The position numbers and the translations under genes were made by a program. DNA of 64,000 bases from a bacterium (GTDB lineage: Bacteria; UBP7; UBA6624). The DNA is taken from assembly GCA_002716355.1 (NCBI GenBank), contig PBAU01000011.1, positions 24,114 through 88,113 of the forward strand. The letters are read 5' to 3'. Positions 1-64,000 of the stretch are shown here, in pieces (position 1 is the first letter of the stretch; every line of letters begins with the position of its first letter). The notes under the pieces were generated by a model that was not told the origin of the DNA, did no database searches, and saw only the letters and a program-made list of their open reading frames with translations.

Positions 1-660
1 TAAAAATTCAGAATCATTATCTTTGATTTCATCAATGAATTTCTTATAGCTTTTTTTTAAGCTTCCGAATATGCTGGGTTGAAAGCCCCAGAGGTTCATT
101 GAAACAGGTGGATCACCTTCTGTGAATTCATTTAAATCATGTGTTTCTTTTATTTCAGTTAGGTTATTGTTTTTATCTATTTTGCATACACCTCTCGAGA
201 CTCCTCCATGGATAGACAATGTTTGCCTTAACGGGAAGGTCATTATTGCAGACCTTTGGTCAGATTGTAGAAATCGAATAAGCATTTTTATGGATTGTGA
301 TCCATAATAATCATCTGCATTTGCCACAATGAAGGGTTCATTGATATGGTTTTCTGCGCATAAAACAGCATGTCCCGTCCCTAATGGTTTGACCCGGTTT
401 CTTATTGGGTTTTTCTGTAATACAAATTTTGTTTTTATTTTTTTAGAAATTTTTGAGAATTTTTCTTTTATTTGCTCTTGAGCATCTTCTCTTGTTATGA
501 GGATGATTTTTGTGCACCCATGCTTCCATGCATCATATGCAGTTAACTCTGCTAAAGATTCACCATTTGGCCCAATTTTTTCAATTTGTTTTAGGCCCCC
601 GTACCTAGAACCCATGCCAGCTGCAAGTATCAATAGCGATATTTGGTTATTGTGTTTCAA
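1..660 (-). CDS. Nucleotidyltransferase (NTP_transferase family), C-terminus cut by window edge
   Basis: The reverse strand encodes an N-terminal stretch LILAAGMGSRYGGLKQ, the nucleotide-binding G-x-G-x-R/K loop of sugar-1-phosphate nucleotidyltransferases. It is followed by a PNGESLAELTAYDAW segment and a NADDYYG motif in which the aspartates would bind metal. The reading frame stays open to base 1, so about 220 residues are visible and the C-terminus lies outside the window. The best start is TTG at 658-660, giving LKHNNQISLLILAAG; no ATG lies nearby in frame. The family transfers an NMP to a sugar phosphate, but I cannot name the substrate. The start is only about 30 bases from the divergent purL start, so the two genes probably share a promoter zone that reaches into coding sequence. 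Confidence 0.8.
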   Translation of the reverse strand, partial: MKHNNQISLLILAAGMGSRYGGLKQIEKIGPNGESLAELTAYDAWKHGCTKIILITREDAQEQIKEKFSKISKKIKTKFVLQKNPIRNRVKPLGTGHAVLCAENHINEPFIVANADDYYGSQSIKMLIRFLQSDQRSAIMTFPLRQTLSIHGGVSRGVCKIDKNNNLTEIKETHDLNEFTEGDPPVSMNLWGFQPSIFGSLKKSYKKFIDEIKDNDSEFL

Positions 661-691
661 ATTAATGGATATGGTAATACGATTTACCTAT

Positions 692-2839
692 ATGGAACTC
701 CAAGAAAAGCTCAAAAGCGTTGGATTAAAGCTTGAAGAATATGAAAATGCTAAAAAAATTGTAGGAAGAGATTTAAATAATATAGAAATCGGTATATTGA
801 GTACTGTTTGGAGTGAGCATTGTTCATACAAATCTTCAAAAATACATCTCAAGAGGCTGCCGGTCAAAGGAAGTCAGGTTGCCCAAGGACCTGGGGAGAA
901 TGCTGGCGCTGTTAGGCTGGGCGAAGGTTGGGTTGCTGTTTTTAAGATGGAAAGTCACAATCATCCATCAGCAATTGCTCCAAAACAGGGCTCAGCAACT
1001 GGTGTTGGTGGGATAATTCGAGACGTGCTTTCCATTGGGGCTCCAGCTTCAGCAGTATTAGACATTTTAATGTTCCCACAAGAGGACTTTTCAAAAACGC
1101 CCTGGTATCTTAATGGTGTTGTTGATGGTGTTGGAAGTTATGGTAATTGTGTAGGTGTTCCTAATCTTGGAGGACAGACTAGTTTTTATCCTGGTTATGA
1201 AGGGAACCCTCTTGTTAATGCGATGTGTGTTGGTTTGTGCAAGGAAGAGGATATGAAAAAAGCTGTAGCAAGCGGTATTGGCAACAGCCTTATACTTATT
1301 GGAGCGCCCACTGGGAGAGATGGGATTCACGGAGCCACTTTTGCCTCTATGGATTTAGATGAAGACTCAGGTGACGACCTTCCTGCTGTCCAGGTGGGAG
1401 ATCCCTTTAGAGAAAAACTTTTAATTGAGGCAACTTCTGAAATCTTAGAACAATGTGAAGTTGTTGGTTTACAGGATTTGGGTGCAGGTGGCATCACGGG
1501 ATCATCAGCAGAGATGGCTGGTGCAGCTGGTTTAGGTGTGATTGTGCATTTGGACAAAGTGCCTCAACGAGAAAAAGACATGCGTGATTACGATGTTGCA
1601 TTATCAGAAAGCCAAGAGAGAGCTTTGATATGTGCAACTCCAGAAAATGTAGAAAAAATCATTAGTATTGCAGAAAAATGGGATTTAAGAGCAGCGGAAG
1701 TGGGAGTAGTAACAGAGACAGGAAAATTACAAATGATGTGGAATGAAGAGATTGTATGTGATTTGCCAATAAGTCTTATTGATATGGATCTTGAGTATGA
1801 TAGACCGCAAAAAAAACCTGATTTAAAAAAAGCAGATTTTCAAACTTCATCCAATAACTTAGACGATATTGAAAATGTTCTATTAAAAATGTCTTCAAAT
1901 CCAAATATAGCTAGTAAAAAGTGGGTTTGGAGACAGTATGACAGTCAGGTTCAAGCTTCAACAATTTTTAAACAAGGTAATGATTCAGGTGTAATCAAGG
2001 TTCCCAACTCTAATTTAGCAGTTGGGATGACTGCTGATGCAAAACCAATGTGGTGTTCTATTGATTCATACTGGGGTGCGGCTCATACTGTTGTTGAAGC
2101 AGTGTGCAATCTTGCATCAAAAGGAATCAAGGCTTTAGGTACTACTAATTGTTTAAATTTTGGCAATCCAGAAAACCCTACTGTGATGTATTCTTTCTCA
2201 CAGGCAGTTGATGGCATAACAAAAGCATGCCTCGAGATGAATACTCCAATTACAGGTGGTAATGTTTCTTTCTATAATGAAAGTCCTGATGGTGCTATTC
2301 CTCCAACTCCTAGTATAGGAATGGTTGGAGTGGCAGAAGATGTTTCTGCGATCCTCGGGTCACAGATACATCCAGGTGATAAGGTTTATGTTTTTGGAAA
2401 TAAGCATTGGGACTTGGAGGGTTCTGAATTTTTAAGATATGTAATGGGATCCAAACAATCAATGCTTCCAGAACTAAATTTCCAAGATGCAAGATCAAGC
2501 ATAAATCAAGCAATCAAAATAAGAAAAGAAGCTAAGTGGATGGCTGATGTTTCCGAAGGTGGTATTTTTGATTGTGTTTTGAGAATGGTGCCTGAAGGTA
2601 ATGGCATTAATCTTTTCTGTCCTGAGGGGATACATTGGACAAGTTTTTTGTTTTCTGAAGAGCCACATAGGTTTATTGTTTGTTGTGATAAAGATATTAA
2701 TGCAGATGACGCGATGTTGATAGGTGAAATTTCTAGAGAGGAAATTTTTTCAATTAAGAAAAAGGATGTTTTTTCTACTGATTTGAGAATTTTAAAAAAT
2801 TCTTTTGAAAGCACAATTCAAAATATAGCTGATTTTTAA
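692..2839 (+). CDS. purL: Phosphoribosylformylglycinamidine synthase subunit PurL
   Basis: This is the small, glutaminase-less form of PurL, which makes FGAM from FGAR, ATP and ammonia in purine synthesis and works with PurQ and PurS. Diagnostic stretches are TVWSEHCSYKSSK near the N-terminus, MESHNHPSA (ATP and metal site), GLQDLGAGGITGSS, and PITGGNVSFYNES in the second half, which repeats the AIRS-like fold. The frame is open upstream to ATG 497, but that part overlaps the divergent nucleotidyltransferase and does not look like PurL. Conserved sequence begins at MELQEKLKSVGL, so I start at ATG 692 (715 residues, close to the roughly 740 of Bacillus PurL). ATG 665 and ATG 671 are in-frame alternatives. 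The stop overlaps by four bases with the stop of the convergent gene. Confidence 0.95.
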   Translation: MELQEKLKSVGLKLEEYENAKKIVGRDLNNIEIGILSTVWSEHCSYKSSKIHLKRLPVKGSQVAQGPGENAGAVRLGEGWVAVFKMESHNHPSAIAPKQGSATGVGGIIRDVLSIGAPASAVLDILMFPQEDFSKTPWYLNGVVDGVGSYGNCVGVPNLGGQTSFYPGYEGNPLVNAMCVGLCKEEDMKKAVASGIGNSLILIGAPTGRDGIHGATFASMDLDEDSGDDLPAVQVGDPFREKLLIEATSEILEQCEVVGLQDLGAGGITGSSAEMAGAAGLGVIVHLDKVPQREKDMRDYDVALSESQERALICATPENVEKIISIAEKWDLRAAEVGVVTETGKLQMMWNEEIVCDLPISLIDMDLEYDRPQKKPDLKKADFQTSSNNLDDIENVLLKMSSNPNIASKKWVWRQYDSQVQASTIFKQGNDSGVIKVPNSNLAVGMTADAKPMWCSIDSYWGAAHTVVEAVCNLASKGIKALGTTNCLNFGNPENPTVMYSFSQAVDGITKACLEMNTPITGGNVSFYNESPDGAIPPTPSIGMVGVAEDVSAILGSQIHPGDKVYVFGNKHWDLEGSEFLRYVMGSKQSMLPELNFQDARSSINQAIKIRKEAKWMADVSEGGIFDCVLRMVPEGNGINLFCPEGIHWTSFLFSEEPHRFIVCCDKDINADDAMLIGEISREEIFSIKKKDVFSTDLRILKNSFESTIQNIADF

Positions 2840-3768
2840 TAAACTTTTAAAGGGATAAGCCAGTCGGATTTTTCACATGAGGCAAGTGTCCATAAATATC
2901 CAGAAAAAGAAAAATCGATAAATTTGCCATTTTCACAATCTATATTGAATCTTTCCTCAACATCTTCTATTGTTAGTTTTTCTGGAGTGGTATCAAATCC
3001 AGTCCATCCGCTCCACAGCTCTGTTCCTTCTTCTGAGATTGCCCAATATTTACCATTTTCAAATTGTTTATATTTTTTCACGCTATCAGGCATTTGTTTT
3101 TGAGATTTTTCAACATATTCATTATTTTCAAATCTATAAGAAAATACGACGTCAAAAAAACATAAGTTAGCCCATCCGTATTCGTACACATTTACACAAC
3201 TGAACCCCTTTTCACCATGTATTTTATAAAGCTGAACCCCCTTAACCTCAGTACCGTTATCAGGTCGGTTATTGATTTTAATAACACTTTCATCCTCTGC
3301 AATAAAATCATTCATGTTTAACTCTATGTAATGTGGTGATGGCACACTGTTTGAATCACCATATCGTGCTAAACCAACAAATTTATCAGGTGATTCCCAG
3401 TAGCCTGAGATAATAGGCATAAATCTAAAAATACTTGAACTGCCCGGTATTTTTTTTTGTATTTTTTTATTTTTTATATCGATTTTATAAAAACCTTGTG
3501 GCCATGAAGATGTCCATAAATTATTCTGATAAACCTCTATGTCTAAGGCTCTAATCACGGTACCTTTTGGCCTGAATGAGAAAATAGATTTATTTGTTTT
3601 TTGGTTAAATACTTTGATAAGCGATTTATTATCTTTTTCAGTATAGTAGATGGCATACTGTTGGTTCATCTGATCAACAGAAATTAGCTCCGGTTTACTG
3701 TTGTCTTTCTCTTTTTTTAGTTCTATTGGCTGTATGCCAATTTGTAGTAAAAACAAAATAACAAACAT
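2836..3768 (-). CDS. Secreted protein of unknown function
   Basis: A 310-residue protein with a hydrophobic N-terminal segment (MFVILFLLQIGIQPIE) that looks like a signal peptide or short anchor. The rest is soluble and rich in W, Y, G and short beta-strand-like stretches, such as YYTEKDNKSLIKVFN and ELWSGWTGFDT. This hints at a beta-propeller or other all-beta fold, but no motif is firm enough to name a family. Its ATG directly abuts the stop codon of lnt (TAAATG), so it is the last gene of the lptC-like/secA/lnt transcription unit and is probably translated by coupling. Its own stop codon overlaps the purL stop. The extracytoplasmic location is inferred from the N-terminus only. Confidence 0.65.
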   Translation of the reverse strand: MFVILFLLQIGIQPIELKKEKDNSKPELISVDQMNQQYAIYYTEKDNKSLIKVFNQKTNKSIFSFRPKGTVIRALDIEVYQNNLWTSSWPQGFYKIDIKNKKIQKKIPGSSSIFRFMPIISGYWESPDKFVGLARYGDSNSVPSPHYIELNMNDFIAEDESVIKINNRPDNGTEVKGVQLYKIHGEKGFSCVNVYEYGWANLCFFDVVFSYRFENNEYVEKSQKQMPDSVKKYKQFENGKYWAISEEGTELWSGWTGFDTTPEKLTIEDVEERFNIDCENGKFIDFSFSGYLWTLASCEKSDWLIPLKVY

Positions 3769-5196
3769 TTATTTTCTTCTTGTATTTATTAAACAGAGGA
3801 TAAATGATGGAATCAATAGTAAAAAATCACCAAATTGATTAAACATAGTAGTCTTTTTTTGTATTTTTATCTTTTGATTTCGGAACAAATCTTCACCTAA
3901 AGGGCTTTCAAATAAAACTTCACCATTTATATTCACAACAGATGAACCTCCACCTGTGATCACAGAAATCATGTTTCTTCCTGATTCAATTGCTCTCATT
4001 TTGATTAATCGACTAAATTGCTGTGTAGCATTTTGAGAAAACCAAGAAGTATTGGATGCAACTACTAAAAAATCTGTATTTTTTGATACTTGAGTTCTTG
4101 TTGCTTCAGGAAATAATGCTTCCCAGCAAAGCAAAGGTCCAATATTGAGATTGTTTACAATAATGTCACCACCACCATCACCTGGAGAAACATCCCTAAC
4201 AGGCCACCCATAATCTGGCATGATTTCGGTAACTAGTTTTCTAAAGATTACAAATTCACCCATTGGAACTAAAAATCTTTTTTCATAAGGTTTTTCAAGA
4301 TATTTGTTGTCTGGATACGAAACCCCATATACATTATGAAAATTTTCAGAATCATTAATAAATGCTCCGTAAAGTATGGGTACATCAGATTTTTTTGATA
4401 TGCTTGCTACAACATCGCTAGGGTATTCTGAAACTATAGCTGATTCAGGCCATAATATCACTTGGGGTTTATTTTCGAAACTAGAACTTCCTTTTAAATA
4501 AAATTGTTTGATTTCTTCAAGCACATTTGCATCCCATCTTTGAATCGCAGCCTTGCCATTTGACACCATTCTGACTGTTGTTTCAGCTTCAAAATCCTCA
4601 ATATTATTCTTAAGTGGAAAACCGTAAATAAAACAAAGAGAACATAAGCATATTGCTTTGGCTAGATTATCTTTTTTTGTAAGTGATGAATAAAGAGATA
4701 CTGCAAAAAGCATCAATATGAAAGACAGTCCATTTAATCCAACTATCGATGCAAAAGCCATATTTTCTGGGTTCCACGTTAGCCAATTTCCCAAATTAGT
4801 CCATGACCATTTAAACATCCCAAGACCTCTTGAGTATTCAAATAAATACCAAGCAAAGGGTATAAGCCATAAAATGTTATTTTTATTCTTTACCTTCTGT
4901 CTCAAACATGTAAAAAGGTAACAAAAAAATGCAAATTCTGATGCAAGAATTAATGCAACAAGAACCCATGCAACAGGTGAAAGAGCTTTCATCCAATAAA
5001 CAGCAATAATATTTTGGACAAAAATAATTAATGATCCATATTTGATCAAATCTATGGATTTGTATTCACATAAAGCATAAACCATAAAGACCAAAGAAAG
5101 AACAGCAATAGGCCATGCATTTTCAAAAAGAAAAGGTGCGCTCCATAATGCACCAATTATTATTGATATAAATATTTTATTTTTAAAAATATTCAT
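3769..5196 (-). CDS. lnt: Apolipoprotein N-acyltransferase
   Basis: Lnt adds the third acyl chain to the N-terminal cysteine of lipoproteins in the inner membrane of diderm bacteria. The first roughly 190 residues form six or more membrane segments. A nitrilase-like domain follows with the Glu-Lys-Cys triad in context: LWPESAI (Glu), EKRFLVPMGEF (Lys) and LLCWEALFPE (Cys). A final hydrophobic segment (FLLLIPSFILCLI) ends in basic residues. The length of 475 is close to the usual 500 or so. The start ATG overlaps the secA stop by four bases (ATGA), so the two are translationally coupled. Its presence supports full lipoprotein maturation and an outer membrane. Confidence 0.93.
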   Translation of the reverse strand: MNIFKNKIFISIIIGALWSAPFLFENAWPIAVLSLVFMVYALCEYKSIDLIKYGSLIIFVQNIIAVYWMKALSPVAWVLVALILASEFAFFCYLFTCLRQKVKNKNNILWLIPFAWYLFEYSRGLGMFKWSWTNLGNWLTWNPENMAFASIVGLNGLSFILMLFAVSLYSSLTKKDNLAKAICLCSLCFIYGFPLKNNIEDFEAETTVRMVSNGKAAIQRWDANVLEEIKQFYLKGSSSFENKPQVILWPESAIVSEYPSDVVASISKKSDVPILYGAFINDSENFHNVYGVSYPDNKYLEKPYEKRFLVPMGEFVIFRKLVTEIMPDYGWPVRDVSPGDGGGDIIVNNLNIGPLLCWEALFPEATRTQVSKNTDFLVVASNTSWFSQNATQQFSRLIKMRAIESGRNMISVITGGGSSVVNINGEVLFESPLGEDLFRNQKIKIQKKTTMFNQFGDFLLLIPSFILCLINTRRK

Positions 5197-7832
5197 TTGT
5201 TTGTGCAGTTAGGCCAACATTTTTTATATTTTTTACCGCTGCCACAGGGACAAGGATCATTTCTTCCAACCTTTTTTAAATCATCTTTTTTACCAAGAAA
5301 GGCATTCATTTTTGTTTTAGTTTCTTTGTTTTCATTGTTTTGAATCGGCATTGGTTTTTCTTTTTGTTTGACTTTTGCCATAAACACCGCCTGAATCACA
5401 TCTCTTTGGATATTTTGGATAAGTATATTGAATAAATCAAAAGCTTCTTTTGCATAAACGGTCAGAGGGTCAACTCTTCCATATCCGCGCATCGACACGC
5501 CATCTCTTAAATTTGACATATCAGTTAGATGATTCATCCACCTTTTGTCAACTGCTCTTAATGCTGCCCATTTTGATAGCTGTTCCATGATTGATTCACC
5601 CAGTTCCTCAACCCTTTTCCTCAAAGCATTTTTTGCAGATTCTTCTAATGTTTTTTCTATTTCAGAAGATTTTATATTTTCTTCTTTAAGCTTTTCTATT
5701 GCAGAGTCAGATAAAGGCATGACCACTGATAAATCTTGTTTTAACCCATCAATATTCCATTCCGATCTTTTCAATGATGTGGATGCATGAGTTTCTATTG
5801 AGTTTTTTATTACGTCTGATATGAAGCCATCAATTTGTTTTAGGAAGTTGTTTATATTTAAAACATTTTCTCTTTCTTCATATATGACCTTTCTTTGTTC
5901 ATTTAGAACATCATCGTATTTCAGTAATGATTTTCTAACTTCGTAATGATGCCCCTCAATTCTTTTTTGGACATTTTCAATCATTCGATCTAAAAGTGGA
6001 TGGAATAATGCTTCATTTTCCGGCCATTGAAAACGACTCATCATTTCTTCAACCCTGTCAACAGCAAACCTACGCATGATGTCATCTTCTAAACTAAGTA
6101 GAAATTCACTAGACCCAGGATCACCTTGCCTGCCAGAACGTCCAATTAGTTGATTGTCAATCCTTCTCGCTTCATGTCGTTCTGTACCTAAAACCTTAAG
6201 TCCTCCTAATTGGATAACCTTAGATGCTTCTTCTGCACATATCTGTTTTGCTTTTTTTGCATTTCTGTCTTTTATTTCCTTGCTTAAATTTTCATCATCA
6301 GCTTTATGCCCTTCAGCTTCGATGAAATCTTTGGCTAAGAACTCAGGGTTACCGCCTAAAAGTATATCCGTTCCTCTTCCTGCCATGTTTGTAGCTATCG
6401 TCACGGCTCCATACCTTCCTGCCTGTGCAATTATGTTTGCTTCTTTTTCATGATGTTTAGCGTTAAGAACATTATGTAGTATTTTTTCTTTTTTTAGCAT
6501 TTTTGATAATTTTTCACTATTTTCAATTGAAACGGTTCCAACCAGCACAGGTTGGCCCAAAGTGTTAGATTCTTTTATTTTTTTGATAGCAGCTTGGTAT
6601 TTCTCATGTTGTGATTTGTAAACTTCATCTCTGAATTTTTTTCTTTGCAGGTTTTGATTTGTTGGAACTGACATAACATCCATGTTATAGATATCTATAA
6701 ATTCCCTTTCTTCTGTTTTGGCGGTTCCAGTCATTCCTGAAAGTTTTTCATAGAGTCTGAAATAATTTTGAATTGTTATTGTTGCTACAGTCAGTGTTTC
6801 AGCACGTATCGGAACCCTCTCTTTTGCCTCGATTGCTTGATGGAGGCCATCGCCATATCTCCTACCAAACATTAACCTACCTGTAAATTCATCAACAATA
6901 ATAATTTGCCCTTCTTTAACAATGTAGTCTCTTTCTTTCTGATAGAGAAATTTTGCCTTCAATGCTTGAGAGACTTTTTGATTGATTTGTGCATTTTCAA
7001 AATCAAATAAATTCTTTACATTTAGAGTATTTTGAATTTTGTCTACCCCTTGTTCATTTAAAACTACAGAATGTGATTTTTCTTCAATTTCAACATCGTT
7101 TTGATTTATTTTCACAACTGCACGGTAAACAGATTCATACTCCCCAGTTGTTCCACTTGGTGGTCCTGATATTATCAAAGGAGTTCTTGCTTCATCAATC
7201 AATATGCTATCAACCTCATCCACAATTGCGAAAGAGTGACCCCTTTGTACTTTGTCATTATTGTTGTAAACCATATTGTCTTTCAGGTAATCGAAACCAA
7301 ATGCAGAATTTGTTCCATAGGTTATGTCATTTTGGTATATTTGTTTTCTTTCTGCATTTGGTTTATCTTGCTGAAGTGATCCATAGTTCAAACCCATAAA
7401 ACTGTAAAGAGGCCCCATCCATTCAGCATCTCTTTTAGCTAAATAATCATTAACTGTTACAACATGTACACCTTTTCCTGATAATGCATTTAGGTAAACT
7501 GGCAGTGTTGCTGAAAGTGTTTTTCCTTCCCCCGTTACCATTTCAGCAATTCTTCCTTGATGCAACGCCGTTCCACCTAGAATTTGAACATCATAATGTC
7601 TCATGCCAAGCGTTCTAACTGAGGCTTCTCTGACCGCAGCATATGCCTCAGGGAGTATTGAGTCAAGCTTTTCACCATTGCTGATTCTTGATTTAAATTC
7701 AGGGGTTAATCTTTGGATATCTCCATCAGAAAGTTTTTTCATTTTTTCTTCAAGAGAAGAAACCTTATTTAAGATTGGTTGAAGCTTCCTTACCTCAATT
7801 TTATTTTTGCTAAAATACTCTAAAAAGTTCAT
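5193..7832 (-). CDS. secA: Preprotein translocase ATPase SecA
   Basis: SecA is the cytoplasmic motor that drives unfolded preproteins through SecYEG. Visible signatures are the Walker A region TGEGKTLSATLP, the Walker B/DEAD-like IVDEVDSILIDEARTPLI, the TVATITIQNYFRLY segment, TNMAGRGTDILLGGNPEF, and RIDNQLIGRSGRQGDPG. The C-terminal zinc-binding SEC-C motif VGRNDPCPCGSGKKYKKCW is intact, so the protein should bind SecB and lipids in the usual way. The length of 879 is typical. The ATG overlaps the upstream stop by one base (TAATG), and the gene's stop overlaps the lnt start by four. The secA-lnt pairing suggests an envelope-biogenesis operon. Confidence 0.98.
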   Translation of the reverse strand: MNFLEYFSKNKIEVRKLQPILNKVSSLEEKMKKLSDGDIQRLTPEFKSRISNGEKLDSILPEAYAAVREASVRTLGMRHYDVQILGGTALHQGRIAEMVTGEGKTLSATLPVYLNALSGKGVHVVTVNDYLAKRDAEWMGPLYSFMGLNYGSLQQDKPNAERKQIYQNDITYGTNSAFGFDYLKDNMVYNNNDKVQRGHSFAIVDEVDSILIDEARTPLIISGPPSGTTGEYESVYRAVVKINQNDVEIEEKSHSVVLNEQGVDKIQNTLNVKNLFDFENAQINQKVSQALKAKFLYQKERDYIVKEGQIIIVDEFTGRLMFGRRYGDGLHQAIEAKERVPIRAETLTVATITIQNYFRLYEKLSGMTGTAKTEEREFIDIYNMDVMSVPTNQNLQRKKFRDEVYKSQHEKYQAAIKKIKESNTLGQPVLVGTVSIENSEKLSKMLKKEKILHNVLNAKHHEKEANIIAQAGRYGAVTIATNMAGRGTDILLGGNPEFLAKDFIEAEGHKADDENLSKEIKDRNAKKAKQICAEEASKVIQLGGLKVLGTERHEARRIDNQLIGRSGRQGDPGSSEFLLSLEDDIMRRFAVDRVEEMMSRFQWPENEALFHPLLDRMIENVQKRIEGHHYEVRKSLLKYDDVLNEQRKVIYEERENVLNINNFLKQIDGFISDVIKNSIETHASTSLKRSEWNIDGLKQDLSVVMPLSDSAIEKLKEENIKSSEIEKTLEESAKNALRKRVEELGESIMEQLSKWAALRAVDKRWMNHLTDMSNLRDGVSMRGYGRVDPLTVYAKEAFDLFNILIQNIQRDVIQAVFMAKVKQKEKPMPIQNNENKETKTKMNAFLGKKDDLKKVGRNDPCPCGSGKKYKKCWPNCTNK

Positions 7833-10168
7833 TAATCAATTGATATGCTGCCTTGAGCTTTTTCTATAGTTCCTTTTTCTACAATTAAATCCCATACAAA
7901 CCTATCACCTTTCAAGATGTTGCCGTCTTTGTATTGGACTATGACATCATCATAAAAAATTATATTTTCTGCATTTGTTCTTACCTTTGCGTAGTTAGCA
8001 TTAACATTAACATCCTGGTGTTTCATTGTTACATTGCCTTCAAACTTGTAACCACCATCTTCTTCTAAGGCTGAATCAGATGATATTTTTGTTTTAGTGT
8101 TTTTGTACTCCCAAGAAATTGGGCCTAAGGCTTCCCAAAAATCATTTATTTTAATTAGCTTGTTTGCGAATAGTTGATCTTTTTCACCTTCGATTCTTGG
8201 GTACCCTTCCAATGTTGATACATCTTCATCTTTTGACCATTGCCATTTTTCACCATAAGCTTTTCTTTTTTCCGCTTCATTTTCTATCAAAACATTACCA
8301 ACTATGGACATTTGACTGCTGTCTTCTTTCATACTTCCTAATTCACCTTTTATTGTCCATTCTGGATGTTTGATTTTTGGTTTGTTCATTTCCCAAAAAT
8401 GATCATCCGAAAAGACTTTATCGGTAGTGATGATTATATTTTCCAGAACACCAAGCCATCCTTTTTTACTCGTCATTTGCAATCCGTCTATTGAATATTC
8501 ATTATCAGCATTAATTGTGATTTTTTGCATTTCTCCAATCCAGGTTGTGTTTTCAATCGTGCATGATTCAGAACAGTGTAGGCTAACGGGACCCCATTGA
8601 AAATTTATTTTATCTCCATTTAATTCAAGATCTTTAACAAGAACTTTTGTGCTTAATGGTGAAAGACCTGTTTTTTCATCTGTGTCTAATTGAAGTGTTT
8701 TTGATTCGAGATGTAAATTTTTATTTAGTGATATTCGAGCTTCGGTAAGATCGAATATATTTTTATCAGTTTGTGTTGAAAGACTTAAAGCAATGATTTC
8801 ATTCTCGTCAATACTTCCTTTTAATGGTCCTGACCTAATTAATTTTAATTCTTTTTGATAGTTGAGATTTTGAACTTCTCCTTCAAATATTTCTTTGTAA
8901 CTTAATTGACTATTGCCTAGAAATTTTACTAATTCTGAATTTATTCTTGCAGCTTGTGAAAAAGTTTTAAAATCATTATTTTTGTACTCTGCAGAACCAT
9001 TTATTTTTAATTGTTCTAAATTTGGATCCCACTCTCCATTTTCTCCACCTATAAAAACAGTTCCTTCAGACCATGAAAACCCACCTTGTAGTAAATATTT
9101 TTTAGGATCTTGAGTCACTTCCAGCAAGCCACTGATGTTTAAAAATGGTAGCCCGCCAGTATCAAAAAAATTTTTCTGCATTTGCATTGATGCTGGCCCG
9201 TTCAGCTTTAAGTATTCATTATTTTTGTTGAAAAAACCAGAATCAGCTTTGAGAATTTTGTCATCCTCTTCAAAGGTAATGTTTTTTTCGAAATTAAAAT
9301 AACCTGGATTCCAGTAATACTCAACATTATCTGCCGTTATCTTTCTTGGATTTTTTGATGACTTCTCCTCTATTTTTACATTTTCTGAAAGATACGCTAC
9401 GTAATCTTTGCTTTTTGCTTGCAAGATTTCAGCACTGATATCCCAATTTTTTATTTTTAATGTTGGTTTTCCAGGAGGTGAAAGTTGAGGTATTCCCAAT
9501 GATTTGAAAACCGGCTCTCTGTTTGCTGTTATTAACGCTTGAGGCCTTTTGTCTTCATCCCAATTTTTAGATTGAGCTGTAATTATTCCATTTTGAGTGT
9601 TGTAAACAGCAAGCCCTCCTTCCACATGTGGATCCTCAGGACTTTTCAATAGTTTAGCGTGCCATCGCCCTATAAGGAGAACATTGTCTTCGTTTGTCTC
9701 AAATAGTACATCTTCACCAGTGATGTCAATATCTAAATTTTTCAAGCTTACAGAGTCTGGAAAAAATAAAAGTTGGGATTTTTTCGTCCATAAAGCTTTC
9801 ATTGTTCTTGCAACAATACCATCATTTGTTTTTGCTGAAAAAGGTCCTTGGAATTCAAGTGTTTCCATAAGGTCGTTGTATTTTGCAGATTCTGAATTAA
9901 CCTCCACATAAGGTTCGTAATTTCTATAAAAAATTGCTTCAGTTATATCTTTTATCAACCATAAATTTTCTTTTGTTTCCTCAAGGTTGTTTGTGATTAT
10001 TTTTGCTATTTGCCTTTCTTGATCCCAGATTGTTATTTTAGACTCGTATATTCTTCTAGGCTCACCTTTTATAGCAAACAATAGTTGAGTTTCTTTTTGA
10101 CCTATTTTGTTGATCCAGATTGTTATAAAAAATAAAAAAATAATGACAAATATATATTTTTTATGCAT
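7832..10168 (-). CDS. Long LptC/LptA-like envelope protein
   Basis: A 778-residue protein with a single N-terminal membrane anchor (KYIFVIIFLFFITIWI) and a long extracytoplasmic part. The first roughly 110 residues after the anchor resemble LptC: a one-TM protein with a strand-rich domain mentioning RRIYESKITIWDQERQIAK. The body repeats strands of the type LEGYPRIEGEKDQLFANK, and the C-terminus (YKFEGNVTMKHQDVNVNANYAKVR, then YKDGNILKGDRFVWDL) is like the OstA/LptA fold, in which stacked beta-jellyrolls carry lipopolysaccharide across the periplasm. What is seen is the anchor plus repeated beta pattern; the LPS-transport role is inferred. LptC is normally about 190 residues and LptA about 180, so this would be a fusion or multi-repeat bridge. 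It is the first gene of the secA-lnt unit. Confidence 0.55.
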   Translation of the reverse strand: MHKKYIFVIIFLFFITIWINKIGQKETQLLFAIKGEPRRIYESKITIWDQERQIAKIITNNLEETKENLWLIKDITEAIFYRNYEPYVEVNSESAKYNDLMETLEFQGPFSAKTNDGIVARTMKALWTKKSQLLFFPDSVSLKNLDIDITGEDVLFETNEDNVLLIGRWHAKLLKSPEDPHVEGGLAVYNTQNGIITAQSKNWDEDKRPQALITANREPVFKSLGIPQLSPPGKPTLKIKNWDISAEILQAKSKDYVAYLSENVKIEEKSSKNPRKITADNVEYYWNPGYFNFEKNITFEEDDKILKADSGFFNKNNEYLKLNGPASMQMQKNFFDTGGLPFLNISGLLEVTQDPKKYLLQGGFSWSEGTVFIGGENGEWDPNLEQLKINGSAEYKNNDFKTFSQAARINSELVKFLGNSQLSYKEIFEGEVQNLNYQKELKLIRSGPLKGSIDENEIIALSLSTQTDKNIFDLTEARISLNKNLHLESKTLQLDTDEKTGLSPLSTKVLVKDLELNGDKINFQWGPVSLHCSESCTIENTTWIGEMQKITINADNEYSIDGLQMTSKKGWLGVLENIIITTDKVFSDDHFWEMNKPKIKHPEWTIKGELGSMKEDSSQMSIVGNVLIENEAEKRKAYGEKWQWSKDEDVSTLEGYPRIEGEKDQLFANKLIKINDFWEALGPISWEYKNTKTKISSDSALEEDGGYKFEGNVTMKHQDVNVNANYAKVRTNAENIIFYDDVIVQYKDGNILKGDRFVWDLIVEKGTIEKAQGSISID

Positions 10169-10223
10169 AAAACAATTCTAGAGTTAGTTTGCTTTTTGCG
10201 CTATTAGAATAATTTTTTGTTTA

Positions 10224-11249
10224 ATGTTTTTAAAATCTTTAATTCGTAAAAAAGAAAAAGATCACAAGTTTATCACCCATTTATCCAGTAATCCATTTAT
10301 TTATGGTTTGAAATCGGTTGTTGATTTGCAAATTTCACATAACTTAGATTTCATAAAAAAATCAAATAAACCTTATATAGCATGGCATCCTACTAAAAAA
10401 AGTTTTAGCAATGCAATTTGGGAACATTGCATCAAGGTAGGCCGTCCAGCATATTTTGCCGAAAGAGGGGCACTGCCTAACACAGTTGTTATTGACCCTG
10501 GGGGTTTTTTAAGCGATTCTCCTTCTTATTTTGAGCATAATTGGAATAATCCACTTTCCGATAGTCAGAAAAATATTATTGATGAATATGTGGATACGCT
10601 TAAGGGTAAAGATGAATCTTTGGAATTTCAAGAAAGCAATCGCATGGGTTCAGACTCCTTTTCTGAAAAACTTGCTTTAAATGGTAAGCATGTTGTTTTT
10701 GTCCCGCTTCAGCTTGCTAACGACACAGTGATTCAGCGTTGGTGTGACTGGGTTAAGGATTTGAAATCTTTTCAGGATATAGTCGAACAAGTTGCTGTCT
10801 ATTGTCCGGATGTTGTTTTTTTGGTTAAAAATCATCCAATTGCTAGAAATCCAAAATCATCAACGCCCTTAATGAGTGCCAATAGGAATATTTTTGTTGT
10901 TGATGAATTTCATTACAAAGATTGCCTTGATGTTGCAGATAAGGTTTTAACTATCAATTCTGGAGTCGGGCTGCAAGCGATGGCGTGGAGCGTTCCAACA
11001 ATAGTAACCGGGCGAGCTTTTTATAATTTTGAAAAAATAAACCAAAGAGCAACCAGCATTGATGATATTGTCGGCATGATAAAGGATGATTTTGCTGTAA
11101 GTCATGAAAGATCAAGAAGGTTTTTGTATTTTTTAAAATTTAAAATGTATAGTGATTGCATTCAATATAAGTCAAAAAAAAATCGTTATAGAAACGCAAC
11201 CACAAGGTGTAAATATTTGAATATAAGAATTCCTGAATGTAATAAATAG
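10224..11249 (+). CDS. Capsule polysaccharide biosynthesis-like protein (KpsC/KpsS-type)
   Basis: A 341-residue protein whose C-terminal half carries the pattern of the Capsule_synth family (KpsC/KpsS): FVPLQLANDTVIQRW, VFLVKNHPIARNP, and VLTINSGVGLQAMAWSVPTIVTG followed by RAFY. In known members these are beta-Kdo transferase motifs used to build the poly-Kdo linker of capsules on a lipid anchor. The N-terminal half contains a KPYIAWHPTKKSF segment and a nucleotide-sugar-transferase-like PAYFAERGALPNTVVIDPGG. No export genes lie beside it, so its acceptor is unknown; a role in surface polysaccharide or LPS core is an inference. It starts at ATG 10224 and is divergent from the LptC/LptA-like gene, with a 55-base gap. 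Confidence 0.75.
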   Translation: MFLKSLIRKKEKDHKFITHLSSNPFIYGLKSVVDLQISHNLDFIKKSNKPYIAWHPTKKSFSNAIWEHCIKVGRPAYFAERGALPNTVVIDPGGFLSDSPSYFEHNWNNPLSDSQKNIIDEYVDTLKGKDESLEFQESNRMGSDSFSEKLALNGKHVVFVPLQLANDTVIQRWCDWVKDLKSFQDIVEQVAVYCPDVVFLVKNHPIARNPKSSTPLMSANRNIFVVDEFHYKDCLDVADKVLTINSGVGLQAMAWSVPTIVTGRAFYNFEKINQRATSIDDIVGMIKDDFAVSHERSRRFLYFLKFKMYSDCIQYKSKKNRYRNATTRCKYLNIRIPECNK

Positions 11250-11268
11250 ATTTTTCAACGTTTTTACA

Positions 11269-11296
11269 TTGTCAATATTAGAATATTTTTTGTTAT
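11269..11296 (+). promoter_or_regulatory. Candidate promoter for trxA
   Basis: TTGTCA at 11269-11274 and TGTTAT at 11291-11296 are separated by 16 bases and match the sigma-70 consensus at five and four of six positions. The predicted transcript would start only a few bases before the strong AGGAGG ribosome site that precedes the trxA ATG. Such a short leader makes this a weak call in an AT-rich gap. Confidence 0.3.
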
Positions 11297-11314
11297 TGAT
11301 ACAAGGAGGTACAA

Positions 11315-11635
11315 ATGACAATCGAACTTAATGAGGATAATTTTTCAGATACTATAAACACAGGTATAACCTTAGTTGATTTTTGGGCGGAATGGTGTGG
11401 CCCATGCAAAGCAGCTGCCCCATATGTTGATAAACTTGCCGATCAGGTTGGCGATAACGCCAAGGTTGTGAAGGTTAATGTTGACGAAAGCCCTTCTATT
11501 GCTTCTCAGTTTGGGGTTATGAGTATTCCGACTTTCATTCTGTTTAAGGATGGAGAGGTTATCGAGAGAACTTCTGGCTTCACGCCAAATTTTATTGCTG
11601 AATGGACTGAAAAGATAGATTCAGCTCTTCTTTAA
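11315..11635 (+). CDS. trxA: Thioredoxin
   Basis: A 106-residue thioredoxin with the standard active site WAEWCGPCKAAAP, the conserved cis-proline in VMSIPTFILFKDGE, and the usual start at the strand preceding the first helix. It reduces protein disulfides in the cytoplasm. The length and fold are fully typical. A strong ribosome-binding site (AAGGAGGTAC) sits seven bases ahead of the ATG, which fixes the start. The mnmA start follows two bases after its stop, so the two are co-transcribed; the thioredoxin could serve the sulfur-relay step of MnmA, but this is inference from position. Confidence 0.97.
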   Translation: MTIELNEDNFSDTINTGITLVDFWAEWCGPCKAAAPYVDKLADQVGDNAKVVKVNVDESPSIASQFGVMSIPTFILFKDGEVIERTSGFTPNFIAEWTEKIDSALL

Positions 11636-11637
11636 TT

Positions 11638-12651
11638 TTGAAAATTGTAGCTGCATTGTCTGGTGGTGTTGACAGCAGCGTAGCTGCACAACGTTTAATT
11701 CGCCAAGGTCATGATGTTATAGGTCTCTTCATGAGACTTACAGAGGGAGAAGGTTCTGCTTGTTGTAATATCCGAACTGGACAGACTGCAAGACGTGTTG
11801 CTGACAAGTTGAAAATTCCCTTTATGGCAGTTGATTATTCAGAATCTTTTAGAAAAAATGTTATCGATCATGCTCTTAATAATTTAGATAATGGATTAAC
11901 TCCAAATCCATGCGTTGAATGCAACAGGAAAGTTAAATTCGAGGAGCTTTTAGGCCAGGCGAAGCGCATGGGTGCTGACGCTTTGGCAACTGGACATTAT
12001 GGAAAAATCTTTAAAAAAAATAATGAGTATGAAATGCATGAAGCAAAATCTCAAAAAAAAGATCAAAGTTATTTTCTTTGGCCAACTTCAAAAAATTCCC
12101 TGAGTGAGATAATTTTTCCACTAGGTGATGTTGAAGACAAAAGCATTATTAGAAAAGAGGCTGCTGAAGGTGGTTTACCAACTGCCAAAGCCCCTGAAAG
12201 CCAAGATTTATGCTTTGCTCCTGAAGGTTTGGTTAAGTTTATCGGTAAGGAAGAGCCTGGAGAAATTTTAGACATTAAGGGTAATGTTATAGGTGAGCAC
12301 AAAGGTCATTTCACTGTAACACTTGGTCAAAGAAGAGGGTTAGGTGGCGTTGCTTTGGGTAAACCAGCTTATGTAGTTCAAAAAGATCATAAAAAAAATA
12401 CGGTTACTTTAGGTGATAGGGATCATTTTGCAAGGCAAAAAATAAACCTCACAAGAGTGAATTGGCTAGCGGATTTAAACACTCTGAGTGGAGGTCTTTC
12501 GGCAAGGATTCGTTATAGGGGTTCAAAAAGATCAATTGAGCAAATCAAGAAGCATCAAATTGTTTTTCAAGACCCTGTAACGGTTGCTTCAGGCCAAAGT
12601 ATTGTTGTTTACCTGGGAACAAGGGTGATTGGTGGAGGTGTTGCACAATAG
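11638..12651 (+). CDS. mnmA: tRNA-specific 2-thiouridylase MnmA
   Basis: MnmA adds sulfur to C2 of the wobble uridine in tRNAs for Lys, Glu and Gln. The PP-loop ATP-binding motif ALSGGVDSSVAA is at the N-terminus. The first catalytic cysteine is in TPNPCVECNRKVKF and the second in SQDLCFAPEG. KSQKKDQSYFLW (tRNA and ATP contacts) and TLGQRRGLGG are also present. The start is TTG at 11638, immediately before the first beta strand; no other start fits. The length of 337 is slightly below the usual 360. It follows trxA by two bases, and its stop overlaps the probable start of the next gene. Confidence 0.96.
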   Translation: MKIVAALSGGVDSSVAAQRLIRQGHDVIGLFMRLTEGEGSACCNIRTGQTARRVADKLKIPFMAVDYSESFRKNVIDHALNNLDNGLTPNPCVECNRKVKFEELLGQAKRMGADALATGHYGKIFKKNNEYEMHEAKSQKKDQSYFLWPTSKNSLSEIIFPLGDVEDKSIIRKEAAEGGLPTAKAPESQDLCFAPEGLVKFIGKEEPGEILDIKGNVIGEHKGHFTVTLGQRRGLGGVALGKPAYVVQKDHKKNTVTLGDRDHFARQKINLTRVNWLADLNTLSGGLSARIRYRGSKRSIEQIKKHQIVFQDPVTVASGQSIVVYLGTRVIGGGVAQ

Positions 12652-14369
12652 TTAAAACGATTATTTTTGGCCTGGATGGAGCTACTTGGGATTTAGCTAA
12701 AAATTGGATAGAAGAAGGGCATTTGCCAAATTTGAAAAAAATAATGGATGGCTCTAGTGGTATCCTGAAAAGCACTCTTGAACCAATTACACCATGTGCA
12801 TGGGCATCTATGGTCACAGGTCAAAATCCAGGAAAAACTGGAGTTTTTGATTTTGCTCAAATTGTAAGAGGGTCTTATGATCTGCGTTTTCCCAACAGAA
12901 CTCATGTTTCTGGATCTTCTATATGGAATCAAGCAGATAAACATGGTATCAAATGCGGGATCGTGAATGTTCCTATGGGTTATCCTGCTGATAGATTAGA
13001 ACAAGGCGTTTACATTGCTGGAATGGGTTCTCCAAGCCCAGATGATAAAAATGTTTTTTGGCCTCAAGATTTAAGACATGAAGTTGAATCTTTTTTTGAA
13101 AAGCCATACGACATGATGGAATTTTCCAAAGGTAGAAAATCAAAAGATGGTTATGGTGTTTTACGTGATAATTTAATTTCTTATACCGATTTTCAAAAAA
13201 AACTAAGTATGTACTTGTTGGAGAAAAAAGATTTAGATTTATTTTTTATTGTTTTTCCCGCAACAGATCAGGTTGGACATTACTTTTGGAAGCATTGGGA
13301 TCACAAGCACCCTCTTTATTCAGATGAATTAAATAAAAAATATGGAAATGTTCTTTTAGAGGTTTATAAAAGTGTAGATGATGCCATGGGTGAAATTATG
13401 AATTCATTTTGCAGCAAGGAGACTCAAGTGTGGGCTTTAAGTGATCATGGAATGGGCCCATTTTATCGAGCTCCTGATTTTGTAAGTTTTCTAGAGTCTG
13501 AAGGTTATTTAAAACTTAAGGTTCCTGTTGAAAATGCTGAAAAAATGATTGCGGTAGTTCCTTTTTTAGCTAAACTGTCTGAATTAAAGTTTAAATTTTT
13601 TGATTTTTTGAAAAGGTGTATGCCTTTGTCTTTGAAGAATTTTTTAAACAATGTGTTTAAAAATCAAAAAGAAGCATATGTAGAAGGGATGAGCATGTTG
13701 TCTATATATGACTGGAAAAAAACTCAGGTTTTTGTAACCGATCCAAAGAATATGGGTGAAATTCATATCAATTTAAAAGGAAGAGAGCCAAAAGGGATTG
13801 TTTTAAAAAATGATTATGAAAAATTAAGAGAAGAGCTTATTGATCTTTTTGAATCAATTGCTTTGAAAGATGGAACTAGATTAGTTACGAAAGCTCATAA
13901 AAAAGAAGACATTTACAAAGGTAAATATCTGCATGATGCTCCTGATATAGTTATTGAGTGGAATCTAAAAGAAACAGGTTGCTTGGATCCAAAAGATCAA
14001 GATGTTCCAAAAAGATATAAAAGTTTGTTTAGAAGGTTTGATCTCACACCTTCTTGGACTGATGTCGTCTTGCCCTACAATGGATTTCATCGTATGGAGG
14101 GGATATGGGCTGTTAATGGACCTGGCATTAAGCATGGTTCAGGAATTAATGCAGATATATGGGATCCATATATAGAAATATTATCCTCTATAGGTGTGCC
14201 AATTCCTAATGATATTGATAGCAAGAAGATGGATATTTGGGAAACTAAAAGTAGGCCTAAGGTAAAAGAGGATAAAGATAAATCAGGGGAAGGCTCTTCT
14301 AAAGATTATTCACAGAAGGATGAGGAGGCTTTAAAAAAGAGATTGAAAGAGATGGGTTATCTTGGTTAG
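12648..14369 (+). CDS. Alkaline-phosphatase-superfamily phosphodiesterase/nucleotide pyrophosphatase-like protein with non-standard start
   Basis: The protein matches type I phosphodiesterases: IIFGLDGATWD near the start (first metal aspartate), TPCAWASMVTGQNPGKTG (nucleophile region), FPATDQVGHYFW, ALSDHGMGP, and FHRMEGIWAVNGPGIKHG (metal histidines). It ends with a lysine/glutamate-rich tail and RLKEMGYLG. The first usable start codon in frame is TTG 12723, but starting there would remove the metal-binding LDGATWD. In-frame codons upstream are ATA 12648, GTT 12651 and AAA; none is ATG, GTG or TTG. I place the start at ATA 12648, where ATAG would overlap the mnmA stop just as ATGA overlaps do elsewhere here. 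About 573 residues. The substrate is unknown; family members act on nucleotides, phosphonates or lipid-linked phosphates. Confidence 0.8.
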   Translation: MVKTIIFGLDGATWDLAKNWIEEGHLPNLKKIMDGSSGILKSTLEPITPCAWASMVTGQNPGKTGVFDFAQIVRGSYDLRFPNRTHVSGSSIWNQADKHGIKCGIVNVPMGYPADRLEQGVYIAGMGSPSPDDKNVFWPQDLRHEVESFFEKPYDMMEFSKGRKSKDGYGVLRDNLISYTDFQKKLSMYLLEKKDLDLFFIVFPATDQVGHYFWKHWDHKHPLYSDELNKKYGNVLLEVYKSVDDAMGEIMNSFCSKETQVWALSDHGMGPFYRAPDFVSFLESEGYLKLKVPVENAEKMIAVVPFLAKLSELKFKFFDFLKRCMPLSLKNFLNNVFKNQKEAYVEGMSMLSIYDWKKTQVFVTDPKNMGEIHINLKGREPKGIVLKNDYEKLREELIDLFESIALKDGTRLVTKAHKKEDIYKGKYLHDAPDIVIEWNLKETGCLDPKDQDVPKRYKSLFRRFDLTPSWTDVVLPYNGFHRMEGIWAVNGPGIKHGSGINADIWDPYIEILSSIGVPIPNDIDSKKMDIWETKSRPKVKEDKDKSGEGSSKDYSQKDEEALKKRLKEMGYLG

Positions 14370-14370
14370 T

Positions 14371-14847
14371 TTATTCAGCACCTTTTTCCTCTAGGTATTC
14401 CCATATCTTTTCTTTGGTGTCATCATCACAGATAGCAAGTCTAGCTGTTGTCAGTATATTGATACCATTTGCATCCACTGCGTTAAGGTCAGCACCATTA
14501 TCAACTAGCCATTCAATGCCTGCCCAGGTGCAAAAGAATATTGCCCAACCCAATGGGCTCGATTTGTCTTTATTTGCAGCTTTTTTATTTATGTCTGCTC
14601 CGCTCTCTAAGAACAAGCTCATCATTTTTATGTCACCTTTTATTGCAGCATGATGCATTGGGCACATGCCACCCCAGTCAATACCTTCAGGAATGCATAT
14701 TTTGTCATCGTTTAAATCTAAACCACGAGAAACTATTAGCTCTTTTGCTTGTTTATGATCTCCTTTTTCAATTGCATCATGTATGTCAAAATCACTACCA
14801 CTACAAGCGGCCATTGACAAAAGGATAAAAAATATTATTTTTTTCAA
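14371..14847 (-). CDS. Ankyrin-repeat putative lipoprotein
   Basis: A 158-residue protein with a short signal sequence ending in LSMAAC, a lipobox-like site that would make the cysteine the lipidated N-terminus. At least three ankyrin-type units follow: DIHDAIEKGDHKQAKELIVSRG, the CPMHHAAIKGDIKMMSLFLESG region with GADINKKA, and the SPLGWAIFFCTWAGIEWL region with NGADLNAVDANG. Ankyrin repeats are protein-binding scaffolds; the partner is unknown. The start is TTG, overlapping the stop of the preceding 55-residue gene as TTGA. The gene ends one base from the stop of the convergent phosphodiesterase-like gene, with no terminator between them. Confidence 0.78.
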   Translation of the reverse strand: MKKIIFFILLSMAACSGSDFDIHDAIEKGDHKQAKELIVSRGLDLNDDKICIPEGIDWGGMCPMHHAAIKGDIKMMSLFLESGADINKKAANKDKSSPLGWAIFFCTWAGIEWLVDNGADLNAVDANGINILTTARLAICDDDTKEKIWEYLEEKGAE

Positions 14848-15011
14848 TCTTGATTTTCCATCCTGAGAATTTGGTTTCTCAATAGAAGTTTTTGATTTTT
14901 CATTTTCTTTATCAGGTCTTCATTGTATGGTTCAGACTCAATAAGCTCTTGAATTTCTGAATCAAGTTTGCGATGTTCTTTTTTGAGCTGTTCTAGGTTT
15001 GCTTCTGCCAC
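14844..15011 (-). CDS. Small coiled-coil protein, YdcH/DUF465-like
   Basis: A 55-codon reading frame encodes VAEANLEQLKKEHRKLDSEI followed by QELIESEPYNEDLIKKMK and NQKLLLRNQILRM. This is the pattern of the YdcH (DUF465) family: L-x-x-E/K-H-x-x-L-D-x-x-I, an acidic/proline turn, then L-K-x-x-K-L-x-L-K-D/N-x-I. These are short antiparallel helical hairpins of unknown function, common in proteobacteria. The start is GTG at 15009-15011, five bases after the stop of the upstream gene. The stop overlaps the TTG start of the ankyrin gene. The tight fit between two genes supports it being real. Confidence 0.75.
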   Translation of the reverse strand: MAEANLEQLKKEHRKLDSEIQELIESEPYNEDLIKKMKNQKLLLRNQILRMENQD

Positions 15012-15016
15012 TTCTC

Positions 15017-15646
15017 TTATTTTAAGTCACTAAGTCTTAATAGTGTTTTTTTGTCCCATGTATTATCAAGCTTAAATATTGCTTCTGTTATCTTCCTTGC
15101 TTTTGGCCTCAAGTGGTTACCTGAGTTTCCAGATTTCCAAAGAGCTCTTAGTGAGAATAGTTTAAGCCATAGTGAAACCTGTTTGAGCTTCGGATCATTT
15201 TTGTCTTCATTTAAGGATCTTTCAGCAAGATTCAAACCTTCTCCTAAAGCATATATTGCACCATCTGTATCTTTAGCAGCCAGCCTAGCACATCCAAGAT
15301 CCCACCAGGCCCAACATAAACCAAAAGGTTCATTCAAAATGCTCCTTAGGGGGATTGCTTTTTCAGCTGCTCTTTCTGCTTCGAGTGCATCTTCCCTTTT
15401 TGCTTCAATATCAAAATTTGGCAATAAAAAAGAAACAATATTATGTAGAAGAACAGCTTCTTCTTTAATTGCTCCTTGGTCGTTTGCTCTTACAGCACCA
15501 TGCCAACCAACCCATCTGCTTTCCTTTTTATAGCCTTCTTTATTTAAAGCAATTTGAAGATTGATTGTTTCAGCATGAGTTTCAGGTAATTCATGCTTAT
15601 CTTGCTTGTAGCAGTTTATAAATTCTTGTATTGAATCTTCTAGCAA
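15017..15646 (-). CDS. Helical repeat protein of unknown function
   Basis: A 209-residue soluble protein. The middle (CWAWWDLGCARLAAKDTDGAI followed by YALGEGLNLAERSL) has the small/large residue spacing of TPR-like helical pairs, and a second weak unit follows (WLKLFSLRALWKSGN). The N-terminal half is helical and includes the odd tryptophan-rich patch SRWVGWHGAVRAN. There is no signal peptide. I do not recognise the family. The start is TTG at 15644-15646, one base after the peroxiredoxin stop. It sits in the run of small genes at the 3' end of the mutase operon, and nothing in the context fixes a role. Confidence 0.65.
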   Translation of the reverse strand: MLEDSIQEFINCYKQDKHELPETHAETINLQIALNKEGYKKESRWVGWHGAVRANDQGAIKEEAVLLHNIVSFLLPNFDIEAKREDALEAERAAEKAIPLRSILNEPFGLCWAWWDLGCARLAAKDTDGAIYALGEGLNLAERSLNEDKNDPKLKQVSLWLKLFSLRALWKSGNSGNHLRPKARKITEAIFKLDNTWDKKTLLRLSDLK

Positions 15647-15647
15647 T

Positions 15648-16124
15648 TTAAATTGAATCTATAACTTCTTTATAGTTTGGTACTATTGCTGGATTTTCAG
15701 TAACCCATTTATAGGTAATTTCACCGTTTTTGTTAATGATGAATACAGATCTTTTAGAAACCCCTGACAAACCTATGAAATCATCATAATAAACACCATA
15801 TTTTTGTGATACCTTACCACCTAAATCAGAAAGGAGAGGAAATGATATATTGTTTATTTCTGCAAATTTCTTTTGGGCAAAAGGCATATCAACTGATATT
15901 CCAACAACATTACAGTTTGCCTCTTCAAAAGCCTTCAGGTTATCTCTGAAAGAACACATTTCCTGTTCACATATGCCAGTAAAAGATGCTGGGAAAAAAG
16001 CAATAATCAAACTTCCTTCTCCCAATGCTTTTGAAAGCTCAAATTCTCTTAAAGGTTTTCCTTCTTCAGGATTGTTTGCCGTCATTAATTTAAATTCAGG
16101 TGCTTTGTCTCCAATATTTAACAT
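15648..16124 (-). CDS. Peroxiredoxin (AhpC/TSA family)
   Basis: A 158-residue thiol peroxidase that reduces hydrogen or alkyl peroxides. The peroxidatic site is FFPASFTGICEQEMCSFRD, with the cysteine in the conserved P-x-x-x-T-x-x-C position. A second cysteine lies five residues on and another in ANCNVVGISVD, so the resolving cysteine is uncertain. GVSKRSVFIINKNGEI is the usual strand that follows the active-site arginine. Length and motifs fit the AhpE/BCP-like subgroup. It is not next to a dedicated reductase; the window's thioredoxin is a plausible electron donor (inference). It is downstream of the epimerase gene, with a gap of about nine bases. Confidence 0.9.
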   Translation of the reverse strand: MLNIGDKAPEFKLMTANNPEEGKPLREFELSKALGEGSLIIAFFPASFTGICEQEMCSFRDNLKAFEEANCNVVGISVDMPFAQKKFAEINNISFPLLSDLGGKVSQKYGVYYDDFIGLSGVSKRSVFIINKNGEITYKWVTENPAIVPNYKEVIDSI

Positions 16125-16133
16125 TTTTTTCTC

Positions 16134-17153
16134 CTATATTTGTATTCCTTGTTTTTCAAGGTTTTTGATTATTAGAATTCTAATAATTTTTTTCACTATA
16201 TTTAATGAGCTCATGCTTTTTAAAATTTTTGGAATTTTTTTGTTTAGCTCTCCTTCCACAAAAGTATGACTTTCCTTAACGATATCGTTTACTGTTTTTT
16301 TTGGTTTGTATGATAGCTTTTTCCATGTTTCTCCTGGATCCATGGCATGTATCATTGGGTCGGTAGGATGGCTAAAAGTATCTTCTACATATGCAAATTG
16401 GCCATTTTTATTTTTTATTTTTATTACTTTTTTGGCTAATTCCGATAATCTTATGGGTGCTAATGTTAGATTGTAAATATCGAAATTAGGTTTTAGGTTG
16501 AGTGCTTTTAAATTAGCTTCAACACAGTCGTCAATATGAATCATGCATCCAGATCTTTCTCCATCACCGAATATTTTTAAAGGTATATTTAATTGATTTT
16601 GTATACACCATAATGACAATAATCTTAAATTTCCATTTGAGGCAACACGTGTGTAACGGAATATCTGAACAGATCTGTCCTTATCTTCATGAGCCCATTT
16701 TTTTATTGCCTGCTCAGCTTTTGATTTTGATTTTCCGTAATAATCTTTTGGAGAATGTTTACTAAAAGGGAGATGTTTATTTTTTTTCCAATTATCTAAA
16801 AATATCGCATCAGAAGAATCGAAGAAAATTTTTTTTATGTTTAATTCTTTGCATTGTTTTAGTATTTTTTTTGGTAATTCCGTGTTTATTTTTATATATT
16901 CATCTTTAGCTGAATCAAGATGTCTTTCATTTGCAAGTTTTGCTGCCTTAATCCACACTACATCAGCATTCATTAATGCTTTTCTAAGTATTTTTTCGTC
17001 ACTTGCATCACCCAGTATCTCTTGGTAATTTTCATTTTGGTAACTTTTTTTTAGTGGTTTTTTATCAAGATTGGTCACATTCCATTCATGAAGATTTTTA
17101 ATAAGGTTTCTTCCAAGTAGACCAGACCCGCCAATTATTGTTATATTTTGCAA
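16134..17153 (-). CDS. NAD-dependent epimerase/dehydratase family protein
   Basis: An extended short-chain dehydrogenase of 339 residues. The N-terminal Rossmann motif is TIIGGSGLLGRNLI (G-x-x-G-x-x-G), an acidic LDKKP follows beta-2, and the catalytic set is visible as IFFDSSDAIF (Ser) and YYGKSKSKAE (Tyr-x-x-x-Lys). IHIDDCVEANLKAL is the usual motif near the sugar-binding loop. Members act on nucleotide sugars, sterols or other hydroxy/keto substrates; the substrate here is unknown. The start is TTG 17151-17153, right at the first strand and two bases after the icmF stop. The C-terminus has a hydrophobic basic tail (IVKKIIRILIIKNLEKQ) that may contact a membrane. Confidence 0.85.
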   Translation of the reverse strand: MQNITIIGGSGLLGRNLIKNLHEWNVTNLDKKPLKKSYQNENYQEILGDASDEKILRKALMNADVVWIKAAKLANERHLDSAKDEYIKINTELPKKILKQCKELNIKKIFFDSSDAIFLDNWKKNKHLPFSKHSPKDYYGKSKSKAEQAIKKWAHEDKDRSVQIFRYTRVASNGNLRLLSLWCIQNQLNIPLKIFGDGERSGCMIHIDDCVEANLKALNLKPNFDIYNLTLAPIRLSELAKKVIKIKNKNGQFAYVEDTFSHPTDPMIHAMDPGETWKKLSYKPKKTVNDIVKESHTFVEGELNKKIPKILKSMSSLNIVKKIIRILIIKNLEKQGIQI

Positions 17154-17155
17154 AG

Positions 17156-20100
17156 CTATAAGTTTCTTCTGTATTTGCCGCCTACCTTGAATAGTGCATC
17201 AGTTATTTGACCAAGGCTAGCGTAATTTGATGTTTCCATAAGTTGTTCAAATATATTGCCACCATCTAAGGCAACTTTTTGTAATTTTTTAAGCATTTCA
17301 GAACTTTTTTTCATATTTTTATTTTCAAACTCTTGAACTCTTTTTACACAATTGTCTCTATCCTTATTGCTAGATCTAGTTATTTCTTGGGGTATTATCG
17401 GGTCTGTATTTTCACCAAGGAAGGTATTTACCCCAACAACAGGCAACTCACCAGAGTGTTTTAAATGCTCATAATGCAAGCTTTCTTCTTGTATTTTGCT
17501 TCTTTGGTAACCTAACTCCATGGCACCCAGCACACCACCTCTTCTATTTATAGATTCAAATTCTTTCAAAACAGCATTTTCAACAAGTTCAGTCAATTCT
17601 TCAATGAAAAAGCTGCCCTGCAGCATGTTTTCACATTTGGCTGTTCCAAGTTCCTTGGTAATGATTTGCTGTATGGCTAAAGCTCTTCTTACAGATTCTT
17701 CTGTTGGTGTGCATATTGCCTCATCATAAGCATTTGTATGTAAGCTATCGCATCTATCATAATAAGCCATTAGGGCCTGTAATGTAGTTCTTATGTCATT
17801 GAATTGAATTTCTTGAGCATGTAAGCTTCTGCCTGATGTTTGAATGTGGTATTTAAGTTTTTGCGATCTTATGTTAGAGCCGTATTTTTCCTTTAGTGCA
17901 ATTGCCCAAATTCTTCTGGCAACTCTTCCTAATACTTGATACTCAGGATCCAAGCCACAAGAGAAGAAAAAGGATAAATTTTTTGCAAAATCATCTATAG
18001 ACATTCCTCTAGAAAGGTAATATTCGATATATGTAAAACCATTTGAAAGTGTAAGTGCAAGTTGGGTGATTGGGTTTGCTCCAGCTTCTGCTATGTGATA
18101 CCCAGATATTGAAACAGAATAGAAGTTTTTAACATTGTTATTTACAAACCACTCTTGTATGTCCCCCATAAGTTTTAATGAGAATTCAGTCGAAAATATG
18201 CATGTATTTTGAGCCTGATCTTCTTTCAGGATATCAGCTTGTACAGTACCCCTGACACTTGAAAATGTCATTTTTTTAATCTCTCTCAATTCTTCTTCAT
18301 TAGGCTTGCTAGAGTTTTCTTTTTTGAATTTTTTAATTTGTTGATTTAATGCTGTGTTTAAAAAGAATGCCAATATTGTTGGTGCTGGTCCATTTATAGT
18401 CATTGAAACGCTTGTTGCAGGGTCACAAAGGTCAAAACCCTTGTAAAGTCGCCCCATATCTTCAACCGTTGCAATAGAGACACCGCTTTCTCCAACTTTC
18501 CCATATATGTCAGGCCTACCTTCAGGACTTCTGCCATAAAGTGTGACAGAGTCAAAAGCTGTTGATAGACGGTTGTATGGCTCACTCTCTGCCAACAAGT
18601 GAAATCTTTTGTTTGTTTGTTCCGGAGGACCCTCTCCAGCAAACATTCTTGTTGGATCTTCTCCACTTCTTCTAAACTCAAAAACCCCTTGTGTAAAAGG
18701 AAATTTACCGGGTGTGTTTTCAAGAAGAATCCATTTAATCCTATCTGCCCATGATCTGTATTTCGGAATTGATATTTTAGAAATTTTTGTTCCTGAAAGA
18801 GATTCAGAATGAGTTGTTACATTTATCTCTCTCCCTCTTATAGAGTATGTCATTTTGGATTGATTGTATTTTTGTAAATCATCATACATTCTTAGAGCAT
18901 TTAATCCAATATCACCTAATTTTTCTAAGGTTCTGTTGTAATCCCATTCCAAGGTTCCATTTTTGGCATTTGGGAATTGGCTATAGTTTTTAGGCACATC
19001 GTTATTTTGCATTATCGATAATGCTTGAAGCTTTTCTGCATGAGTTTCTAATTCAATGACATTTTTTTTATAACTGTGAACAGTTTCAGATATTTCGGCT
19101 AAGTAGCGTTCTCTGTTGCCGGGAATTAAAACATGTTTTTTAGGCTTGATCGTTTTGTTTTTTCGGCTTTCTTTTTCTGGATTCAAGCCAATTAGAATTT
19201 TTATTTTTTCATAAAGTTCATTTACGCCTGGATCAGCAAATTGGCTAGCGATTGTGGCAAATACTGGTTGCTCATCTAGGTCTCCATGACCTTGATTCTT
19301 TAACCTTCTAACTTGTTTTTGTACATCTCTTAATGCATCTTCTCCAGCTCTATGGTCATATTTATTTAAAACAACTAGATCAGCAGTATCAAGCATTTCT
19401 ATCTTTTCGAGCTGGCTTGGAGCACCATACTCCGAAGTCATGACATATATGGAAATATCAACTATACCCTCAAGAGGATTATCTGCCTGTCCTATCCCGG
19501 CAGTTTCAACAAAAATTAAATCAAAATCTTCACTTCTGACAGCATCTATTGCTTTTTCGATTATTGATGAAAGTGCCATTCTGCTTCTTGTTGCAAGAGA
19601 TCTAAAGAAAACATTTCCTCCATAGATTGCATTCATTCTTATCCTGTCTCCCAACAGTGCTCCGCCAGTTCTTGCTCTTGTTGGATCAGCAGCCAATATG
19701 GCAATTTTTTGATTTGGATTATCTCTTGAGAAGCGCAAGATTAATTCATCTATTAATGATGATTTTCCAGATCCACCCGTACCAGTTATTCCTATGATTT
19801 TTGGATTTTTTTTAGATTCTTTAAAGTTAATTTTTTTATTGTTTTCAACATATGTTAGTTTTCTAGAAAGTGATAAATGGTTATTTGTTTTTGGTACTGT
19901 TAAGTCTTCAGGGTTGATATTGCATAAATCTATAACTTCCTGAATCATTCCAATAAGCCCTTTTGAGGCTCCGTCTTCTGGTCTGAAGATTTTCGTGATG
20001 CCATTTTTCTCTAATTCATTTGCCTCTTCTGGCAATATAACACCACCACCACCACCAAAAATCTTCACATGTTCCAGGTTTTCTTCCTTCAGTCTCTTAG

Positions 20101-20338
20101 ATAGGTATTGGAAATATTCCATATGGCCACCTTGGTAAGAGGATATTGCAACTGCATGAGGGTCCTCCTGAATGGCTGACATAACAACCTCTTCAACAGA
20201 TCTGTCATGTCCTAGATGTATAACTTCACATCCAAGCTCTTGCAAAAGTCTTCTAACCATATTAATTGCTGCATCATGTCCATCGAACAGGCTTGCCGCA
20301 GTGATGATCCTTTTTGGCTTGTTGTTGTTTTTCATCAT
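17156..20338 (-). CDS. icmF: Fused isobutyryl-CoA mutase IcmF
   Basis: A 1060-residue three-part enzyme. The N-terminal B12-binding domain has SLFDGHDAAIN, the IcmF form of the D-x-H motif. A MeaB-type G-domain from about residue 180 has GITGTGGSGKSSLIDEL (Walker A), VETAGIGQAD and VLNKYDH. The C-terminal half is the acyl-CoA mutase barrel, with DPTRMFAGEGPPEQTNKRFH, YGRSPEGRPDIYGKVGESG, SVSISGYHIAEAGANP and TSGRSLHAQEIQFNDIRTT. The fusion order is that of IcmF, which interconverts isobutyryl- and n-butyryl-CoA with adenosylcobalamin and uses GTP to guard the cofactor; related enzymes take pivalyl-CoA. Exact substrate preference needs active-site comparison. It lies downstream of meaB and a free B12-binding gene in one operon. 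Confidence 0.95.
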   Translation of the reverse strand: MMKNNNKPKRIITAASLFDGHDAAINMVRRLLQELGCEVIHLGHDRSVEEVVMSAIQEDPHAVAISSYQGGHMEYFQYLSKRLKEENLEHVKIFGGGGGVILPEEANELEKNGITKIFRPEDGASKGLIGMIQEVIDLCNINPEDLTVPKTNNHLSLSRKLTYVENNKKINFKESKKNPKIIGITGTGGSGKSSLIDELILRFSRDNPNQKIAILAADPTRARTGGALLGDRIRMNAIYGGNVFFRSLATRSRMALSSIIEKAIDAVRSEDFDLIFVETAGIGQADNPLEGIVDISIYVMTSEYGAPSQLEKIEMLDTADLVVLNKYDHRAGEDALRDVQKQVRRLKNQGHGDLDEQPVFATIASQFADPGVNELYEKIKILIGLNPEKESRKNKTIKPKKHVLIPGNRERYLAEISETVHSYKKNVIELETHAEKLQALSIMQNNDVPKNYSQFPNAKNGTLEWDYNRTLEKLGDIGLNALRMYDDLQKYNQSKMTYSIRGREINVTTHSESLSGTKISKISIPKYRSWADRIKWILLENTPGKFPFTQGVFEFRRSGEDPTRMFAGEGPPEQTNKRFHLLAESEPYNRLSTAFDSVTLYGRSPEGRPDIYGKVGESGVSIATVEDMGRLYKGFDLCDPATSVSMTINGPAPTILAFFLNTALNQQIKKFKKENSSKPNEEELREIKKMTFSSVRGTVQADILKEDQAQNTCIFSTEFSLKLMGDIQEWFVNNNVKNFYSVSISGYHIAEAGANPITQLALTLSNGFTYIEYYLSRGMSIDDFAKNLSFFFSCGLDPEYQVLGRVARRIWAIALKEKYGSNIRSQKLKYHIQTSGRSLHAQEIQFNDIRTTLQALMAYYDRCDSLHTNAYDEAICTPTEESVRRALAIQQIITKELGTAKCENMLQGSFFIEELTELVENAVLKEFESINRRGGVLGAMELGYQRSKIQEESLHYEHLKHSGELPVVGVNTFLGENTDPIIPQEITRSSNKDRDNCVKRVQEFENKNMKKSSEMLKKLQKVALDGGNIFEQLMETSNYASLGQITDALFKVGGKYRRNL

Positions 20339-20357
20339 CTTGAATTATATTTCTTTG

Positions 20358-21278
20358 TCATTGGTAAATTTTCACCATGAGCCCCGGCATGTCTATTGGA
20401 GCCCATTCATCAGAAAGAATTGGTGTTTTTTCTGATATTTCAACTTCTTTGAGTAAGTAAGATAATTTTAAAAGGTTTGGGTATTTTTGCTTTTCTTGAT
20501 TTCGAAAATTTTCTATTCGTGTCGTGTAATCATTTAAATTTCCATTAAAACCAAATAGCACAACATTAAACGTGTCAGCAATCGGAATAGCAAAAACATA
20601 ATCAAAATGTTCAAGAATGGTTTTTGTTATCATTTGAACATTTAAAGAAGATTTTCCATCTATCGTTCCTATAACGTTATAAGCAATCACCCCATCTTTT
20701 GGCATTGTCTTTTTCACTTCATGAAAAAATTCTTTTGTGGCAAGGTGCCATGGTATATAAGCTCCATAACGACTTGTGCTATAGCCATCAATTAAAGCTG
20801 TATCACAGCTTGGTGCACCCTTTCTTTTAAACATTTGCCTACCATCTATGATGTTAATTTCCAGGTTTGTAATTTTTGGGAGGCCAAAATATTCACTTGC
20901 TACCATTTCAACTACAGGGTCAATTTCAGCAACGACAATCTTTCCTTCTTTGTATCTGTCAGCAAAAGTTCTAATAGCAGATCCTCCACCAAGACCAACC
21001 ATACATGAAGTACCCTCTCTTCCCTGAAGCACATTAACAAGATGAAAAGCTTCAATATAGTCAAAATGCCCTTCTAAAGGTCTGCTTTTTCTCATCATCG
21101 TCTGGATATAGTCGTCAAAAAGAAGGTATCTATGATCACCTTCATCTATAACTGTTATTTGATGCAAAAGTGAGTTGGCTTGATATTTTGTAATTTGATA
21201 ATTTCCAGTGTTTGGGTAGCTGAAAGAAAGAGTTAAGCAGCAAATAAAAATATTAATTTTTGAAATTGATTTATTCAT
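20358..21278 (-). CDS. Spermidine-synthase-like methyltransferase-fold protein with N-terminal membrane/signal segment
   Basis: The core contains MVGLGGGSAIRTFADRY, VVAEIDPVVEMVASEYFGL and INIIDGRQMF, the nucleotide-pocket pattern of polyamine (spermidine) synthases. The usual D-x-x-D-P substrate loop reads ALIDGYSTSRYG, so polyamine synthesis is doubtful. The frame is open upstream, but the natural start is ATG at 21276-21278, overlapping the stop of the upstream membrane-protein gene as ATGA; this gives 306 residues. The first residues (KINIFICCLTLSFSYP) form a hydrophobic segment, so the domain may sit outside the cytoplasm or be anchored. Together with the upstream gene it looks like a split version of the membrane-spanning fused spermidine-synthase-like proteins known in many bacteria. 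Function unknown. Confidence 0.75.
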   Translation of the reverse strand: MNKSISKINIFICCLTLSFSYPNTGNYQITKYQANSLLHQITVIDEGDHRYLLFDDYIQTMMRKSRPLEGHFDYIEAFHLVNVLQGREGTSCMVGLGGGSAIRTFADRYKEGKIVVAEIDPVVEMVASEYFGLPKITNLEINIIDGRQMFKRKGAPSCDTALIDGYSTSRYGAYIPWHLATKEFFHEVKKTMPKDGVIAYNVIGTIDGKSSLNVQMITKTILEHFDYVFAIPIADTFNVVLFGFNGNLNDYTTRIENFRNQEKQKYPNLLKLSYLLKEVEISEKTPILSDEWAPIDMPGLMVKIYQ

Positions 21279-21859
21279 TTTTTGATTGTTTTTAAAATTA
21301 CTATTGATATTAGCCATGGGATAGAAAGAAATATAGCAATTTGACTTGTGTTGAAGGTTGTTATAAGCCAAAAATAAAGACTTAAAACCCCTAGAATGCT
21401 TCCAAGAGTCGAAATTGCTAAAAGGATACCGGCATGCTCGCCTTTTTTTGCTTGTGCAGAAGGGCATAGTTCAACCATTGTTGGAAAAGCCGTACCCATT
21501 AATATTGCAGGAATGAAGAAGTTTAAAAAACTAATTAATAATGGTTCCCATTGTGTCGGGTCTTTTTCTAAAAATATGGAAGCGATAAAATTGCTAATTT
21601 CCGGAGAGAATATTACCAATATTGATATTGAAAGCCATATTAAAGAAGTAATTTTTTTTATGTTTTTTGTTGTATTTTTTGATGATATTTTTCCACCGAA
21701 AAAATAACCACATGTCATCCCGCCCAGGAATACTGAAATAGTTGATGCCCACAGTATGGGAGATTGTCCAAAATGTGGTTGCATCAATCTTGGTCCAAAC
21801 ACTTCAAATGCCAGTAAACCAAATCCAGTAAGAAATGTTAGGCAGTAATACTTATTCAT
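21275..21859 (-). CDS. Six-helix membrane protein, partner of spermidine-synthase-like protein
   Basis: A 194-residue membrane protein with about six hydrophobic segments. It starts YYCLTFLTGFGLLAFEVFGPRLMQPHFGQSP, the typical first helix and loop of the membrane domain of fused spermidine-synthase-like proteins (G-x-x-x-L-x-x-E-x-x-x-x-R-x-x-x-P-x-x-G). GGMTCGYFFGG and the PAILMGTAFPTMVELCP region (helix followed by a polar patch) also fit. In most genomes this half and the methyltransferase-like half are one polypeptide; here they are two reading frames joined by an ATGA overlap. It overlaps the upstream B12-domain gene by eight bases. The role is unknown. Confidence 0.75.
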   Translation of the reverse strand: MNKYYCLTFLTGFGLLAFEVFGPRLMQPHFGQSPILWASTISVFLGGMTCGYFFGGKISSKNTTKNIKKITSLIWLSISILVIFSPEISNFIASIFLEKDPTQWEPLLISFLNFFIPAILMGTAFPTMVELCPSAQAKKGEHAGILLAISTLGSILGVLSLYFWLITTFNTSQIAIFLSIPWLISIVILKTIKK

Positions 21860-22235
21860 TTATTATTTCTTCAATTTTTTTTACTATATCTTTCAAGGGG
21901 GTTCCTGGGTTGAAAACAGCTTTAATACCCATATTTTTAAGTGATTCAGATTCTTTTTTTGTAATAATTCCACCAAATGTTATAGGTTTGTTAACTTGCC
22001 TTTGTTTAAGTTCTTCTATAAGTATTGGTATCAATGCCATATGTGCACCAGAAAGTATTCCAACAGCTATGAGATCAACATCCTCTTCAGCAGACATGAT
22101 AGCAATTTCTTCTGGTGTTCTGTGGAGTCCACTGTAAATTGCCTCATGCCCAGCTTCTTTCAGCTCTCTTGCAACAAGAAGTGCACCTCTGTCATGTCCG
22201 TCAAGGCCAATTTTTGCAATTAGTATTTTAGCCAT
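21852..22235 (-). CDS. Free-standing cobalamin-binding domain protein (acyl-CoA mutase small/C-terminal type)
   Basis: A 127-residue protein consisting only of a B12-binding domain. AKIGLDGHDRGALLVARELK carries the D-x-H-x-x-G motif whose histidine ligates cobalt from below. AVGILSGAHMALIP and ITFGGIITKKE supply the S-x-L and G-G elements that hold the nucleotide tail. This is the C-terminal part of methylmalonyl-CoA mutase-type enzymes, encoded separately as in McmA2 or IcmB. No matching large subunit is in the window, and IcmF already has its own B12 domain, so this protein probably partners a mutase encoded elsewhere. Its start lies ten bases after the meaB stop. Confidence 0.92.
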   Translation of the reverse strand: MAKILIAKIGLDGHDRGALLVARELKEAGHEAIYSGLHRTPEEIAIMSAEEDVDLIAVGILSGAHMALIPILIEELKQRQVNKPITFGGIITKKESESLKNMGIKAVFNPGTPLKDIVKKIEEIINE

Positions 22236-22244
22236 TTTTAAATT

Positions 22245-23042
22245 CTAAATATCTATCTTGAAATCCAATGGATTTAGCCTCTTTTCTTTTTTTATTTTCT
22301 TTTCCAATTTTTCAAGGAATATAGAGGTGGCAAAATCTTTTGTTTCAGCGATATTTTTGTCCCGGTTGTTTTTTGTTTGAGATTTTTTTATTTTCTTTTC
22401 CAGTTTTTCAATATTTTTATTTGTTTTGGCCGATATCGCTAATACCTCTTTTTTTGTTATCGCTTCCATGATTGATTTTAGCCTTTCAGCACCCTCTCTA
22501 TCAGATTTGTTGATTACTATAAGGTCCGCCTCTTCAAGCAAGCCAGCTTTAACTGCCTGGTAAGAATCACCGCTTTCTGGGGACAAAACAACGATTAAAA
22601 AATCAGCTATACCCCTTAATTCTTGTGATGTTTGCCCAACTCCAACCGACTCAACAAAAGCTTCCTGAAAGTTTTCAGAATTGAAGAGGCGCAAAAAAGG
22701 CCAAATTGAAAATGATGTACCTCCATGGTGACCTCTAGAGGCGATAGATCTTACAAATGGTTTCTTGTTGTTATTTTTTGTTTTGAATCTAGCCCTGTCT
22801 GCAAGAACAGCACCTCCCGAAATTGAGCTAGAAGGGTCGATTAGAAGAAATGCTGTTTCTTTATTGCATTTTTCAACAAAGTAGTTCAGTATTGAGGATT
22901 TTCCAACACCAGGAGGGCCTGCAACAACAATTGTTTTTAAGCTCCAGTCAAATTTTAATAATTTTGCATAGAGCTCTTTCCACCCTTCTTTTTTATTTTC
23001 AAGAAGTGTTAAATTTCTTGCTATGTTCAATCTTTTTTCCAT
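22245..23042 (-). CDS. meaB: MeaB/ArgK-type G-protein chaperone
   Basis: A 265-residue P-loop GTPase of the MeaB family, which loads and protects adenosylcobalamin in acyl-CoA mutases. Seen are Walker A VAGPPGVGKSSILNYF, LLIDPSSSISGGAVLADRARF (the family's switch region), VESVGVGQTSQELRGIADF and the base-specificity motif VINKSDREGAERL. The usual length is about 330; the C-terminal dimerisation extension is reduced to a short lysine-rich tail. It is encoded just before the free B12-domain gene, which supports action on that second mutase, while IcmF has its own built-in G-domain. Confidence 0.9.
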   Translation of the reverse strand: MEKRLNIARNLTLLENKKEGWKELYAKLLKFDWSLKTIVVAGPPGVGKSSILNYFVEKCNKETAFLLIDPSSSISGGAVLADRARFKTKNNNKKPFVRSIASRGHHGGTSFSIWPFLRLFNSENFQEAFVESVGVGQTSQELRGIADFLIVVLSPESGDSYQAVKAGLLEEADLIVINKSDREGAERLKSIMEAITKKEVLAISAKTNKNIEKLEKKIKKSQTKNNRDKNIAETKDFATSIFLEKLEKKIKKEKRLNPLDFKIDI

Positions 23043-23044
23043 AA

Positions 23045-24052
23045 TCAGTAGTTATCAAAAAATACTATCGAAATTCGTTCCTCTTTTTCATTACTTGTTA
23101 TATTTTTTGAGACATCCCAATTGATTTCCCAATTTGAATTTAATCTGACTGAGTAACGAATTATTTCCCCTTTTGAAAAAGGGTTATTTGCACCAGAGCT
23201 GTTTATCGAACCATCTGAGAAAATAAAAGTTCCTTTGCCCATGCTTCCCCAATTTGGCAAAAGTGCCCCAGGTTCCCAAGCCCCATAATTAAAACCCATG
23301 GAAAAATTTTCTTTAATCGGTAGGTTTAATTGAAGAAGGTAAGCATTGTCTCTTTTCTTTGCTAATGGATTGTTTGCACCAAGCCCATTGTTACCATCTG
23401 ATTGAAGATATTCGATCTTTAAACTGGTTTTGCCAAGCTGATGGCTTGTTGACATAAACACTGCGGACCAGTCTTCATTTGTGCCCAATGCATTATTCGT
23501 GTCATTGTTTGAGGCGGAAGTTATGCCGAAATTCAAATCAGATGAACTGTAAGCAAGATTCACCCTAGTAGAAAATACATTGATGCCTTTGTCTGTTTGG
23601 TCATTGTTCTGTTTTGCCCATATGAAATCCAGATGTCCCGTTTCAGAGAATAAAGATTCACCCTTTATGTAAATGCCGTCAAAGGAAGAATTATCACCAT
23701 TATTTTCACCTGAATCAAATAGAAGGTTATTGCCAAAGAAACCACCTGGCATCCTTCCTGTGTAAACAAAACCCCAATCTTGTTTCCAGTAAACATTCCC
23801 CCTTTCCAATGCAGCATCTTCATTATTGAGGCTTCCGAATTCATCATCCTGAAAAGTTCCTAGTATGTTTATTATTGAATTATCCTTTTCCAGTGATGTG
23901 CCTATCCGTGTCCTCCAAAGAAAACTCTCATTGTTGCTAGTGTTGTTTGATGATATCTTGACCCCTTCTAGCCTGATATCACCGAAATATTCATTTGCAT
24001 TCAGTTGAAGTGAAAGCAAAGGGATTAAAAAAAGTAAAAGTATTTTTTTCAT
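23045..24052 (-). CDS. Outer-membrane beta-barrel protein, paralogue of the next gene upstream
   Basis: A 335-residue secreted protein with a clear signal peptide (MKKILLLFLIPLLSLQLNA) followed by alternating polar/aromatic strands, as in porin-like barrels. It shares the mature start EYFGDIRLEGV, the VYTGRMPGGFFGNN segment, and the EIIRYSVRLNSNWEINWDV C-terminal region with the 268-residue protein encoded just upstream, so they are diverged duplicates. The last residue is tyrosine after FFDN, compatible with barrel-assembly recognition. It is richer in Asn and Asp and uses ordinary AT-rich codons, unlike its paralogue. It ends two bases before meaB. Transport specificity is unknown. Confidence 0.7.
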   Translation of the reverse strand: MKKILLLFLIPLLSLQLNANEYFGDIRLEGVKISSNNTSNNESFLWRTRIGTSLEKDNSIINILGTFQDDEFGSLNNEDAALERGNVYWKQDWGFVYTGRMPGGFFGNNLLFDSGENNGDNSSFDGIYIKGESLFSETGHLDFIWAKQNNDQTDKGINVFSTRVNLAYSSSDLNFGITSASNNDTNNALGTNEDWSAVFMSTSHQLGKTSLKIEYLQSDGNNGLGANNPLAKKRDNAYLLQLNLPIKENFSMGFNYGAWEPGALLPNWGSMGKGTFIFSDGSINSSGANNPFSKGEIIRYSVRLNSNWEINWDVSKNITSNEKEERISIVFFDNY

Positions 24053-24067
24053 GATTAGATTATAGGC

Positions 24068-24098
24068 AAAAAAAAAGGGGGGCCAATTAAGGCCCCCC
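24068..24098 (-). terminator. Rho-independent terminator behind the major outer-membrane protein gene
   Basis: An eight-base perfect stem, GGGGGGCC and GGCCCCCC (24077-24084 and 24091-24098), encloses a six-base loop. Nine A residues on the plus strand (24068-24076) become a T-tract after the hairpin on the minus strand. It sits directly after the stop of the 24134-24940 gene and before the paralogue, so it should end most transcripts of the upstream gene. Read-through would feed the mutase operon. Confidence 0.92.
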
Positions 24099-24133
24099 AG
24101 TCGTATTCGTTGTATTAATTACTAACTACTAAC

Positions 24134-24940
24134 TTAGAAAGAAGCAGAGTAATCTACTGACATCCATTCAGCACCGTCGTGGTCTACGTTTGAGAAACTC
24201 CAGTTTCCACCCCAAGAAAGAGTGAATCTAGTGATCTCATTAGCAGTTCCACCACCGAAACCGCCACCCCATGTGTGAGCATTAGTAGCGTCACCCATTT
24301 GGATGCTAAGACCTAGGTCATCATTGATTCCATAACCCAAAGTCATGTTTGTGCCGTCAAGACCGTTGTCGTCCATCCATTCGATGTCCAAACTTGCTGC
24401 GCCACCAAGATCCATGGAAGCAGAAATCCACATTGAGTCGCCGCCACCGTTATCAACGGTACCGAGAGTCATGCCCCAACCGACCATGTCGCTTAGGTCT
24501 GTAGACATACCAGTACTACCAGCTCTGTCATCCCAGATGTTTAGTGCCCAACCGCCTACGTTACCAAGGGAGATGTGGTGACCGTTGAAAGTACCACCCA
24601 TACCCATGTTGTAAGCCATGTCGTCACATGCCATACTGTTTCCTATCATGCCACAAGGCATAATACCTGTGTGCCAAGTACCCCAAGAATTGTTCCAACC
24701 AGTGTAAGCGTGGTTCAAAGCTGCGCTTGTTCCCGCACCTGCTCCTTGGTCGTCCCAACCCAAATTCCAACCCCAAGCTGCGCTGAAGTTGTCTGAGATG
24801 TCTGCACCGTCAGACCAGGTCATGTCAGTGCTAATACCATCATTATTACCGTCATCCCAGTGTCTAACTCTAATGTCGCCCGCGTTTAGCGCGCTAGTTG
24901 CTACAAAAAGAATTGCAGCAAAAATTGCCAATTTTTTCAT
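24134..24940 (-). CDS. Major outer-membrane protein candidate (Trp/Gly-rich beta-barrel)
   Basis: A 268-residue protein with signal peptide MKKLAIFAAILFVATSALNA. The mature protein is extremely rich in Gly, Trp, Asp and Asn (for example AAWGWNLGWDDQGAGAG) in strand-like alternation, and it ends in YSASF, the terminal Phe expected of outer-membrane barrels. Codon use differs from the neighbours: C-ending codons such as AAC, TTC, CAC and ATC and GGT/GGC dominate, as in very highly expressed genes. A strong ribosome site (GGAGG eight bases upstream), a promoter-like pair and a perfect terminator make it a self-contained, strongly expressed unit. It is paralogous to the downstream 335-residue gene. 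I infer an abundant porin; the substrate is unknown. Confidence 0.75.
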   Translation of the reverse strand: MKKLAIFAAILFVATSALNAGDIRVRHWDDGNNDGISTDMTWSDGADISDNFSAAWGWNLGWDDQGAGAGTSAALNHAYTGWNNSWGTWHTGIMPCGMIGNSMACDDMAYNMGMGGTFNGHHISLGNVGGWALNIWDDRAGSTGMSTDLSDMVGWGMTLGTVDNGGGDSMWISASMDLGGAASLDIEWMDDNGLDGTNMTLGYGINDDLGLSIQMGDATNAHTWGGGFGGGTANEITRFTLSWGGNWSFSNVDHDGAEWMSVDYSASF

Positions 24941-25150
24941 TACGTTTAACCTCCGTAATCATAAATTTGTAGTGAGAGTTACCTATGTTTCCTCTACACC
25001 ACATTAAGCTAATTCTACTACAAATCAGATAAAAGTAAAAAAAACGCCAAAAAACCAAGTCTTTTATTTTTTATATAAAAATAAAGAATATGTAAAAATA
25101 TACCTTTTTAGTTGCTTTTTAGTGTTTTTAATAAAGGAATAAATGGTTTT
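24941..25150 (-). promoter_or_regulatory. Intergenic region with promoter for the major outer-membrane protein gene
   Basis: This 210-base gap is the longest in the window. Read on the minus strand it contains TTTACT (25034-25039) and TAGAAT (25012-25017) with 16 bases between, a reasonable sigma-70-like pair, followed by an approximately 60-base leader and the ribosome site GGAGG just before the ATG. The part nearer 25060-25140 is very AT-rich, with an imperfect palindrome around 25070-25083, but no convincing terminator for the permease gene that ends at 25151. Confidence 0.5.
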
Positions 25151-26443
25151 TTACTCATGCCTCAAAGCATCAACTGGAGGCATTTCTGATGCTCTTTTAG
25201 CAGGCCACCATCCAAAGATTACACCAACGGTTGCAGCAACAGAGAATGCAACAATGACACCAACACCAGATATGGCGGTTGACCATCCTGCATAAGATGA
25301 AACAGCTTTGGATAACGCGTAGCCAAGAAAGATTCCCGCTGCTCCTCCTAAAACTGATATCAAGAAACTTTCGGAGAGGAATTGAACCTGAATGTCTTTT
25401 TTTCTAGCACCCAAGGCACGCCTTATACCTATTTCTCTTGTTCTTTGTATCACTGTTGCAAGTGATATATTCATTATCCCTATACCACCAACAATAAGGC
25501 TTATGCCTGCAATCAAACCCATCACAACAGAAAATATTTTTTGAAGCTGTTGTTGTTGGGCAAGCAATTCCTCAGGAACGATTACTTCAAATGCCCCAGC
25601 TGGATGAGCAATCGATACAATTTTCTCAACTATCGCACCCCATTGGACAGGGTTCTCACCACTTTTCAGTCTTAAAATTATTTCATTTAACCCAACAGGA
25701 TATTCTGATGTTCCAATTGCCATTGTTGTAACAGGTATGTATACATCTTTGCCGGTATCTCTGATCTGAACAAGCGTTACTCCAGACCAGTCTTTAGGAG
25801 AGACAACCCCAATGATGGTGTAAGGAACATTATCTATTCTTACTATATTACCTATAGCGTCCCCTGTGCCAAAAACCAAACCTCTTGTCTTTGGGCCTAT
25901 AACAGCAACTTTATTTCTTGATTCAAGATCTAGAGAATCAAAAAATCTTCCTTCTTGAAGTTTTAATCCTTGAATTTTTAAATAATCTGGGGTGGTACCA
26001 ACAACAGTTACAGAAATGTCACCAAAACTTCCTGGTAATGATACCTCTTTTGTTCTTTCACTTGCAGCTGCATCTATTCCTTGAAGATCTTTTACTGCCT
26101 CAAGATCTTTCATGTCTAATGGTCTTGCGGGGCCACCACTTCCCATTGATCCTGAAAGGCCTGAAAAGCCCCACCACCCTCTGCTTTGTTGAACATAAAT
26201 GCCTGATGTCCCTATGCCATTACTTGTTGAATTTGATTGAGCTTCAGATTCTCTGACTCTTATTGTTCCTGCTCCCAATACTTCCAATTGTGAAACAGCT
26301 TCTCTTTTTGCACCCTCTGAAATTGCTAATATGGCTATAACTGCTCCAACACCAAAAACGATACCAAGCGCTGTTAAAAAAGATCTGAATGGCTGCAGTG
26401 TGATTTCAGCCCATGCTTCACGTAATAGGTTTAATGCTTTCAT
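25151..26443 (-). CDS. ABC transporter permease, MacB/FtsX type
   Basis: A 430-residue permease with the MacB layout: an N-terminal TM (FLTALGIVFGVGAVIAILAI), a periplasmic domain of about 230 residues, then three C-terminal TMs starting at VVMGLIAGISLIVGGIGIMNI. IQRTREIGIRRALGARKKDI is the coupling helix of FtsX-fold permeases. A glycine-rich insert (around RGWWGFSGLSGSMGSGG) is found in the periplasmic domain. It overlaps the ATPase gene by four bases and is the membrane part of a mechanotransmission-type exporter. Partners encoded upstream are the ATPase, a periplasmic adaptor and a TolC-like channel. The substrate (macrolide, peptide, lipid or siderophore) cannot be told. Confidence 0.92.
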   Translation of the reverse strand: MKALNLLREAWAEITLQPFRSFLTALGIVFGVGAVIAILAISEGAKREAVSQLEVLGAGTIRVRESEAQSNSTSNGIGTSGIYVQQSRGWWGFSGLSGSMGSGGPARPLDMKDLEAVKDLQGIDAAASERTKEVSLPGSFGDISVTVVGTTPDYLKIQGLKLQEGRFFDSLDLESRNKVAVIGPKTRGLVFGTGDAIGNIVRIDNVPYTIIGVVSPKDWSGVTLVQIRDTGKDVYIPVTTMAIGTSEYPVGLNEIILRLKSGENPVQWGAIVEKIVSIAHPAGAFEVIVPEELLAQQQQLQKIFSVVMGLIAGISLIVGGIGIMNISLATVIQRTREIGIRRALGARKKDIQVQFLSESFLISVLGGAAGIFLGYALSKAVSSYAGWSTAISGVGVIVAFSVAATVGVIFGWWPAKRASEMPPVDALRHE

Positions 26444-27105
26444 GCTATTTTTCCATCAAGAATATTGATTGTTCTTTGAGATCTTTTTGCCACTTGTGTA
26501 TCATGTGTAACCATAAGAATCGTTATCCCTTCTGAATGCAATTGCTTAAATAGTTCTAATACATCCTTGCCTGTTTTGCTGTCAAGGTTACCTGTTGGCT
26601 CATCTGCAAGAATCAAAGAAGGGCTGTTGGATAAAGCTCTTGCTACAGCAACCCTCTGTCTTTCTCCACCACTTAATTCATTTGGCTTATGTGTCGCTCT
26701 TTCTTTAAGTCCAACTTTATCAAGAAGCTCCATTGCAATTTTTTTAGGTTTTTGGTTTCGCACTGAGTAATTTAAAGGTAATGCTACATTTTGCCAAGCG
26801 TTTAATTGAGGCAATATGTTGAATGTTTGAAAAACAAAACCTATGTGATTGTTTCTAAGATTTGACAAATCATCATCATTTTTTGCTGAAACCATTTCTT
26901 CATTGAGCAGATAGTTTCCATCTGTAGGAGTGTCAAGTAAGCCAACTATATTCATCAATGTTGTTTTTCCTGATCCAGAAGGTCCCATCAAAGAGACCCA
27001 TTCTCCTTTTTTGATTTTAAGATCCACTCCTTTTAATACAGGAACTTTGATTTCACCAAGGTCGTAAGTCTTATAAACTTGGTCTAATGTTACGACATTT
27101 GTCAC
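26440..27105 (-). CDS. ABC transporter ATP-binding protein, MacB/LolD type
   Basis: A 221-residue nucleotide-binding subunit. Visible are Walker A SLMGPSGSGKTTLMN, Q-loop FVFQTFNILPQLNA, signature LSGGERQRVAVARAL, Walker B LILADEPTGNLD and the H-switch LMVTHD. GNLDSKTG is typical of the LolD/MacB/FtsE class. It couples ATP hydrolysis to the separately encoded FtsX-like permease. Four-base overlaps on both sides (with the permease and adaptor genes) show a tightly coupled operon. Confidence 0.95.
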   Translation of the reverse strand: MTNVVTLDQVYKTYDLGEIKVPVLKGVDLKIKKGEWVSLMGPSGSGKTTLMNIVGLLDTPTDGNYLLNEEMVSAKNDDDLSNLRNNHIGFVFQTFNILPQLNAWQNVALPLNYSVRNQKPKKIAMELLDKVGLKERATHKPNELSGGERQRVAVARALSNSPSLILADEPTGNLDSKTGKDVLELFKQLHSEGITILMVTHDTQVAKRSQRTINILDGKIA

Positions 27106-28685
27106 TTGCCGCCTCTCGAGCCACCCTTTGAACCACCACCCCAGCCACCAAAGGAAGGTTTACCATTGGAAGAACTGTTGGCTTTTTCTTCTTTGTTGCT
27201 TTCAATAGATGTGCTTATTGCACTTTCTTCCGGGGCAACTATTAGAAAAGTTTCTCCAGGTTTAATTCCGGATTTAACTTCTGCTTCTTGAGGTGTTACA
27301 GCACCAAGTTGCACTGTTATTTTTTCCCATGATTGATCATTGTTAACTCTGTAAACCACAGTTTTGCCACTGTCGATGAATATTGCTGATCTAGGAAGTA
27401 TGACAGCGTTTTCAATTACGTTTAGTATTATCCTTGTTAAAGATGTCATCCCAGGTCTAAGGTTTGAGAAGTCATCCTGTTCTTTCTGCTTTGATTCCTG
27501 ATCTCCCCATTGAGACATTTTTTCTGTAAACACTTGCTGGCTTCCACCACCTTGCTCCATTTTCTCTTTTATTGAATCAGGCATTCCAGAATTTGATTTT
27601 CTTGCCTCTCTTATTTTCATATCCTTATTTGTAAATTGTTGTTCTAATGCAGGAGGTTCTTGTTCTTTGTCACTACGTGAAAGAAGTATTTCAGCCGCAA
27701 AGCCTTTCGAGTCTCCTTGTGCAGAGAATGTAACAGAACTTGTCCCCATGTCACTTGAGGCTATATCAGCAATTTTATTGACTGTGCCTTCAAAGATTTT
27801 TCCAGGTACAGCATCAATTGTAATTAGAGCATCTTGTCCTATTTTTACTTTGTATAGATCTCTTTCGTTTATTTTGACCCTAACAATGAAAGAGGTTATC
27901 TCAGGAAAATCTAATATTGGACGATCTTTTCTTGTTTCATCGCCTTCTTGGTATTTTCTTACCTGCCCAAACCATCCTTCATTATGAATCATCAATCCAT
28001 CTTTATGTGCATATATTGTTCCATTTGCTAAATCTTCAGTTTTTTCTTCAACTTTTTCTCTTCTGTAATCTATTGTTTTTTGCCTATCTAGCAAATCAAG
28101 CTCCCATTGGTTTTCTCTAGTTTTTAAACTGAGTTCAGATTCTTCAAGTGATTGTTGAGCTTGCAGAAGGCTTATCTCAGATTGAGCTAAATCAATTGGA
28201 GGCCTGATCCCTTCTTCTATTTCTGTTTTTCTTCTTTGGTAGTTTGTTTGTGCATTTTCAAGATTCTTTTTTGCCATTTCCAAACCATTGTCCGCTTGCA
28301 CCTTTTGCAACTCTATGGATTCTTTAAGGTTTTCAAGAGCATAAATTGCACTTTCGAGTTGTTCTTGGCTTTGTTTAAGGTCATCTTCAATACCTTTTGT
28401 TTCGAAACTTACAACAATCTCTCCCTCTTTCACAAAACCTTCAGGTCTTAAATAGGATATCCTGCCATTCCATATTTTAGGGTAAACATAATCATGATTT
28501 AAGCTTTGTAGTTCACCAATTAAATCTAGTGATATTTCCATTTTTTCTTGTCTTGATTGCACGGAAGGTAAAGAATCTTTCATGCTTGATTGAGAGTTGT
28601 TGGATTGTGATACCAGCACAAAAATCCCTAAAGCTAATATTACAAAATGTAACATTTTGAATTTCTTAAATATATTCATTATCAT
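27102..28685 (-). CDS. Periplasmic adaptor (MacA/HlyD-type membrane fusion protein)
   Basis: A 527-residue protein anchored by one N-terminal hydrophobic segment (MLHFVILALGIFVLVSQ). A split lipoyl-like domain (YLRPEGFVKEGEIVVSFETKGIED, later YAHKDGLMIHNEGW) brackets a long alpha-helical hairpin (residues about 95-215, heptad-rich). A beta-barrel (FIVRVKINERDLYKVKIGQDALITID) and a membrane-proximal domain follow. An unusual charged insert (KEQEPPALEQQFTNKDMK to KQKEQDDFSNL) interrupts the barrel, and the tail is glycine-rich (GGWGGGSKGGSRGGK). The family bridges inner-membrane ABC exporters to TolC. It overlaps the ATPase gene by four bases. Confidence 0.88.
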   Translation of the reverse strand: MIMNIFKKFKMLHFVILALGIFVLVSQSNNSQSSMKDSLPSVQSRQEKMEISLDLIGELQSLNHDYVYPKIWNGRISYLRPEGFVKEGEIVVSFETKGIEDDLKQSQEQLESAIYALENLKESIELQKVQADNGLEMAKKNLENAQTNYQRRKTEIEEGIRPPIDLAQSEISLLQAQQSLEESELSLKTRENQWELDLLDRQKTIDYRREKVEEKTEDLANGTIYAHKDGLMIHNEGWFGQVRKYQEGDETRKDRPILDFPEITSFIVRVKINERDLYKVKIGQDALITIDAVPGKIFEGTVNKIADIASSDMGTSSVTFSAQGDSKGFAAEILLSRSDKEQEPPALEQQFTNKDMKIREARKSNSGMPDSIKEKMEQGGGSQQVFTEKMSQWGDQESKQKEQDDFSNLRPGMTSLTRIILNVIENAVILPRSAIFIDSGKTVVYRVNNDQSWEKITVQLGAVTPQEAEVKSGIKPGETFLIVAPEESAISTSIESNKEEKANSSSNGKPSFGGWGGGSKGGSRGGK

Positions 28686-28688
28686 TTT

Positions 28689-30077
28689 TTATCCCTCCAG
28701 GAATATTTTTTCCAAATCTTCATCTGTTAATTTCCACCATTGTATCCATGCATTTCTTAAAGATTCCTCAGCATTGGTTACGCCCAATTGCGCATTTACA
28801 TAAGATGATTCTGCAGTCAGGTAGTCTTGCAAGGAGTTAAGGCCTCCCTGATAGCCTCTCAATGTTGTGTTGTATGTTTCTGTAGCAAGTCGGAATGCTG
28901 ATTCTTGCAATTCCAACTCCCTCACTCTTTTTTCGATCAATCTATGGTTTGAGGTTAAGTCAAGCTTGAATTGTTTAACACTTTCAGAATATGCAATTTT
29001 TGCAGATGCATAATTGTTTTTTGCATTTTCATATGAGTTTCGTTCGTTTCTTCTGTCTAGAGGTATATCAATTGCAATTGTTGATGTATGTGTGTTTCCC
29101 TGATCCGATATGTTTCCGAATGACGAACCCTCTCCGTTACCAAAAGCTCTATTTATTAAAGAAATGCTCCATTTCATTGCGTCTTCAGCTTCTTCAAGGT
29201 TCAATTGACTTCTCTCTAGGTTTATTTTTGCAATTTTTATTGCTGAATATTCCGCGTATTTTTCCAGAGTTTTTTTTAAATCGGGAACCTCTCTTGGAGC
29301 AATTGGTAAATTTGTGTCCAAGGTTCCTCTCAAATTAGCTTCATGGCCCAAGTATGTGTTTAAATCTTCCCAAGAGGATTCAACGCTTTCTTGAGCATTT
29401 AAAAGTGATAATTTTGACTGATCTCTTTGGTATGCTGATTGAGTTAAGGCTGATTTTGCAATCAATTCTAGATTGAATTTAACATTTTGTTGTCTGAGAA
29501 ACTCCTCACTATTTTCGAGATTTTGCTGCCTTATTTCAAGTTGTTTGAGAGAGTTTCTTAAACCTAGCCATAACTGGACTGAAGATGATATTGTGTTTTG
29601 TTTGTTTTTGAAAAGATTAATTTGTGCTTCCTCTAAGCTCCAATCACTTCTTAAGATCGATTTTTTTTTCATCAGTATGCTCGAACCTTTACCCAGAGGT
29701 ATTGTCCATGTAAGATTGCTGGACTCCTGATGGGAATCCAAACATGCTCCAATACCGACTTGATTCCATGCATTACAGTGATTAAGGTTGTATGAAATTG
29801 AAAAATCGCCTAAATAAACAGTTTCTAGGTTGAACGATGTGTTTAATGATTCGTTTCTGTCTGGCCCTTCTAAGTCATTGAGTGAAAATGACATGTCGGG
29901 CTTGATTGAAAATTCTGTTCTTGATATCTTCCAATTGTTTAAACTGTTTTCATAATTAAGCAAGTTCTGAAGGTAGTTCGGACTTTTTTCAAGTGAGGTT
30001 CTTATGGCATCTTGATAGCTTAGTTCATCATGTTCTTCTGCTGAGAAGAAAAGGGCAATGAGTAGAACGGTAATCAC
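28689..30077 (-). CDS. TolC-like outer-membrane efflux protein
   Basis: A 462-residue protein with a signal-like N-terminus (ITVLLIALFFSAEE) and two long coiled-coil segments typical of TolC-family channels. The first has SYQDAIRTSLEKSPNYLQNLLNYENS, then the equatorial strand-rich part; the second ends with ATETYNTTLRGYQGGLNSLQDYLTAESSYVNAQ, the classic family repeat. Strand-rich stretches (MSFSLNDLEGP, FSISYNLNHCNAW) would form the barrel. The start is GTG 30075-30077, 12 bases after kdsB. Together with adaptor, ATPase and permease it completes a tripartite exporter from cytoplasm to outside. Confidence 0.87.
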   Translation of the reverse strand: MITVLLIALFFSAEEHDELSYQDAIRTSLEKSPNYLQNLLNYENSLNNWKISRTEFSIKPDMSFSLNDLEGPDRNESLNTSFNLETVYLGDFSISYNLNHCNAWNQVGIGACLDSHQESSNLTWTIPLGKGSSILMKKKSILRSDWSLEEAQINLFKNKQNTISSSVQLWLGLRNSLKQLEIRQQNLENSEEFLRQQNVKFNLELIAKSALTQSAYQRDQSKLSLLNAQESVESSWEDLNTYLGHEANLRGTLDTNLPIAPREVPDLKKTLEKYAEYSAIKIAKINLERSQLNLEEAEDAMKWSISLINRAFGNGEGSSFGNISDQGNTHTSTIAIDIPLDRRNERNSYENAKNNYASAKIAYSESVKQFKLDLTSNHRLIEKRVRELELQESAFRLATETYNTTLRGYQGGLNSLQDYLTAESSYVNAQLGVTNAEESLRNAWIQWWKLTDEDLEKIFLEG

Positions 30078-30089
30078 TAGGTGATTATT

Positions 30090-30839
30090 TTAATCCAGCA
30101 ATGTTAAATCATCTATTTTTTTTACATCTTCAATTGTATTGATGCCAATTGGTGCGTTGTCAATTATGTGAACTCCTATTTTTAAACCTATCTCTAAAGC
30201 CGTTAGCTGTTCAAGTTTTTCTTTTTTTTCCCTGCGGGATATTTTTGAGGATGTCCATTTCTTTAACGCTGGTGATTTGTAGCCGTAAATTCCAACATGC
30301 TCCCAGCACGTGTCCCAATTTTCCTTTCTTTTAAATGTTTTTCCTGAAGGTGATTTTCCAGGTGAGCTTACAAAGAAATCATTTCTGGAAAAATCAATTG
30401 CTTGCATTTTTGAATTGATGTTTGCTTTGACTCTGTTTGTATTTTTTAGATCACCTTTGTAAAGTGTCGCAAGGGTGACAATATCGTGAGAGTCAAGCAA
30501 TGTAAATAGCTTGTTGATATGGTTAGCTTTGACAAGCGGCTCATCACCTTGCCAATTGATGATTTTTCCCTTGAAGTCAATCTTGTCAACAAGATAAGAG
30601 ACTCTTTCTGTTCCAGATTTAATGTTTTTTGGGGTCATTATGCATTTGACATTTGTTTCTTTAACCCTTTTTGCAATTTCATCATCATCAGTTGCAACAT
30701 ATATTTTTGTTTCTTTAACCCTTTTTGCAGCCTCTACAGTCCATTCAATAAGTGTTTTTCCCTGTATATCAAAAAGCATTTTTTTTGGAAATCTCTTACT
30801 TCCAATTCTTGCTGGGATGACGATAATTTTTTCTGACAT
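30090..30839 (-). CDS. kdsB: 3-deoxy-manno-octulosonate cytidylyltransferase (CMP-Kdo synthetase)
   Basis: KdsB activates Kdo as CMP-Kdo for the LPS inner core. Seen are VIPARIGSKRFPKKML (CTP-binding loop), VATDDDEIAKRV, SGTERVSYLVDKI, INWQGDEPLVK (catalytic/metal QGDEP) and HVGIYGYKSPAL. The length of 249 equals the family norm. It directly follows the MsbA-like gene (TAAATG junction) and precedes the TolC gene, so LPS precursor and export genes share a transcript with the efflux system. A 24-base exact direct repeat lies inside this gene and is listed separately. Confidence 0.93.
   Translation of the reverse strand: MSEKIIVIPARIGSKRFPKKMLFDIQGKTLIEWTVEAAKRVKETKIYVATDDDEIAKRVKETNVKCIMTPKNIKSGTERVSYLVDKIDFKGKIINWQGDEPLVKANHINKLFTLLDSHDIVTLATLYKGDLKNTNRVKANINSKMQAIDFSRNDFFVSSPGKSPSGKTFKRKENWDTCWEHVGIYGYKSPALKKWTSSKISRREKKEKLEQLTALEIGLKIGVHIIDNAPIGINTIEDVKKIDDLTLLD
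30652..30729. repeat. 24-base direct repeat inside kdsB
   Basis: The same 24 bases occur at 30652-30675 and 30706-30729, 54 bases apart and in frame, each encoding AKRVKET on the minus strand. The second copy sits at the natural helix before the first strand of the second half, so the protein alignment with other KdsB shows no insertion. Confidence 0.85.
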
Positions 30840-32633
30840 TTATTTATTGATCATTTTGGAAAAAGTAGTATTTTTTTTAAGCAAATCTTTAGGTTTCCCA
30901 GAGTCAACAACCTCACCATCTTTCATGAGTATGACGTAATCTGAATGCATAATTTTCTTTGTGTTATGAGTGATCTCAATAACAGTTTTATTCTCACTGA
31001 GTTTCTTTATCACCTTTTCAATCCTTTCTATATTTTCTACATCGAGATGCGAGGAAGGTTCATCTAAAAGAAGGATGGGCGTGTTTAGGAGATAGGCTCT
31101 AGCAAGTGCAATGCGTTGTCTTTGGCCACCGCTCAATGTAGACCCAGCTGTTCCAACTATGGTTTCGTATCCTTTTTCACACTCCATAATGAATTCATGA
31201 GCGTTTGCATTCTTGCTTGCAATAATAATTTCATCTTCTGAGAATTTTTCTGATCCAATTGAAATGTTTTCTTTAATAGTTGTTGAGAAAAGGTATGGTT
31301 CCTGCGGAACATAGCCTATTATGCTCCTTAGGGAATCAATTTTTATATCTTGTATATTTTGTCCATCGATTTTAATTTCACCTTGATCAGATTCCCTTAA
31401 CCTCATAAGCAATGAAAATAAAGTAGATTTTCCAGAGCCTGAAGGACCCGTTATGCAGACTTTTTGACGAGGTGATATTGATAAATTGATATCTTTTACC
31501 CCTTTCTCGCTTTGGTCATATCTGAAATTTAATGATTTTATGGATATTTCACCGGAACAAGTTTCTTTTTTGATTTCTGTAGTGCCTTCGTCTTTTACCT
31601 CTTCTAGGTTTTCTATATCCATCAATCTTCCTGCTGATATCTGGGCTTCTGCAAGTCTAGCCAATAACGGCCCAAGGATTTTTGATGGACCCAAAACACC
31701 TGAAACTAAAATTGAAAAATAAACTGTGATACCACCTATTGAAGCAACGTCAAACATTGAATATTTAGGATCGATATTGATGTTTAAAAATTGTGAATTT
31801 CCATTTTTCATTTCCCATGCTGCAAGCCATAAAATTGTCCCAAAAATAATACCATTTGCAAGATGCATTGTTGGAACAAGCCAGATTCTTGAGGCAAAAT
31901 TTTTCAAATGAACCTTGAACAACTCATTTGCTTTTGTTGAGAATTTGTTTTTTAAATCTTCCTGAATGCGGAATAAGTGCACTAACTTTATACCCTCTAT
32001 AGTTTCCCTTGTTATTTCTGTTAATTGACTTAACTTAAATTGAGTTTCTTGTGTGTAGTGTTGTATTTTCGATATACCAATTTTGAAAATTTTTGCCAAT
32101 ATTGGAACTGTGACAAGAAGTGTGATTGTTAGTCTTGGAGCAACTATAAATAGCACAATTGAGGAAAGCATTATTTTCATAGGAACAATTAACAATTCAG
32201 AAATTGTGTATGTGAAAAAATCTGAAATTTTGTTAATATCTGCTGACATTCTTGTCAGCATATCACCATGGCGACCCTTTTTTTGAAACCAGTAATCTGG
32301 TATTTTTAGTAGTTTTTCAAAAATAACTATTCTTAACTTTTTTGAAATACTACCGCCAAACCAGGCAGCCATATATTTTGCAAAATAAGTGACGAACCCT
32401 TGAATAATCCATAATTTGACAATGACCGGTATTAATTCTTCTATTTTTTCTGGATTGGCCTGACCCAAGCCTTCATCTAGGAGTTCTTGAAGGAAGGTTA
32501 AGGCATATATGTTTAAGCCTGTTCCAATTTGAGCAACGATAAATACCATTGCAAAACCTAATGAGAAAGCTTTTAAATTCTTAAATAAATATTCATTTAT
32601 TTTTTTCAGTTTTAGGTTTTTATCGTTTTTCAT
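30840..32633 (-). CDS. MsbA-like ABC exporter (fused membrane and ATPase domains)
   Basis: A 597-residue half-transporter: about six TMs in the first 330 residues, including the coupling-helix region RHGDMLTRMSADINKI, followed by an ATPase domain with CITGPSGSGKSTLFSLL, IGYVPQEPYLFSTTIKENI, TLSGGQRQRIALARAYL, LLLDEPSSHLD and VIEITHNTKK. Homodimers of this kind flip lipid A (MsbA) or export peptides and drugs. Adjacent kdsB and the divergent lpxB favour lipid A-core flipping, but the family is broad. The start is ATG 32631-32633. Confidence 0.85.
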   Translation of the reverse strand: MKNDKNLKLKKINEYLFKNLKAFSLGFAMVFIVAQIGTGLNIYALTFLQELLDEGLGQANPEKIEELIPVIVKLWIIQGFVTYFAKYMAAWFGGSISKKLRIVIFEKLLKIPDYWFQKKGRHGDMLTRMSADINKISDFFTYTISELLIVPMKIMLSSIVLFIVAPRLTITLLVTVPILAKIFKIGISKIQHYTQETQFKLSQLTEITRETIEGIKLVHLFRIQEDLKNKFSTKANELFKVHLKNFASRIWLVPTMHLANGIIFGTILWLAAWEMKNGNSQFLNINIDPKYSMFDVASIGGITVYFSILVSGVLGPSKILGPLLARLAEAQISAGRLMDIENLEEVKDEGTTEIKKETCSGEISIKSLNFRYDQSEKGVKDINLSISPRQKVCITGPSGSGKSTLFSLLMRLRESDQGEIKIDGQNIQDIKIDSLRSIIGYVPQEPYLFSTTIKENISIGSEKFSEDEIIIASKNANAHEFIMECEKGYETIVGTAGSTLSGGQRQRIALARAYLLNTPILLLDEPSSHLDVENIERIEKVIKKLSENKTVIEITHNTKKIMHSDYVILMKDGEVVDSGKPKDLLKKNTTFSKMINK

Positions 32634-32637
32634 TTAC

Positions 32638-32665
32638 TTGTTTTTTTTAGAAATCAGGATATTAT
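32638..32665 (+). promoter_or_regulatory. Weak candidate promoter for lpxB
   Basis: In the 50-base divergent gap, TTGTTT (32638-32643) and TATTAT (32660-32665) lie 16 bases apart. The -10 matches well, the -35 only at TTG. The background is AT-rich, so this is tentative. Confidence 0.25.
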
Positions 32666-32683
32666 TACTAAATAATTTTACTT

Positions 32684-33748
32684 GTGAAAAAGCATATGTT
32701 AATACTTGCACCTGATCCTTCAGGTGATTTTATAGCTTCAAGGATAGCGGAAGCATGGATTAGAGCCGGTCAAGGTTCGGTTAAGGCTTTAGGCGGATCT
32801 TTTTTGAAATCTGCAGGTGCTGATGTTTTTGTTTCTCAAGATCCTTTTTCAACAATTGGTTTTGTTGATGCTGTTTTGAATCTGCCAAAAACATTCAAAG
32901 AAGGCAAAAGAATCAAAAAGGAGTTGATTAATTCGTCTGTTTTAGTTATTGTGGACGGCAGATATTTGCTTGAAAGATTTTCCCCTATTGCAAAAAAAAT
33001 GTCAATCCCTGTTGTTTGGGTTGCACCTAGTCCTGACTGGAAAAAAAAGGGGGAAACCTTAAGAACAAAAAAACTAGAGGTTTTGGCAGATCTTTTGTTG
33101 GTTACTGACGAAATGTCTTGGATGGCTTATTCAAATAGCAGGAAAGCTATAAGGGTTAAAAATCCTCATTTTAATATTTCTGAAAATAAAGATGAAGGCT
33201 TGTTGGGGTTTTTTTTGGGCAGTAGAAAAAAAGAAGTGGAAAGGTTGATGCCAGTTTTTTTGAAACTAGCTGAGCGTTTTAAAACAAAAAAAATTATTGT
33301 CTCTGATGCTTTTGGGTATATTGGGGATAAGTTTAATCAGTTTTCAAATGTTGAGATTAGCAAAGAGGATGCAAAGAAGATAATTCCTTCATGCAGGGTT
33401 GCTGTTGCCTGTAATGGAACCCTTGTCCAGCAATGTGTAGTTTCTAAAACACCTGTTGTTGCGGTGTATAAAACAAGTAATTTGTTGTGGAATGTTTTAA
33501 GTGTTTCTAAACTTTTTGGAAAGACTCCAAAATTTTGGACCCATCCAAATATTTTTGCTGAAAAAGAAATTATTCCAGAAAGAATACAGAATCTTTGCAA
33601 TCCCGACATGCTTGAAAAAGATATTAATGATATGTGGATAAATAAATCTAGATATGTGAATCGGTTTTTGAAAATAACAAATAAATATAATTCAGGCTCC
33701 ACTCTTGCCGAATCTGTTGAAAGTATAAAGACGCTTGCAAATGAATAA
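32684..33748 (+). CDS. lpxB: Lipid-A-disaccharide synthase
   Basis: LpxB joins UDP-diacylglucosamine and lipid X to form the lipid A disaccharide at the inner membrane. Seen are ILAPDPSGDFIAS (family SGD at the start), LGGSFLKSAGADVFVSQD followed by IGFVDAVLNLPK, WVAPSPDWKKKG (W-A/P), LGSRKKEVERLMPVFL, the donor-site VACNGTLVQQCVVSKTPVVAVYK, and HPNIFAEKEIIPERIQ. The length of 354 is slightly below the usual 380. The start is GTG 32684; ATG 32696 is the alternative. A diverged S-G-T (here N-G-T) and a shortened middle make it a remote but recognisable member. rsmG overlaps its 3' end. Confidence 0.82.
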   Translation: MKKHMLILAPDPSGDFIASRIAEAWIRAGQGSVKALGGSFLKSAGADVFVSQDPFSTIGFVDAVLNLPKTFKEGKRIKKELINSSVLVIVDGRYLLERFSPIAKKMSIPVVWVAPSPDWKKKGETLRTKKLEVLADLLLVTDEMSWMAYSNSRKAIRVKNPHFNISENKDEGLLGFFLGSRKKEVERLMPVFLKLAERFKTKKIIVSDAFGYIGDKFNQFSNVEISKEDAKKIIPSCRVAVACNGTLVQQCVVSKTPVVAVYKTSNLLWNVLSVSKLFGKTPKFWTHPNIFAEKEIIPERIQNLCNPDMLEKDINDMWINKSRYVNRFLKITNKYNSGSTLAESVESIKTLANE

Positions 33749-34307
33749 TCAGGAAAAACTTAAAGTTTTTACTGATCTTTTAAGGGGCGCTTCGTGGCGC
33801 GCTGTTGGCTGGAGAGATGTTGATCAGATATTAGAGTTAGGGGTTCTCGATTCGCATTATGCTTTTAAGAATTTAGATTTATTTGAAAAAAAAGAATTTA
33901 AATTATGGTTGGATGTTGGTTCAGGTAATGGTTTAAACGCTATTCCGTTGGCTTTGATGTTTCCGGATTGGAAAGGTGTTTTTGTAGAGAAAAATTTTAA
34001 AAAAGCAGATTGGCTGAAGGAAACATTGAATTTTTTAGATATGCATTATGAGGTATTAAATTTTGATGTTCGTAAAATGGTCGAAAAGCCTGATCGTTAT
34101 GACGTTATAACTGCAAGAGCTTTATTTCCTCCAAATATTGCATTCAAAACACTTAGTCCATTGTTAAATAAAAATGGTTTTTTAATTCTTTTTTGCGGAA
34201 AAGATGCTAGCGTTGCTTCAAATAAAAAATTTAAAATCATGACACATGACTATGAAATCGATGCTTTTGGAGAGAATAGAAAGCTTATTATTGCTATTAA
34301 GCTCTAA
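33741..34307 (+). CDS. rsmG: 16S rRNA m7G527 methyltransferase RsmG
   Basis: RsmG (GidB) methylates N7 of G527 in 16S rRNA using SAM. The SAM site is LDVGSGNGLNAIPLALMFPD, followed by GVFVEKNFKKADWLKE, FDVRKM and ITARALFPPN, where family members have the R-A motif. The length of 188 is short against about 207; the N-terminal helical part is reduced. ATG 33741 overlaps the lpxB stop by eight bases; TTG 33735 is possible. Elsewhere rsmG often sits with mnmG and parA, but not here. Confidence 0.85.
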   Translation: MNNQEKLKVFTDLLRGASWRAVGWRDVDQILELGVLDSHYAFKNLDLFEKKEFKLWLDVGSGNGLNAIPLALMFPDWKGVFVEKNFKKADWLKETLNFLDMHYEVLNFDVRKMVEKPDRYDVITARALFPPNIAFKTLSPLLNKNGFLILFCGKDASVASNKKFKIMTHDYEIDAFGENRKLIIAIKL

Positions 34308-34327
34308 TAAAAAATAGAATTTTAACA

Positions 34328-37300
34328 ATGATTTTTGGCTTTAAACAAAATCCTAAAAAAAAGATATTAGCTTTTTTTAAAAAAGGTAAAAGCGATAGCG
34401 CTATAGAGCACCTCGAAAAATCCTGGAGTGAGATAGGCGTTCAAGATCGAGTAGAGATATTAGATTCATGGACTTTAAAGAAATCAGATAATGAGATGCA
34501 GCAAAAATGGTTATCTTTTGTTGAGAAGCATGCTTCGGACCAAGGCCCTTTGGATGATCTGGAAAGTAAAATCCGCAAAAATGCTGATAATGATTATGTT
34601 TTTGATTATGAGTTATGGGTTAATTTAGCCAACCAGCATAAAAATGATTTTTTCTTGGTGCTTGCTACTGGAAATGAAATTTTTCCATATGGTGATTATT
34701 CTTCTTTTTTAAAAAATAAAATCGATCCATTATTTATTTTTTTTATGAGGAGAAGATTAGCTTCTGAGTTAAAAATTTGCAAAGAATTATTACCCTTTTT
34801 GAAACACCTTGTGAAAGGTGATAAAGATGATATGGTGAAAAATTTATATGTTGAATATTTATTCAAACATAAGATATGGGAACAAAAAAATATTTCACTT
34901 GTGCAAAATTATTTAGTTAAAAATTTTAAGAATACAGATATTTCAGACTGGGCATTCCAGAATCTAAAAGCCCCTCTTTCGGATAAGTGGTTCGATTTGT
35001 TGAAGCGGTCTTTCAAGAGTAAACCTACGTCTTCTAATAAAAAATTACTTGCATGGTGTTGTTTTGAAAAAGGTATATATTTTGAGCCTTTGGAGGAAGA
35101 GATTGCTAACATAGGTATGCAAAATAAAAATACTAGATTGAAAGCAGTTGACATATTGTTGAGGTCAAAAAAACCAACCCCTCAAACGGTTAAGCTTTTC
35201 TGCCTGTCTTCTTCTGAGTGTCCTTCAAATGAGTTAATTTTGATTTTTTTAATTCAGCATCTTGAAGATGAGAAGTTGTTACACACACTTGTTTCTGCAA
35301 GAAATATTAATGAGAATTTAATTTCAGAATTTTTTTCAAGATGGAAAAAATCAACTCCAAGTGATTTAAATCTTGTTGTTAGGGTTCTTCAGCAATCATT
35401 ATCGTTGGGTTTGAGCTTATCAAAAAATGAATTAAAAATATTCTCTTCTTTAAGAGATCAAAAGGTTCTTTTTTGGCTTGCATCACTTGGGTTTGTTTCT
35501 GAAAATTTTGAATTAGTACAGGATTTAATTGGACGTATGGATAAAAAAATAAAATCTTATTTTGAATACAAGATGAATCTTCATTTTTCAAACAAGAAAT
35601 ACGATTTCTTGAAAAATCATTTTGATTTCCCTTGGAGCCTTATGGACAAGGCTCAATATCTTGAAAGCATTTCAGAATTCACAAAAGCAAATGAGATATA
35701 CAAGGAGGCTTGCGGAACCAAACATTATTCAGGTATATTCGCGAAATTAAAAATGGTAGCTAATGGTGTTGAGGTTTTGACTGATTCTGATTTCAAAAAA
35801 ATGAAAAATATTTCAAGTTCAGACTTAGCTGAACTGTTTTTCTTGAATGGTTTGTTTTACGTGGACAAAGGTAACTGGCTGCAATGTGAAAACTTCTTCA
35901 AGAAAGCTTATGAGCAAAAAGAAGATAAACGTTATATAAGTTCTTTAATTGAAATTTATTACAGATGGTCATCGGAATTGATATTGGAAAAAAAATTATC
36001 CAAAGCACAAGCTATTATTGAAAAAGGCCTGTCTATCGGTGATGATCCAAGATTAGTGAAGAATTTGATTTTGACAAATCCTAAAGTCACATCATGGAAT
36101 CAAATAAAAAAAATAAAATTAAAAAATATTGAAGACGAATTGTTATCAGATTATTTCTGGATTGCCTGGCGTTCTGGAGATTATAAAAATGCTGATGCTG
36201 CCTTAAAGAGATGCATACCTTTAAGCAAATCTGAGACATTTATTAAAAGAATCGCTCGGTATTATTTAGAAATGCCAATTCCAAAAGATGACAGTTTGAA
36301 AGGTAAAATTTGGGAAAAATTACATGTTTTGAATCGTCCATGGCTTACTGCTGCTATAGCTGTATCTCAAGATGAAAAACCACCTTTTCCAAAAGAGGTA
36401 CCGTCTGGAATTGAAAAATTATTAACAGGTTGGAGTTTAATGCAGATTGGCCAATTAGAAAATGCACAATTTCATTTTTCTAAACTTTTAAATGGACCTA
36501 TAAAAAATCTTGGAACTGGCATTAAAAGAGCAAGGTCACATATTGTTTTAGGTTATTGCCTTTTGGCCTGTAGGGATCTTGAATCTGCGGAAGAGGCGTG
36601 GAGCCGAAGTGCTCATTTCGGTATTAGCAATTCCCTTGTTAGCACTTTAAAATTTGTGATTGAACTAGAAAAAGGGGTTAAGAAAGCTTTGGCTGGAAGA
36701 AACCCATTGAAAAATTATGTGAAAGCTTTAAATCATCCAATTACAAAAGATGCTGCCGAAAAAAATTTAGCCATTCATTTTACTTTTTCAGGAGATTTTT
36801 TAAATGCTGGTAAGTATTGGGACAGTCTTGTTGAGAACTTTTCTGAAAAAAAATCCCCAGAAGAAGAGGTTTGGCTTGATATAAGTATCCAGATGGCAAG
36901 CTATTGTCACAAAATTAAGGATGGGAAAGATATTAATTTGATAGAGATGGCAGCTTTGGAGGATGAGGTTGAAAACATAAAGAAACAACTTAAGAGTTAT
37001 AGAGATTTAGGAGTTGATCCAGGTGTTTCTGAAGATGACTTGGAAAGAGCTTATTTCCAGCGTATCAAAAATTTCACACCTGAAAAAAATCCAGAAGAAT
37101 TTCGAAGAATAGAAGAAGCAAGGCAGTTTATTGCAGATCCAGACTTGAGATTAAGGACTGAATTGTTCACTCAGTCTGGCGTAAAAAAGAATAAACTGCT
37201 TCAGTTTTTGTCTTTTTATGAATGTGATCCATTAGATTTTTTTGTTGATCTGGTTGAAAAACCTGATTTTCTTCCTGAATTAACCTTTTTCAAAAATTAT

Positions 37301-37399
37301 GATCTTGAACTGCCAGAAAGTAATGAAGCGATCATTAGAAATTCTTTTGCAGAATGCAGGAGAAATGAACCTTTTGAATCGGAGTCTAATTTCTTTTAA
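34328..37399 (+). CDS. Large helical-repeat protein with a C-terminal J-like domain lacking HPD
   Basis: A 1023-residue cytoplasmic-looking protein with no signal peptide. Most of it is helical with TPR-like units, such as LAELFFLNGLFYVDKGNWLQCENFFKKAYE and GWSLMQIGQLENAQFHFSKLL. Near residues 890-940 it has LGVDPGVSEDDLERAYFQRI then KNFTPEKNPEEFRRIEEARQ and FIADPDLR. This follows the J-domain layout (helix I-II, loop, N-P-x-x-F, helix III), except that the catalytic HPD is replaced by T-P-E. Such a domain cannot be expected to stimulate DnaK normally. I do not recognise the whole protein; a scaffold role is likely. The frame and length are intact. Confidence 0.65.
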   Translation: MIFGFKQNPKKKILAFFKKGKSDSAIEHLEKSWSEIGVQDRVEILDSWTLKKSDNEMQQKWLSFVEKHASDQGPLDDLESKIRKNADNDYVFDYELWVNLANQHKNDFFLVLATGNEIFPYGDYSSFLKNKIDPLFIFFMRRRLASELKICKELLPFLKHLVKGDKDDMVKNLYVEYLFKHKIWEQKNISLVQNYLVKNFKNTDISDWAFQNLKAPLSDKWFDLLKRSFKSKPTSSNKKLLAWCCFEKGIYFEPLEEEIANIGMQNKNTRLKAVDILLRSKKPTPQTVKLFCLSSSECPSNELILIFLIQHLEDEKLLHTLVSARNINENLISEFFSRWKKSTPSDLNLVVRVLQQSLSLGLSLSKNELKIFSSLRDQKVLFWLASLGFVSENFELVQDLIGRMDKKIKSYFEYKMNLHFSNKKYDFLKNHFDFPWSLMDKAQYLESISEFTKANEIYKEACGTKHYSGIFAKLKMVANGVEVLTDSDFKKMKNISSSDLAELFFLNGLFYVDKGNWLQCENFFKKAYEQKEDKRYISSLIEIYYRWSSELILEKKLSKAQAIIEKGLSIGDDPRLVKNLILTNPKVTSWNQIKKIKLKNIEDELLSDYFWIAWRSGDYKNADAALKRCIPLSKSETFIKRIARYYLEMPIPKDDSLKGKIWEKLHVLNRPWLTAAIAVSQDEKPPFPKEVPSGIEKLLTGWSLMQIGQLENAQFHFSKLLNGPIKNLGTGIKRARSHIVLGYCLLACRDLESAEEAWSRSAHFGISNSLVSTLKFVIELEKGVKKALAGRNPLKNYVKALNHPITKDAAEKNLAIHFTFSGDFLNAGKYWDSLVENFSEKKSPEEEVWLDISIQMASYCHKIKDGKDINLIEMAALEDEVENIKKQLKSYRDLGVDPGVSEDDLERAYFQRIKNFTPEKNPEEFRRIEEARQFIADPDLRLRTELFTQSGVKKNKLLQFLSFYECDPLDFFVDLVEKPDFLPELTFFKNYDLELPESNEAIIRNSFAECRRNEPFESESNFF

Positions 37400-37406
37400 T
37401 TGATTT

Positions 37407-37847
37407 ATGTCTGATGATTCTTTTTCTTGGAGTTGTTGTGGTTTTAAAGACGATTACCCTAAATCACTTTTCCCTATAGTTTTATCTTTTGGTATAGCAT
37501 TTTTTGTAACTTCAGTATATTTTAGTTTTTACGAGGCTTTTTTTTGGGGTTTTATAATGATTTTTTCTTGGATTAATTATTTTATTAAATTTGATTATCA
37601 GATCAACAAGAAGCATGTCAGAATAAATTTTTTCAACAATTCGGTAAAGAAAAATTTGAATAAATTTAAATCAGCACATTTTCATTTGAAAGGTGTTTAT
37701 TTATCCCCAACAGCAAAAAAAAGCTTCTATGGCGGCTTAAAGGGTTCATGGATATATTTACCTTCTGATGTTGAGAAAAGGAAAAAGATAATCGATATCG
37801 TTTCAAAAAAAATCCAAATAGTTAAAAGTCACGATCATATAAATTAG
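37407..37847 (+). CDS. Small two-helix membrane protein of unknown function
   Basis: A 146-residue protein with two adjacent hydrophobic segments (SLFPIVLSFGIAFFVTSVYF and EAFFWGFIMIFSWINYF) and a basic C-terminal domain (KKHVRINFFNNSVKKNLNKF and onwards). The N-terminus is short and has a Cys-Cys pair (WSCCGF). It starts at ATG 37407, seven bases after the large repeat protein, and sits before the MutL-like cluster. No family recognised; co-transcription is the only clue. Confidence 0.55.
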   Translation: MSDDSFSWSCCGFKDDYPKSLFPIVLSFGIAFFVTSVYFSFYEAFFWGFIMIFSWINYFIKFDYQINKKHVRINFFNNSVKKNLNKFKSAHFHLKGVYLSPTAKKSFYGGLKGSWIYLPSDVEKRKKIIDIVSKKIQIVKSHDHIN

Positions 37848-37865
37848 GATTCCATATTAGGTATT

Positions 37866-38153
37866 ATGTTTAGAAAGATTTTTTCTGGTGAAAGTTGGAA
37901 AGCTGAGAGTGATGAAGATTTTGCTTCAAACCTTGTAGATAACGGCCTAGGGGTTCCTTCAGTGTTTTTATTAGAGTTAGCAAAACCTTTGAACGTTTTG
38001 GCATCTTCGGCATTTACGGTTCTTTCACCAGTCGGACACTTGTTTTTCGATAGGGAAAAATGGGATGTTGTGCCGGATTTTTTTTCAGACAGGAAAAGAA
38101 TCGAAGATATGATAAATTCAATAGAAAAGGAATTAGCTGCTCATGAATCATAA
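37866..38153 (+). CDS. Small protein coupled to the MutL-like gene
   Basis: A 95-residue protein with the core VPSVFLLELAKPLNVLASSAF followed by SPVGHLFFDREKW and RKRIEDMINSIEKEL. The central part is mildly hydrophobic and would be an amphipathic or membrane-touching helix, and the C-terminus is a charged helix. The start is ATG 37866. The gene overlaps the MutL-like start by 11 bases, so translation is probably coupled. I cannot name the family. Its position at the head of the MutL/membrane-cassette run suggests it belongs to that system. Confidence 0.6.
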   Translation: MFRKIFSGESWKAESDEDFASNLVDNGLGVPSVFLLELAKPLNVLASSAFTVLSPVGHLFFDREKWDVVPDFFSDRKRIEDMINSIEKELAAHES

Positions 38154-39921
38154 AAATTTTATCGCTACTGATTGTGGCTCAACTACTACAAAGGCAATTT
38201 ACATCGAGAAAAAAAAGGATGGCTACAGGTTGGAAAAAAGAGGAGAGGCTCCTACCACCGTCGAAGCCCCTTTTGAGGATGTTACAGCAGGAGTGGTTAA
38301 TTCTGTAGAAGAGTTAGAGGAACTGTCAAAGAAAGCATTTTTATTGAAGGATGGCAAAGGCGTTATTAGGCCTAATGACGGAAAGAAAGGTGTCGATGCT
38401 TATGTTTCAACGTCATCTGCTGGTGGTGGCTTGCAGATGTTGGTAGCTGGAGTTGTGAAAGAAATGACTGCAGAGAGTGCGAATAGAGCTGCTTTGGGTG
38501 CTGGATCAATTGTGATGGATGCTCTTGCAATTAATGATGGTAGAAAAACATGGGAAAGAATTGAGCTAATTAGAAACTTAAGGCCAGACATGATTCTTCT
38601 TTCTGGAGGTACTGATGGTGGTGATGTTAATCATGTTGTTGAAATGGCAGAAGTGATTAAGGAAGCAAAACCAACATCAAGATTGGGTTCGGCTAAATTG
38701 CCAGTGATTTATGCTGGAAACATTGATGCAAGAAATACTGTTCAAGAAATATTAGGTGAAGTTTGTGATTTGTTTATCGTAGATAATCTTAGGCCAACTC
38801 TTGAATCTGAAAATCTTGGACCAGCAAGAGAGAAAATTCATGAGTTGTTTATGGAGCATGTCATGCAACAGGCTCCCGGATATCCAAAATTGATATCCTG
38901 GACTGACGCTCCAATTATGCCTACTCCAGGCGCAGTAGGTTCTTTAATAGAGCGAATTGCTGAAAAAGAAAAAATCCAGGTTGTAGGTGTTGATATAGGT
39001 GGTGCTACCACAGACATTTTCAGTGTTTTTTCTGACAAATTCAATCGAACTGTATCTGCCAATTTAGGTATGTCTTATTCCATTTCTCAAGTTATGGCTG
39101 AAGCTGGTTGGAAAAACGTTATGCGTTGGGTCCCTTTTGAAATGGATGAACAAGATTTGCGAAACAGAATTAAGAACAAAATGATAAGACCAACTACCAT
39201 CCCTCAAACGTTAGAGGAGTTGATTATTGAACAAGCATTAGCAAGAGAGGCTCTTTCTCTTTCTTTTGAACACCATAAATCTTTAGCTGTTGGTCTTAAA
39301 GGTGTTCAGCAACAGAGAACAATAGCAGATGCCTTTTCACAAAAATCAGGAGGAGAATCATTGATTAAAATGTCAGATCTTGATTTGCTTATAGGTTCAG
39401 GAGGTGTTTTGTCGCACGCTCCTAGAAGAGTTCAGTCAATGTCTATGCTGATCGATGCTTTTCAACCTGAGGGAATTACTGAACTGGCGGTAGATAGTAT
39501 TTTTATGATGCCTCATTTAGGAGTTCTTTCAACCATAAATGCTGATGCTGCTGTTGAGGTATTTGATAAGGATTGCTTAGTGAGGTTAGGCACATGTGTT
39601 GCTCCAAAAGGAGAAGCAAGAAAAGGGGAATCCATTTTAAAGGTTGAACTTGCTGATGGTAACTCTTTTGAGATGGGTTTTGGAGAGATAAAACTTATCG
39701 ATCTTGGGGTTGGTGAAAAATTAGAAGCAAAATTGTCTCCTGCAAAAAAGGTTGATTTAGGAGATGGCCCTGGTAAGGAAATGTCCGTCAGCTTAACCGG
39801 TGGGCAAGTCGGTGTTATTTTTGATACTAGAGGTAGACCTTTAACAATATCTACAAATGAGGAGGAAAGGATAAGAAGTTTGAAAACTTGGCATGAAAGT
39901 TTGAATCTTTATCCGGAATAG
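38143..39921 (+). CDS. MutL/GlmL-type ASKHA-fold ATPase homologue
   Basis: A 592-residue protein of the MutL (GlmL) family, the putative reactivating ATPase associated with glutamate mutase, not the DNA-repair MutL. The acetate/sugar kinase-Hsp70-actin fold is shown by phosphate-1 ATDCGSTTTKAIYI, phosphate-2 VVGVDIGGATTDIFSV and the adenosine motif LLIGSGGVLSHAP. VSTSSAGGGLQMLVAG, ILLSGGTDGGD and VIYAGNIDARNTVQE are family blocks. No glutamate mutase lies next to it; a barrel-sandwich protein and two membrane cassettes follow instead. That suggests its ATPase cycle drives or regulates a membrane complex, which is inference. It starts at ATG 38143, overlapping the preceding small gene. Confidence 0.85.
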   Translation: MNHKNFIATDCGSTTTKAIYIEKKKDGYRLEKRGEAPTTVEAPFEDVTAGVVNSVEELEELSKKAFLLKDGKGVIRPNDGKKGVDAYVSTSSAGGGLQMLVAGVVKEMTAESANRAALGAGSIVMDALAINDGRKTWERIELIRNLRPDMILLSGGTDGGDVNHVVEMAEVIKEAKPTSRLGSAKLPVIYAGNIDARNTVQEILGEVCDLFIVDNLRPTLESENLGPAREKIHELFMEHVMQQAPGYPKLISWTDAPIMPTPGAVGSLIERIAEKEKIQVVGVDIGGATTDIFSVFSDKFNRTVSANLGMSYSISQVMAEAGWKNVMRWVPFEMDEQDLRNRIKNKMIRPTTIPQTLEELIIEQALAREALSLSFEHHKSLAVGLKGVQQQRTIADAFSQKSGGESLIKMSDLDLLIGSGGVLSHAPRRVQSMSMLIDAFQPEGITELAVDSIFMMPHLGVLSTINADAAVEVFDKDCLVRLGTCVAPKGEARKGESILKVELADGNSFEMGFGEIKLIDLGVGEKLEAKLSPAKKVDLGDGPGKEMSVSLTGGQVGVIFDTRGRPLTISTNEEERIRSLKTWHESLNLYPE

Positions 39922-39925
39922 ATTT

Positions 39926-41044
39926 ATGGCACAAGCATTTACCCCAGGTTTAACTAGAGCAGCTGGTTTAAAAGTTATAAAAACAAGACGACTGCCTCTT
40001 TTAGGTGAAACTCTTTTCAAAGTTGGAGATAAAGTTTCAGCTACTGATATTGTTGCTAGAACAGATTTACCAGGACCTGTTTCAGTTTTAAAAATTTCTC
40101 ATAGGTTAGGTTGCCAACCAGGTGAATTAAAGGATTTCATGTCTGTAAAAGAAGGAGATGCCATTTCTAATGGTCAAGTTATTGCAGAGAGCAAAGGTTT
40201 TATGGGGTTTTTTAAATCGGAATTTAAATCTAACACTGATGGAATCATAGAAAGTATATCAAAAGTAAATGGTCAAGTTTATGTAAGAGGCACTCCTATT
40301 CCAGTTGAAATGGAAGCTTATATTGATGGAAAAATTATTGATGTTATGAAGGATGAAGGCGTAATGGTTGAAACTGTTGCGACAATGGTTCAAGGCATTT
40401 TTGGCGTGGGTGGAGAAACTGGAGGAAAGTTAATTTTTGGAGTTGATTCTCCATCTGATGTTTTAGCTCCGTCTGACTTGAAAGAAGATATGAAGGATTG
40501 TATTGTGGTTGCCGGTGCATGCTTGACACAGGAAACCATAATGAAAGCCAAATCTATTGGCATTAAAGGATTGGTGGGTGGAGCGCTTCATGATAAAGAT
40601 TTGAGATCTTTTTTGGGTTATGACATAGGGGTTGCTATTACTGGTAATGAAAATATAGGTATAACCTTGGTGGCAACTGAGGGTTTTGGAGAATTGAAAA
40701 TGGATTCCAATACATGGAGTTTGTTGAAGTCATGTGAAGGTAAAAGAGCAAGCATAAATGGTGCTACACAAATTAGAGCAGGTGTTTTAAGGCCTGAAAT
40801 AATCATCCCTACACCTGAAGAAAAATCAAAAGATTCTGATAGTGGTGCTGGATCATTAGAGATAGGTACTAAAATTGTTGTTATCAGAAACCCTTACTTT
40901 GGATTAACTGGCACTGTTTCAGAACTTATCGTTGAACCACAGAGGCTAGAATCAGAAGCTAAAGTAAGAGTTTTGAAAGTAAAATTAGAAAATGGAGATG
41001 AGGCTATTGTGCCGCGTGCTAATATAGAAAGACTAGCATCATGA
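39926..41044 (+). CDS. Barrel-sandwich/KOW-type soluble protein linking the ATPase to the membrane cassettes
   Basis: A 372-residue soluble protein. Residues about 10-150 hold two barrel-sandwich-hybrid-like repeats of the kind FKVGDKVSATDIVARTDLPG and VKEGDAISNGQVIAESKG, as in RnfC, lipoyl or biotinyl domains but without a modified lysine motif. A middle Rossmann-like part (CIVVAGACLTQETIMKAKSI, then IGIKGLVGGALHDKDL) follows. The last 60 residues resemble a KOW/SH3 barrel (GTKIVVIRNPYFGLTGTVSE and VKLENGDEAIVPRANIERL). It begins four bases after the MutL-like stop and overlaps gene A by four. The family function is unknown to me; the domain make-up suggests an adaptor. Confidence 0.7.
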   Translation: MAQAFTPGLTRAAGLKVIKTRRLPLLGETLFKVGDKVSATDIVARTDLPGPVSVLKISHRLGCQPGELKDFMSVKEGDAISNGQVIAESKGFMGFFKSEFKSNTDGIIESISKVNGQVYVRGTPIPVEMEAYIDGKIIDVMKDEGVMVETVATMVQGIFGVGGETGGKLIFGVDSPSDVLAPSDLKEDMKDCIVVAGACLTQETIMKAKSIGIKGLVGGALHDKDLRSFLGYDIGVAITGNENIGITLVATEGFGELKMDSNTWSLLKSCEGKRASINGATQIRAGVLRPEIIIPTPEEKSKDSDSGAGSLEIGTKIVVIRNPYFGLTGTVSELIVEPQRLESEAKVRVLKVKLENGDEAIVPRANIERLAS

Positions 41045-41841
41045 TTTTTAATTTTTTTATTTCTTCAGATGCTTTTTTCAAAGCCGATCATGAGGTAACA
41101 CTGATTGCTTGCCTTTTGTTCATGGGAGCTATACTTTACACTCTTTCTAAAGCCAGAAGAGGAGCTGATCTTTATATACGTTCAATTCCAGGTTTGGATG
41201 CTGTTAATGAAGCTATTGGAAGAGCTACCGAAATGGGTAAGCCGATACTCTATTGCCCTGGCTTGTCAAGCGCAGCTGACGTTGCAACCTTGGCAAGTTT
41301 AAACATATTAGGTAGGGTTGCTCAAAGGGTTGCAAATTATGAAAGTCGCTTGATAGTTCCGCATAGAGATCCTATTGTTATGACTGTAGCAAAAGAAACT
41401 TTGAAGGATGCTTATTTACAAGCTGGAAAACCTGAAATATTAAATGAAGAGGATAATTTTTTCATTACTGAAGATCAGTTTGGTTATACTGCTGCTGTTA
41501 ATGGAATAATGGTAAGAGAAAGACCAGCAACTGTATTTTTGCAAGGCATGTTTTTTGCTGAATCTTTATTGTTGGCTGAAACAGGAAATTCAATTGGTGC
41601 AATTCAAATTGCAGGAACTGATGCTGTGCATCAGTTGCCATTCTTTGTTGCTTCTTGTGATTACACGCTTATTGGAGAGGAGCTGTATGCCGCTGGAGCA
41701 TACTTATCAAAAGCTCCTGATTTAATGTCATCACTTAAAGCTGCTGACTTGATCAAAGGAATCTTATGGGTTTTGATAGTTATCGGTCTTGTCTTGACTT
41801 TTGTGGGCAACGCATCTATTTTTGAGGTATTTGGCAAATGA
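41041..41841 (+). CDS. Membrane cassette gene A (copy 1): two-TM protein with cytoplasmic domain
   Basis: A 266-residue protein with one TM at each end (about 17-36 and 240-258) and a 200-residue domain between. Basic KARRG directly after TM1 puts the domain in the cytoplasm. Its core blocks GLDAVNEAIGRATEMGK, TLASLNILGRVAQR, GNSIGAIQIAGTDAV and SCDYTLIGEELYAA are nearly identical in the second copy (44130-44939), which marks functional surfaces. The family is a domain of unknown function as far as I can tell. It starts with ATGA overlap to the barrel-sandwich gene and ends with ATGA overlap to gene B. Confidence 0.78.
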   Translation: MIFNFFISSDAFFKADHEVTLIACLLFMGAILYTLSKARRGADLYIRSIPGLDAVNEAIGRATEMGKPILYCPGLSSAADVATLASLNILGRVAQRVANYESRLIVPHRDPIVMTVAKETLKDAYLQAGKPEILNEEDNFFITEDQFGYTAAVNGIMVRERPATVFLQGMFFAESLLLAETGNSIGAIQIAGTDAVHQLPFFVASCDYTLIGEELYAAGAYLSKAPDLMSSLKAADLIKGILWVLIVIGLVLTFVGNASIFEVFGK

Positions 41842-42506
41842 AAACAAAACTTCCTGTAACCATTGCTTTTCTGACTGGTTTATTTATGGCTTTTGCTTAT
41901 TTTGTTGAAAGGGATAATGTTGCATGGGTAAGGATTCTTTACGAAGAGTTGAATCAGAACAACATTGTTCTTGCTGTGTTTGTTTTGTTTTTAGGGGTTG
42001 GTACACTTTTAATCCGTCATGCAAAAAAAATCAGAGATAAAAATTCTGATTCAATTTATTCTTGGGTTGTTATAGTGTCGACTCTTGCAGTTGCATACAT
42101 TGGTTTGTTTCAAACCACTGGAGAAAGCATTGGGGCAAATGAAAATTTTCAGTGGATATTTAATAATTTTCAGGTTCCTCTTTCTGCAACTATGTTTTCA
42201 CTTTTAGCATTTTTTGTTGCAAGTGCTGCCTACAGAGCTTTTAGAGCAAGAAACACAGAGGCAACTTTATTGCTGATTGCCGCAGCAATAGTGATGATAG
42301 GAAGGGTACCTATTGGATCGGTTATTTCCGACAGTTTGAGTTTAACTGGATCTTTTTCTTTGCCTGCAATTGCTGAATGGATTTTAGATATCCCAAATAC
42401 GGCTGCAAAGAGAGCTATAACTATTGGTATCGGATTAGGGATGACGGCTACTGCAATAAAGATTATTTTCGGTATAGAGAGAACTTATATGGGAAGTGGT
42501 AAATAA
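41838..42506 (+). CDS. Membrane cassette gene B (copy 1): polytopic membrane protein
   Basis: A 222-residue protein with about six hydrophobic segments. The blocks ATMFSLLAFFVASAAYRAFR, RARNTEATLLL, WILDIPN, and GLGMTATAIKIIFGIERTY are shared with the second copy at 44936-45580. A conserved basic motif AYRAFRAR lies on the cytoplasmic edge by the positive-inside rule. No known transporter motif is seen. The junction with gene C is TAATG. The function is unknown; the strong conservation inside the helices suggests packing against A, C or D. Confidence 0.75.
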   Translation: MKTKLPVTIAFLTGLFMAFAYFVERDNVAWVRILYEELNQNNIVLAVFVLFLGVGTLLIRHAKKIRDKNSDSIYSWVVIVSTLAVAYIGLFQTTGESIGANENFQWIFNNFQVPLSATMFSLLAFFVASAAYRAFRARNTEATLLLIAAAIVMIGRVPIGSVISDSLSLTGSFSLPAIAEWILDIPNTAAKRAITIGIGLGMTATAIKIIFGIERTYMGSGK

Positions 42507-43363
42507 TGAATATTTGGGATAAGTTGTCTTCAATTGATAGAAGGTGGATATTTCTTGCAATGGCCATTTTCGTTTCATGGCCAGTATTAAAACCCTTAGG
42601 CCTTCCAGTAACAACAACAAAAGAAGTTGAAAGTCTTTATAGCTTTATTGAGGAAATCGAAGATAAGAAACCAATAATTTTAGCTCTTGATTACGGTCCA
42701 TCTACTGCTCCTGAACTAACACCTATGGCAAAAGCTGTTATGAGGCATGCTGTAAGCAAAGGGATTCCTGTTGTGGGGGTAAGTTTAGCTCCAGATGCTC
42801 CAGGGGTTGCAAATGATATCTGGAAATGGGCGGAAGAAGAATTAGGCGCTATTCCGGGTGAGGATATTGCATACCTTGGATACAAAGCAGGAACAACAAA
42901 TGTTATCTTGCAGATGGGACAGGGTATATCTAAGGCTTTTCCAAAGGATTATTATGGCAACAACACAGATGATTTGGAAATCATGGAAGGTTTTGAAAGT
43001 TTAAAAGATGCCTCTCTTGTTCTCGGTCTTGAGGCAACTGCCATTATGGATTTATGGATTCAGTATGCTGGTGACCAAATGGGTGTTCCTGTTGCCGGCG
43101 GAATGACAGCGGTTTCTGCGCCTGAGGCTTATGTGTTTTATCAGTCAGGGCAAATAGTTGGTTTGATGGGAGGCATGAAAGGCGGAGCTGAATATGAACT
43201 CTTAGTTGGTGCACCTGGAAATGCTGTTCAGGGCATGGATGCTCAATCACTAGGACATATTGTTATTATTGTTTTTATCATTTTTGGAAATCTTGGTTTT
43301 TTCTTAGGTAAAAAAGGCCAAGACGTTTCCAGATTAAAGTCTTTAAGAGGTGATCAGAAATGA
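42506..43363 (+). CDS. Membrane cassette gene C (copy 1): periplasmic-domain protein with TM at each end
   Basis: A 285-residue protein with TM1 (WIFLAMAIFVSWPVL) after a basic start and TM2 (IVIIVFIIFGNLGFFLG) before a basic tail. Both ends should be cytoplasmic, with the roughly 220-residue middle periplasmic. The middle alternates strands and helices (PIILALDYGPSTAPELTPMAK, then GIPVVGVSLAPDAPG), like a Rossmann-type or flavodoxin-like domain. The second copy (45577-46437) is clearly homologous but more diverged in this domain than in the TMs. It overlaps gene B by one base and gene D by four. Confidence 0.75.
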   Translation: MNIWDKLSSIDRRWIFLAMAIFVSWPVLKPLGLPVTTTKEVESLYSFIEEIEDKKPIILALDYGPSTAPELTPMAKAVMRHAVSKGIPVVGVSLAPDAPGVANDIWKWAEEELGAIPGEDIAYLGYKAGTTNVILQMGQGISKAFPKDYYGNNTDDLEIMEGFESLKDASLVLGLEATAIMDLWIQYAGDQMGVPVAGGMTAVSAPEAYVFYQSGQIVGLMGGMKGGAEYELLVGAPGNAVQGMDAQSLGHIVIIVFIIFGNLGFFLGKKGQDVSRLKSLRGDQK

Positions 43364-44133
43364 TTTTGAATTTAATTGCACCTCTTGGGACTACAGAAGG
43401 TTTAGGTATATGGATTGCCGCTTTCTTGACTTTATGTATTTTTTCTTTCCTGTATAAAGACAATCCTTTTTATAAATTTGCCGAACATTTATTTGTTGGT
43501 GTCTCTAGTGGATATTACATTTCTATCTATTATTGGAACACATTGAAGCCAAACATGATTGACGAATTAGTGAAAGGCTTTAAGGCTTTAGGTCAGGGTA
43601 ATACGCAAAAAGCTTTTGGTCTTGATGAAAGTGGCGCTGTTATGGCTGAGCCTCATTTAAGAATGTTGATACCACTAATGCTGGGTATTTTTATATTGTT
43701 GATATTTATATCTAGAAAAAATGCTTGGTTATCAAGGATATCATTTGCTTGGTATATAGGTGTTGCAAGTGGAATAGCCATACCAACTGCTATGTCAACC
43801 AGGGTTCTCCTACAGGCTCAAGGCTCCATAAGAGATTTTTGTTCATATAATTCCGATTGTGCGACCTCTGCAGGTTTGGATCCTCAGGTTGCAACTACAG
43901 CACTATGGATCAATGCCTTTTTGCTTTTGATTGGAACATTGTCTGCTTTAGCTTATTTCTTCTTCAGCTTACCCTCCAAAGGAGCACTTAAAGTTATGAA
44001 TAAAGTCGGAATTTACTTTTTGATGATTTCTTTTGGAGCTTCATTTGGGTATACGGTTATGGCTCGTATAAGTCTTCTTATCGGCAGGCTGCAGTTTCTT
44101 TTTTATGAGTGGCTTGGTATTACTATTTCATGA
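43360..44133 (+). CDS. Membrane cassette gene D (copy 1): six-TM protein with periplasmic C-x5-C pair
   Basis: A 257-residue membrane protein with about six TMs. The first block GIWIAAFLTLCIFSFLYKDN and FYKFAEHLFVGVSSGY is strongly conserved in copy 2. By the positive-inside rule the loop between TM4 and TM5 is periplasmic; it holds cysteines at residues 161 and 167 (C-x5-C), a spacing also present in copy 2. The C-terminal stretch VMARISLLIGRLQFLFYEWL is conserved as well. Unknown family; start and end are ATGA overlaps. Confidence 0.75.
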   Translation: MILNLIAPLGTTEGLGIWIAAFLTLCIFSFLYKDNPFYKFAEHLFVGVSSGYYISIYYWNTLKPNMIDELVKGFKALGQGNTQKAFGLDESGAVMAEPHLRMLIPLMLGIFILLIFISRKNAWLSRISFAWYIGVASGIAIPTAMSTRVLLQAQGSIRDFCSYNSDCATSAGLDPQVATTALWINAFLLLIGTLSALAYFFFSLPSKGALKVMNKVGIYFLMISFGASFGYTVMARISLLIGRLQFLFYEWLGITIS

Positions 44134-44939
44134 TTTTTAATTTTTTAAATTTAATGTTTCAAATTCAAATAAAAGAGGGAACAGGTCCTGTTTTTTTTGT
44201 TTTGGTTCTTTTTGTCGCAGCTCTTTTTTTCTTTTTAGATAAAGCAAGAAAAGGTGCAACTTTTAAGATTAGAAAGATTGCTGGTCTTGATGCTGTAAAT
44301 GAGGCTATAGGAAGGGCTACAGAAATGGGCAAATCTATCCTTTACACAACAGGATTAGAAACTGCAAGTCATATAGCGACCATTGCTTCATTGACCATAT
44401 TGTCTAGGGTTGCCAAAAGAGCAGCAAGATATGGAACTAGGTTACAGGTTCCTTCTTTTGATCCGATTGTTATGAGTTTAAGTCAAGAGATAGTACGAGA
44501 ATCTTATCTTGAGGAAGGAATGGTTGACAGCTTTAAAGGCGATGACATTTTTTATTTAACTCAGGAGCAATTTGCATACACTGCAGCTGTTGAAGGTGTT
44601 TTGGTAAGAGAAAAACCTGCAACTGTTTTTTTAATGGGTTATTTTTATGCAGAATCTTTACTATTGGCTGAAACTGGCAATTCGATTGGGGCGATTCAAA
44701 TTGCTGGAACAGATGCTGTTACACAGCTTCCATTTTTTATCGTTTCCTGTGATTACACATTGATTGGTGAGGAGCTTTATGCAGCAAGTGCTTACCTTTC
44801 AGAGGATTCAAATATTATTTCATCTTTAAAGGCCCAAGATTTTGGAAAAGCTTTATTATGGATATTTTTGCTTTTGGGAAGTATTGTAACTTTTGCTGGT
44901 TCTACTAAATTCCTTTCATTATTAGGAGCTTCTACTTGA
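44130..44939 (+). CDS. Membrane cassette gene A' (copy 2)
   Basis: Paralogue of the 41041-41841 gene, 269 residues. The frame is open to a GTG at 44109, but ATG 44130 makes the ATGA overlap with gene D and gives MIFNF, the same first five residues as copy 1. TM1 follows, then basic DKARKGATFKIRK, then the blocks GLDAVNEAIGRATEMGK and GNSIGAIQIAGTDAV and SCDYTLIGEELYAA. It differs from copy 1 mostly in the TMs and in the LQVPSFDPIVMSLSQEIVRE region. Function unknown; co-presence of both copies suggests a hetero-oligomer. Confidence 0.78.
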   Translation: MIFNFLNLMFQIQIKEGTGPVFFVLVLFVAALFFFLDKARKGATFKIRKIAGLDAVNEAIGRATEMGKSILYTTGLETASHIATIASLTILSRVAKRAARYGTRLQVPSFDPIVMSLSQEIVRESYLEEGMVDSFKGDDIFYLTQEQFAYTAAVEGVLVREKPATVFLMGYFYAESLLLAETGNSIGAIQIAGTDAVTQLPFFIVSCDYTLIGEELYAASAYLSEDSNIISSLKAQDFGKALLWIFLLLGSIVTFAGSTKFLSLLGAST

Positions 44940-45580
44940 ACAACAGAGGACCTCTTTTGATTGCATTTGTTTGCGGTATGTTGATGATGGCTGAATCTTT
45001 CCTTGACTATTCTTGGTTGAATAGTTTTGCTGAATGGGTTCAGAAATACTACATCATTATTGCTGCGTTTGCAATTGTTTTAGGTGTTGCGAGCCTATTT
45101 AAGCTTCACTTGGCAAAACTTAAAAGGAAAGAGGACGGCTGGAGATATTCTCTTGTGGTATTTTTTGGCTTTTTTGCAATGATAATCACTGGTTTTTTCA
45201 TGAATGATGATGGTCTTGTTGGAACTAAGCATCCATGGAACGCTTGGTTGTATAACAATGTTCAGCTTCCATTGGGAGCGACAATGTTTTCGCTTTTGGC
45301 ATTTTTTATTGCAAGTGCAGCCTATAGGGCTTTCAGAGCAAGGTCTTTAGAAGCAACTTTACTGCTTGTGGCAGCATGTTTGGTTATGCTTGGTCAGGTG
45401 CCAATACTTACTGGCGGTATTTTTGATAATCTTCCTGAGATAAAACAATGGATTTTAGATATTCCAAATATGGCCAGCAAAAGAGCAATCATGATTGGTG
45501 TTGGTTTAGGGATGATGTCAACAGCATTAAAGATTATTTTCGGTATTGAAAAAACATATCTAGGTGGAAGTGAAGAATGA
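44936..45580 (+). CDS. Membrane cassette gene B' (copy 2)
   Basis: Paralogue of the 41838-42506 gene, 214 residues, starting at TTG 44936 within a TTGA overlap. The first half diverges, but from LPLGATMFSLLAFF onward it follows copy 1 closely, including AYRAFRARSLEATLLL, WILDIPNMASKRAI and ALKIIFGIEKTYLG. Six TMs with short loops. It ends in acidic residues (GGSEE) rather than the Gly-Ser-Gly-Lys of copy 1. Confidence 0.75.
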   Translation: MNNRGPLLIAFVCGMLMMAESFLDYSWLNSFAEWVQKYYIIIAAFAIVLGVASLFKLHLAKLKRKEDGWRYSLVVFFGFFAMIITGFFMNDDGLVGTKHPWNAWLYNNVQLPLGATMFSLLAFFIASAAYRAFRARSLEATLLLVAACLVMLGQVPILTGGIFDNLPEIKQWILDIPNMASKRAIMIGVGLGMMSTALKIIFGIEKTYLGGSEE

Positions 45581-46437
45581 ACATTTGGGACAGACTGCAA
45601 TCGATAGACAGGCGTTGGATTTTTTTAGTTATGTTTATTGTTATCATCATTCCATTGATGAATCCACAAAGCTTGGATATAAATGTTAGTGAGCCAACAA
45701 GAAAAGCTTTTGAGAGAGTCGAAAAGATTCCTAGTGATAGCAATGTTTTAATATCTTGGGATTTTGATCCTGGAAGTCAGGCAGAATTATTGCCAACAGC
45801 TAAAGCAATGTTGCATCAATTGTTCAAAAAAGATGTGAATATTGTTGTTATTACCTTATTGCCCGCTGCTCCAACCTTGGCTGATACAACTTTGAATGAA
45901 ATCTCATCTATTTACAAGAAAGAAGAAGGGGTCGATTGGGTTAATCTTGGTTTTAAGCCAGGATTGGATATTGTTGTTAAAAGCATTGGAACAGATATTT
46001 ATGAAATTTTTCCAGCTGATGACAAAGGAAAAAGGGTTGAAAGTATACCTTTGATGAAAGATATAAGAAATTACGATGATTTTGATTTAGTTATTGATTT
46101 AAGCGCTGGCTCAAGTGTTGACTTTTTTGTCGAACAGGCTCATGGCAGATACGGTGTTGATCTTGTTGCTGCAGCAACTGGGGTTATGATTGGTGATTTT
46201 TACCCTTATTTAGAAGCAAACCAGCTTCAAGGATTAGTAGGAGCTCTTGTAGGTGCTGCTGAATACGAGAAGCTAATGGAGATTTCTTATGGTCTTGAAC
46301 CTGATAAAGCAACTGCTGGAATGCAGGCTCAAGCAAAAGCTCACATTGCCATAATAATTTTTATAATCTTGGGCAATATTGGTTTTTTTGCGAAAAGAAA
46401 TAAAACTTCACCAAAATTGGAGAGTTTAAGTAAATGA
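45577..46437 (+). CDS. Membrane cassette gene C' (copy 2)
   Basis: Paralogue of the 42506-43363 gene, 286 residues. The start MNIWDRLQSIDRRWIFL is nearly identical to copy 1, and the end (AHIAIIIFIILGNIGFFAKR) matches. The predicted periplasmic domain is diverged, keeping SQAELLPTAKAM, the strand VVITLLPAAP and LQGLVGALVGAAEYEKLM. This pattern (fixed membrane parts, drifting outer domain) would fit two different ligands or a heterodimer interface. Overlaps both neighbours by four bases. Confidence 0.75.
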   Translation: MNIWDRLQSIDRRWIFLVMFIVIIIPLMNPQSLDINVSEPTRKAFERVEKIPSDSNVLISWDFDPGSQAELLPTAKAMLHQLFKKDVNIVVITLLPAAPTLADTTLNEISSIYKKEEGVDWVNLGFKPGLDIVVKSIGTDIYEIFPADDKGKRVESIPLMKDIRNYDDFDLVIDLSAGSSVDFFVEQAHGRYGVDLVAAATGVMIGDFYPYLEANQLQGLVGALVGAAEYEKLMEISYGLEPDKATAGMQAQAKAHIAIIIFIILGNIGFFAKRNKTSPKLESLSK

Positions 46438-47174
46438 TTTTTAATTTACTAATTGCAAACCCTTTAAGCCCTGATGGTATTGGGGTTTGGATTGCTGCCA
46501 TACTGACAATAGCAATTTTTTCTTTTCTATACAAGGATAACCCTTTATTTAAATTTGCTGAACACCTTTATGTTGGAATTGGTGCTGGTTACATTGTTGT
46601 TGTAGCTTGGCACAATGATATTGCAACAAATGTTATTCAGCCTTTTAAAGATGGATTGACAGCTATTCAAAACAATGACCCTAGTGGTTGGGTAAATATG
46701 GTGAATCCAATCATGGCATGTGTTATTGGAAGTTTTCTTTTCTTTCCTGTTGTAGCTCCAAAATTTAGATGGCTTACAAAATATGCTTTTGCTTTTATAC
46801 TAGGAACCTTTTCAGGTATCAAGGTAGCACCTGTTATTAAAGAGAAATTAATTACCCAACTTTCATCTACGCTTGATCGTATTTGTGCAGTTTCGAATGA
46901 GTGTGCAGCACAGGTTGCGTCAATAAGCTACACGCCAGAAACATCAGCTATGTTTAATGCTGCTTTCGTTCTTTTGGGTGTTTTGTGTGGTTTGGTTTAT
47001 TTTTTCTTTTCTTTAGAGCATAAAGGCGGAACTAAGATTGTAGCCAAAACAGGCATACTTATCTTGATGGTTGGGTTTGGTGCAAGTTTTGGTTTAACAG
47101 TCATGGGACGTGTTTCTCTATTGATTGATAGAATTCAATTCCTTTTAACTGATTGGTTAGGCCTTATCGCTTAA
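46434..47174 (+). CDS. Membrane cassette gene D' (copy 2)
   Basis: Paralogue of the 43360-44133 gene, 246 residues. GVWIAAILTIAIFSFLYKDN and LFKFAEHLYVGIGAGY match copy 1. The C-x5-C pair is conserved at residues 151 and 157 (RICAVSNECAAQ) in the same predicted periplasmic loop, although the surrounding loop sequence has changed. The C-terminus keeps VMGRVSLLIDRIQFLLTDWL. It ends the run; phoH begins 14 bases later. Confidence 0.75.
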   Translation: MIFNLLIANPLSPDGIGVWIAAILTIAIFSFLYKDNPLFKFAEHLYVGIGAGYIVVVAWHNDIATNVIQPFKDGLTAIQNNDPSGWVNMVNPIMACVIGSFLFFPVVAPKFRWLTKYAFAFILGTFSGIKVAPVIKEKLITQLSSTLDRICAVSNECAAQVASISYTPETSAMFNAAFVLLGVLCGLVYFFFSLEHKGGTKIVAKTGILILMVGFGASFGLTVMGRVSLLIDRIQFLLTDWLGLIA

Positions 47175-47188
47175 GTCTTATAAATTTA

Positions 47189-48106
47189 ATGATTGAAGAA
47201 CAAATTTCTATACCGTTAAAAAACTCAAATGAAGCTTTAAAGCTTTTAGGGGTAGGTGATAAAAATGCCAAAAAACTCAAGCGTAAATTTGGTGTCAGAT
47301 TATCTATAGAGGATAATGAATTATTGATTAAGGGGAATACTGTTAATACAGAAATTATCAAGGTGCGCTTAAAAGAGGTGATAAAAAAGTTAAGAAACGA
47401 TATGGACATGCATTCAAATATTGTTGAAACGATATTGATGGGTGATAATAACAATAGCTCTTTTGAGGTTAACAGCGAGAAAGTTGAGCCAAAAAGCATT
47501 GGTCAATCTCAATTAATAGATAAAATTTTAAAAGATCCACTGGTTCTTGTAACTGGCCCTGCGGGTACAGGAAAAACATTTTTAACAGTTGCTTGCGCAT
47601 GTAAGCTTCTTGAAGAAGGTAGTATAGAGAGAATTATTCTCTGCAGGCCTGTTGTTGAGGCTGGAGAAAGCCTTGGCTTTTTGCCAGGTGATATTGACTC
47701 CAAAGTTTTCCCTTATTTCAGGCCTTTGCATGATTCTTTAGTTAAGCTTTTAGGGTTTCCTGCAACAAAAAGAATGTTTGATTCAGGTGTGATCGAAATG
47801 GCACCATTAGCCTATATGAGAGGAAGAACATTGGAAAATTCTTTTTTGATATTAGATGAAGCTCAGAATACAACTATTGCTCAAATGAAAATGTTTTTAA
47901 CAAGGATGGGCAAGGGTTCTAAAACTGTTGTGACTGGCGATCCTAGCCAATGTGATCTTCCAAAAAATAAAATAAGTGGCTTGACACATTCTTTGAATAT
48001 TTTGTCAAAAATTGACAATATTGGTGTTATTGGGTTAAAAGGTGCGGATATGGTCAGACATCCGCTTGTTGGGAAGATTGACAAAGCTTTTGGAGCTGAG
48101 TGTTAA
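47189..48106 (+). CDS. phoH: PhoH-family ATPase
   Basis: PhoH-like proteins are cytoplasmic P-loop ATPases tied to RNA metabolism and usually found beside ybeY, as here. Walker A is VTGPAGTGKTFLTVACA, followed by RIILCRPVVEAGESLGFLPGD, Walker B SFLILDEAQNTT, and TVVTGDPSQCDLP. An N-terminal KH-like part precedes it. The frame is open to 47153, but ATG 47189 (MIEEQISIPL) is where conservation starts, giving 305 residues. Its stop overlaps the 7TM-HD gene as TAATG. Confidence 0.93.
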   Translation: MIEEQISIPLKNSNEALKLLGVGDKNAKKLKRKFGVRLSIEDNELLIKGNTVNTEIIKVRLKEVIKKLRNDMDMHSNIVETILMGDNNNSSFEVNSEKVEPKSIGQSQLIDKILKDPLVLVTGPAGTGKTFLTVACACKLLEEGSIERIILCRPVVEAGESLGFLPGDIDSKVFPYFRPLHDSLVKLLGFPATKRMFDSGVIEMAPLAYMRGRTLENSFLILDEAQNTTIAQMKMFLTRMGKGSKTVVTGDPSQCDLPKNKISGLTHSLNILSKIDNIGVIGLKGADMVRHPLVGKIDKAFGAEC

Positions 48107-49710
48107 TGAAATTTAAGATAGACAAAAAATCTTTTTCTTTGTTGATTTTTGTAGTGTTTTTGTCATGTTTTTTTTCAAGGATGCTAAGTATATCGTATGG
48201 AACTTTTTTACTTACAGAAGATCAACTTGTTGAAAAGAACATTTATGCAACACAGAAAATTTCAATTGAAGGTCAGTTTTTTGAAAAAGGGGATTTGATC
48301 ATGGCTGCCGGTGAGGGGCATGCAACCAAGGAAATCATCTCCATGCTTGAGGAAGAAGGACGATTGAGAACTGCTGATTGGTCTTTCAAGTTGCTTTCTG
48401 ATACTCTTTATTTTTTATTGCTATTGGCTTTGGTTTGGATTGCTGTTGAAAAGGTTGGCTATCCAATTAGTAATTTTTCACACAATTTAAATTTCCTTGC
48501 ATTCCTGGCAAGCTCTTTGATTTTTTCTGCATCTTTGATTTCTATAGTTAAACCAGATTTGAATCCAACATTTCAATTAGCCATACCTATTAGTACATGC
48601 TTGTTAACGTTGATTATTCTTTACCCATTTCGCTTTGCTCTGATTTATTCTTTGTTGATGTTGTATTTGCTTATTCCAATCCTTCCTCATTTGGAAATTA
48701 GTAATCTAGTAGGCATTTTTTCTGCATTAGCAGCTATAGTGGGGATAAAAGATCGTAGCAAAATTAAATTGTTTGAATCGGTTGGTTTTTTAGTTTTGTT
48801 TCTATGGCTTTTAGATTCGTTAGTGCATTTTTCAAAATATGGAACAAACACATCAATAACTGATGTAATTCTTATGCAGAGCCTCCCGGGCTCTGTAATT
48901 GTTGGAGTTTTTGTATTTTCACTCGTTACCTTGTTTTTGAAAATTGCAAAGAAAAGCTTTTTGCTTTCGACACCTGAGGCACTAGTTGAACTGTCAGCTC
49001 CTGATCATTTTTTGTTATCCCAGCTTGCAGAAAAAGCTCCTGGAACAATGGCTCATGTTCATGCTGTTCAGGAAATTGCCGAAGCAGGATGCTCCGCGAT
49101 TTCTTCAATGTCTCAGTCTTCAAGCTCCCCAGTTAACCCTTGGCTTGTCAGGGCAGGTGCTTTATTTCATGATATCGGCAAGATAGAAAGACCGCATTTT
49201 TTTAGCGAAAATCAAAAAGATGGCGACAATCCTCATGAGGATCTTTCTCCACAAATGAGTGCAAGATTATTGATAAGTCATGTTAAAAGTGGTGTTGAAT
49301 TAGCCAAAGCAAACAAGCTTCCTGATAGGGTTATCTCTATAATAAAAAGCCATCATGGACAAACTCTTGCAGGTCATTTTTACACTTTAGCCAAAGAGCA
49401 AGCTGAAGCTGTTGGTGCTACTCCTCCAAATGACAAAGATTTCAGGTATCCAGGACCAAAACCAAAAGCAATTGAAGAGGTAATTGTTTCTCTTGCGGAT
49501 GCAGTTGAGGCAATTAGTAGATCTTTAAGAGATTTGCCATCTGAAGATCTTGTGAAAATCCTAAAGGAAGAAATTAAAGCAAGAGAGTCTGAGGGTCATT
49601 TTTCTGAATCTGAAATAACCACAGCTCAATTTTCAGTTTTGAAGAAAGCTGTTTTGGATGAAGCAGTTCTTAGGCATCATAGAAGAATAGGTTATATAAA
49701 AGAATCTTGA
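48106..49710 (+). CDS. 7TM-HD family phosphodiesterase (PgpH-like) with shortened ectodomain
   Basis: A 534-residue protein: TM1, a short extracytoplasmic stretch of about 70 residues, six further TMs (about residues 100-290) and a cytoplasmic HD domain. The metal ligands lie in MAHVHAVQEIAEAG, LFHDIGKIERPHFF, SHHGQTLAGHFY and SLADAVEAISRSL. YPGPKPKAIEEVIV is a 7TM-HD signature block. PgpH-type members degrade cyclic di-AMP. The usual 7TMR-HDED ectodomain is over 200 residues, so this one is cut down. Start ATG 48106 rather than the in-frame GTG at 48100, because it makes the TAATG overlap. Its stop overlaps the ybeY TTG. Confidence 0.88.
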   Translation: MKFKIDKKSFSLLIFVVFLSCFFSRMLSISYGTFLLTEDQLVEKNIYATQKISIEGQFFEKGDLIMAAGEGHATKEIISMLEEEGRLRTADWSFKLLSDTLYFLLLLALVWIAVEKVGYPISNFSHNLNFLAFLASSLIFSASLISIVKPDLNPTFQLAIPISTCLLTLIILYPFRFALIYSLLMLYLLIPILPHLEISNLVGIFSALAAIVGIKDRSKIKLFESVGFLVLFLWLLDSLVHFSKYGTNTSITDVILMQSLPGSVIVGVFVFSLVTLFLKIAKKSFLLSTPEALVELSAPDHFLLSQLAEKAPGTMAHVHAVQEIAEAGCSAISSMSQSSSSPVNPWLVRAGALFHDIGKIERPHFFSENQKDGDNPHEDLSPQMSARLLISHVKSGVELAKANKLPDRVISIIKSHHGQTLAGHFYTLAKEQAEAVGATPPNDKDFRYPGPKPKAIEEVIVSLADAVEAISRSLRDLPSEDLVKILKEEIKARESEGHFSESEITTAQFSVLKKAVLDEAVLRHHRRIGYIKES

Positions 49711-50102
49711 GTATTTCAGTCGTAAATTTAAACTTGAATCTTGATAGTAAGATTCTTATGCTTTATGAGAAAATGAAGGAAAAAAGGATGCTTGAGGGCA
49801 AAGAGACAAATGGAGATGTTTCAATAATCTTTATAGATAAAGAACATATGAATAAATTAAATCTTGAATACAGGAAAAAAGATAAACCTACAGATGTTTT
49901 GACATTTGTTTTAAATAAGGATATTTTTGAAGGTGAGATTTATATATGTGCTTCAGTTTGCAGTGATGAAAATATTGAAAAATGGATCCTAGACAGGGTG
50001 ATTCATGGTTTCTTGCATATGGATGATTGTCATCACTCAACAAAGGAAGAGGAAACCATTAATGAAAAAAGACATAATGCCCTTTTACAGGAGATTAATT
50101 GA
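49707..50102 (+). CDS. ybeY: Endoribonuclease/rRNA maturation factor YbeY
   Basis: A 131-residue metalloprotein needed for 16S rRNA 3'-end maturation. The zinc ligands form HGFLHMDDCHH, matching H-x3-H-x5-H, with the DRVIHG block before it and the family motif KDKPTDVLTFVLN earlier. GEIYICASVC replaces the usual GDI-I strand. The start is TTG 49707, overlapping the stop of the 7TM-HD gene (TTGA). The arrangement phoH, 7TM-HD, ybeY, corC is the standard conserved neighbourhood. Confidence 0.93.
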   Translation: MSISVVNLNLNLDSKILMLYEKMKEKRMLEGKETNGDVSIIFIDKEHMNKLNLEYRKKDKPTDVLTFVLNKDIFEGEIYICASVCSDENIEKWILDRVIHGFLHMDDCHHSTKEEETINEKRHNALLQEIN

Positions 50103-51373
50103 TGTCATTTTTTCAAGATCTTTCACTTTCAGGAATTGAAATTTTGACACCTTTAGTTTTGTTATTTTTTTCTGCCTTTTTCTCATTTGCTGAAGCTGCA
50201 ATTTTTGCAATATCAAGTACAGAATTGGCTTCAAAGAAAAATTCAGCTGCGAATGTTTTAAAAAAAATGGTATCAGACCCAGAGCAACTTTCAATGTGTT
50301 TAATGGTTGGTTACAACCTTGCGAATATAAGTTTAGCTTTATTGGTAACCCAATATGTTATGTCTTTTACATCTGGACTTGATAACCAAAAAATAATTCT
50401 GGGAGCAGTTGCTCTTTTTAATTTTTTTATTGTTACAACTTTTGGAGAAATTGTTCCCAGGTTATTGGCAATTAAGAAACCTTACGAAGCTGCATTGAGA
50501 TTTGCTCATGTTTTGTATTTTTTCACAATTATTTTAAAAATACCTGCTTTCATTATTAAGCATGTAAATAATATGTTTTTAAAAATGATGAAAGTTCCAG
50601 AACTTAGCGAAGGTAAAACAATTGAGAGAGAGGTCCAATCTTTGGCAAGTGATGAGGTTTTTGCAGAAAGTGTAGAGGATGATGAGGTAGAAATGATTCA
50701 AGGGGTTTTAAATTTGGAAGATTTAAATGTTAAAGATGTTATGGTCCCTCGTGTTGAGGTAGATGCATTAGAAAAATCTTTAAAGCTTAAAGAGGTTTTT
50801 GAACTTGTTGCAAGAAAATTCAGAAGTCGTTATCCTGTTTATAACGAAAGAATTGATAGTGTGATTGGGATTCTTCATGTTAAGGACATATTGGGAGAAA
50901 ATCCTAATAATTCAGTTGAAAAATATATAAGAAATGCTTTGATGTTTGCACCAAACATGCCTTTGGATAATGCTTTTAAGTCAATGAGAAACAATCGTAA
51001 ACATTTAGCTATAGTTTTAGATGAGTATGGGGGAATGGATGGCATTGTAACTGTTGAGGATTTACTTGAAGAGGTTGTTGGTCAAATAGAGGACGAATAC
51101 CAACTTGAAGATCCTGATTTGGTTGAGGTAAATGAAGATTTATTAATCGTAAGGCCAGCCTCAAGGGTGGCTGAGGTTATGGATTCGTTAGATTTACCAT
51201 GTATTGATCCTCCTGCACAACAGGTTGGACCACTTGTATACAAGGTGCTTGAAAGAGTCCCTAAAGAAAATGATGTTGTTAAATGGGGAGGCGCTATTTT
51301 CAAAATTGTTGACATGGATGGAACCCAGATAAAAAGACTTGAAATTCTCAAAAATAGCGAGGATGCAGAATGA
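50102..51373 (+). CDS. CNNM/CorC-type hemolysin-domain transporter (full length)
   Basis: A 423-residue protein of the HlyC/CorC (CNNM) family: three or four TMs (DUF21) in the first 150 residues, including FSFAEAAIFAISSTEL, then a CBS pair (LNVKDVMVPRVEVDALE and FRSRYPVYNERIDSVIGILH, then HLAIVLDEYGGMDGIVTVED), then a CorC_HlyC domain ending in FKIVDMDGTQIKRLEI. Members are linked to magnesium/cobalt transport. Start ATG 50102 (TGATG overlap with ybeY); TTG 50099 is possible. A second, shorter paralogue follows with ATGA overlap. Confidence 0.9.
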   Translation: MSFFQDLSLSGIEILTPLVLLFFSAFFSFAEAAIFAISSTELASKKNSAANVLKKMVSDPEQLSMCLMVGYNLANISLALLVTQYVMSFTSGLDNQKIILGAVALFNFFIVTTFGEIVPRLLAIKKPYEAALRFAHVLYFFTIILKIPAFIIKHVNNMFLKMMKVPELSEGKTIEREVQSLASDEVFAESVEDDEVEMIQGVLNLEDLNVKDVMVPRVEVDALEKSLKLKEVFELVARKFRSRYPVYNERIDSVIGILHVKDILGENPNNSVEKYIRNALMFAPNMPLDNAFKSMRNNRKHLAIVLDEYGGMDGIVTVEDLLEEVVGQIEDEYQLEDPDLVEVNEDLLIVRPASRVAEVMDSLDLPCIDPPAQQVGPLVYKVLERVPKENDVVKWGGAIFKIVDMDGTQIKRLEILKNSEDAE

Positions 51374-52332
51374 CTCTTTCTTTAGCAATTTTATTTATAT
51401 TGATCTCAGGATGGTTTACAGGTTTGGAAATTGCTCTACTTCAAACTGACAAAGTTGAATTATCAAACAACACCAAAGAAGATTCTGGCTTTAAGAATTT
51501 GTTCGACTGGATGTCCAATTCTTCTAAATTGTTTACAACAATATTGTTAAGTATTAATTTTTCAAATCAGATTGCTGCTGCAATTTTTTCTTACTTTATT
51601 TATGTCAATCTTTTAACGGATGAAAGAGTCTATTTAAACTTGATATTCACAGTAGTGATATTAATTTTTGCTGAAGGTCTTCCAAAAATGTGGGCTATCC
51701 GCAGTTCAAATGTTTTTATTAAAGGCGCTAATGCAAGTTTGAAAGTTTCTAATTATTTATTAGCACCTTTTATAACCTTCTTCTCCTTTCTGCCTAAAAG
51801 AATGAAAATGGATTCAAAAGGCTTGATCCGGGTTTATAAAATTCAAAGAAAAGAAATTATCAATATTACAGACAGAGCAATGGAAGAAAAAATTATGACT
51901 GATGAGGTTAAAAGGATACGAGGAGTTTTATCGCTTGGTGAAAAAACTGTTAGATCATGCATTGTTCCCAAAGATGAAATCACCGTTCTTGGTCCTGATA
52001 TGAAATTGGATGATGTTGTAGATGTGATTAAAAAAACTGGACACAGCAGAATACCATTTTGTTTTAATGATTTAGATGATTCAAGGACTTACCTACATGC
52101 TAAATCGTTATTTAAATTGAAAAAAGAAGAAGATTGGAAAACAGTTTTAAAACCACTTGTACGTTTGAAAAGTAATACTTATTTGGATGACGCAATGGAT
52201 TCAATGAAGAAGGGTGGTGGAATTGCCATAGTGGAAACAAAGACACAAACCTTAGGTGTTGTTTTTCTTGAGGATATACTTGAATTTGCCGTTGGTAAAA
52301 CTGCTGATGAGTATGATGAGAAACTGAATTGA
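51370..52332 (+). CDS. CNNM-family paralogue without CorC domain
   Basis: A 320-residue protein with the same DUF21 membrane part (LFILISGWFTGLEIALLQTD, later IFAEGLPKMWAIRSS) and CBS-like pair (SCIVPKDEITVLG, GHSRIPFCFNDL, GGIAIVETKTQTLGVVFLED), but ending before any CorC_HlyC domain. It overlaps the full-length gene by four bases. Two consecutive paralogues suggest a heteromeric magnesium or divalent-metal transporter, an inference from arrangement and length. Confidence 0.87.
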   Translation: MTLSLAILFILISGWFTGLEIALLQTDKVELSNNTKEDSGFKNLFDWMSNSSKLFTTILLSINFSNQIAAAIFSYFIYVNLLTDERVYLNLIFTVVILIFAEGLPKMWAIRSSNVFIKGANASLKVSNYLLAPFITFFSFLPKRMKMDSKGLIRVYKIQRKEIINITDRAMEEKIMTDEVKRIRGVLSLGEKTVRSCIVPKDEITVLGPDMKLDDVVDVIKKTGHSRIPFCFNDLDDSRTYLHAKSLFKLKKEEDWKTVLKPLVRLKSNTYLDDAMDSMKKGGGIAIVETKTQTLGVVFLEDILEFAVGKTADEYDEKLN

Positions 52333-53132
52333 AGCAAAGTATCATTATTCATGCTGGTGCTGGCAAGCACAGAGCTTCATTAAAGGATGTAGATCGTATT
52401 GTTAAACTCGCAGTTGAAGAAGGGTTCAAGCAAAAAAAAAATGGTGCTTTAGACATGTCTGTTAAAGCTGTTGAGGTTATGGAAAGTTCAGGATTTTTAA
52501 ATTCAGGATCAGGGAGTGTTAGGCAGGATGACGGAAAAGTCAGGATGGATGGATCGATTGCATTAAGCAATGGTGCAGTTTCTTCTGTTTTAGGCTTGCC
52601 AGGATGTTGGAATGTTTCACTTATTTGTAAAACATTGTTAAGTTCAAAGAATCCAATGATGTGCGGAAGGCAATTGAAACATAAATTACAACATTTAGGT
52701 TTTAATGAACTTGAACCTGATTTGGAATCATACAGAGAGTGGTTTAACCTTGGTCAAAATTCACCTGGAACTGTTGGAGCTGTAGCTTTTGATGGCGATA
52801 CATTATGTGCTGTTACAACAACAGGTGGTAGATCTGGAGTAGAAGCTGGAAGAATAGGTGATAGTGGTATCATTGGCTCAGGATCATCAGCAAATTCAAT
52901 TGGTGCTGTTTCATGCACTGGTATAGGGGAAGCAATAGTCAGATCAAGATTGTCAGATTATGCTTTGAGGTTAATGGATAGTATGAATCCAATGAAAGCT
53001 TGTCAAGAATCAATAAAAAAATTAGAACAGGATATTTTTGATGAGGGTATTGGTGGTTTAATTGCAATAAATAATAAAGGTGAAATTGGTTGGGCTTTCA
53101 ACACTCAGGAAATGCCTATTGGATTCAAATAG
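52329..53132 (+). CDS. Isoaspartyl peptidase/L-asparaginase (Ntn hydrolase)
   Basis: A 267-residue member of the plant-type asparaginase family, which self-cleaves to expose a threonine nucleophile and removes isoaspartyl peptides or asparagine. The N-terminus IIHAGAGKHRASLKD is typical. The cleavage and nucleophile site is the GTVGAVAFDGDTLCAVTTTG region, with GRIGDSGIIGSGSSANSIG and GIGEAIVRSRL after it. It lacks about 40 residues compared with E. coli IaaA. The start is TTG 52329 (TTGA overlap with the CNNM paralogue). The role among these neighbours is unclear; probably repair or degradation. Confidence 0.88.
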   Translation: MKQSIIIHAGAGKHRASLKDVDRIVKLAVEEGFKQKKNGALDMSVKAVEVMESSGFLNSGSGSVRQDDGKVRMDGSIALSNGAVSSVLGLPGCWNVSLICKTLLSSKNPMMCGRQLKHKLQHLGFNELEPDLESYREWFNLGQNSPGTVGAVAFDGDTLCAVTTTGGRSGVEAGRIGDSGIIGSGSSANSIGAVSCTGIGEAIVRSRLSDYALRLMDSMNPMKACQESIKKLEQDIFDEGIGGLIAINNKGEIGWAFNTQEMPIGFK

Positions 53133-53143
53133 AATTTAATGGT

Positions 53144-53959
53144 ATGAACACAGAATTAATTTTCATTATTGTTTTTGCATGTTTTGGAAGTTTTTTAAAT
53201 GTTGTTATACATCGATATTACTCAAAAGAAAGTGTAATTTTCGGTTCATCTCATTGTCCTAAATGTAAATACAAAATAAAATGGTTTGACAATATTCCAA
53301 TAGTTTCTTGGCTTTTTCTTCAAGGTAGATGTAGAGCTTGCAAAAAGCCTATATCTTTTATTTATCCAATAGTGGAGATTTTATGTGCTTTTATAGGTTA
53401 TTCTTTGTTTTTCTCTGCAGATCATTTTTTTATTTCAGGTTATAAGCATGATTGGAGCTTATCAATTGCGTTATTATCTTTTTTTGTTTTTTGTGGATTT
53501 TTGGTCATTACTTTTATAGATTTGAAATCAAAAATAATTCCTCATAGGTTTTTAATATTTTCAGGTCTGAATGTATTTTTTATTCATTTTCTTACCGGGA
53601 ATAAAAGTGATTCGTTTATGGATGGCTTGATTGGAATGTTTACCTTGGCTGTATCTCTTGCAGGTGTTTTATGGATTGGAAGCTTGATGTTGAAAAGAGA
53701 TGCAATGGGTTGGGGTGATGTGAAGATGGCGCTTGTCATAGGTTTTTTGTTAGGTTTGAATTTTGGGTATGTTGCTATCTTTACAGCAATTTTCACAGGA
53801 GCTGTTTTTGGATTGTTGATGATGGCTTCTAAAAAAATGAAAAATCAAAATTATAGAAATTTAGAAATGCCATTTGGCCCTTTTCTAGCTTTAGGAACAT
53901 ACTTAACTTTTCTTTATGGCCCAAAATTAATTAATGATTTTTTTTCTATCCTGTCTTAA
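53144..53959 (+). CDS. Prepilin peptidase/N-methyltransferase (GspO/PilD type)
   Basis: A 271-residue membrane aspartic protease that cleaves and methylates type IV prepilin-like proteins. The N-terminal zinc motif has the pairs CPKCKYKI and CRACKKPI. The catalytic aspartates sit in ITFIDLKSKIIPH and GWGDVKMALVIG (G-x-G-D). About seven TMs. The frame is open to 53090, but conserved sequence starts at MNTELIF, ATG 53144, giving standard length. It precedes five pseudopilin-like genes, its obvious substrates. Confidence 0.94.
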   Translation: MNTELIFIIVFACFGSFLNVVIHRYYSKESVIFGSSHCPKCKYKIKWFDNIPIVSWLFLQGRCRACKKPISFIYPIVEILCAFIGYSLFFSADHFFISGYKHDWSLSIALLSFFVFCGFLVITFIDLKSKIIPHRFLIFSGLNVFFIHFLTGNKSDSFMDGLIGMFTLAVSLAGVLWIGSLMLKRDAMGWGDVKMALVIGFLLGLNFGYVAIFTAIFTGAVFGLLMMASKKMKNQNYRNLEMPFGPFLALGTYLTFLYGPKLINDFFSILS

Positions 53960-54045
53960 ATACTTACGTATTTAAAAAATATCATGTTTTGAAAATATGC
54001 TTTATACTTTATAGGTTTGAATGAATTTGATTCAAATGTAAAAAA

Positions 54046-55077
54046 ATGAAAAAGTTTAATAGTCGAATCAAAAAAGGCTTTACGCTTGCTGAAATGCTTG
54101 TTGTGCTTGCGATTGTTGGCATACTGATAACAATCAGCCTTCCAGCAGTTGCCCAAGGTAACCATAGAAGAAAATTTGATTCTTATTCAACAAAAATATT
54201 AGGTGATTTAAGGTGGGCCTTTAATGAATCAAGCGCAAAAGGTGAAGAGTTGGTTCTTGAGATTGTTGGCTTTTATCACAATCAGACAAACACAGGACAC
54301 CCCTTTCCATTAGAAGATGTAATAAGGGTTTGGAAAAAGAAAGATTGGGAAAAATATTTAGATCTTTCAATGCATAAAAGTCCAAATAGTAATTTTGATC
54401 TTGAATTTGCAGCTCCTTACTTGGTTTATGACCTTTCTGAAAGTTCTAATTTAAATGAAAATAGCTGTTTCTTGGATGGTACTGATGCAGCTTCTAATCT
54501 TGTCGATTGTGACTATGTTATCAGCGAGGATGAGCTCCCAGTTCCTCTGAGGGAATATGTTAAAGAGGATTACAAGGATCCTCCTATGTTGCTTGAGTTG
54601 CCTGAATATCAAGCTGTTTTAACAAGTAAAAAATTTAAAAGAATTAGGAATATACCTAGGGAAATTGATTTAATTGCCCCATTTGTAGATCAGTCTTTTT
54701 ACGATGGTAGCGGTTTGGTAGATTATGAGAATTTGATTTCTTATGCAGTCATAAGACCTGAAGGCAATGCAGAAAGTTCTACAGGTGTTTTAACTTTTGC
54801 TTTCATGTTGAAGCCAGAGTATTTCACTGAAAGAATTTTGAGCCTTGCAAACAATAAAACTGAAAATTCATCACGTTTCAAGTGTGCAATGGAGGCAAAT
54901 TTACAGAGCAAGTCCAATGGTAGGACCGTACAATTAATGCTTTCTAGTGGGGGGGTCAGAATCACAGAGGCATCTCCAACTGAATACATGGATCCAAATA
55001 GGGAATCTTCATGTAATACTTCAATTCCAGATGCAGAGTGGTCTTTAGATTTTGACAGGGGAACAGGTTGGAAATGA
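54046..55077 (+). CDS. Pseudopilin-like protein 1 (GspH-like)
   Basis: A 343-residue prepilin. The leader MKKFNSRIKKG is followed by FTLAEMLVVLAIVGILITIS, with Phe+1 and Glu+5 after the Gly-Phe cleavage site. The mature domain is much longer than the usual 150 or so, with two cysteine pairs and a disulfide-capable end (SSCNTSIPD). It is separated from the peptidase by an 86-base gap containing no clear promoter. It is probably a minor (GspH-type) subunit at the tip of a type II secretion pseudopilus; the exact subunit is inferred from order. Its stop overlaps the next gene by four bases. Confidence 0.8.
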   Translation: MKKFNSRIKKGFTLAEMLVVLAIVGILITISLPAVAQGNHRRKFDSYSTKILGDLRWAFNESSAKGEELVLEIVGFYHNQTNTGHPFPLEDVIRVWKKKDWEKYLDLSMHKSPNSNFDLEFAAPYLVYDLSESSNLNENSCFLDGTDAASNLVDCDYVISEDELPVPLREYVKEDYKDPPMLLELPEYQAVLTSKKFKRIRNIPREIDLIAPFVDQSFYDGSGLVDYENLISYAVIRPEGNAESSTGVLTFAFMLKPEYFTERILSLANNKTENSSRFKCAMEANLQSKSNGRTVQLMLSSGGVRITEASPTEYMDPNRESSCNTSIPDAEWSLDFDRGTGWK

Positions 55078-56516
55078 AATTTAAAAAAGGTTTCACGCTT
55101 GTTGAGCTCCTTGTAGGGATAAGCATTTTGATTTTGGTTCTATTGCCTGTCCTTACAGCAATTGGACGAACTGTTAACAGAAGTGAGCAGAGCCAATCGA
55201 TGAATCAAGCATTAAACCTTGCTGAAGAGCGCATCAGTTCTTTAGAGGCTCATCTGAGTTCAGCTTGGTATCCAGGTGGTATACCTTTTGATTTTGAAGG
55301 CGGAAGCACGTTAACTGATGATCCTGTTGACATTGCAAATGACCCTGAGTTAAATGAATATCTTCCAGGAAACTGGTTTAGGGGACAGCAAGAAAATCAA
55401 AGAGGCGAGATCGCGCTTTACATGGAGCCTTCTTATTATGGGTGTGATAACCAGAATGCCATTGGATCTGAAGATGAAGATAGATATCTTAATGACAATA
55501 TGCATATTTGCATTAATCCTTATAATCCAAACAATTTGACAAATGAAGATGGGGTTGATTTGTCCAATGAAAAATATAGAGTTGCGATGGCTTTATTTGC
55601 AGCAAGGATGGATCCAATTGATGCTTTAGGTATATACATGCCTGAGCTGCATCCGGAATCATTCAGATTTAACAATTCAGATACTTGCAATACTAATTTT
55701 GATGGGGATTGCCCAAGAATCGATGGAATAGAGGATTTTGGAGAAATTGTAGATAAGGCATTTTTCGAAGAATCTTCTGACTTCACTTGTTTTGGCGCTA
55801 TTGATGGTCATGTTGGGAGAAATTGGTTTGATTTTGGTTATATTGCATCACCTTTTGATAATGAATCATTTTCTGACAATATTGCCTGGCCAAATTATTT
55901 AAGCTATTGGAGGATGATTGCTGCTGCTGGGGTTACCAGAGCAAATCCAGATCCCACAGATGATAACAGGAATGAATGTGCCTTGAATCCAAATCAATCT
56001 GTGTCTGAAATTTCATCAAAAATTGCTAATTCCTTGGGAACTTTTCAGAAGTTCAGGCGTGAAACACAGATCTCAACTGTTTATTTTCCTGGTGGAGGAA
56101 GAGATTTAACTGAGGTTATCGATCCTCAGGATGCGAGATACTATAGATCTTCAGAAGGTGTTTTGGGAAGATTAGTTCGAGTCTCGGTTGTTTGGAGAGC
56201 AGGAGAGGGTTGCTCTTCAAATAATAATCCTTCTAGCCAAGGTTTGTTTTCAAGATGTTCTGATCCAATTGCAAGTATACGTAGGCAATTGAGTTTAAGT
56301 GATTCAAATATTAATTTAAGAAGTAAAGTTTCATTAAACAAAGGTGTAGAGCTTAGAAAGTTTATACCTGATCCAGACCAGGATCCTTGTGACAGCATGT
56401 TGCAATTACTTGGTCCTTTAGGAGAGAAAACAAGCAGGTTGTCAGGAGCTTTGCATGATGGAGATCCGACAAATGCTTCAAATGTATTTGAAGAATGTTG
56501 GTATAAGGATTCATAA
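55074..56516 (+). CDS. Pseudopilin-like protein 2 (GspI-like position)
   Basis: A 480-residue prepilin with leader MKFKKG and FTLVELLVGISILILVLLPV (Phe+1, Glu+5). ATG 55074 is preferred over TTG 55068 because it makes an ATGA overlap and gives a normal short leader. The C-terminal domain is unusually large, rich in Asp, Asn and Cys (ECALNPNQ, CNTNFDGDCPRIDG), and suggests secreted-side structure with disulfides and possibly calcium. It sits where GspI or a similar minor subunit is expected. Confidence 0.8.
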   Translation: MKFKKGFTLVELLVGISILILVLLPVLTAIGRTVNRSEQSQSMNQALNLAEERISSLEAHLSSAWYPGGIPFDFEGGSTLTDDPVDIANDPELNEYLPGNWFRGQQENQRGEIALYMEPSYYGCDNQNAIGSEDEDRYLNDNMHICINPYNPNNLTNEDGVDLSNEKYRVAMALFAARMDPIDALGIYMPELHPESFRFNNSDTCNTNFDGDCPRIDGIEDFGEIVDKAFFEESSDFTCFGAIDGHVGRNWFDFGYIASPFDNESFSDNIAWPNYLSYWRMIAAAGVTRANPDPTDDNRNECALNPNQSVSEISSKIANSLGTFQKFRRETQISTVYFPGGGRDLTEVIDPQDARYYRSSEGVLGRLVRVSVVWRAGEGCSSNNNPSSQGLFSRCSDPIASIRRQLSLSDSNINLRSKVSLNKGVELRKFIPDPDQDPCDSMLQLLGPLGEKTSRLSGALHDGDPTNASNVFEECWYKDS

Positions 56517-56531
56517 ATGGAGGTTGTAAAA

Positions 56532-57632
56532 ATGAAAAAAGGTTTTACATTGACTGAATTATTGGTCGTAATAGTAATTATTGGGATTCTGATTACATTA
56601 GTGGTCCCAAGTGTTACAAAAGCAAGAAATAAAGCTAAGGAAGCTCAGGTTAAAGCAGGTATTCATGATATTGAAGTTGCTTTAAGCTCTTTCTCTGCTG
56701 GAAATTCTGGATGGTATCCTGGTGTTGGATACGATCCAAGCGGTACACAATCATTGCAATCAAGCATGTTGGGCATTGCAGGAAGATCCGGAATATCAAT
56801 TCCTGATGGTGGGGAAATCATTTCAAGTGGTGTTGTAGGAGGGAGAATGGATTGCATGGTTGATCCTAGAAAATGCGGAAGTGAAACCCCTAGTGAAAAT
56901 AAATATTTAGATGATTATTGGAGATGGGACAGGCTTTATTTAGAAGGTGTTTTAGATGAGTATCCAACAAACCCCTTTAGCAGTGCTAAAGCTGGAAATT
57001 CAAGTGTAAAAAGAGGTATGCATAATATATTTGTAGTTTCAGTTTTGCCAGTTTCCGGTACAGGTGGGCCAGATTTCATCGGTACATGTTTATCTAAGCC
57101 AGCTGGAGAGGCTGAAGCGTTTGCTGGCGGTGGAAATTGGTACAGTTATGAAAATTACAACACTGTTAACGGAAGATTGTCTTATGGTTGGGATGATGCA
57201 AGTACTTCAACGCCTGCTGTTTGTAATGCTGTTACGGGTGATGATAATAACTCCTGGGAAGAGACACCCACTCTTTACCCTAGAGGTGATTTTGCATACA
57301 TACCTTTAGATTCTGTTGATAAGCGAATGTTCACAGATTCAAGTGGTAATTTGGCTAATGGTGAATATATGGCTTTTGTTGAAAATTATTGGATTATTGG
57401 ATATGGAGCAGAATCTGCTTGGAAATCAGATATTTTCAATGTTGATTCTCTTGCTTCAGGAAATAATTGTGGCTTGAAGTTCCAGCAACCTTTAGGTAGG
57501 ATTGACCCTGCTTCAACCGCATCTTTTTTAAACTGTACGCCAACTGAATATGAGAACAGAGTTCTCGAAGCCTTAAGAGGTGCAATTTTATTGCAGGGAA
57601 CTGCATATACAGAGCAGGCTTTTAGCGAGTAA
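56532..57632 (+). CDS. Pseudopilin-like protein 3 (GspG-like)
   Basis: A 366-residue prepilin with leader MKKG and FTLTELLVVIVIIGILITLV, then the GspG-style PSVTKARNKAKEAQVKAGIHDIEVALSSF and SGWYPG. The frame begins at ATG 56517, but the strong ribosome site GGAGG at 56519-56523 lies eight bases ahead of ATG 56532, which fixes that start. GspG is normally about 140 residues, so this has over 200 extra, with Cys-containing loops. The helix-loop hallmark of GspG is present, so I call it the major subunit tentatively. Confidence 0.8.
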   Translation: MKKGFTLTELLVVIVIIGILITLVVPSVTKARNKAKEAQVKAGIHDIEVALSSFSAGNSGWYPGVGYDPSGTQSLQSSMLGIAGRSGISIPDGGEIISSGVVGGRMDCMVDPRKCGSETPSENKYLDDYWRWDRLYLEGVLDEYPTNPFSSAKAGNSSVKRGMHNIFVVSVLPVSGTGGPDFIGTCLSKPAGEAEAFAGGGNWYSYENYNTVNGRLSYGWDDASTSTPAVCNAVTGDDNNSWEETPTLYPRGDFAYIPLDSVDKRMFTDSSGNLANGEYMAFVENYWIIGYGAESAWKSDIFNVDSLASGNNCGLKFQQPLGRIDPASTASFLNCTPTEYENRVLEALRGAILLQGTAYTEQAFSE

Positions 57633-57635
57633 TTT

Positions 57636-59147
57636 ATGATTTTTTACAGTAAAAGATCAGGTTTCACGATGACTGAATTATTAGTATCCATAGCGATACT
57701 TGTTGTCGTGATGACACTTTTGCTGACAGTTATAGAGTCAACTTTTAAAACTTTAAGAGTGGTTACTGGTGAGTCAAATGCTTCTAATCGTGCCAGAATT
57801 GCAATGGATCAAATCGTTGCAGAATTGAGCAATGTTGATGATATGGGTTTTGTTGATTTTCATATTCCTAGAATCAAAAAATCAAGATCTCAATATGTTG
57901 CTGGTTTACAAAATGCTGCAAGTGCTGGATGTGACATTTATTTAGAATTACATCCTAGCGATACAGCTTTTAGAAATGTTCCGTACCCAGATTCAACTCT
58001 TTTTAACCAGGATCTAAATTACAACTGCTACATTGAACCTTGGGAAGTGATGGATCCAGATCCAACATGGACTTCAAGATTCTCTGAAGGGGGTGGAAGC
58101 TCTGATGCTCCTGCTTATTGCAATCAGTATTTAGCACCTGGTGTTTTGGCAATGGAGTCATCTTCAGGTCTTTCTTGCAATGGAGGATCTTGTCGAATCG
58201 GGTTGAATGACAGGAATCTTAATCCTGATGATCGTATGGCTGCAAATGATCCTTTTGAAAGTTGGAGGTCTGAAGTAGACCAATTGAAACCTTCATGGAG
58301 TGAGCTTTTTGGTCAAATGTGTCAAGAAGACATTGATGCAAGTGGATTTATTACAACTCATAATTTAACACCTTATATAACTTCTAGGGAGGATCTAGAT
58401 GGCAATGGCACAATTAATGGACAAGAAGAGTTTTTAAGGACGATTGTTTTTAAAACCAAAAGTCCAACATACTCTTCAAATGCAGCTTCAAACACTCCTA
58501 ATCTAGCTGGTGCATTAAATTCCAATAATAGTGTCGAACAGCTTTCACATAGAGTTGTAACTTTTGCTCACACATGGAAAGAAAAAGCCTTTTCCATACC
58601 ATTAACGGATAGTTTTGATGGGGGTTGTAACCCTTCTAACTATTCTCATCTTTCTTCTGATTTTGTCTTATACAAAAGAGAATCTAATTTTTATTCCGAT
58701 CCTATCTTGAATATGGATCTTGATAGAGATGGCAATCCTAGTGAAGAAATTGAGGATGAATGTTTGAGAACAGTGGAAACCCCTGTTACTGATGGGGTTG
58801 TAGATGTAAGGTTTAAATTAATTGATTCTAGAGGTGATGAAATCAATGCAGGTAACCAGTATTATTATTGGTTTGACAGGGATCCTAGTGACAACAATCC
58901 TATTAGCCCTCCTATCACAGCATTGGATGCGGTTAGAGCAATTGAAGTTTATATCTTGACTGCAAGTGATGATGTGATTTCAGTATTAAGAAGTTCTATG
59001 GATGATGGCAAACTTTTCAGCATTACAAGTGGCAACCCTGGTGAGTTAGCACGATTGAATTTCTTGAGGATACAGAGTTTGCAACCTGAAATTTACAATC
59101 CAAATAATTTTGTTCAACTGAGGAGAAAGGTCAACCTCTATGAATAA
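57636..59147 (+). CDS. Pseudopilin-like protein 4 (GspJ-like) with paired EF-hand-like loops
   Basis: A 503-residue prepilin: leader MIFYSKRSG, then FTMTELLVSIAILVVVMTLL, followed by the helix TFKTLRVVTGESNASNRARIAMDQIVAELSNV typical of GspJ. Near nucleotides 58329-58433 it has two calcium-loop-like sequences, DIDASGFITTHN and DLDGNGTINGQEE, in a tandem spaced as an EF-hand/dockerin-like pair, and later DLDRDGNPSEE. It overlaps the next gene by eight bases. The length is more than double that of GspJ. Confidence 0.8.
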   Translation: MIFYSKRSGFTMTELLVSIAILVVVMTLLLTVIESTFKTLRVVTGESNASNRARIAMDQIVAELSNVDDMGFVDFHIPRIKKSRSQYVAGLQNAASAGCDIYLELHPSDTAFRNVPYPDSTLFNQDLNYNCYIEPWEVMDPDPTWTSRFSEGGGSSDAPAYCNQYLAPGVLAMESSSGLSCNGGSCRIGLNDRNLNPDDRMAANDPFESWRSEVDQLKPSWSELFGQMCQEDIDASGFITTHNLTPYITSREDLDGNGTINGQEEFLRTIVFKTKSPTYSSNAASNTPNLAGALNSNNSVEQLSHRVVTFAHTWKEKAFSIPLTDSFDGGCNPSNYSHLSSDFVLYKRESNFYSDPILNMDLDRDGNPSEEIEDECLRTVETPVTDGVVDVRFKLIDSRGDEINAGNQYYYWFDRDPSDNNPISPPITALDAVRAIEVYILTASDDVISVLRSSMDDGKLFSITSGNPGELARLNFLRIQSLQPEIYNPNNFVQLRRKVNLYE

Positions 59148-62100
59148 TTCAAGAAAATCTGGTGTAGCTTTAGTTACTGTTTTGATTTTTCTTGCATTGG
59201 TTTTACCTGCATTAGTTATTATTTTAAGTTTTGCAAGAAATGAAATAGAGTTTGGTTCTCTTGATTGGGAAAGAAAACAATCTGATCAAATGAGTAAATC
59301 AGGTTTGGACATAGCTGAAAATATGCTTAATACTGGTTTTGCATCATTGAACCAACCAATATTTAGATTCCCAATGGATAAGGATCAAAATGGTACTTTG
59401 GATGATATTGATGGCGATTTAACCTTAGACGAATGGGCTTATGCTTTTCCTTTTTCTACAATTAGCCACCTTTCATCACCATGGATCAAGTATCCCGTAT
59501 TATCAAATGAAACTTGGTTTTCTAGAGATTTAGTTAGTCTTTCTGGTTTTTCAACAGCTCAATTGAACAGACCTGCGGGAAGCTTGCCGGTTTACCCACT
59601 TTTCAAAGACAAGAATAACACTGGTTTTGTTGATTATTCTTCCTATGAGCATTCAGAATATGATTATTTCGATCCATCATTTGGTTGTGCTGAAAATACA
59701 ACATCTTCCTGGGAGCCTAAGCCATGTTTGATAATGTCTTTTATCCCATTTGGGAAAAAAACAGAAACATCACCAGTTCCTTCGGCAACTTTAGACATCA
59801 ACAATTCTGATTTTATGTGGAATGGAAATCCTTATAGTTCAAACAATTCTTACAATCCTGCCCAGTTAAGAAATCAAACTTTTGTATCTGATTGGAGTTA
59901 TAACCATGCTATTACTGGAGACAGAGATAAAACTACTGCTCATATTCCATCAAATTTTCCATCATTGGGTTCTGAGATATTTAACCCTTATGCAGATAGA
60001 CTGAAAGCACAACTTTCAAACTGTAACCCGAGTCAGGATGAATTTTTTGTAAGGGATTTATTTTTAAGTTCCTCAGGCATGACTTACCCTTTGCAGTTAG
60101 ATAAATCTTATGAAAACGAAACAGAATCAAGGGTTAATTTTGGATTACCTAATATGCCTGATTCCTATGTTATGTTTGATCCAAGAACATGTATGCCTTT
60201 GTATGCTTCACAAGCAAAGGATGTTGATGGTGGGTATGAGGTTGTTGTTTCAGATGAAGGGGCAAGGTTTCCCTTGTATGGTTTCTTGCACAATCCCGAT
60301 GATCCGTCTTTTAATAACCCAATGCTTCTTGAGTCTGTCAATGGCTTGGGAGGTAATTTTACCATTGTAGATGAAACCAGTTTTATACCAAGGATGACTG
60401 GTTCAAATGTAGATGAAAAAGGGGAATTTGCACATCTTGCTCAAAGGGGGATAGTTTCTTTATTAGCACCTTTTCATAGAAATGATTACAACACTGGTCA
60501 TGCTGCAGCAATGATTTCATACATAGGCTTTAATGATGTTGGAGATATATCATCATTACCTGATGCTGTATGCCCAAAAGGCAATTGTCCAGATGGGGAA
60601 AGGTTTGGTTTAGGTTTTGAGAAACCTTTAAATTGGCCTGAAGGGTTAAAGGATATACTTGATGTTGACGGTATAAAACTTAGGGATGGTTTGGATTCAA
60701 GTTTTAAAATCAATGATAAGAACTGGAAAGACATTCAAGCTAGGGTTTCCCTGCATTCAACTCCTCAGGAAAGATCGACCATTAACATACAGGGAAACGC
60801 TCTAAACGATCCAAGATTTATCTTTTATCCATTTATTGATTCCAGAGCGACTCCTGAGATGGAGGATCCTGTTTTAAGGTGCAGGGATTCAGATTCTGAT
60901 GATTTTTGTCGTTCAAATTCTGGTTTGTTTAAGGTTGATTTATGGCAAACGCCAACCAGTTGGCCAACCGGATCCTCTTCAGATCCAGTTTCAAATGTTT
61001 TATCTACATCTATCAATATGGATTCTGCGGATTGGGTTTCAAGCGGTTGTTCTTCAAGGTTTCAAAACATAGGCGATATAAATGATTATTTTTCATTACT
61101 GGGTAGAGGAAATGCACCTGCGGGATTTTCATCATCAGATTTAAGGCATTCTGTTTGGCCAGAAGAGTTTTATTGGTTTATTAATTGTTTTTGGAAAAGT
61201 GATATTAGGAATGAGTTAGTAGATAAAAAAGATGAAATAGAAGCAGTTTTAAGGGAATTCTTTCATCAAAATGGATCTTTGAAGAATATATGGAGAACAG
61301 ATCCATTTGATGATTTTCCCGACTTGATATCTGAGAAAATTGTTGGCCATTGGGCTGCATGGCAATATTTTTATCGATATTTTGATGATGAGGATGATTG
61401 TAGGGATATTTCTCCAGAATTCAATCTTGATGATTCATCTTCAATTACAACAAATGTTGGCAACCCGCAAGTTTTGCTTGCAGAAAGGCATGCAAGATAT
61501 CATGGTCCAGCCGATTTAGGAATGCCTATTGGAAATGTTAGGGATATGCTTGGGTCAACTTTGATACCCTATCCGGAAATGAACGGTCCTTTTTGGGATC
61601 CTGGAAATGTCGGTTCTAACTCGAATCCAGGTTGTGGTCTTACATCTCTCGACGGTGATGATTTTCCAGATATGACAACGAACATTCCAATACAACATTC
61701 AGGAGGAGTGGTTGCTAACGTTAATGTCAATATTGAGAAATTGAATGTCATGCCCGCTGTCTGGATTCCCAATAGTAGACCGTCTTTCTATAGTGAGGAC
61801 CCACCTTATGATGATTTTGATTTTGGAGCTAGTGAACCTGTTTCTGGTTGGCCAATTTACGATCCCTTGGGCTTTGACAGCAGGAATAAGGGTTTGGGTA
61901 ACTCAAATCAATCTTTTATAAACAGAAGAGATGATTCGCTTATCTTGCACCTGATTAGCTCTGTTGCGTTTTTTGATAGTCCTTATGCAACTTATTTTGA
62001 TGATCCGCACATAAACGAACCCTGCTTAGTTTCAGATGATTTTTTTGATCCGATAGTGGGTGCTTCAAATGGTACTACTGATCCTTGGGACAATGTATTA

Positions 62101-63006
62101 GGAGCAGGAGGATCTTTAACTACTATGGACCTCAATGCAACCTTTGGCGGTTGGTGGGAGGCTGATGGCAGGAATATAGGTTCTTTTGATGACAGTGATT
62201 GCAATATTGATGATCCAACCACAGATATTGGCTTTACACCTCTTGAATGGAGACCTTTAAAAACTAGAGGAAGAGTGAACATAAACACAGCTGCGTTTGA
62301 TGTTTTGCATGCAGCTTTTGCCAAGGTGTGTGATTTTAATAATGGTATAGGCATTGACATTTTCAATAATTCTTGTGGATCTTTGCCATCAGTAATTGCA
62401 TCAATCTTGAACTATCGCGAATATTACTATTCTGATCCAAATCAGCCCTTTGATGATATAAGTTCCCATGGGACTTTGTTTTCATGGTTGCCTAATGGAG
62501 TGGCTTTATACGGCGGAAGTTTTATTGAGCAGTTTTTCAATGATATAAATTTATACACAACTGGTGATTGCAGAAACGGAAGTTCTAACGGTACCAGCTG
62601 TGCTCTTCAGAATACAGATGACATATTATGGGATTGGCATACTGGAGAATGGAGTAATAATGGCTTGAATAAGATTCCTTTCAGAACAATAACCCAGTTG
62701 TTAGATCTTTCAGATGGTGTAGATCCAAGAAACTTAAACTTGAGCTCAAGAAGACTCTTGTCTGTCGATGATATAGCAAACAACAGCAATGGTGCTATTG
62801 CCGTTTTAGCAAGAATAGATCAGGATTTTTCAGTATTCAGCCAGGGTTACAGAATTGAAAGCATGGGTAGTTATGGTAGAGCAAATAGCACTCTATTCAA
62901 AATCTTGGGTTTAGATGGAAACTTAAACCTTACAGTTTTTGAAGAAGAAAAGTCTGGAGGAACGGATGATTCCTTCGGTTTATATTTTGGAAGTTATTAC
63001 AAATGA
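59140..63006 (+). CDS. Giant GspK-like minor pseudopilin
   Basis: A 1288-residue protein with leader MNNSRKSG and VALVTVLIFLALVLPALVII. It lacks Glu+5, as GspK tip subunits do. The C-terminal quarter has GRVNINTAAFDVLHAAFAKV and later VIASILNYREYYY, like the K-subunit helix-hairpin motif (N-x-N-T-A). GspK is usually about 320 residues; this is fourfold longer, with large inserted domains rich in Asp, Asn, Ser and Gly. An EF-hand-like loop (DKDQNGTLDDID then DGDLTLDE) lies at 59377-59436. A tip role with adhesive or substrate-selecting function is an inference. No frameshift. Confidence 0.78.
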   Translation: MNNSRKSGVALVTVLIFLALVLPALVIILSFARNEIEFGSLDWERKQSDQMSKSGLDIAENMLNTGFASLNQPIFRFPMDKDQNGTLDDIDGDLTLDEWAYAFPFSTISHLSSPWIKYPVLSNETWFSRDLVSLSGFSTAQLNRPAGSLPVYPLFKDKNNTGFVDYSSYEHSEYDYFDPSFGCAENTTSSWEPKPCLIMSFIPFGKKTETSPVPSATLDINNSDFMWNGNPYSSNNSYNPAQLRNQTFVSDWSYNHAITGDRDKTTAHIPSNFPSLGSEIFNPYADRLKAQLSNCNPSQDEFFVRDLFLSSSGMTYPLQLDKSYENETESRVNFGLPNMPDSYVMFDPRTCMPLYASQAKDVDGGYEVVVSDEGARFPLYGFLHNPDDPSFNNPMLLESVNGLGGNFTIVDETSFIPRMTGSNVDEKGEFAHLAQRGIVSLLAPFHRNDYNTGHAAAMISYIGFNDVGDISSLPDAVCPKGNCPDGERFGLGFEKPLNWPEGLKDILDVDGIKLRDGLDSSFKINDKNWKDIQARVSLHSTPQERSTINIQGNALNDPRFIFYPFIDSRATPEMEDPVLRCRDSDSDDFCRSNSGLFKVDLWQTPTSWPTGSSSDPVSNVLSTSINMDSADWVSSGCSSRFQNIGDINDYFSLLGRGNAPAGFSSSDLRHSVWPEEFYWFINCFWKSDIRNELVDKKDEIEAVLREFFHQNGSLKNIWRTDPFDDFPDLISEKIVGHWAAWQYFYRYFDDEDDCRDISPEFNLDDSSSITTNVGNPQVLLAERHARYHGPADLGMPIGNVRDMLGSTLIPYPEMNGPFWDPGNVGSNSNPGCGLTSLDGDDFPDMTTNIPIQHSGGVVANVNVNIEKLNVMPAVWIPNSRPSFYSEDPPYDDFDFGASEPVSGWPIYDPLGFDSRNKGLGNSNQSFINRRDDSLILHLISSVAFFDSPYATYFDDPHINEPCLVSDDFFDPIVGASNGTTDPWDNVLGAGGSLTTMDLNATFGGWWEADGRNIGSFDDSDCNIDDPTTDIGFTPLEWRPLKTRGRVNINTAAFDVLHAAFAKVCDFNNGIGIDIFNNSCGSLPSVIASILNYREYYYSDPNQPFDDISSHGTLFSWLPNGVALYGGSFIEQFFNDINLYTTGDCRNGSSNGTSCALQNTDDILWDWHTGEWSNNGLNKIPFRTITQLLDLSDGVDPRNLNLSSRRLLSVDDIANNSNGAIAVLARIDQDFSVFSQGYRIESMGSYGRANSTLFKILGLDGNLNLTVFEEEKSGGTDDSFGLYFGSYYK

Positions 63007-63012
63007 AAAACA

Positions 63013-63041
63013 TTGACTTTTCTTCACTAAAAAGGTACGAT
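63013..63041 (+). promoter_or_regulatory. Promoter for the secretin-like gene
   Basis: TTGACT at 63013-63018 and TACGAT at 63036-63041 are separated by 17 bases, a good sigma-70-type pair, in the 114-base gap after the GspK-like stop. A ribosome site (AAGGGGG) precedes ATG 63121. It would allow the secretin gene to be expressed apart from the pseudopilins. Confidence 0.55.
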
Positions 63042-63120
63042 TGTGGGGTTGTAATTTATTTAATATGAAAGCAATTTTTAACAAAAAAATATTCTTCGCC
63101 AATTAAGGGGGCAATTTATT

Positions 63121-64000
63121 ATGAAAATAAAACTATTTTTATTAACTTTAATTTTTTCAATTTTCACTTCAGGGCTTAACGCTTCTTATCTGGAAGATAA
63201 GACTGCTGTCCGTTGGACAATATCTGAAGATGAAACTTTTATCACTCTTTTTGTGGACACTCCAGTTGCTGTCACACATAAAAATGAAGTGTATCCAACA
63301 AGGCTTGTTTTTAACATTCCTGGTGGTTACATGGACGAAGGAGAAGATGAAAAAACAATACAGTGGAACGGAGCTGAAAAGAGTTTTGTAAAAGAAATCA
63401 AAGCCGTTTCTATAGATCCAAAGTTTGAGGACTCCTTTTTAAGGTTGGTTTTTACTTTTGGGATAAGGGTTCCAATAAGCACAGAGCTTGGTGAAGATTA
63501 TCAATATTACAGAATTTCTCCTACAAGATACGCTTTTGTTCTAAATAAAAATAGATTGAACTGCAAGCATGAAAATTATTTAGCTGCACAACAGGATAGG
63601 GAAAATGAAATTGTTGAATGTGAATTAGTTGTTTTTCCTGAGTCGGCACCTGAAGCTAGAGAAAATGTAAGGATATGGACTGATGTTTCAGGATCTCCAC
63701 AGGATGTTGTCAATGAATTGGCAGACAAAGCAGGATTGAAGGTTGATTTTGATGCAGCTTTTTCTGATGCTGAAAATTGGACACTTACAGCAGAAGGTGG
63801 AACATTAGGTGAACTACTTTCCTCTTTAGAACAGGAAGAAGGTATAGTTTGGAATATTTCTGAAGGTGTTTTGACAATTTCTGATAATTCTGAATTATTA
63901 ATGGCTCAAGCAGAGGCTGCAAGGATCGCTGCTGAGGAAGAGGCTGCTCGAATAGCTGCTGAGGAAGAGGCTGCAAGGATCGCTGCTGAGGAAGAGGCTG
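63121..64000 (+). CDS. Secretin-like protein, N-terminal part (AMIN-like plus STN-like domains), cut by window edge
   Basis: The frame is open from ATG 63121 to the last base, 293 residues visible. The signal peptide is MKIKLFLLTLIFSIFTSGLNA. A beta-rich domain (RWTISEDETFITLFVDTPVAV, then RLVFNIPGGYMDEG) resembles AMIN. It is followed by an STN/secretin-N0-like repeat (DVVNELADKAGLKVDFDAAF, then WTLTAEGGTLGELLSSL). The visible end is a run of AARIAAEEE repeats. AMIN+STN before a secretin is the PilQ layout; the secretin domain itself is outside the window, so the name is inferred from order and context. Confidence 0.6.
   Translation, partial: MKIKLFLLTLIFSIFTSGLNASYLEDKTAVRWTISEDETFITLFVDTPVAVTHKNEVYPTRLVFNIPGGYMDEGEDEKTIQWNGAEKSFVKEIKAVSIDPKFEDSFLRLVFTFGIRVPISTELGEDYQYYRISPTRYAFVLNKNRLNCKHENYLAAQQDRENEIVECELVVFPESAPEARENVRIWTDVSGSPQDVVNELADKAGLKVDFDAAFSDAENWTLTAEGGTLGELLSSLEQEEGIVWNISEGVLTISDNSELLMAQAEAARIAAEEEAARIAAEEEAARIAAEEEA
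63916..64000 (+). repeat. 27-base tandem repeats encoding AARIAAEEE
   Basis: Units begin at 63916, 63943 and 63970 and run off the window edge; each encodes nine residues, AARIAAEEE. Units one and three are identical in sequence, and unit two has synonymous changes (CGAATA for AGGATC). The translated repeat would be an extended charged helix linking the N-domains of the secretin-like protein to what follows. Confidence 0.9.

Follow-up and report, generated by a model that had tools for sequence, protein, structure and literature searches.

The window (the whole stretch of DNA that was analysed, 64,000 nucleotides) carries a conserved gene block, P-S-M-K-(A-B-C-D)-(A'-B'-C'-D'), that matches no described machine. 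Seven of its eight protein families lack any known function. The set nevertheless stays together, in conserved order, in about a dozen phyla, and its carriers include Nitrospirota, Methylomirabilota and many uncultured lineages. We propose, on what we hold to be about an even call, that A-D form a new multi-subunit transporter for amino-acid- or peptide-type solutes to which M and K would contribute an accessory ATPase. An earlier note on this DNA knew of no described function for the gene set, and our literature searches agree: none of the papers searched mentions DUF6754, the family of A; no mention of the NIOZ-UU106 relative was found; and searches for MutL, whose results are dominated by mismatch-repair papers, gave no description of the gene set. 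A check for an established complex matching A-D likewise found none.

All eleven open reading frames listed in the earlier note (S, M, K, A-D and A'-D') are present, but that list was incomplete, as a further conserved gene, P, belongs to the cluster (Table 1). Junctions within the cassettes overlap by 1 or 4 bases each, S overlaps M by 11 bases and M is separated from K by 4 bases. The A, B, C and D copies of the tandem cassette are 57, 49, 33 and 39% identical, respectively, which shows that the repetition was not produced by assembly; of the four subunits, C has diverged most between the copies and A least. Several phyla duplicated A-D in tandem independently of one another, and because the same gene order recurs across many unrelated genomes the cluster is not due to chance. 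Homologues of P recovered with an iterated profile lie immediately before S or M-K across unrelated lineages (for example at loci L042, L059, L131, L127, L129, L130, L114 and L188), and a single-sequence search with the window P reached L006 (4e-14), L131 (4e-7) and L042 (2e-5). The S family, aligned from 34 loci, is found upstream of M and, in Binatota, directly upstream of A. P, S, B, C and D are without a Pfam or NCBIfam family above the curated cut-offs, and neither P nor D' had any match in Pfam. No Rfam RNA or tRNA was found in the window, a plasmid search was empty, and PADLOC defence models gave no match to S, M, K or A-D at E 0.01. On its two sides the cluster is flanked by gidB/lpxB-like and by phoH/ybeY genes.

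Table 1 Genes of the cluster, with positions in the window.
Gene	Coordinates	Strand	Product
P	37407..37847	+	small 146-aa membrane protein; beta-rich tail after two hydrophobic helices
S	37866..38153	+	small protein, 95 aa, without predicted membrane helix
M	38143..39921	+	MutL/GlmL-like ASKHA ATPase, long form, 592 aa
K	39926..41044	+	372 aa; barrel-sandwich (biotinyl/lipoyl-like) and C-terminal KOW-like parts
A	41041..41841	+	DUF6754, 266 aa; predicted TM - cytoplasmic Rossmann-like domain - TM
B	41838..42506	+	polytopic membrane protein, ~6 predicted TM, 222 aa
C	42506..43363	+	285 aa; predicted TM - periplasmic Rossmann-like domain - TM
D	43360..44133	+	polytopic membrane protein, at least 5 predicted TM, 257 aa
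A'	44130..44939	+	second DUF6754 copy; ATG 44130 is the best start, in a frame open from GTG 44109
B'	44936..45580	+	second copy of B
C'	45577..46437	+	second copy of C
D'	46434..47174	+	second copy of D

MutL is described as a chaperone for glutamate mutase reactivation (PMC4682846), and M is a homologue of it, as had been proposed: it matches PF13941 (E 6e-130; 434 bits against a gathering cut-off of 27) over model positions 2-450 of 450 and has ~115 extra C-terminal residues. Its phosphate-1 (DCGSTTTK), phosphate-2 (VDIGGATTD) and SGG motifs are invariant or nearly so, and relatives across phyla are 58-75% identical. The scores fall below the cut-offs of the NCBIfam equivalog pair for GlmL and Or-4 (NF040745 / NF040744), at 231.8 against 475 for GlmL and 217.8 against 600 for Or-4. 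K weakly matches Biotin_lipoyl (E 4e-5) and RnfC_N (E 0.0045), and its C-terminus holds a KOW-like stretch with weak SPT5/NusG matches, which bears out its earlier description as a barrel-sandwich/KOW protein; a search of its profile against PDB sequences returned KOW-like fragments only. Lipoylation of K was weighed, given the barrel-sandwich match and neighbouring lipA/gcvH genes, and rejected because the lipoyl-like hairpin has no conserved lysine: the position for the attachment lysine varies among the 27 K proteins of a 27-row alignment. M and K are fused in one open reading frame in two phyla.

A and A' are members of PF20539 (DUF6754) with E-values of 2.5e-112 and 2.2e-108 (374.6 and 361.7 bits against a gathering cut-off of 27). 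The topology put forward in the earlier note, with the domain of A inside, that of C outside and B and D polytopic, agrees with predictions from hydropathy and charge bias. In AlphaFold models (pLDDT 84 for A and 94 for C) the cytoplasmic domain of A and the periplasmic domain of C have the same Rossmann-like topology, and comparison with RCK/TrkA-N, CODH epsilon and DHS-like Rossmann domains gave Z of 9-11 and rmsd of ~3-4 Å over structural alignments that span the whole soluble domain (115-148 residues). Profile-profile tests of A against C and of B against D detected no sequence homology, and we therefore claim for A and C a shared topology and not common descent. No canonical dinucleotide motif was seen in A or C, and the A, C and M profiles found nothing usable among PDB sequences. 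The models of A and C revealed no known transporter fold for A-D, and ABC_tran had no match among S, M, K and both copies of A-D.

The co-occurrence of the MutL-like gene with the cassette, which the earlier note had left to a survey of other genomes, is strong, and so is that of K: in Nitrospirota, A and K are found in the identical 15 of 100 genomes, and among 149 Bacillota genomes 10 carry both A and K, 2 carry A only and 1 carries K only (Fisher p 7e-13). The sample of the phylum of genome G017 adds little to this, since it holds one A-positive genome only. The M-K pair is not obligatory, however, because Binatota carry S-A-B-C-D without M or K (7/7 genomes tested of that lineage), and Bacillota have M-K pairs that stand apart from the cassettes and whose numbers do not match cassette numbers. 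The earlier suggestion of a MutL-like ATPase that powers the cassette or sends it signals is therefore not supported in the form given. An ATP-driven cycle via M cannot be general, as Binatota lack M-K and two Bacillota genomes lack K.

In some Bacillota the A paralogues are numerous and scattered, each as an A-B-C-D unit; one 2.3-Mb genome has 12 full-length A genes plus 2 truncated ones, and another has 10 A matches. Expansion to many paralogues is typical of transporters, and we counted it for the transport reading. Among the genes beside these cassettes are a creatininase gene 17 bases after D, a peptidase M3 gene 49 bases before A and an IclR-type regulator 45 bases before A; further neighbours belong to the M20, Amidohydro_3, S9, TldD, C26, amidase, nitrilase and M14 families, and others encode TDH and KBL, indolepyruvate oxidoreductase and glycine reductase component C. 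Peptide, amide and amino-acid catabolic families accounted for ~30 of the 124 genes near the cassettes and for 8 of the 109 far from them (p 6e-4), in a count that took in only the 25 commonest families and is not fully independent, since several of the Bacillota loci are from related genomes. Only some neighbours clearly belong to the same operon, as most flanking genes are separated by over 100 bases or lie on the opposite strand. An oligopeptide-binding-type protein gene follows D in two Planctomycetota.

The Bacillota paralogue expansion and these neighbourhoods point to solute transport. We infer that A-B-C-D would be a hetero-oligomeric transporter of the inner membrane that most likely takes up amino-acid-, peptide- or amide-type solutes. 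B and D would form the membrane path, and C would meet the solute via its extracytoplasmic Rossmann-like domain, which is the more variable one. The cytoplasmic Rossmann-like domain of A, which is highly conserved, may gate this path or couple energy to it through a ligand common to all paralogues, and P and S may be assembly partners. M and its constant partner K would be a shared, dispensable accessory that acts as chaperone, reactivator or energiser of the complex, and the window, with its duplicated cassette, would encode the unit in two forms whose C subunits have diverged.

Other explanations account for parts of these data. One is a complex with a general role in the envelope or in membrane homeostasis (membrane-protein assembly, quality control or lipid handling) that the M-K ATPase would power and whose paralogues were later recruited in Bacillota; this strikes us as rather unlikely. 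It would fit the single-copy clusters that stand beside housekeeping genes in many Gram-negative phyla and the unusual conservation of M and K (mean column identity of the alignments 72% and 62%). The neighbours in Nitrospirota, Methylomirabilota and the window are housekeeping genes that offer no substrate hint; in Methylomirabilota they are presumably gap-pgk-tpiA-secG, and clusters in other lineages adjoin what we take to be S6/L9 ribosomal genes. The patchy spread (15/100 Nitrospirota, 12/149 Bacillota) and the expansion to as many as twelve copies, a good number of them next to catabolic genes, nevertheless make a general housekeeping role ill-suited.

A Rossmann-like domain on either face of the membrane, with ligand-sensing RCK domains among the closest folds, is also consistent with a transmembrane sensor in which C reads a periplasmic ligand, B and D relay it, and A with M-K reports inside to control amino-acid or peptide catabolism. 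Regulators that we take to be RpiR-, IclR-, TetR- and MarR-like do adjoin some cassettes, but they come from many unrelated families, the cluster has no conserved output domain (kinase, cyclase or DNA-binding), and four subunits, two of them polytopic, are more than a sensor needs; we regard this explanation as improbable.

Known members of the MutL family accompany B12 mutases, and M-K might thus be a GlmL-like chaperone for glycine-cleavage, lipoate or other amino-acid enzymes, with its link to A-D one of co-regulation only. In Fermentibacterota and Eiseniibacteriota, gcvT-H-PA-PB is followed on its own strand by S-M-K or M-K, an arrangement that we count for the transport reading as well, and S-M-K follows lipA in Nitrospirota; the Binatota that keep A-D without M-K, and the Bacillota M-K pairs apart from cassettes, would also be accounted for. 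The exact coincidence of K and A in Nitrospirota is far too tight for incidental co-regulation, however, and S, elsewhere immediately upstream of M, stands directly before A-D in Binatota, so we think this quite improbable. The earlier note was right that no mutase is adjacent to M, but the genome nonetheless holds B12-dependent mutases: the window encodes what we take to be an IcmF-like fused mutase (17156-20338), a B12-binding subunit (21852-22235) and a MeaB-like G-protein chaperone (22245-23042), and a mutase large subunit is on another contig. That M, as a PF13941 protein, reactivates such a mutase is very improbable, as those mutases come with G-protein chaperones of their own (one fused within IcmF, one MeaB-like), no glutamate-mutase E subunit (PF06368) scored above cut-off in this 86.6% complete genome, and M falls below the GlmL and Or-4 cut-offs and has its links with K and A rather than with a mutase.

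If A-D are indeed a transporter, they would constitute a new class and would explain the uptake of nitrogen compounds by some amino-acid-using Bacillota, and the MutL/GlmL ATPase family would gain a role beyond B12 enzymes. With the cassettes scattered as they are in Bacillota, the idea can be tested directly, one cassette at a time. It is fairly unlikely, in our view, that this class is one in which Rossmann-like A inside and C outside, around two polytopic subunits, are driven or reset not by an ABC-type or ion-coupled motor but by an ASKHA ATPase and its barrel-sandwich partner.

Among known systems, PF20539, to which A and A' belong by score, is a domain of unknown function, and its entry describes a single protein rather than the P-S-M-K-A-B-C-D system. 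M carries the MutL domain, with its ASKHA nucleotide motifs intact, as do GlmL/MutL from glutamate mutase operons and Or-4 from ornithine aminomutase operons, but M is longer, lacks a mutase neighbour and is paired with K; what we presume to be a genuine Or-4-type copy stands separately in a Bacillota genome, beside OraS/OraE-like genes (L117). RCK/TrkA-N, CODH epsilon and DHS-like domains share the Rossmann-like fold class with the modelled domains of A and C at a sequence identity of ~10%, a likeness from which we draw no functional inference. Compared with Dpp/Opp, A-D have no ABC ATPase and no solute-binding-protein match, and the ATPase found here is of the ASKHA and not the P-loop type and is dispensable. 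As in Dpp/Opp and other multi-subunit solute transporters, however, there are paralogous cassettes among peptide and amino-acid catabolic genes and two polytopic subunits with an extracytoplasmic domain, a likeness of working rather than of membership.

All eleven genes that the earlier note had placed here, from the small protein S through the MutL/GlmL-like ATPase M and its barrel-sandwich/KOW-like partner K to the tandem membrane cassettes A-B-C-D and A'-B'-C'-D', were recovered among the window's open reading frames, on the + strand and with ends that overlap or nearly abut. Pfam assigns M to MutL (PF13941) and both A and A' to DUF6754 (PF20539); K gives a weak barrel-sandwich match, and no family scored above the cut-off for B, C, D or S. 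The duplication in the window is real and old, as the two cassettes are only 57% (A), 49% (B), 33% (C) and 39% (D) identical.

Features in the window at the cluster's 5' side and around the B12-dependent mutases
Feature	Window position	Remark
IcmF-like fused acyl-CoA mutase	17156-20338	
Small B12-binding subunit	21852-22235	mutase large subunit sits on another contig of the genome
MeaB-like GTPase	22245-23042	
TPR-rich protein, 1023 aa	34328-37399	directly 5' of P; C-terminal DnaJ-like stretch, match slightly below cut-off
P, small two-helix membrane protein	37407-37847	conserved ahead of S or M-K at ten other loci, spread over several phyla

The gene system is real, widespread and undescribed. 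Alignment of A against one genome per species found 57 loci, among which profile searches repeatedly recovered the order S-M-K-A-B-C-D (Planctomycetota, Zixiibacteriota, Nitrospirota, Methylomirabilota, Elusimicrobiota and others). A locus with A, L040 (CAMBFS010000002.1), is titled Klebsiella pneumoniae and is almost certainly a mislabelled MAG: its neighbour genes match Binatota loci, and its A clusters with Binatota and a MAG labelled Proteobacteria. M and K can form a single fused protein in Eiseniibacteriota and Fermentibacterota; fused ORFs of ~940-1010 aa lie at loci L118-L121 (genomes G025 and G008), and these genomes also hold separate M-K pairs. In Nitrospirota, Tll0287-like (PF11845) proteins lie between K and A at L010 (5430-6179) and its relatives, and lipA precedes S-M-K at L010, L023 and L031.

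Co-occurrence of M-K with the membrane unit is strong. A and K occupy the identical 15 genomes out of 100 Nitrospirota, and among 149 Bacillota genomes both occur in 10, A alone in 2 and K alone in 1 (Fisher p = 7e-13). MutL is present in 19 of the 27 genomes picked for carrying A; those without it are one other genome and seven of Binatota lineage, from which K is also absent. Binatota without M-K keep S directly before A-B-C-D; S therefore belongs with the A-D unit, and M-K, though a strongly associated partner, can be dispensed with. At L114 in Bacillota genome G027 (1648-12460), two tandem M-K pairs preceded by a P-like gene occur without A-D; genes for a PLP-dependent enzyme, a C26 peptidase and an S58 aminopeptidase lie upstream of them.

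In trees of A and D, the window's two copies and those of its relative adjoin one another, with copies from Edwardsiibacteriota, Elusimicrobiota, Planctomycetota and Zixiibacteriota placed elsewhere; the doubling of the four-gene block has therefore happened several times over, each time independently. This pattern does not hold for C, which changes fastest among the subunits of the window pair. At L190 of Bacillota genome G027 (~12234-13326), a second cassette has decayed, leaving nothing but short pieces of D and A.

In AlphaFold models, C (pLDDT 94) and A (pLDDT 84) share one strand/helix alternation flanked by two membrane helices, and match Rossmann-like domains (RCK, CODH epsilon; for A also Sir2 and transhydrogenase domain III) across their full soluble length with Z of 9-11, matches that indicate fold class only. 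Charge bias predicts A's domain to lie inside and C's outside. More than 12 polar residues of A are 98-100% conserved across 112 proteins, including R47, R61, E64, Q146, R159, E174, E180, Q198, D207, E213, E214, D236 and K239, and C retains fewer, a pattern that may reflect one shared function on the inner side and a varying function on the outer side.

The A-D unit is present in many copies in some Bacillota: one 2.3-Mb genome carries 12 full-length and 2 truncated A genes, and another has 10 A matches. Neighbours of these expanded cassettes include creatininase, peptidases (M20, M3, M14, S9, C26, TldD), D-aminoacylase-type amidohydrolases, amidase, nitrilase, threonine dehydrogenase with a Kbl/BioF-family enzyme, indolepyruvate ferredoxin oxidoreductase and glycine reductase component C. 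Counting the commonest Pfam families, such catabolic proteins make up ~30 of the 124 within two genes against 8 of the 109 farther away (p = 6e-4, a value that overstates the independence of the comparison because some genomes are related). Elsewhere, in Fermentibacterota and Eiseniibacteriota (L128, L129, L130), a gcvT-gcvH-gcvPA-gcvPB series is continued by S-M-K or M-K in the same orientation, and oligopeptide-binding-type proteins lie downstream of D in two Planctomycetota.

A housekeeping envelope complex, a sensor complex and a GlmL-like enzyme chaperone linked to A-D through co-regulation alone were each weighed as rivals. Reactivation of a distant B12 mutase by M is the weakest proposal, because the genome's acyl-CoA mutases appear to have their own G-protein chaperones ~15-20 kb upstream and no glutamate mutase E subunit scored above the cut-off in the genome. 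Transport of amino-acid- or peptide-type solutes by the A-D unit is the best-supported reading, at roughly even odds; M could possibly provide an ATP drive, though not a universal one. Membrane cassettes in many paralogous copies, dispersed among catabolic clusters, resemble transporters.
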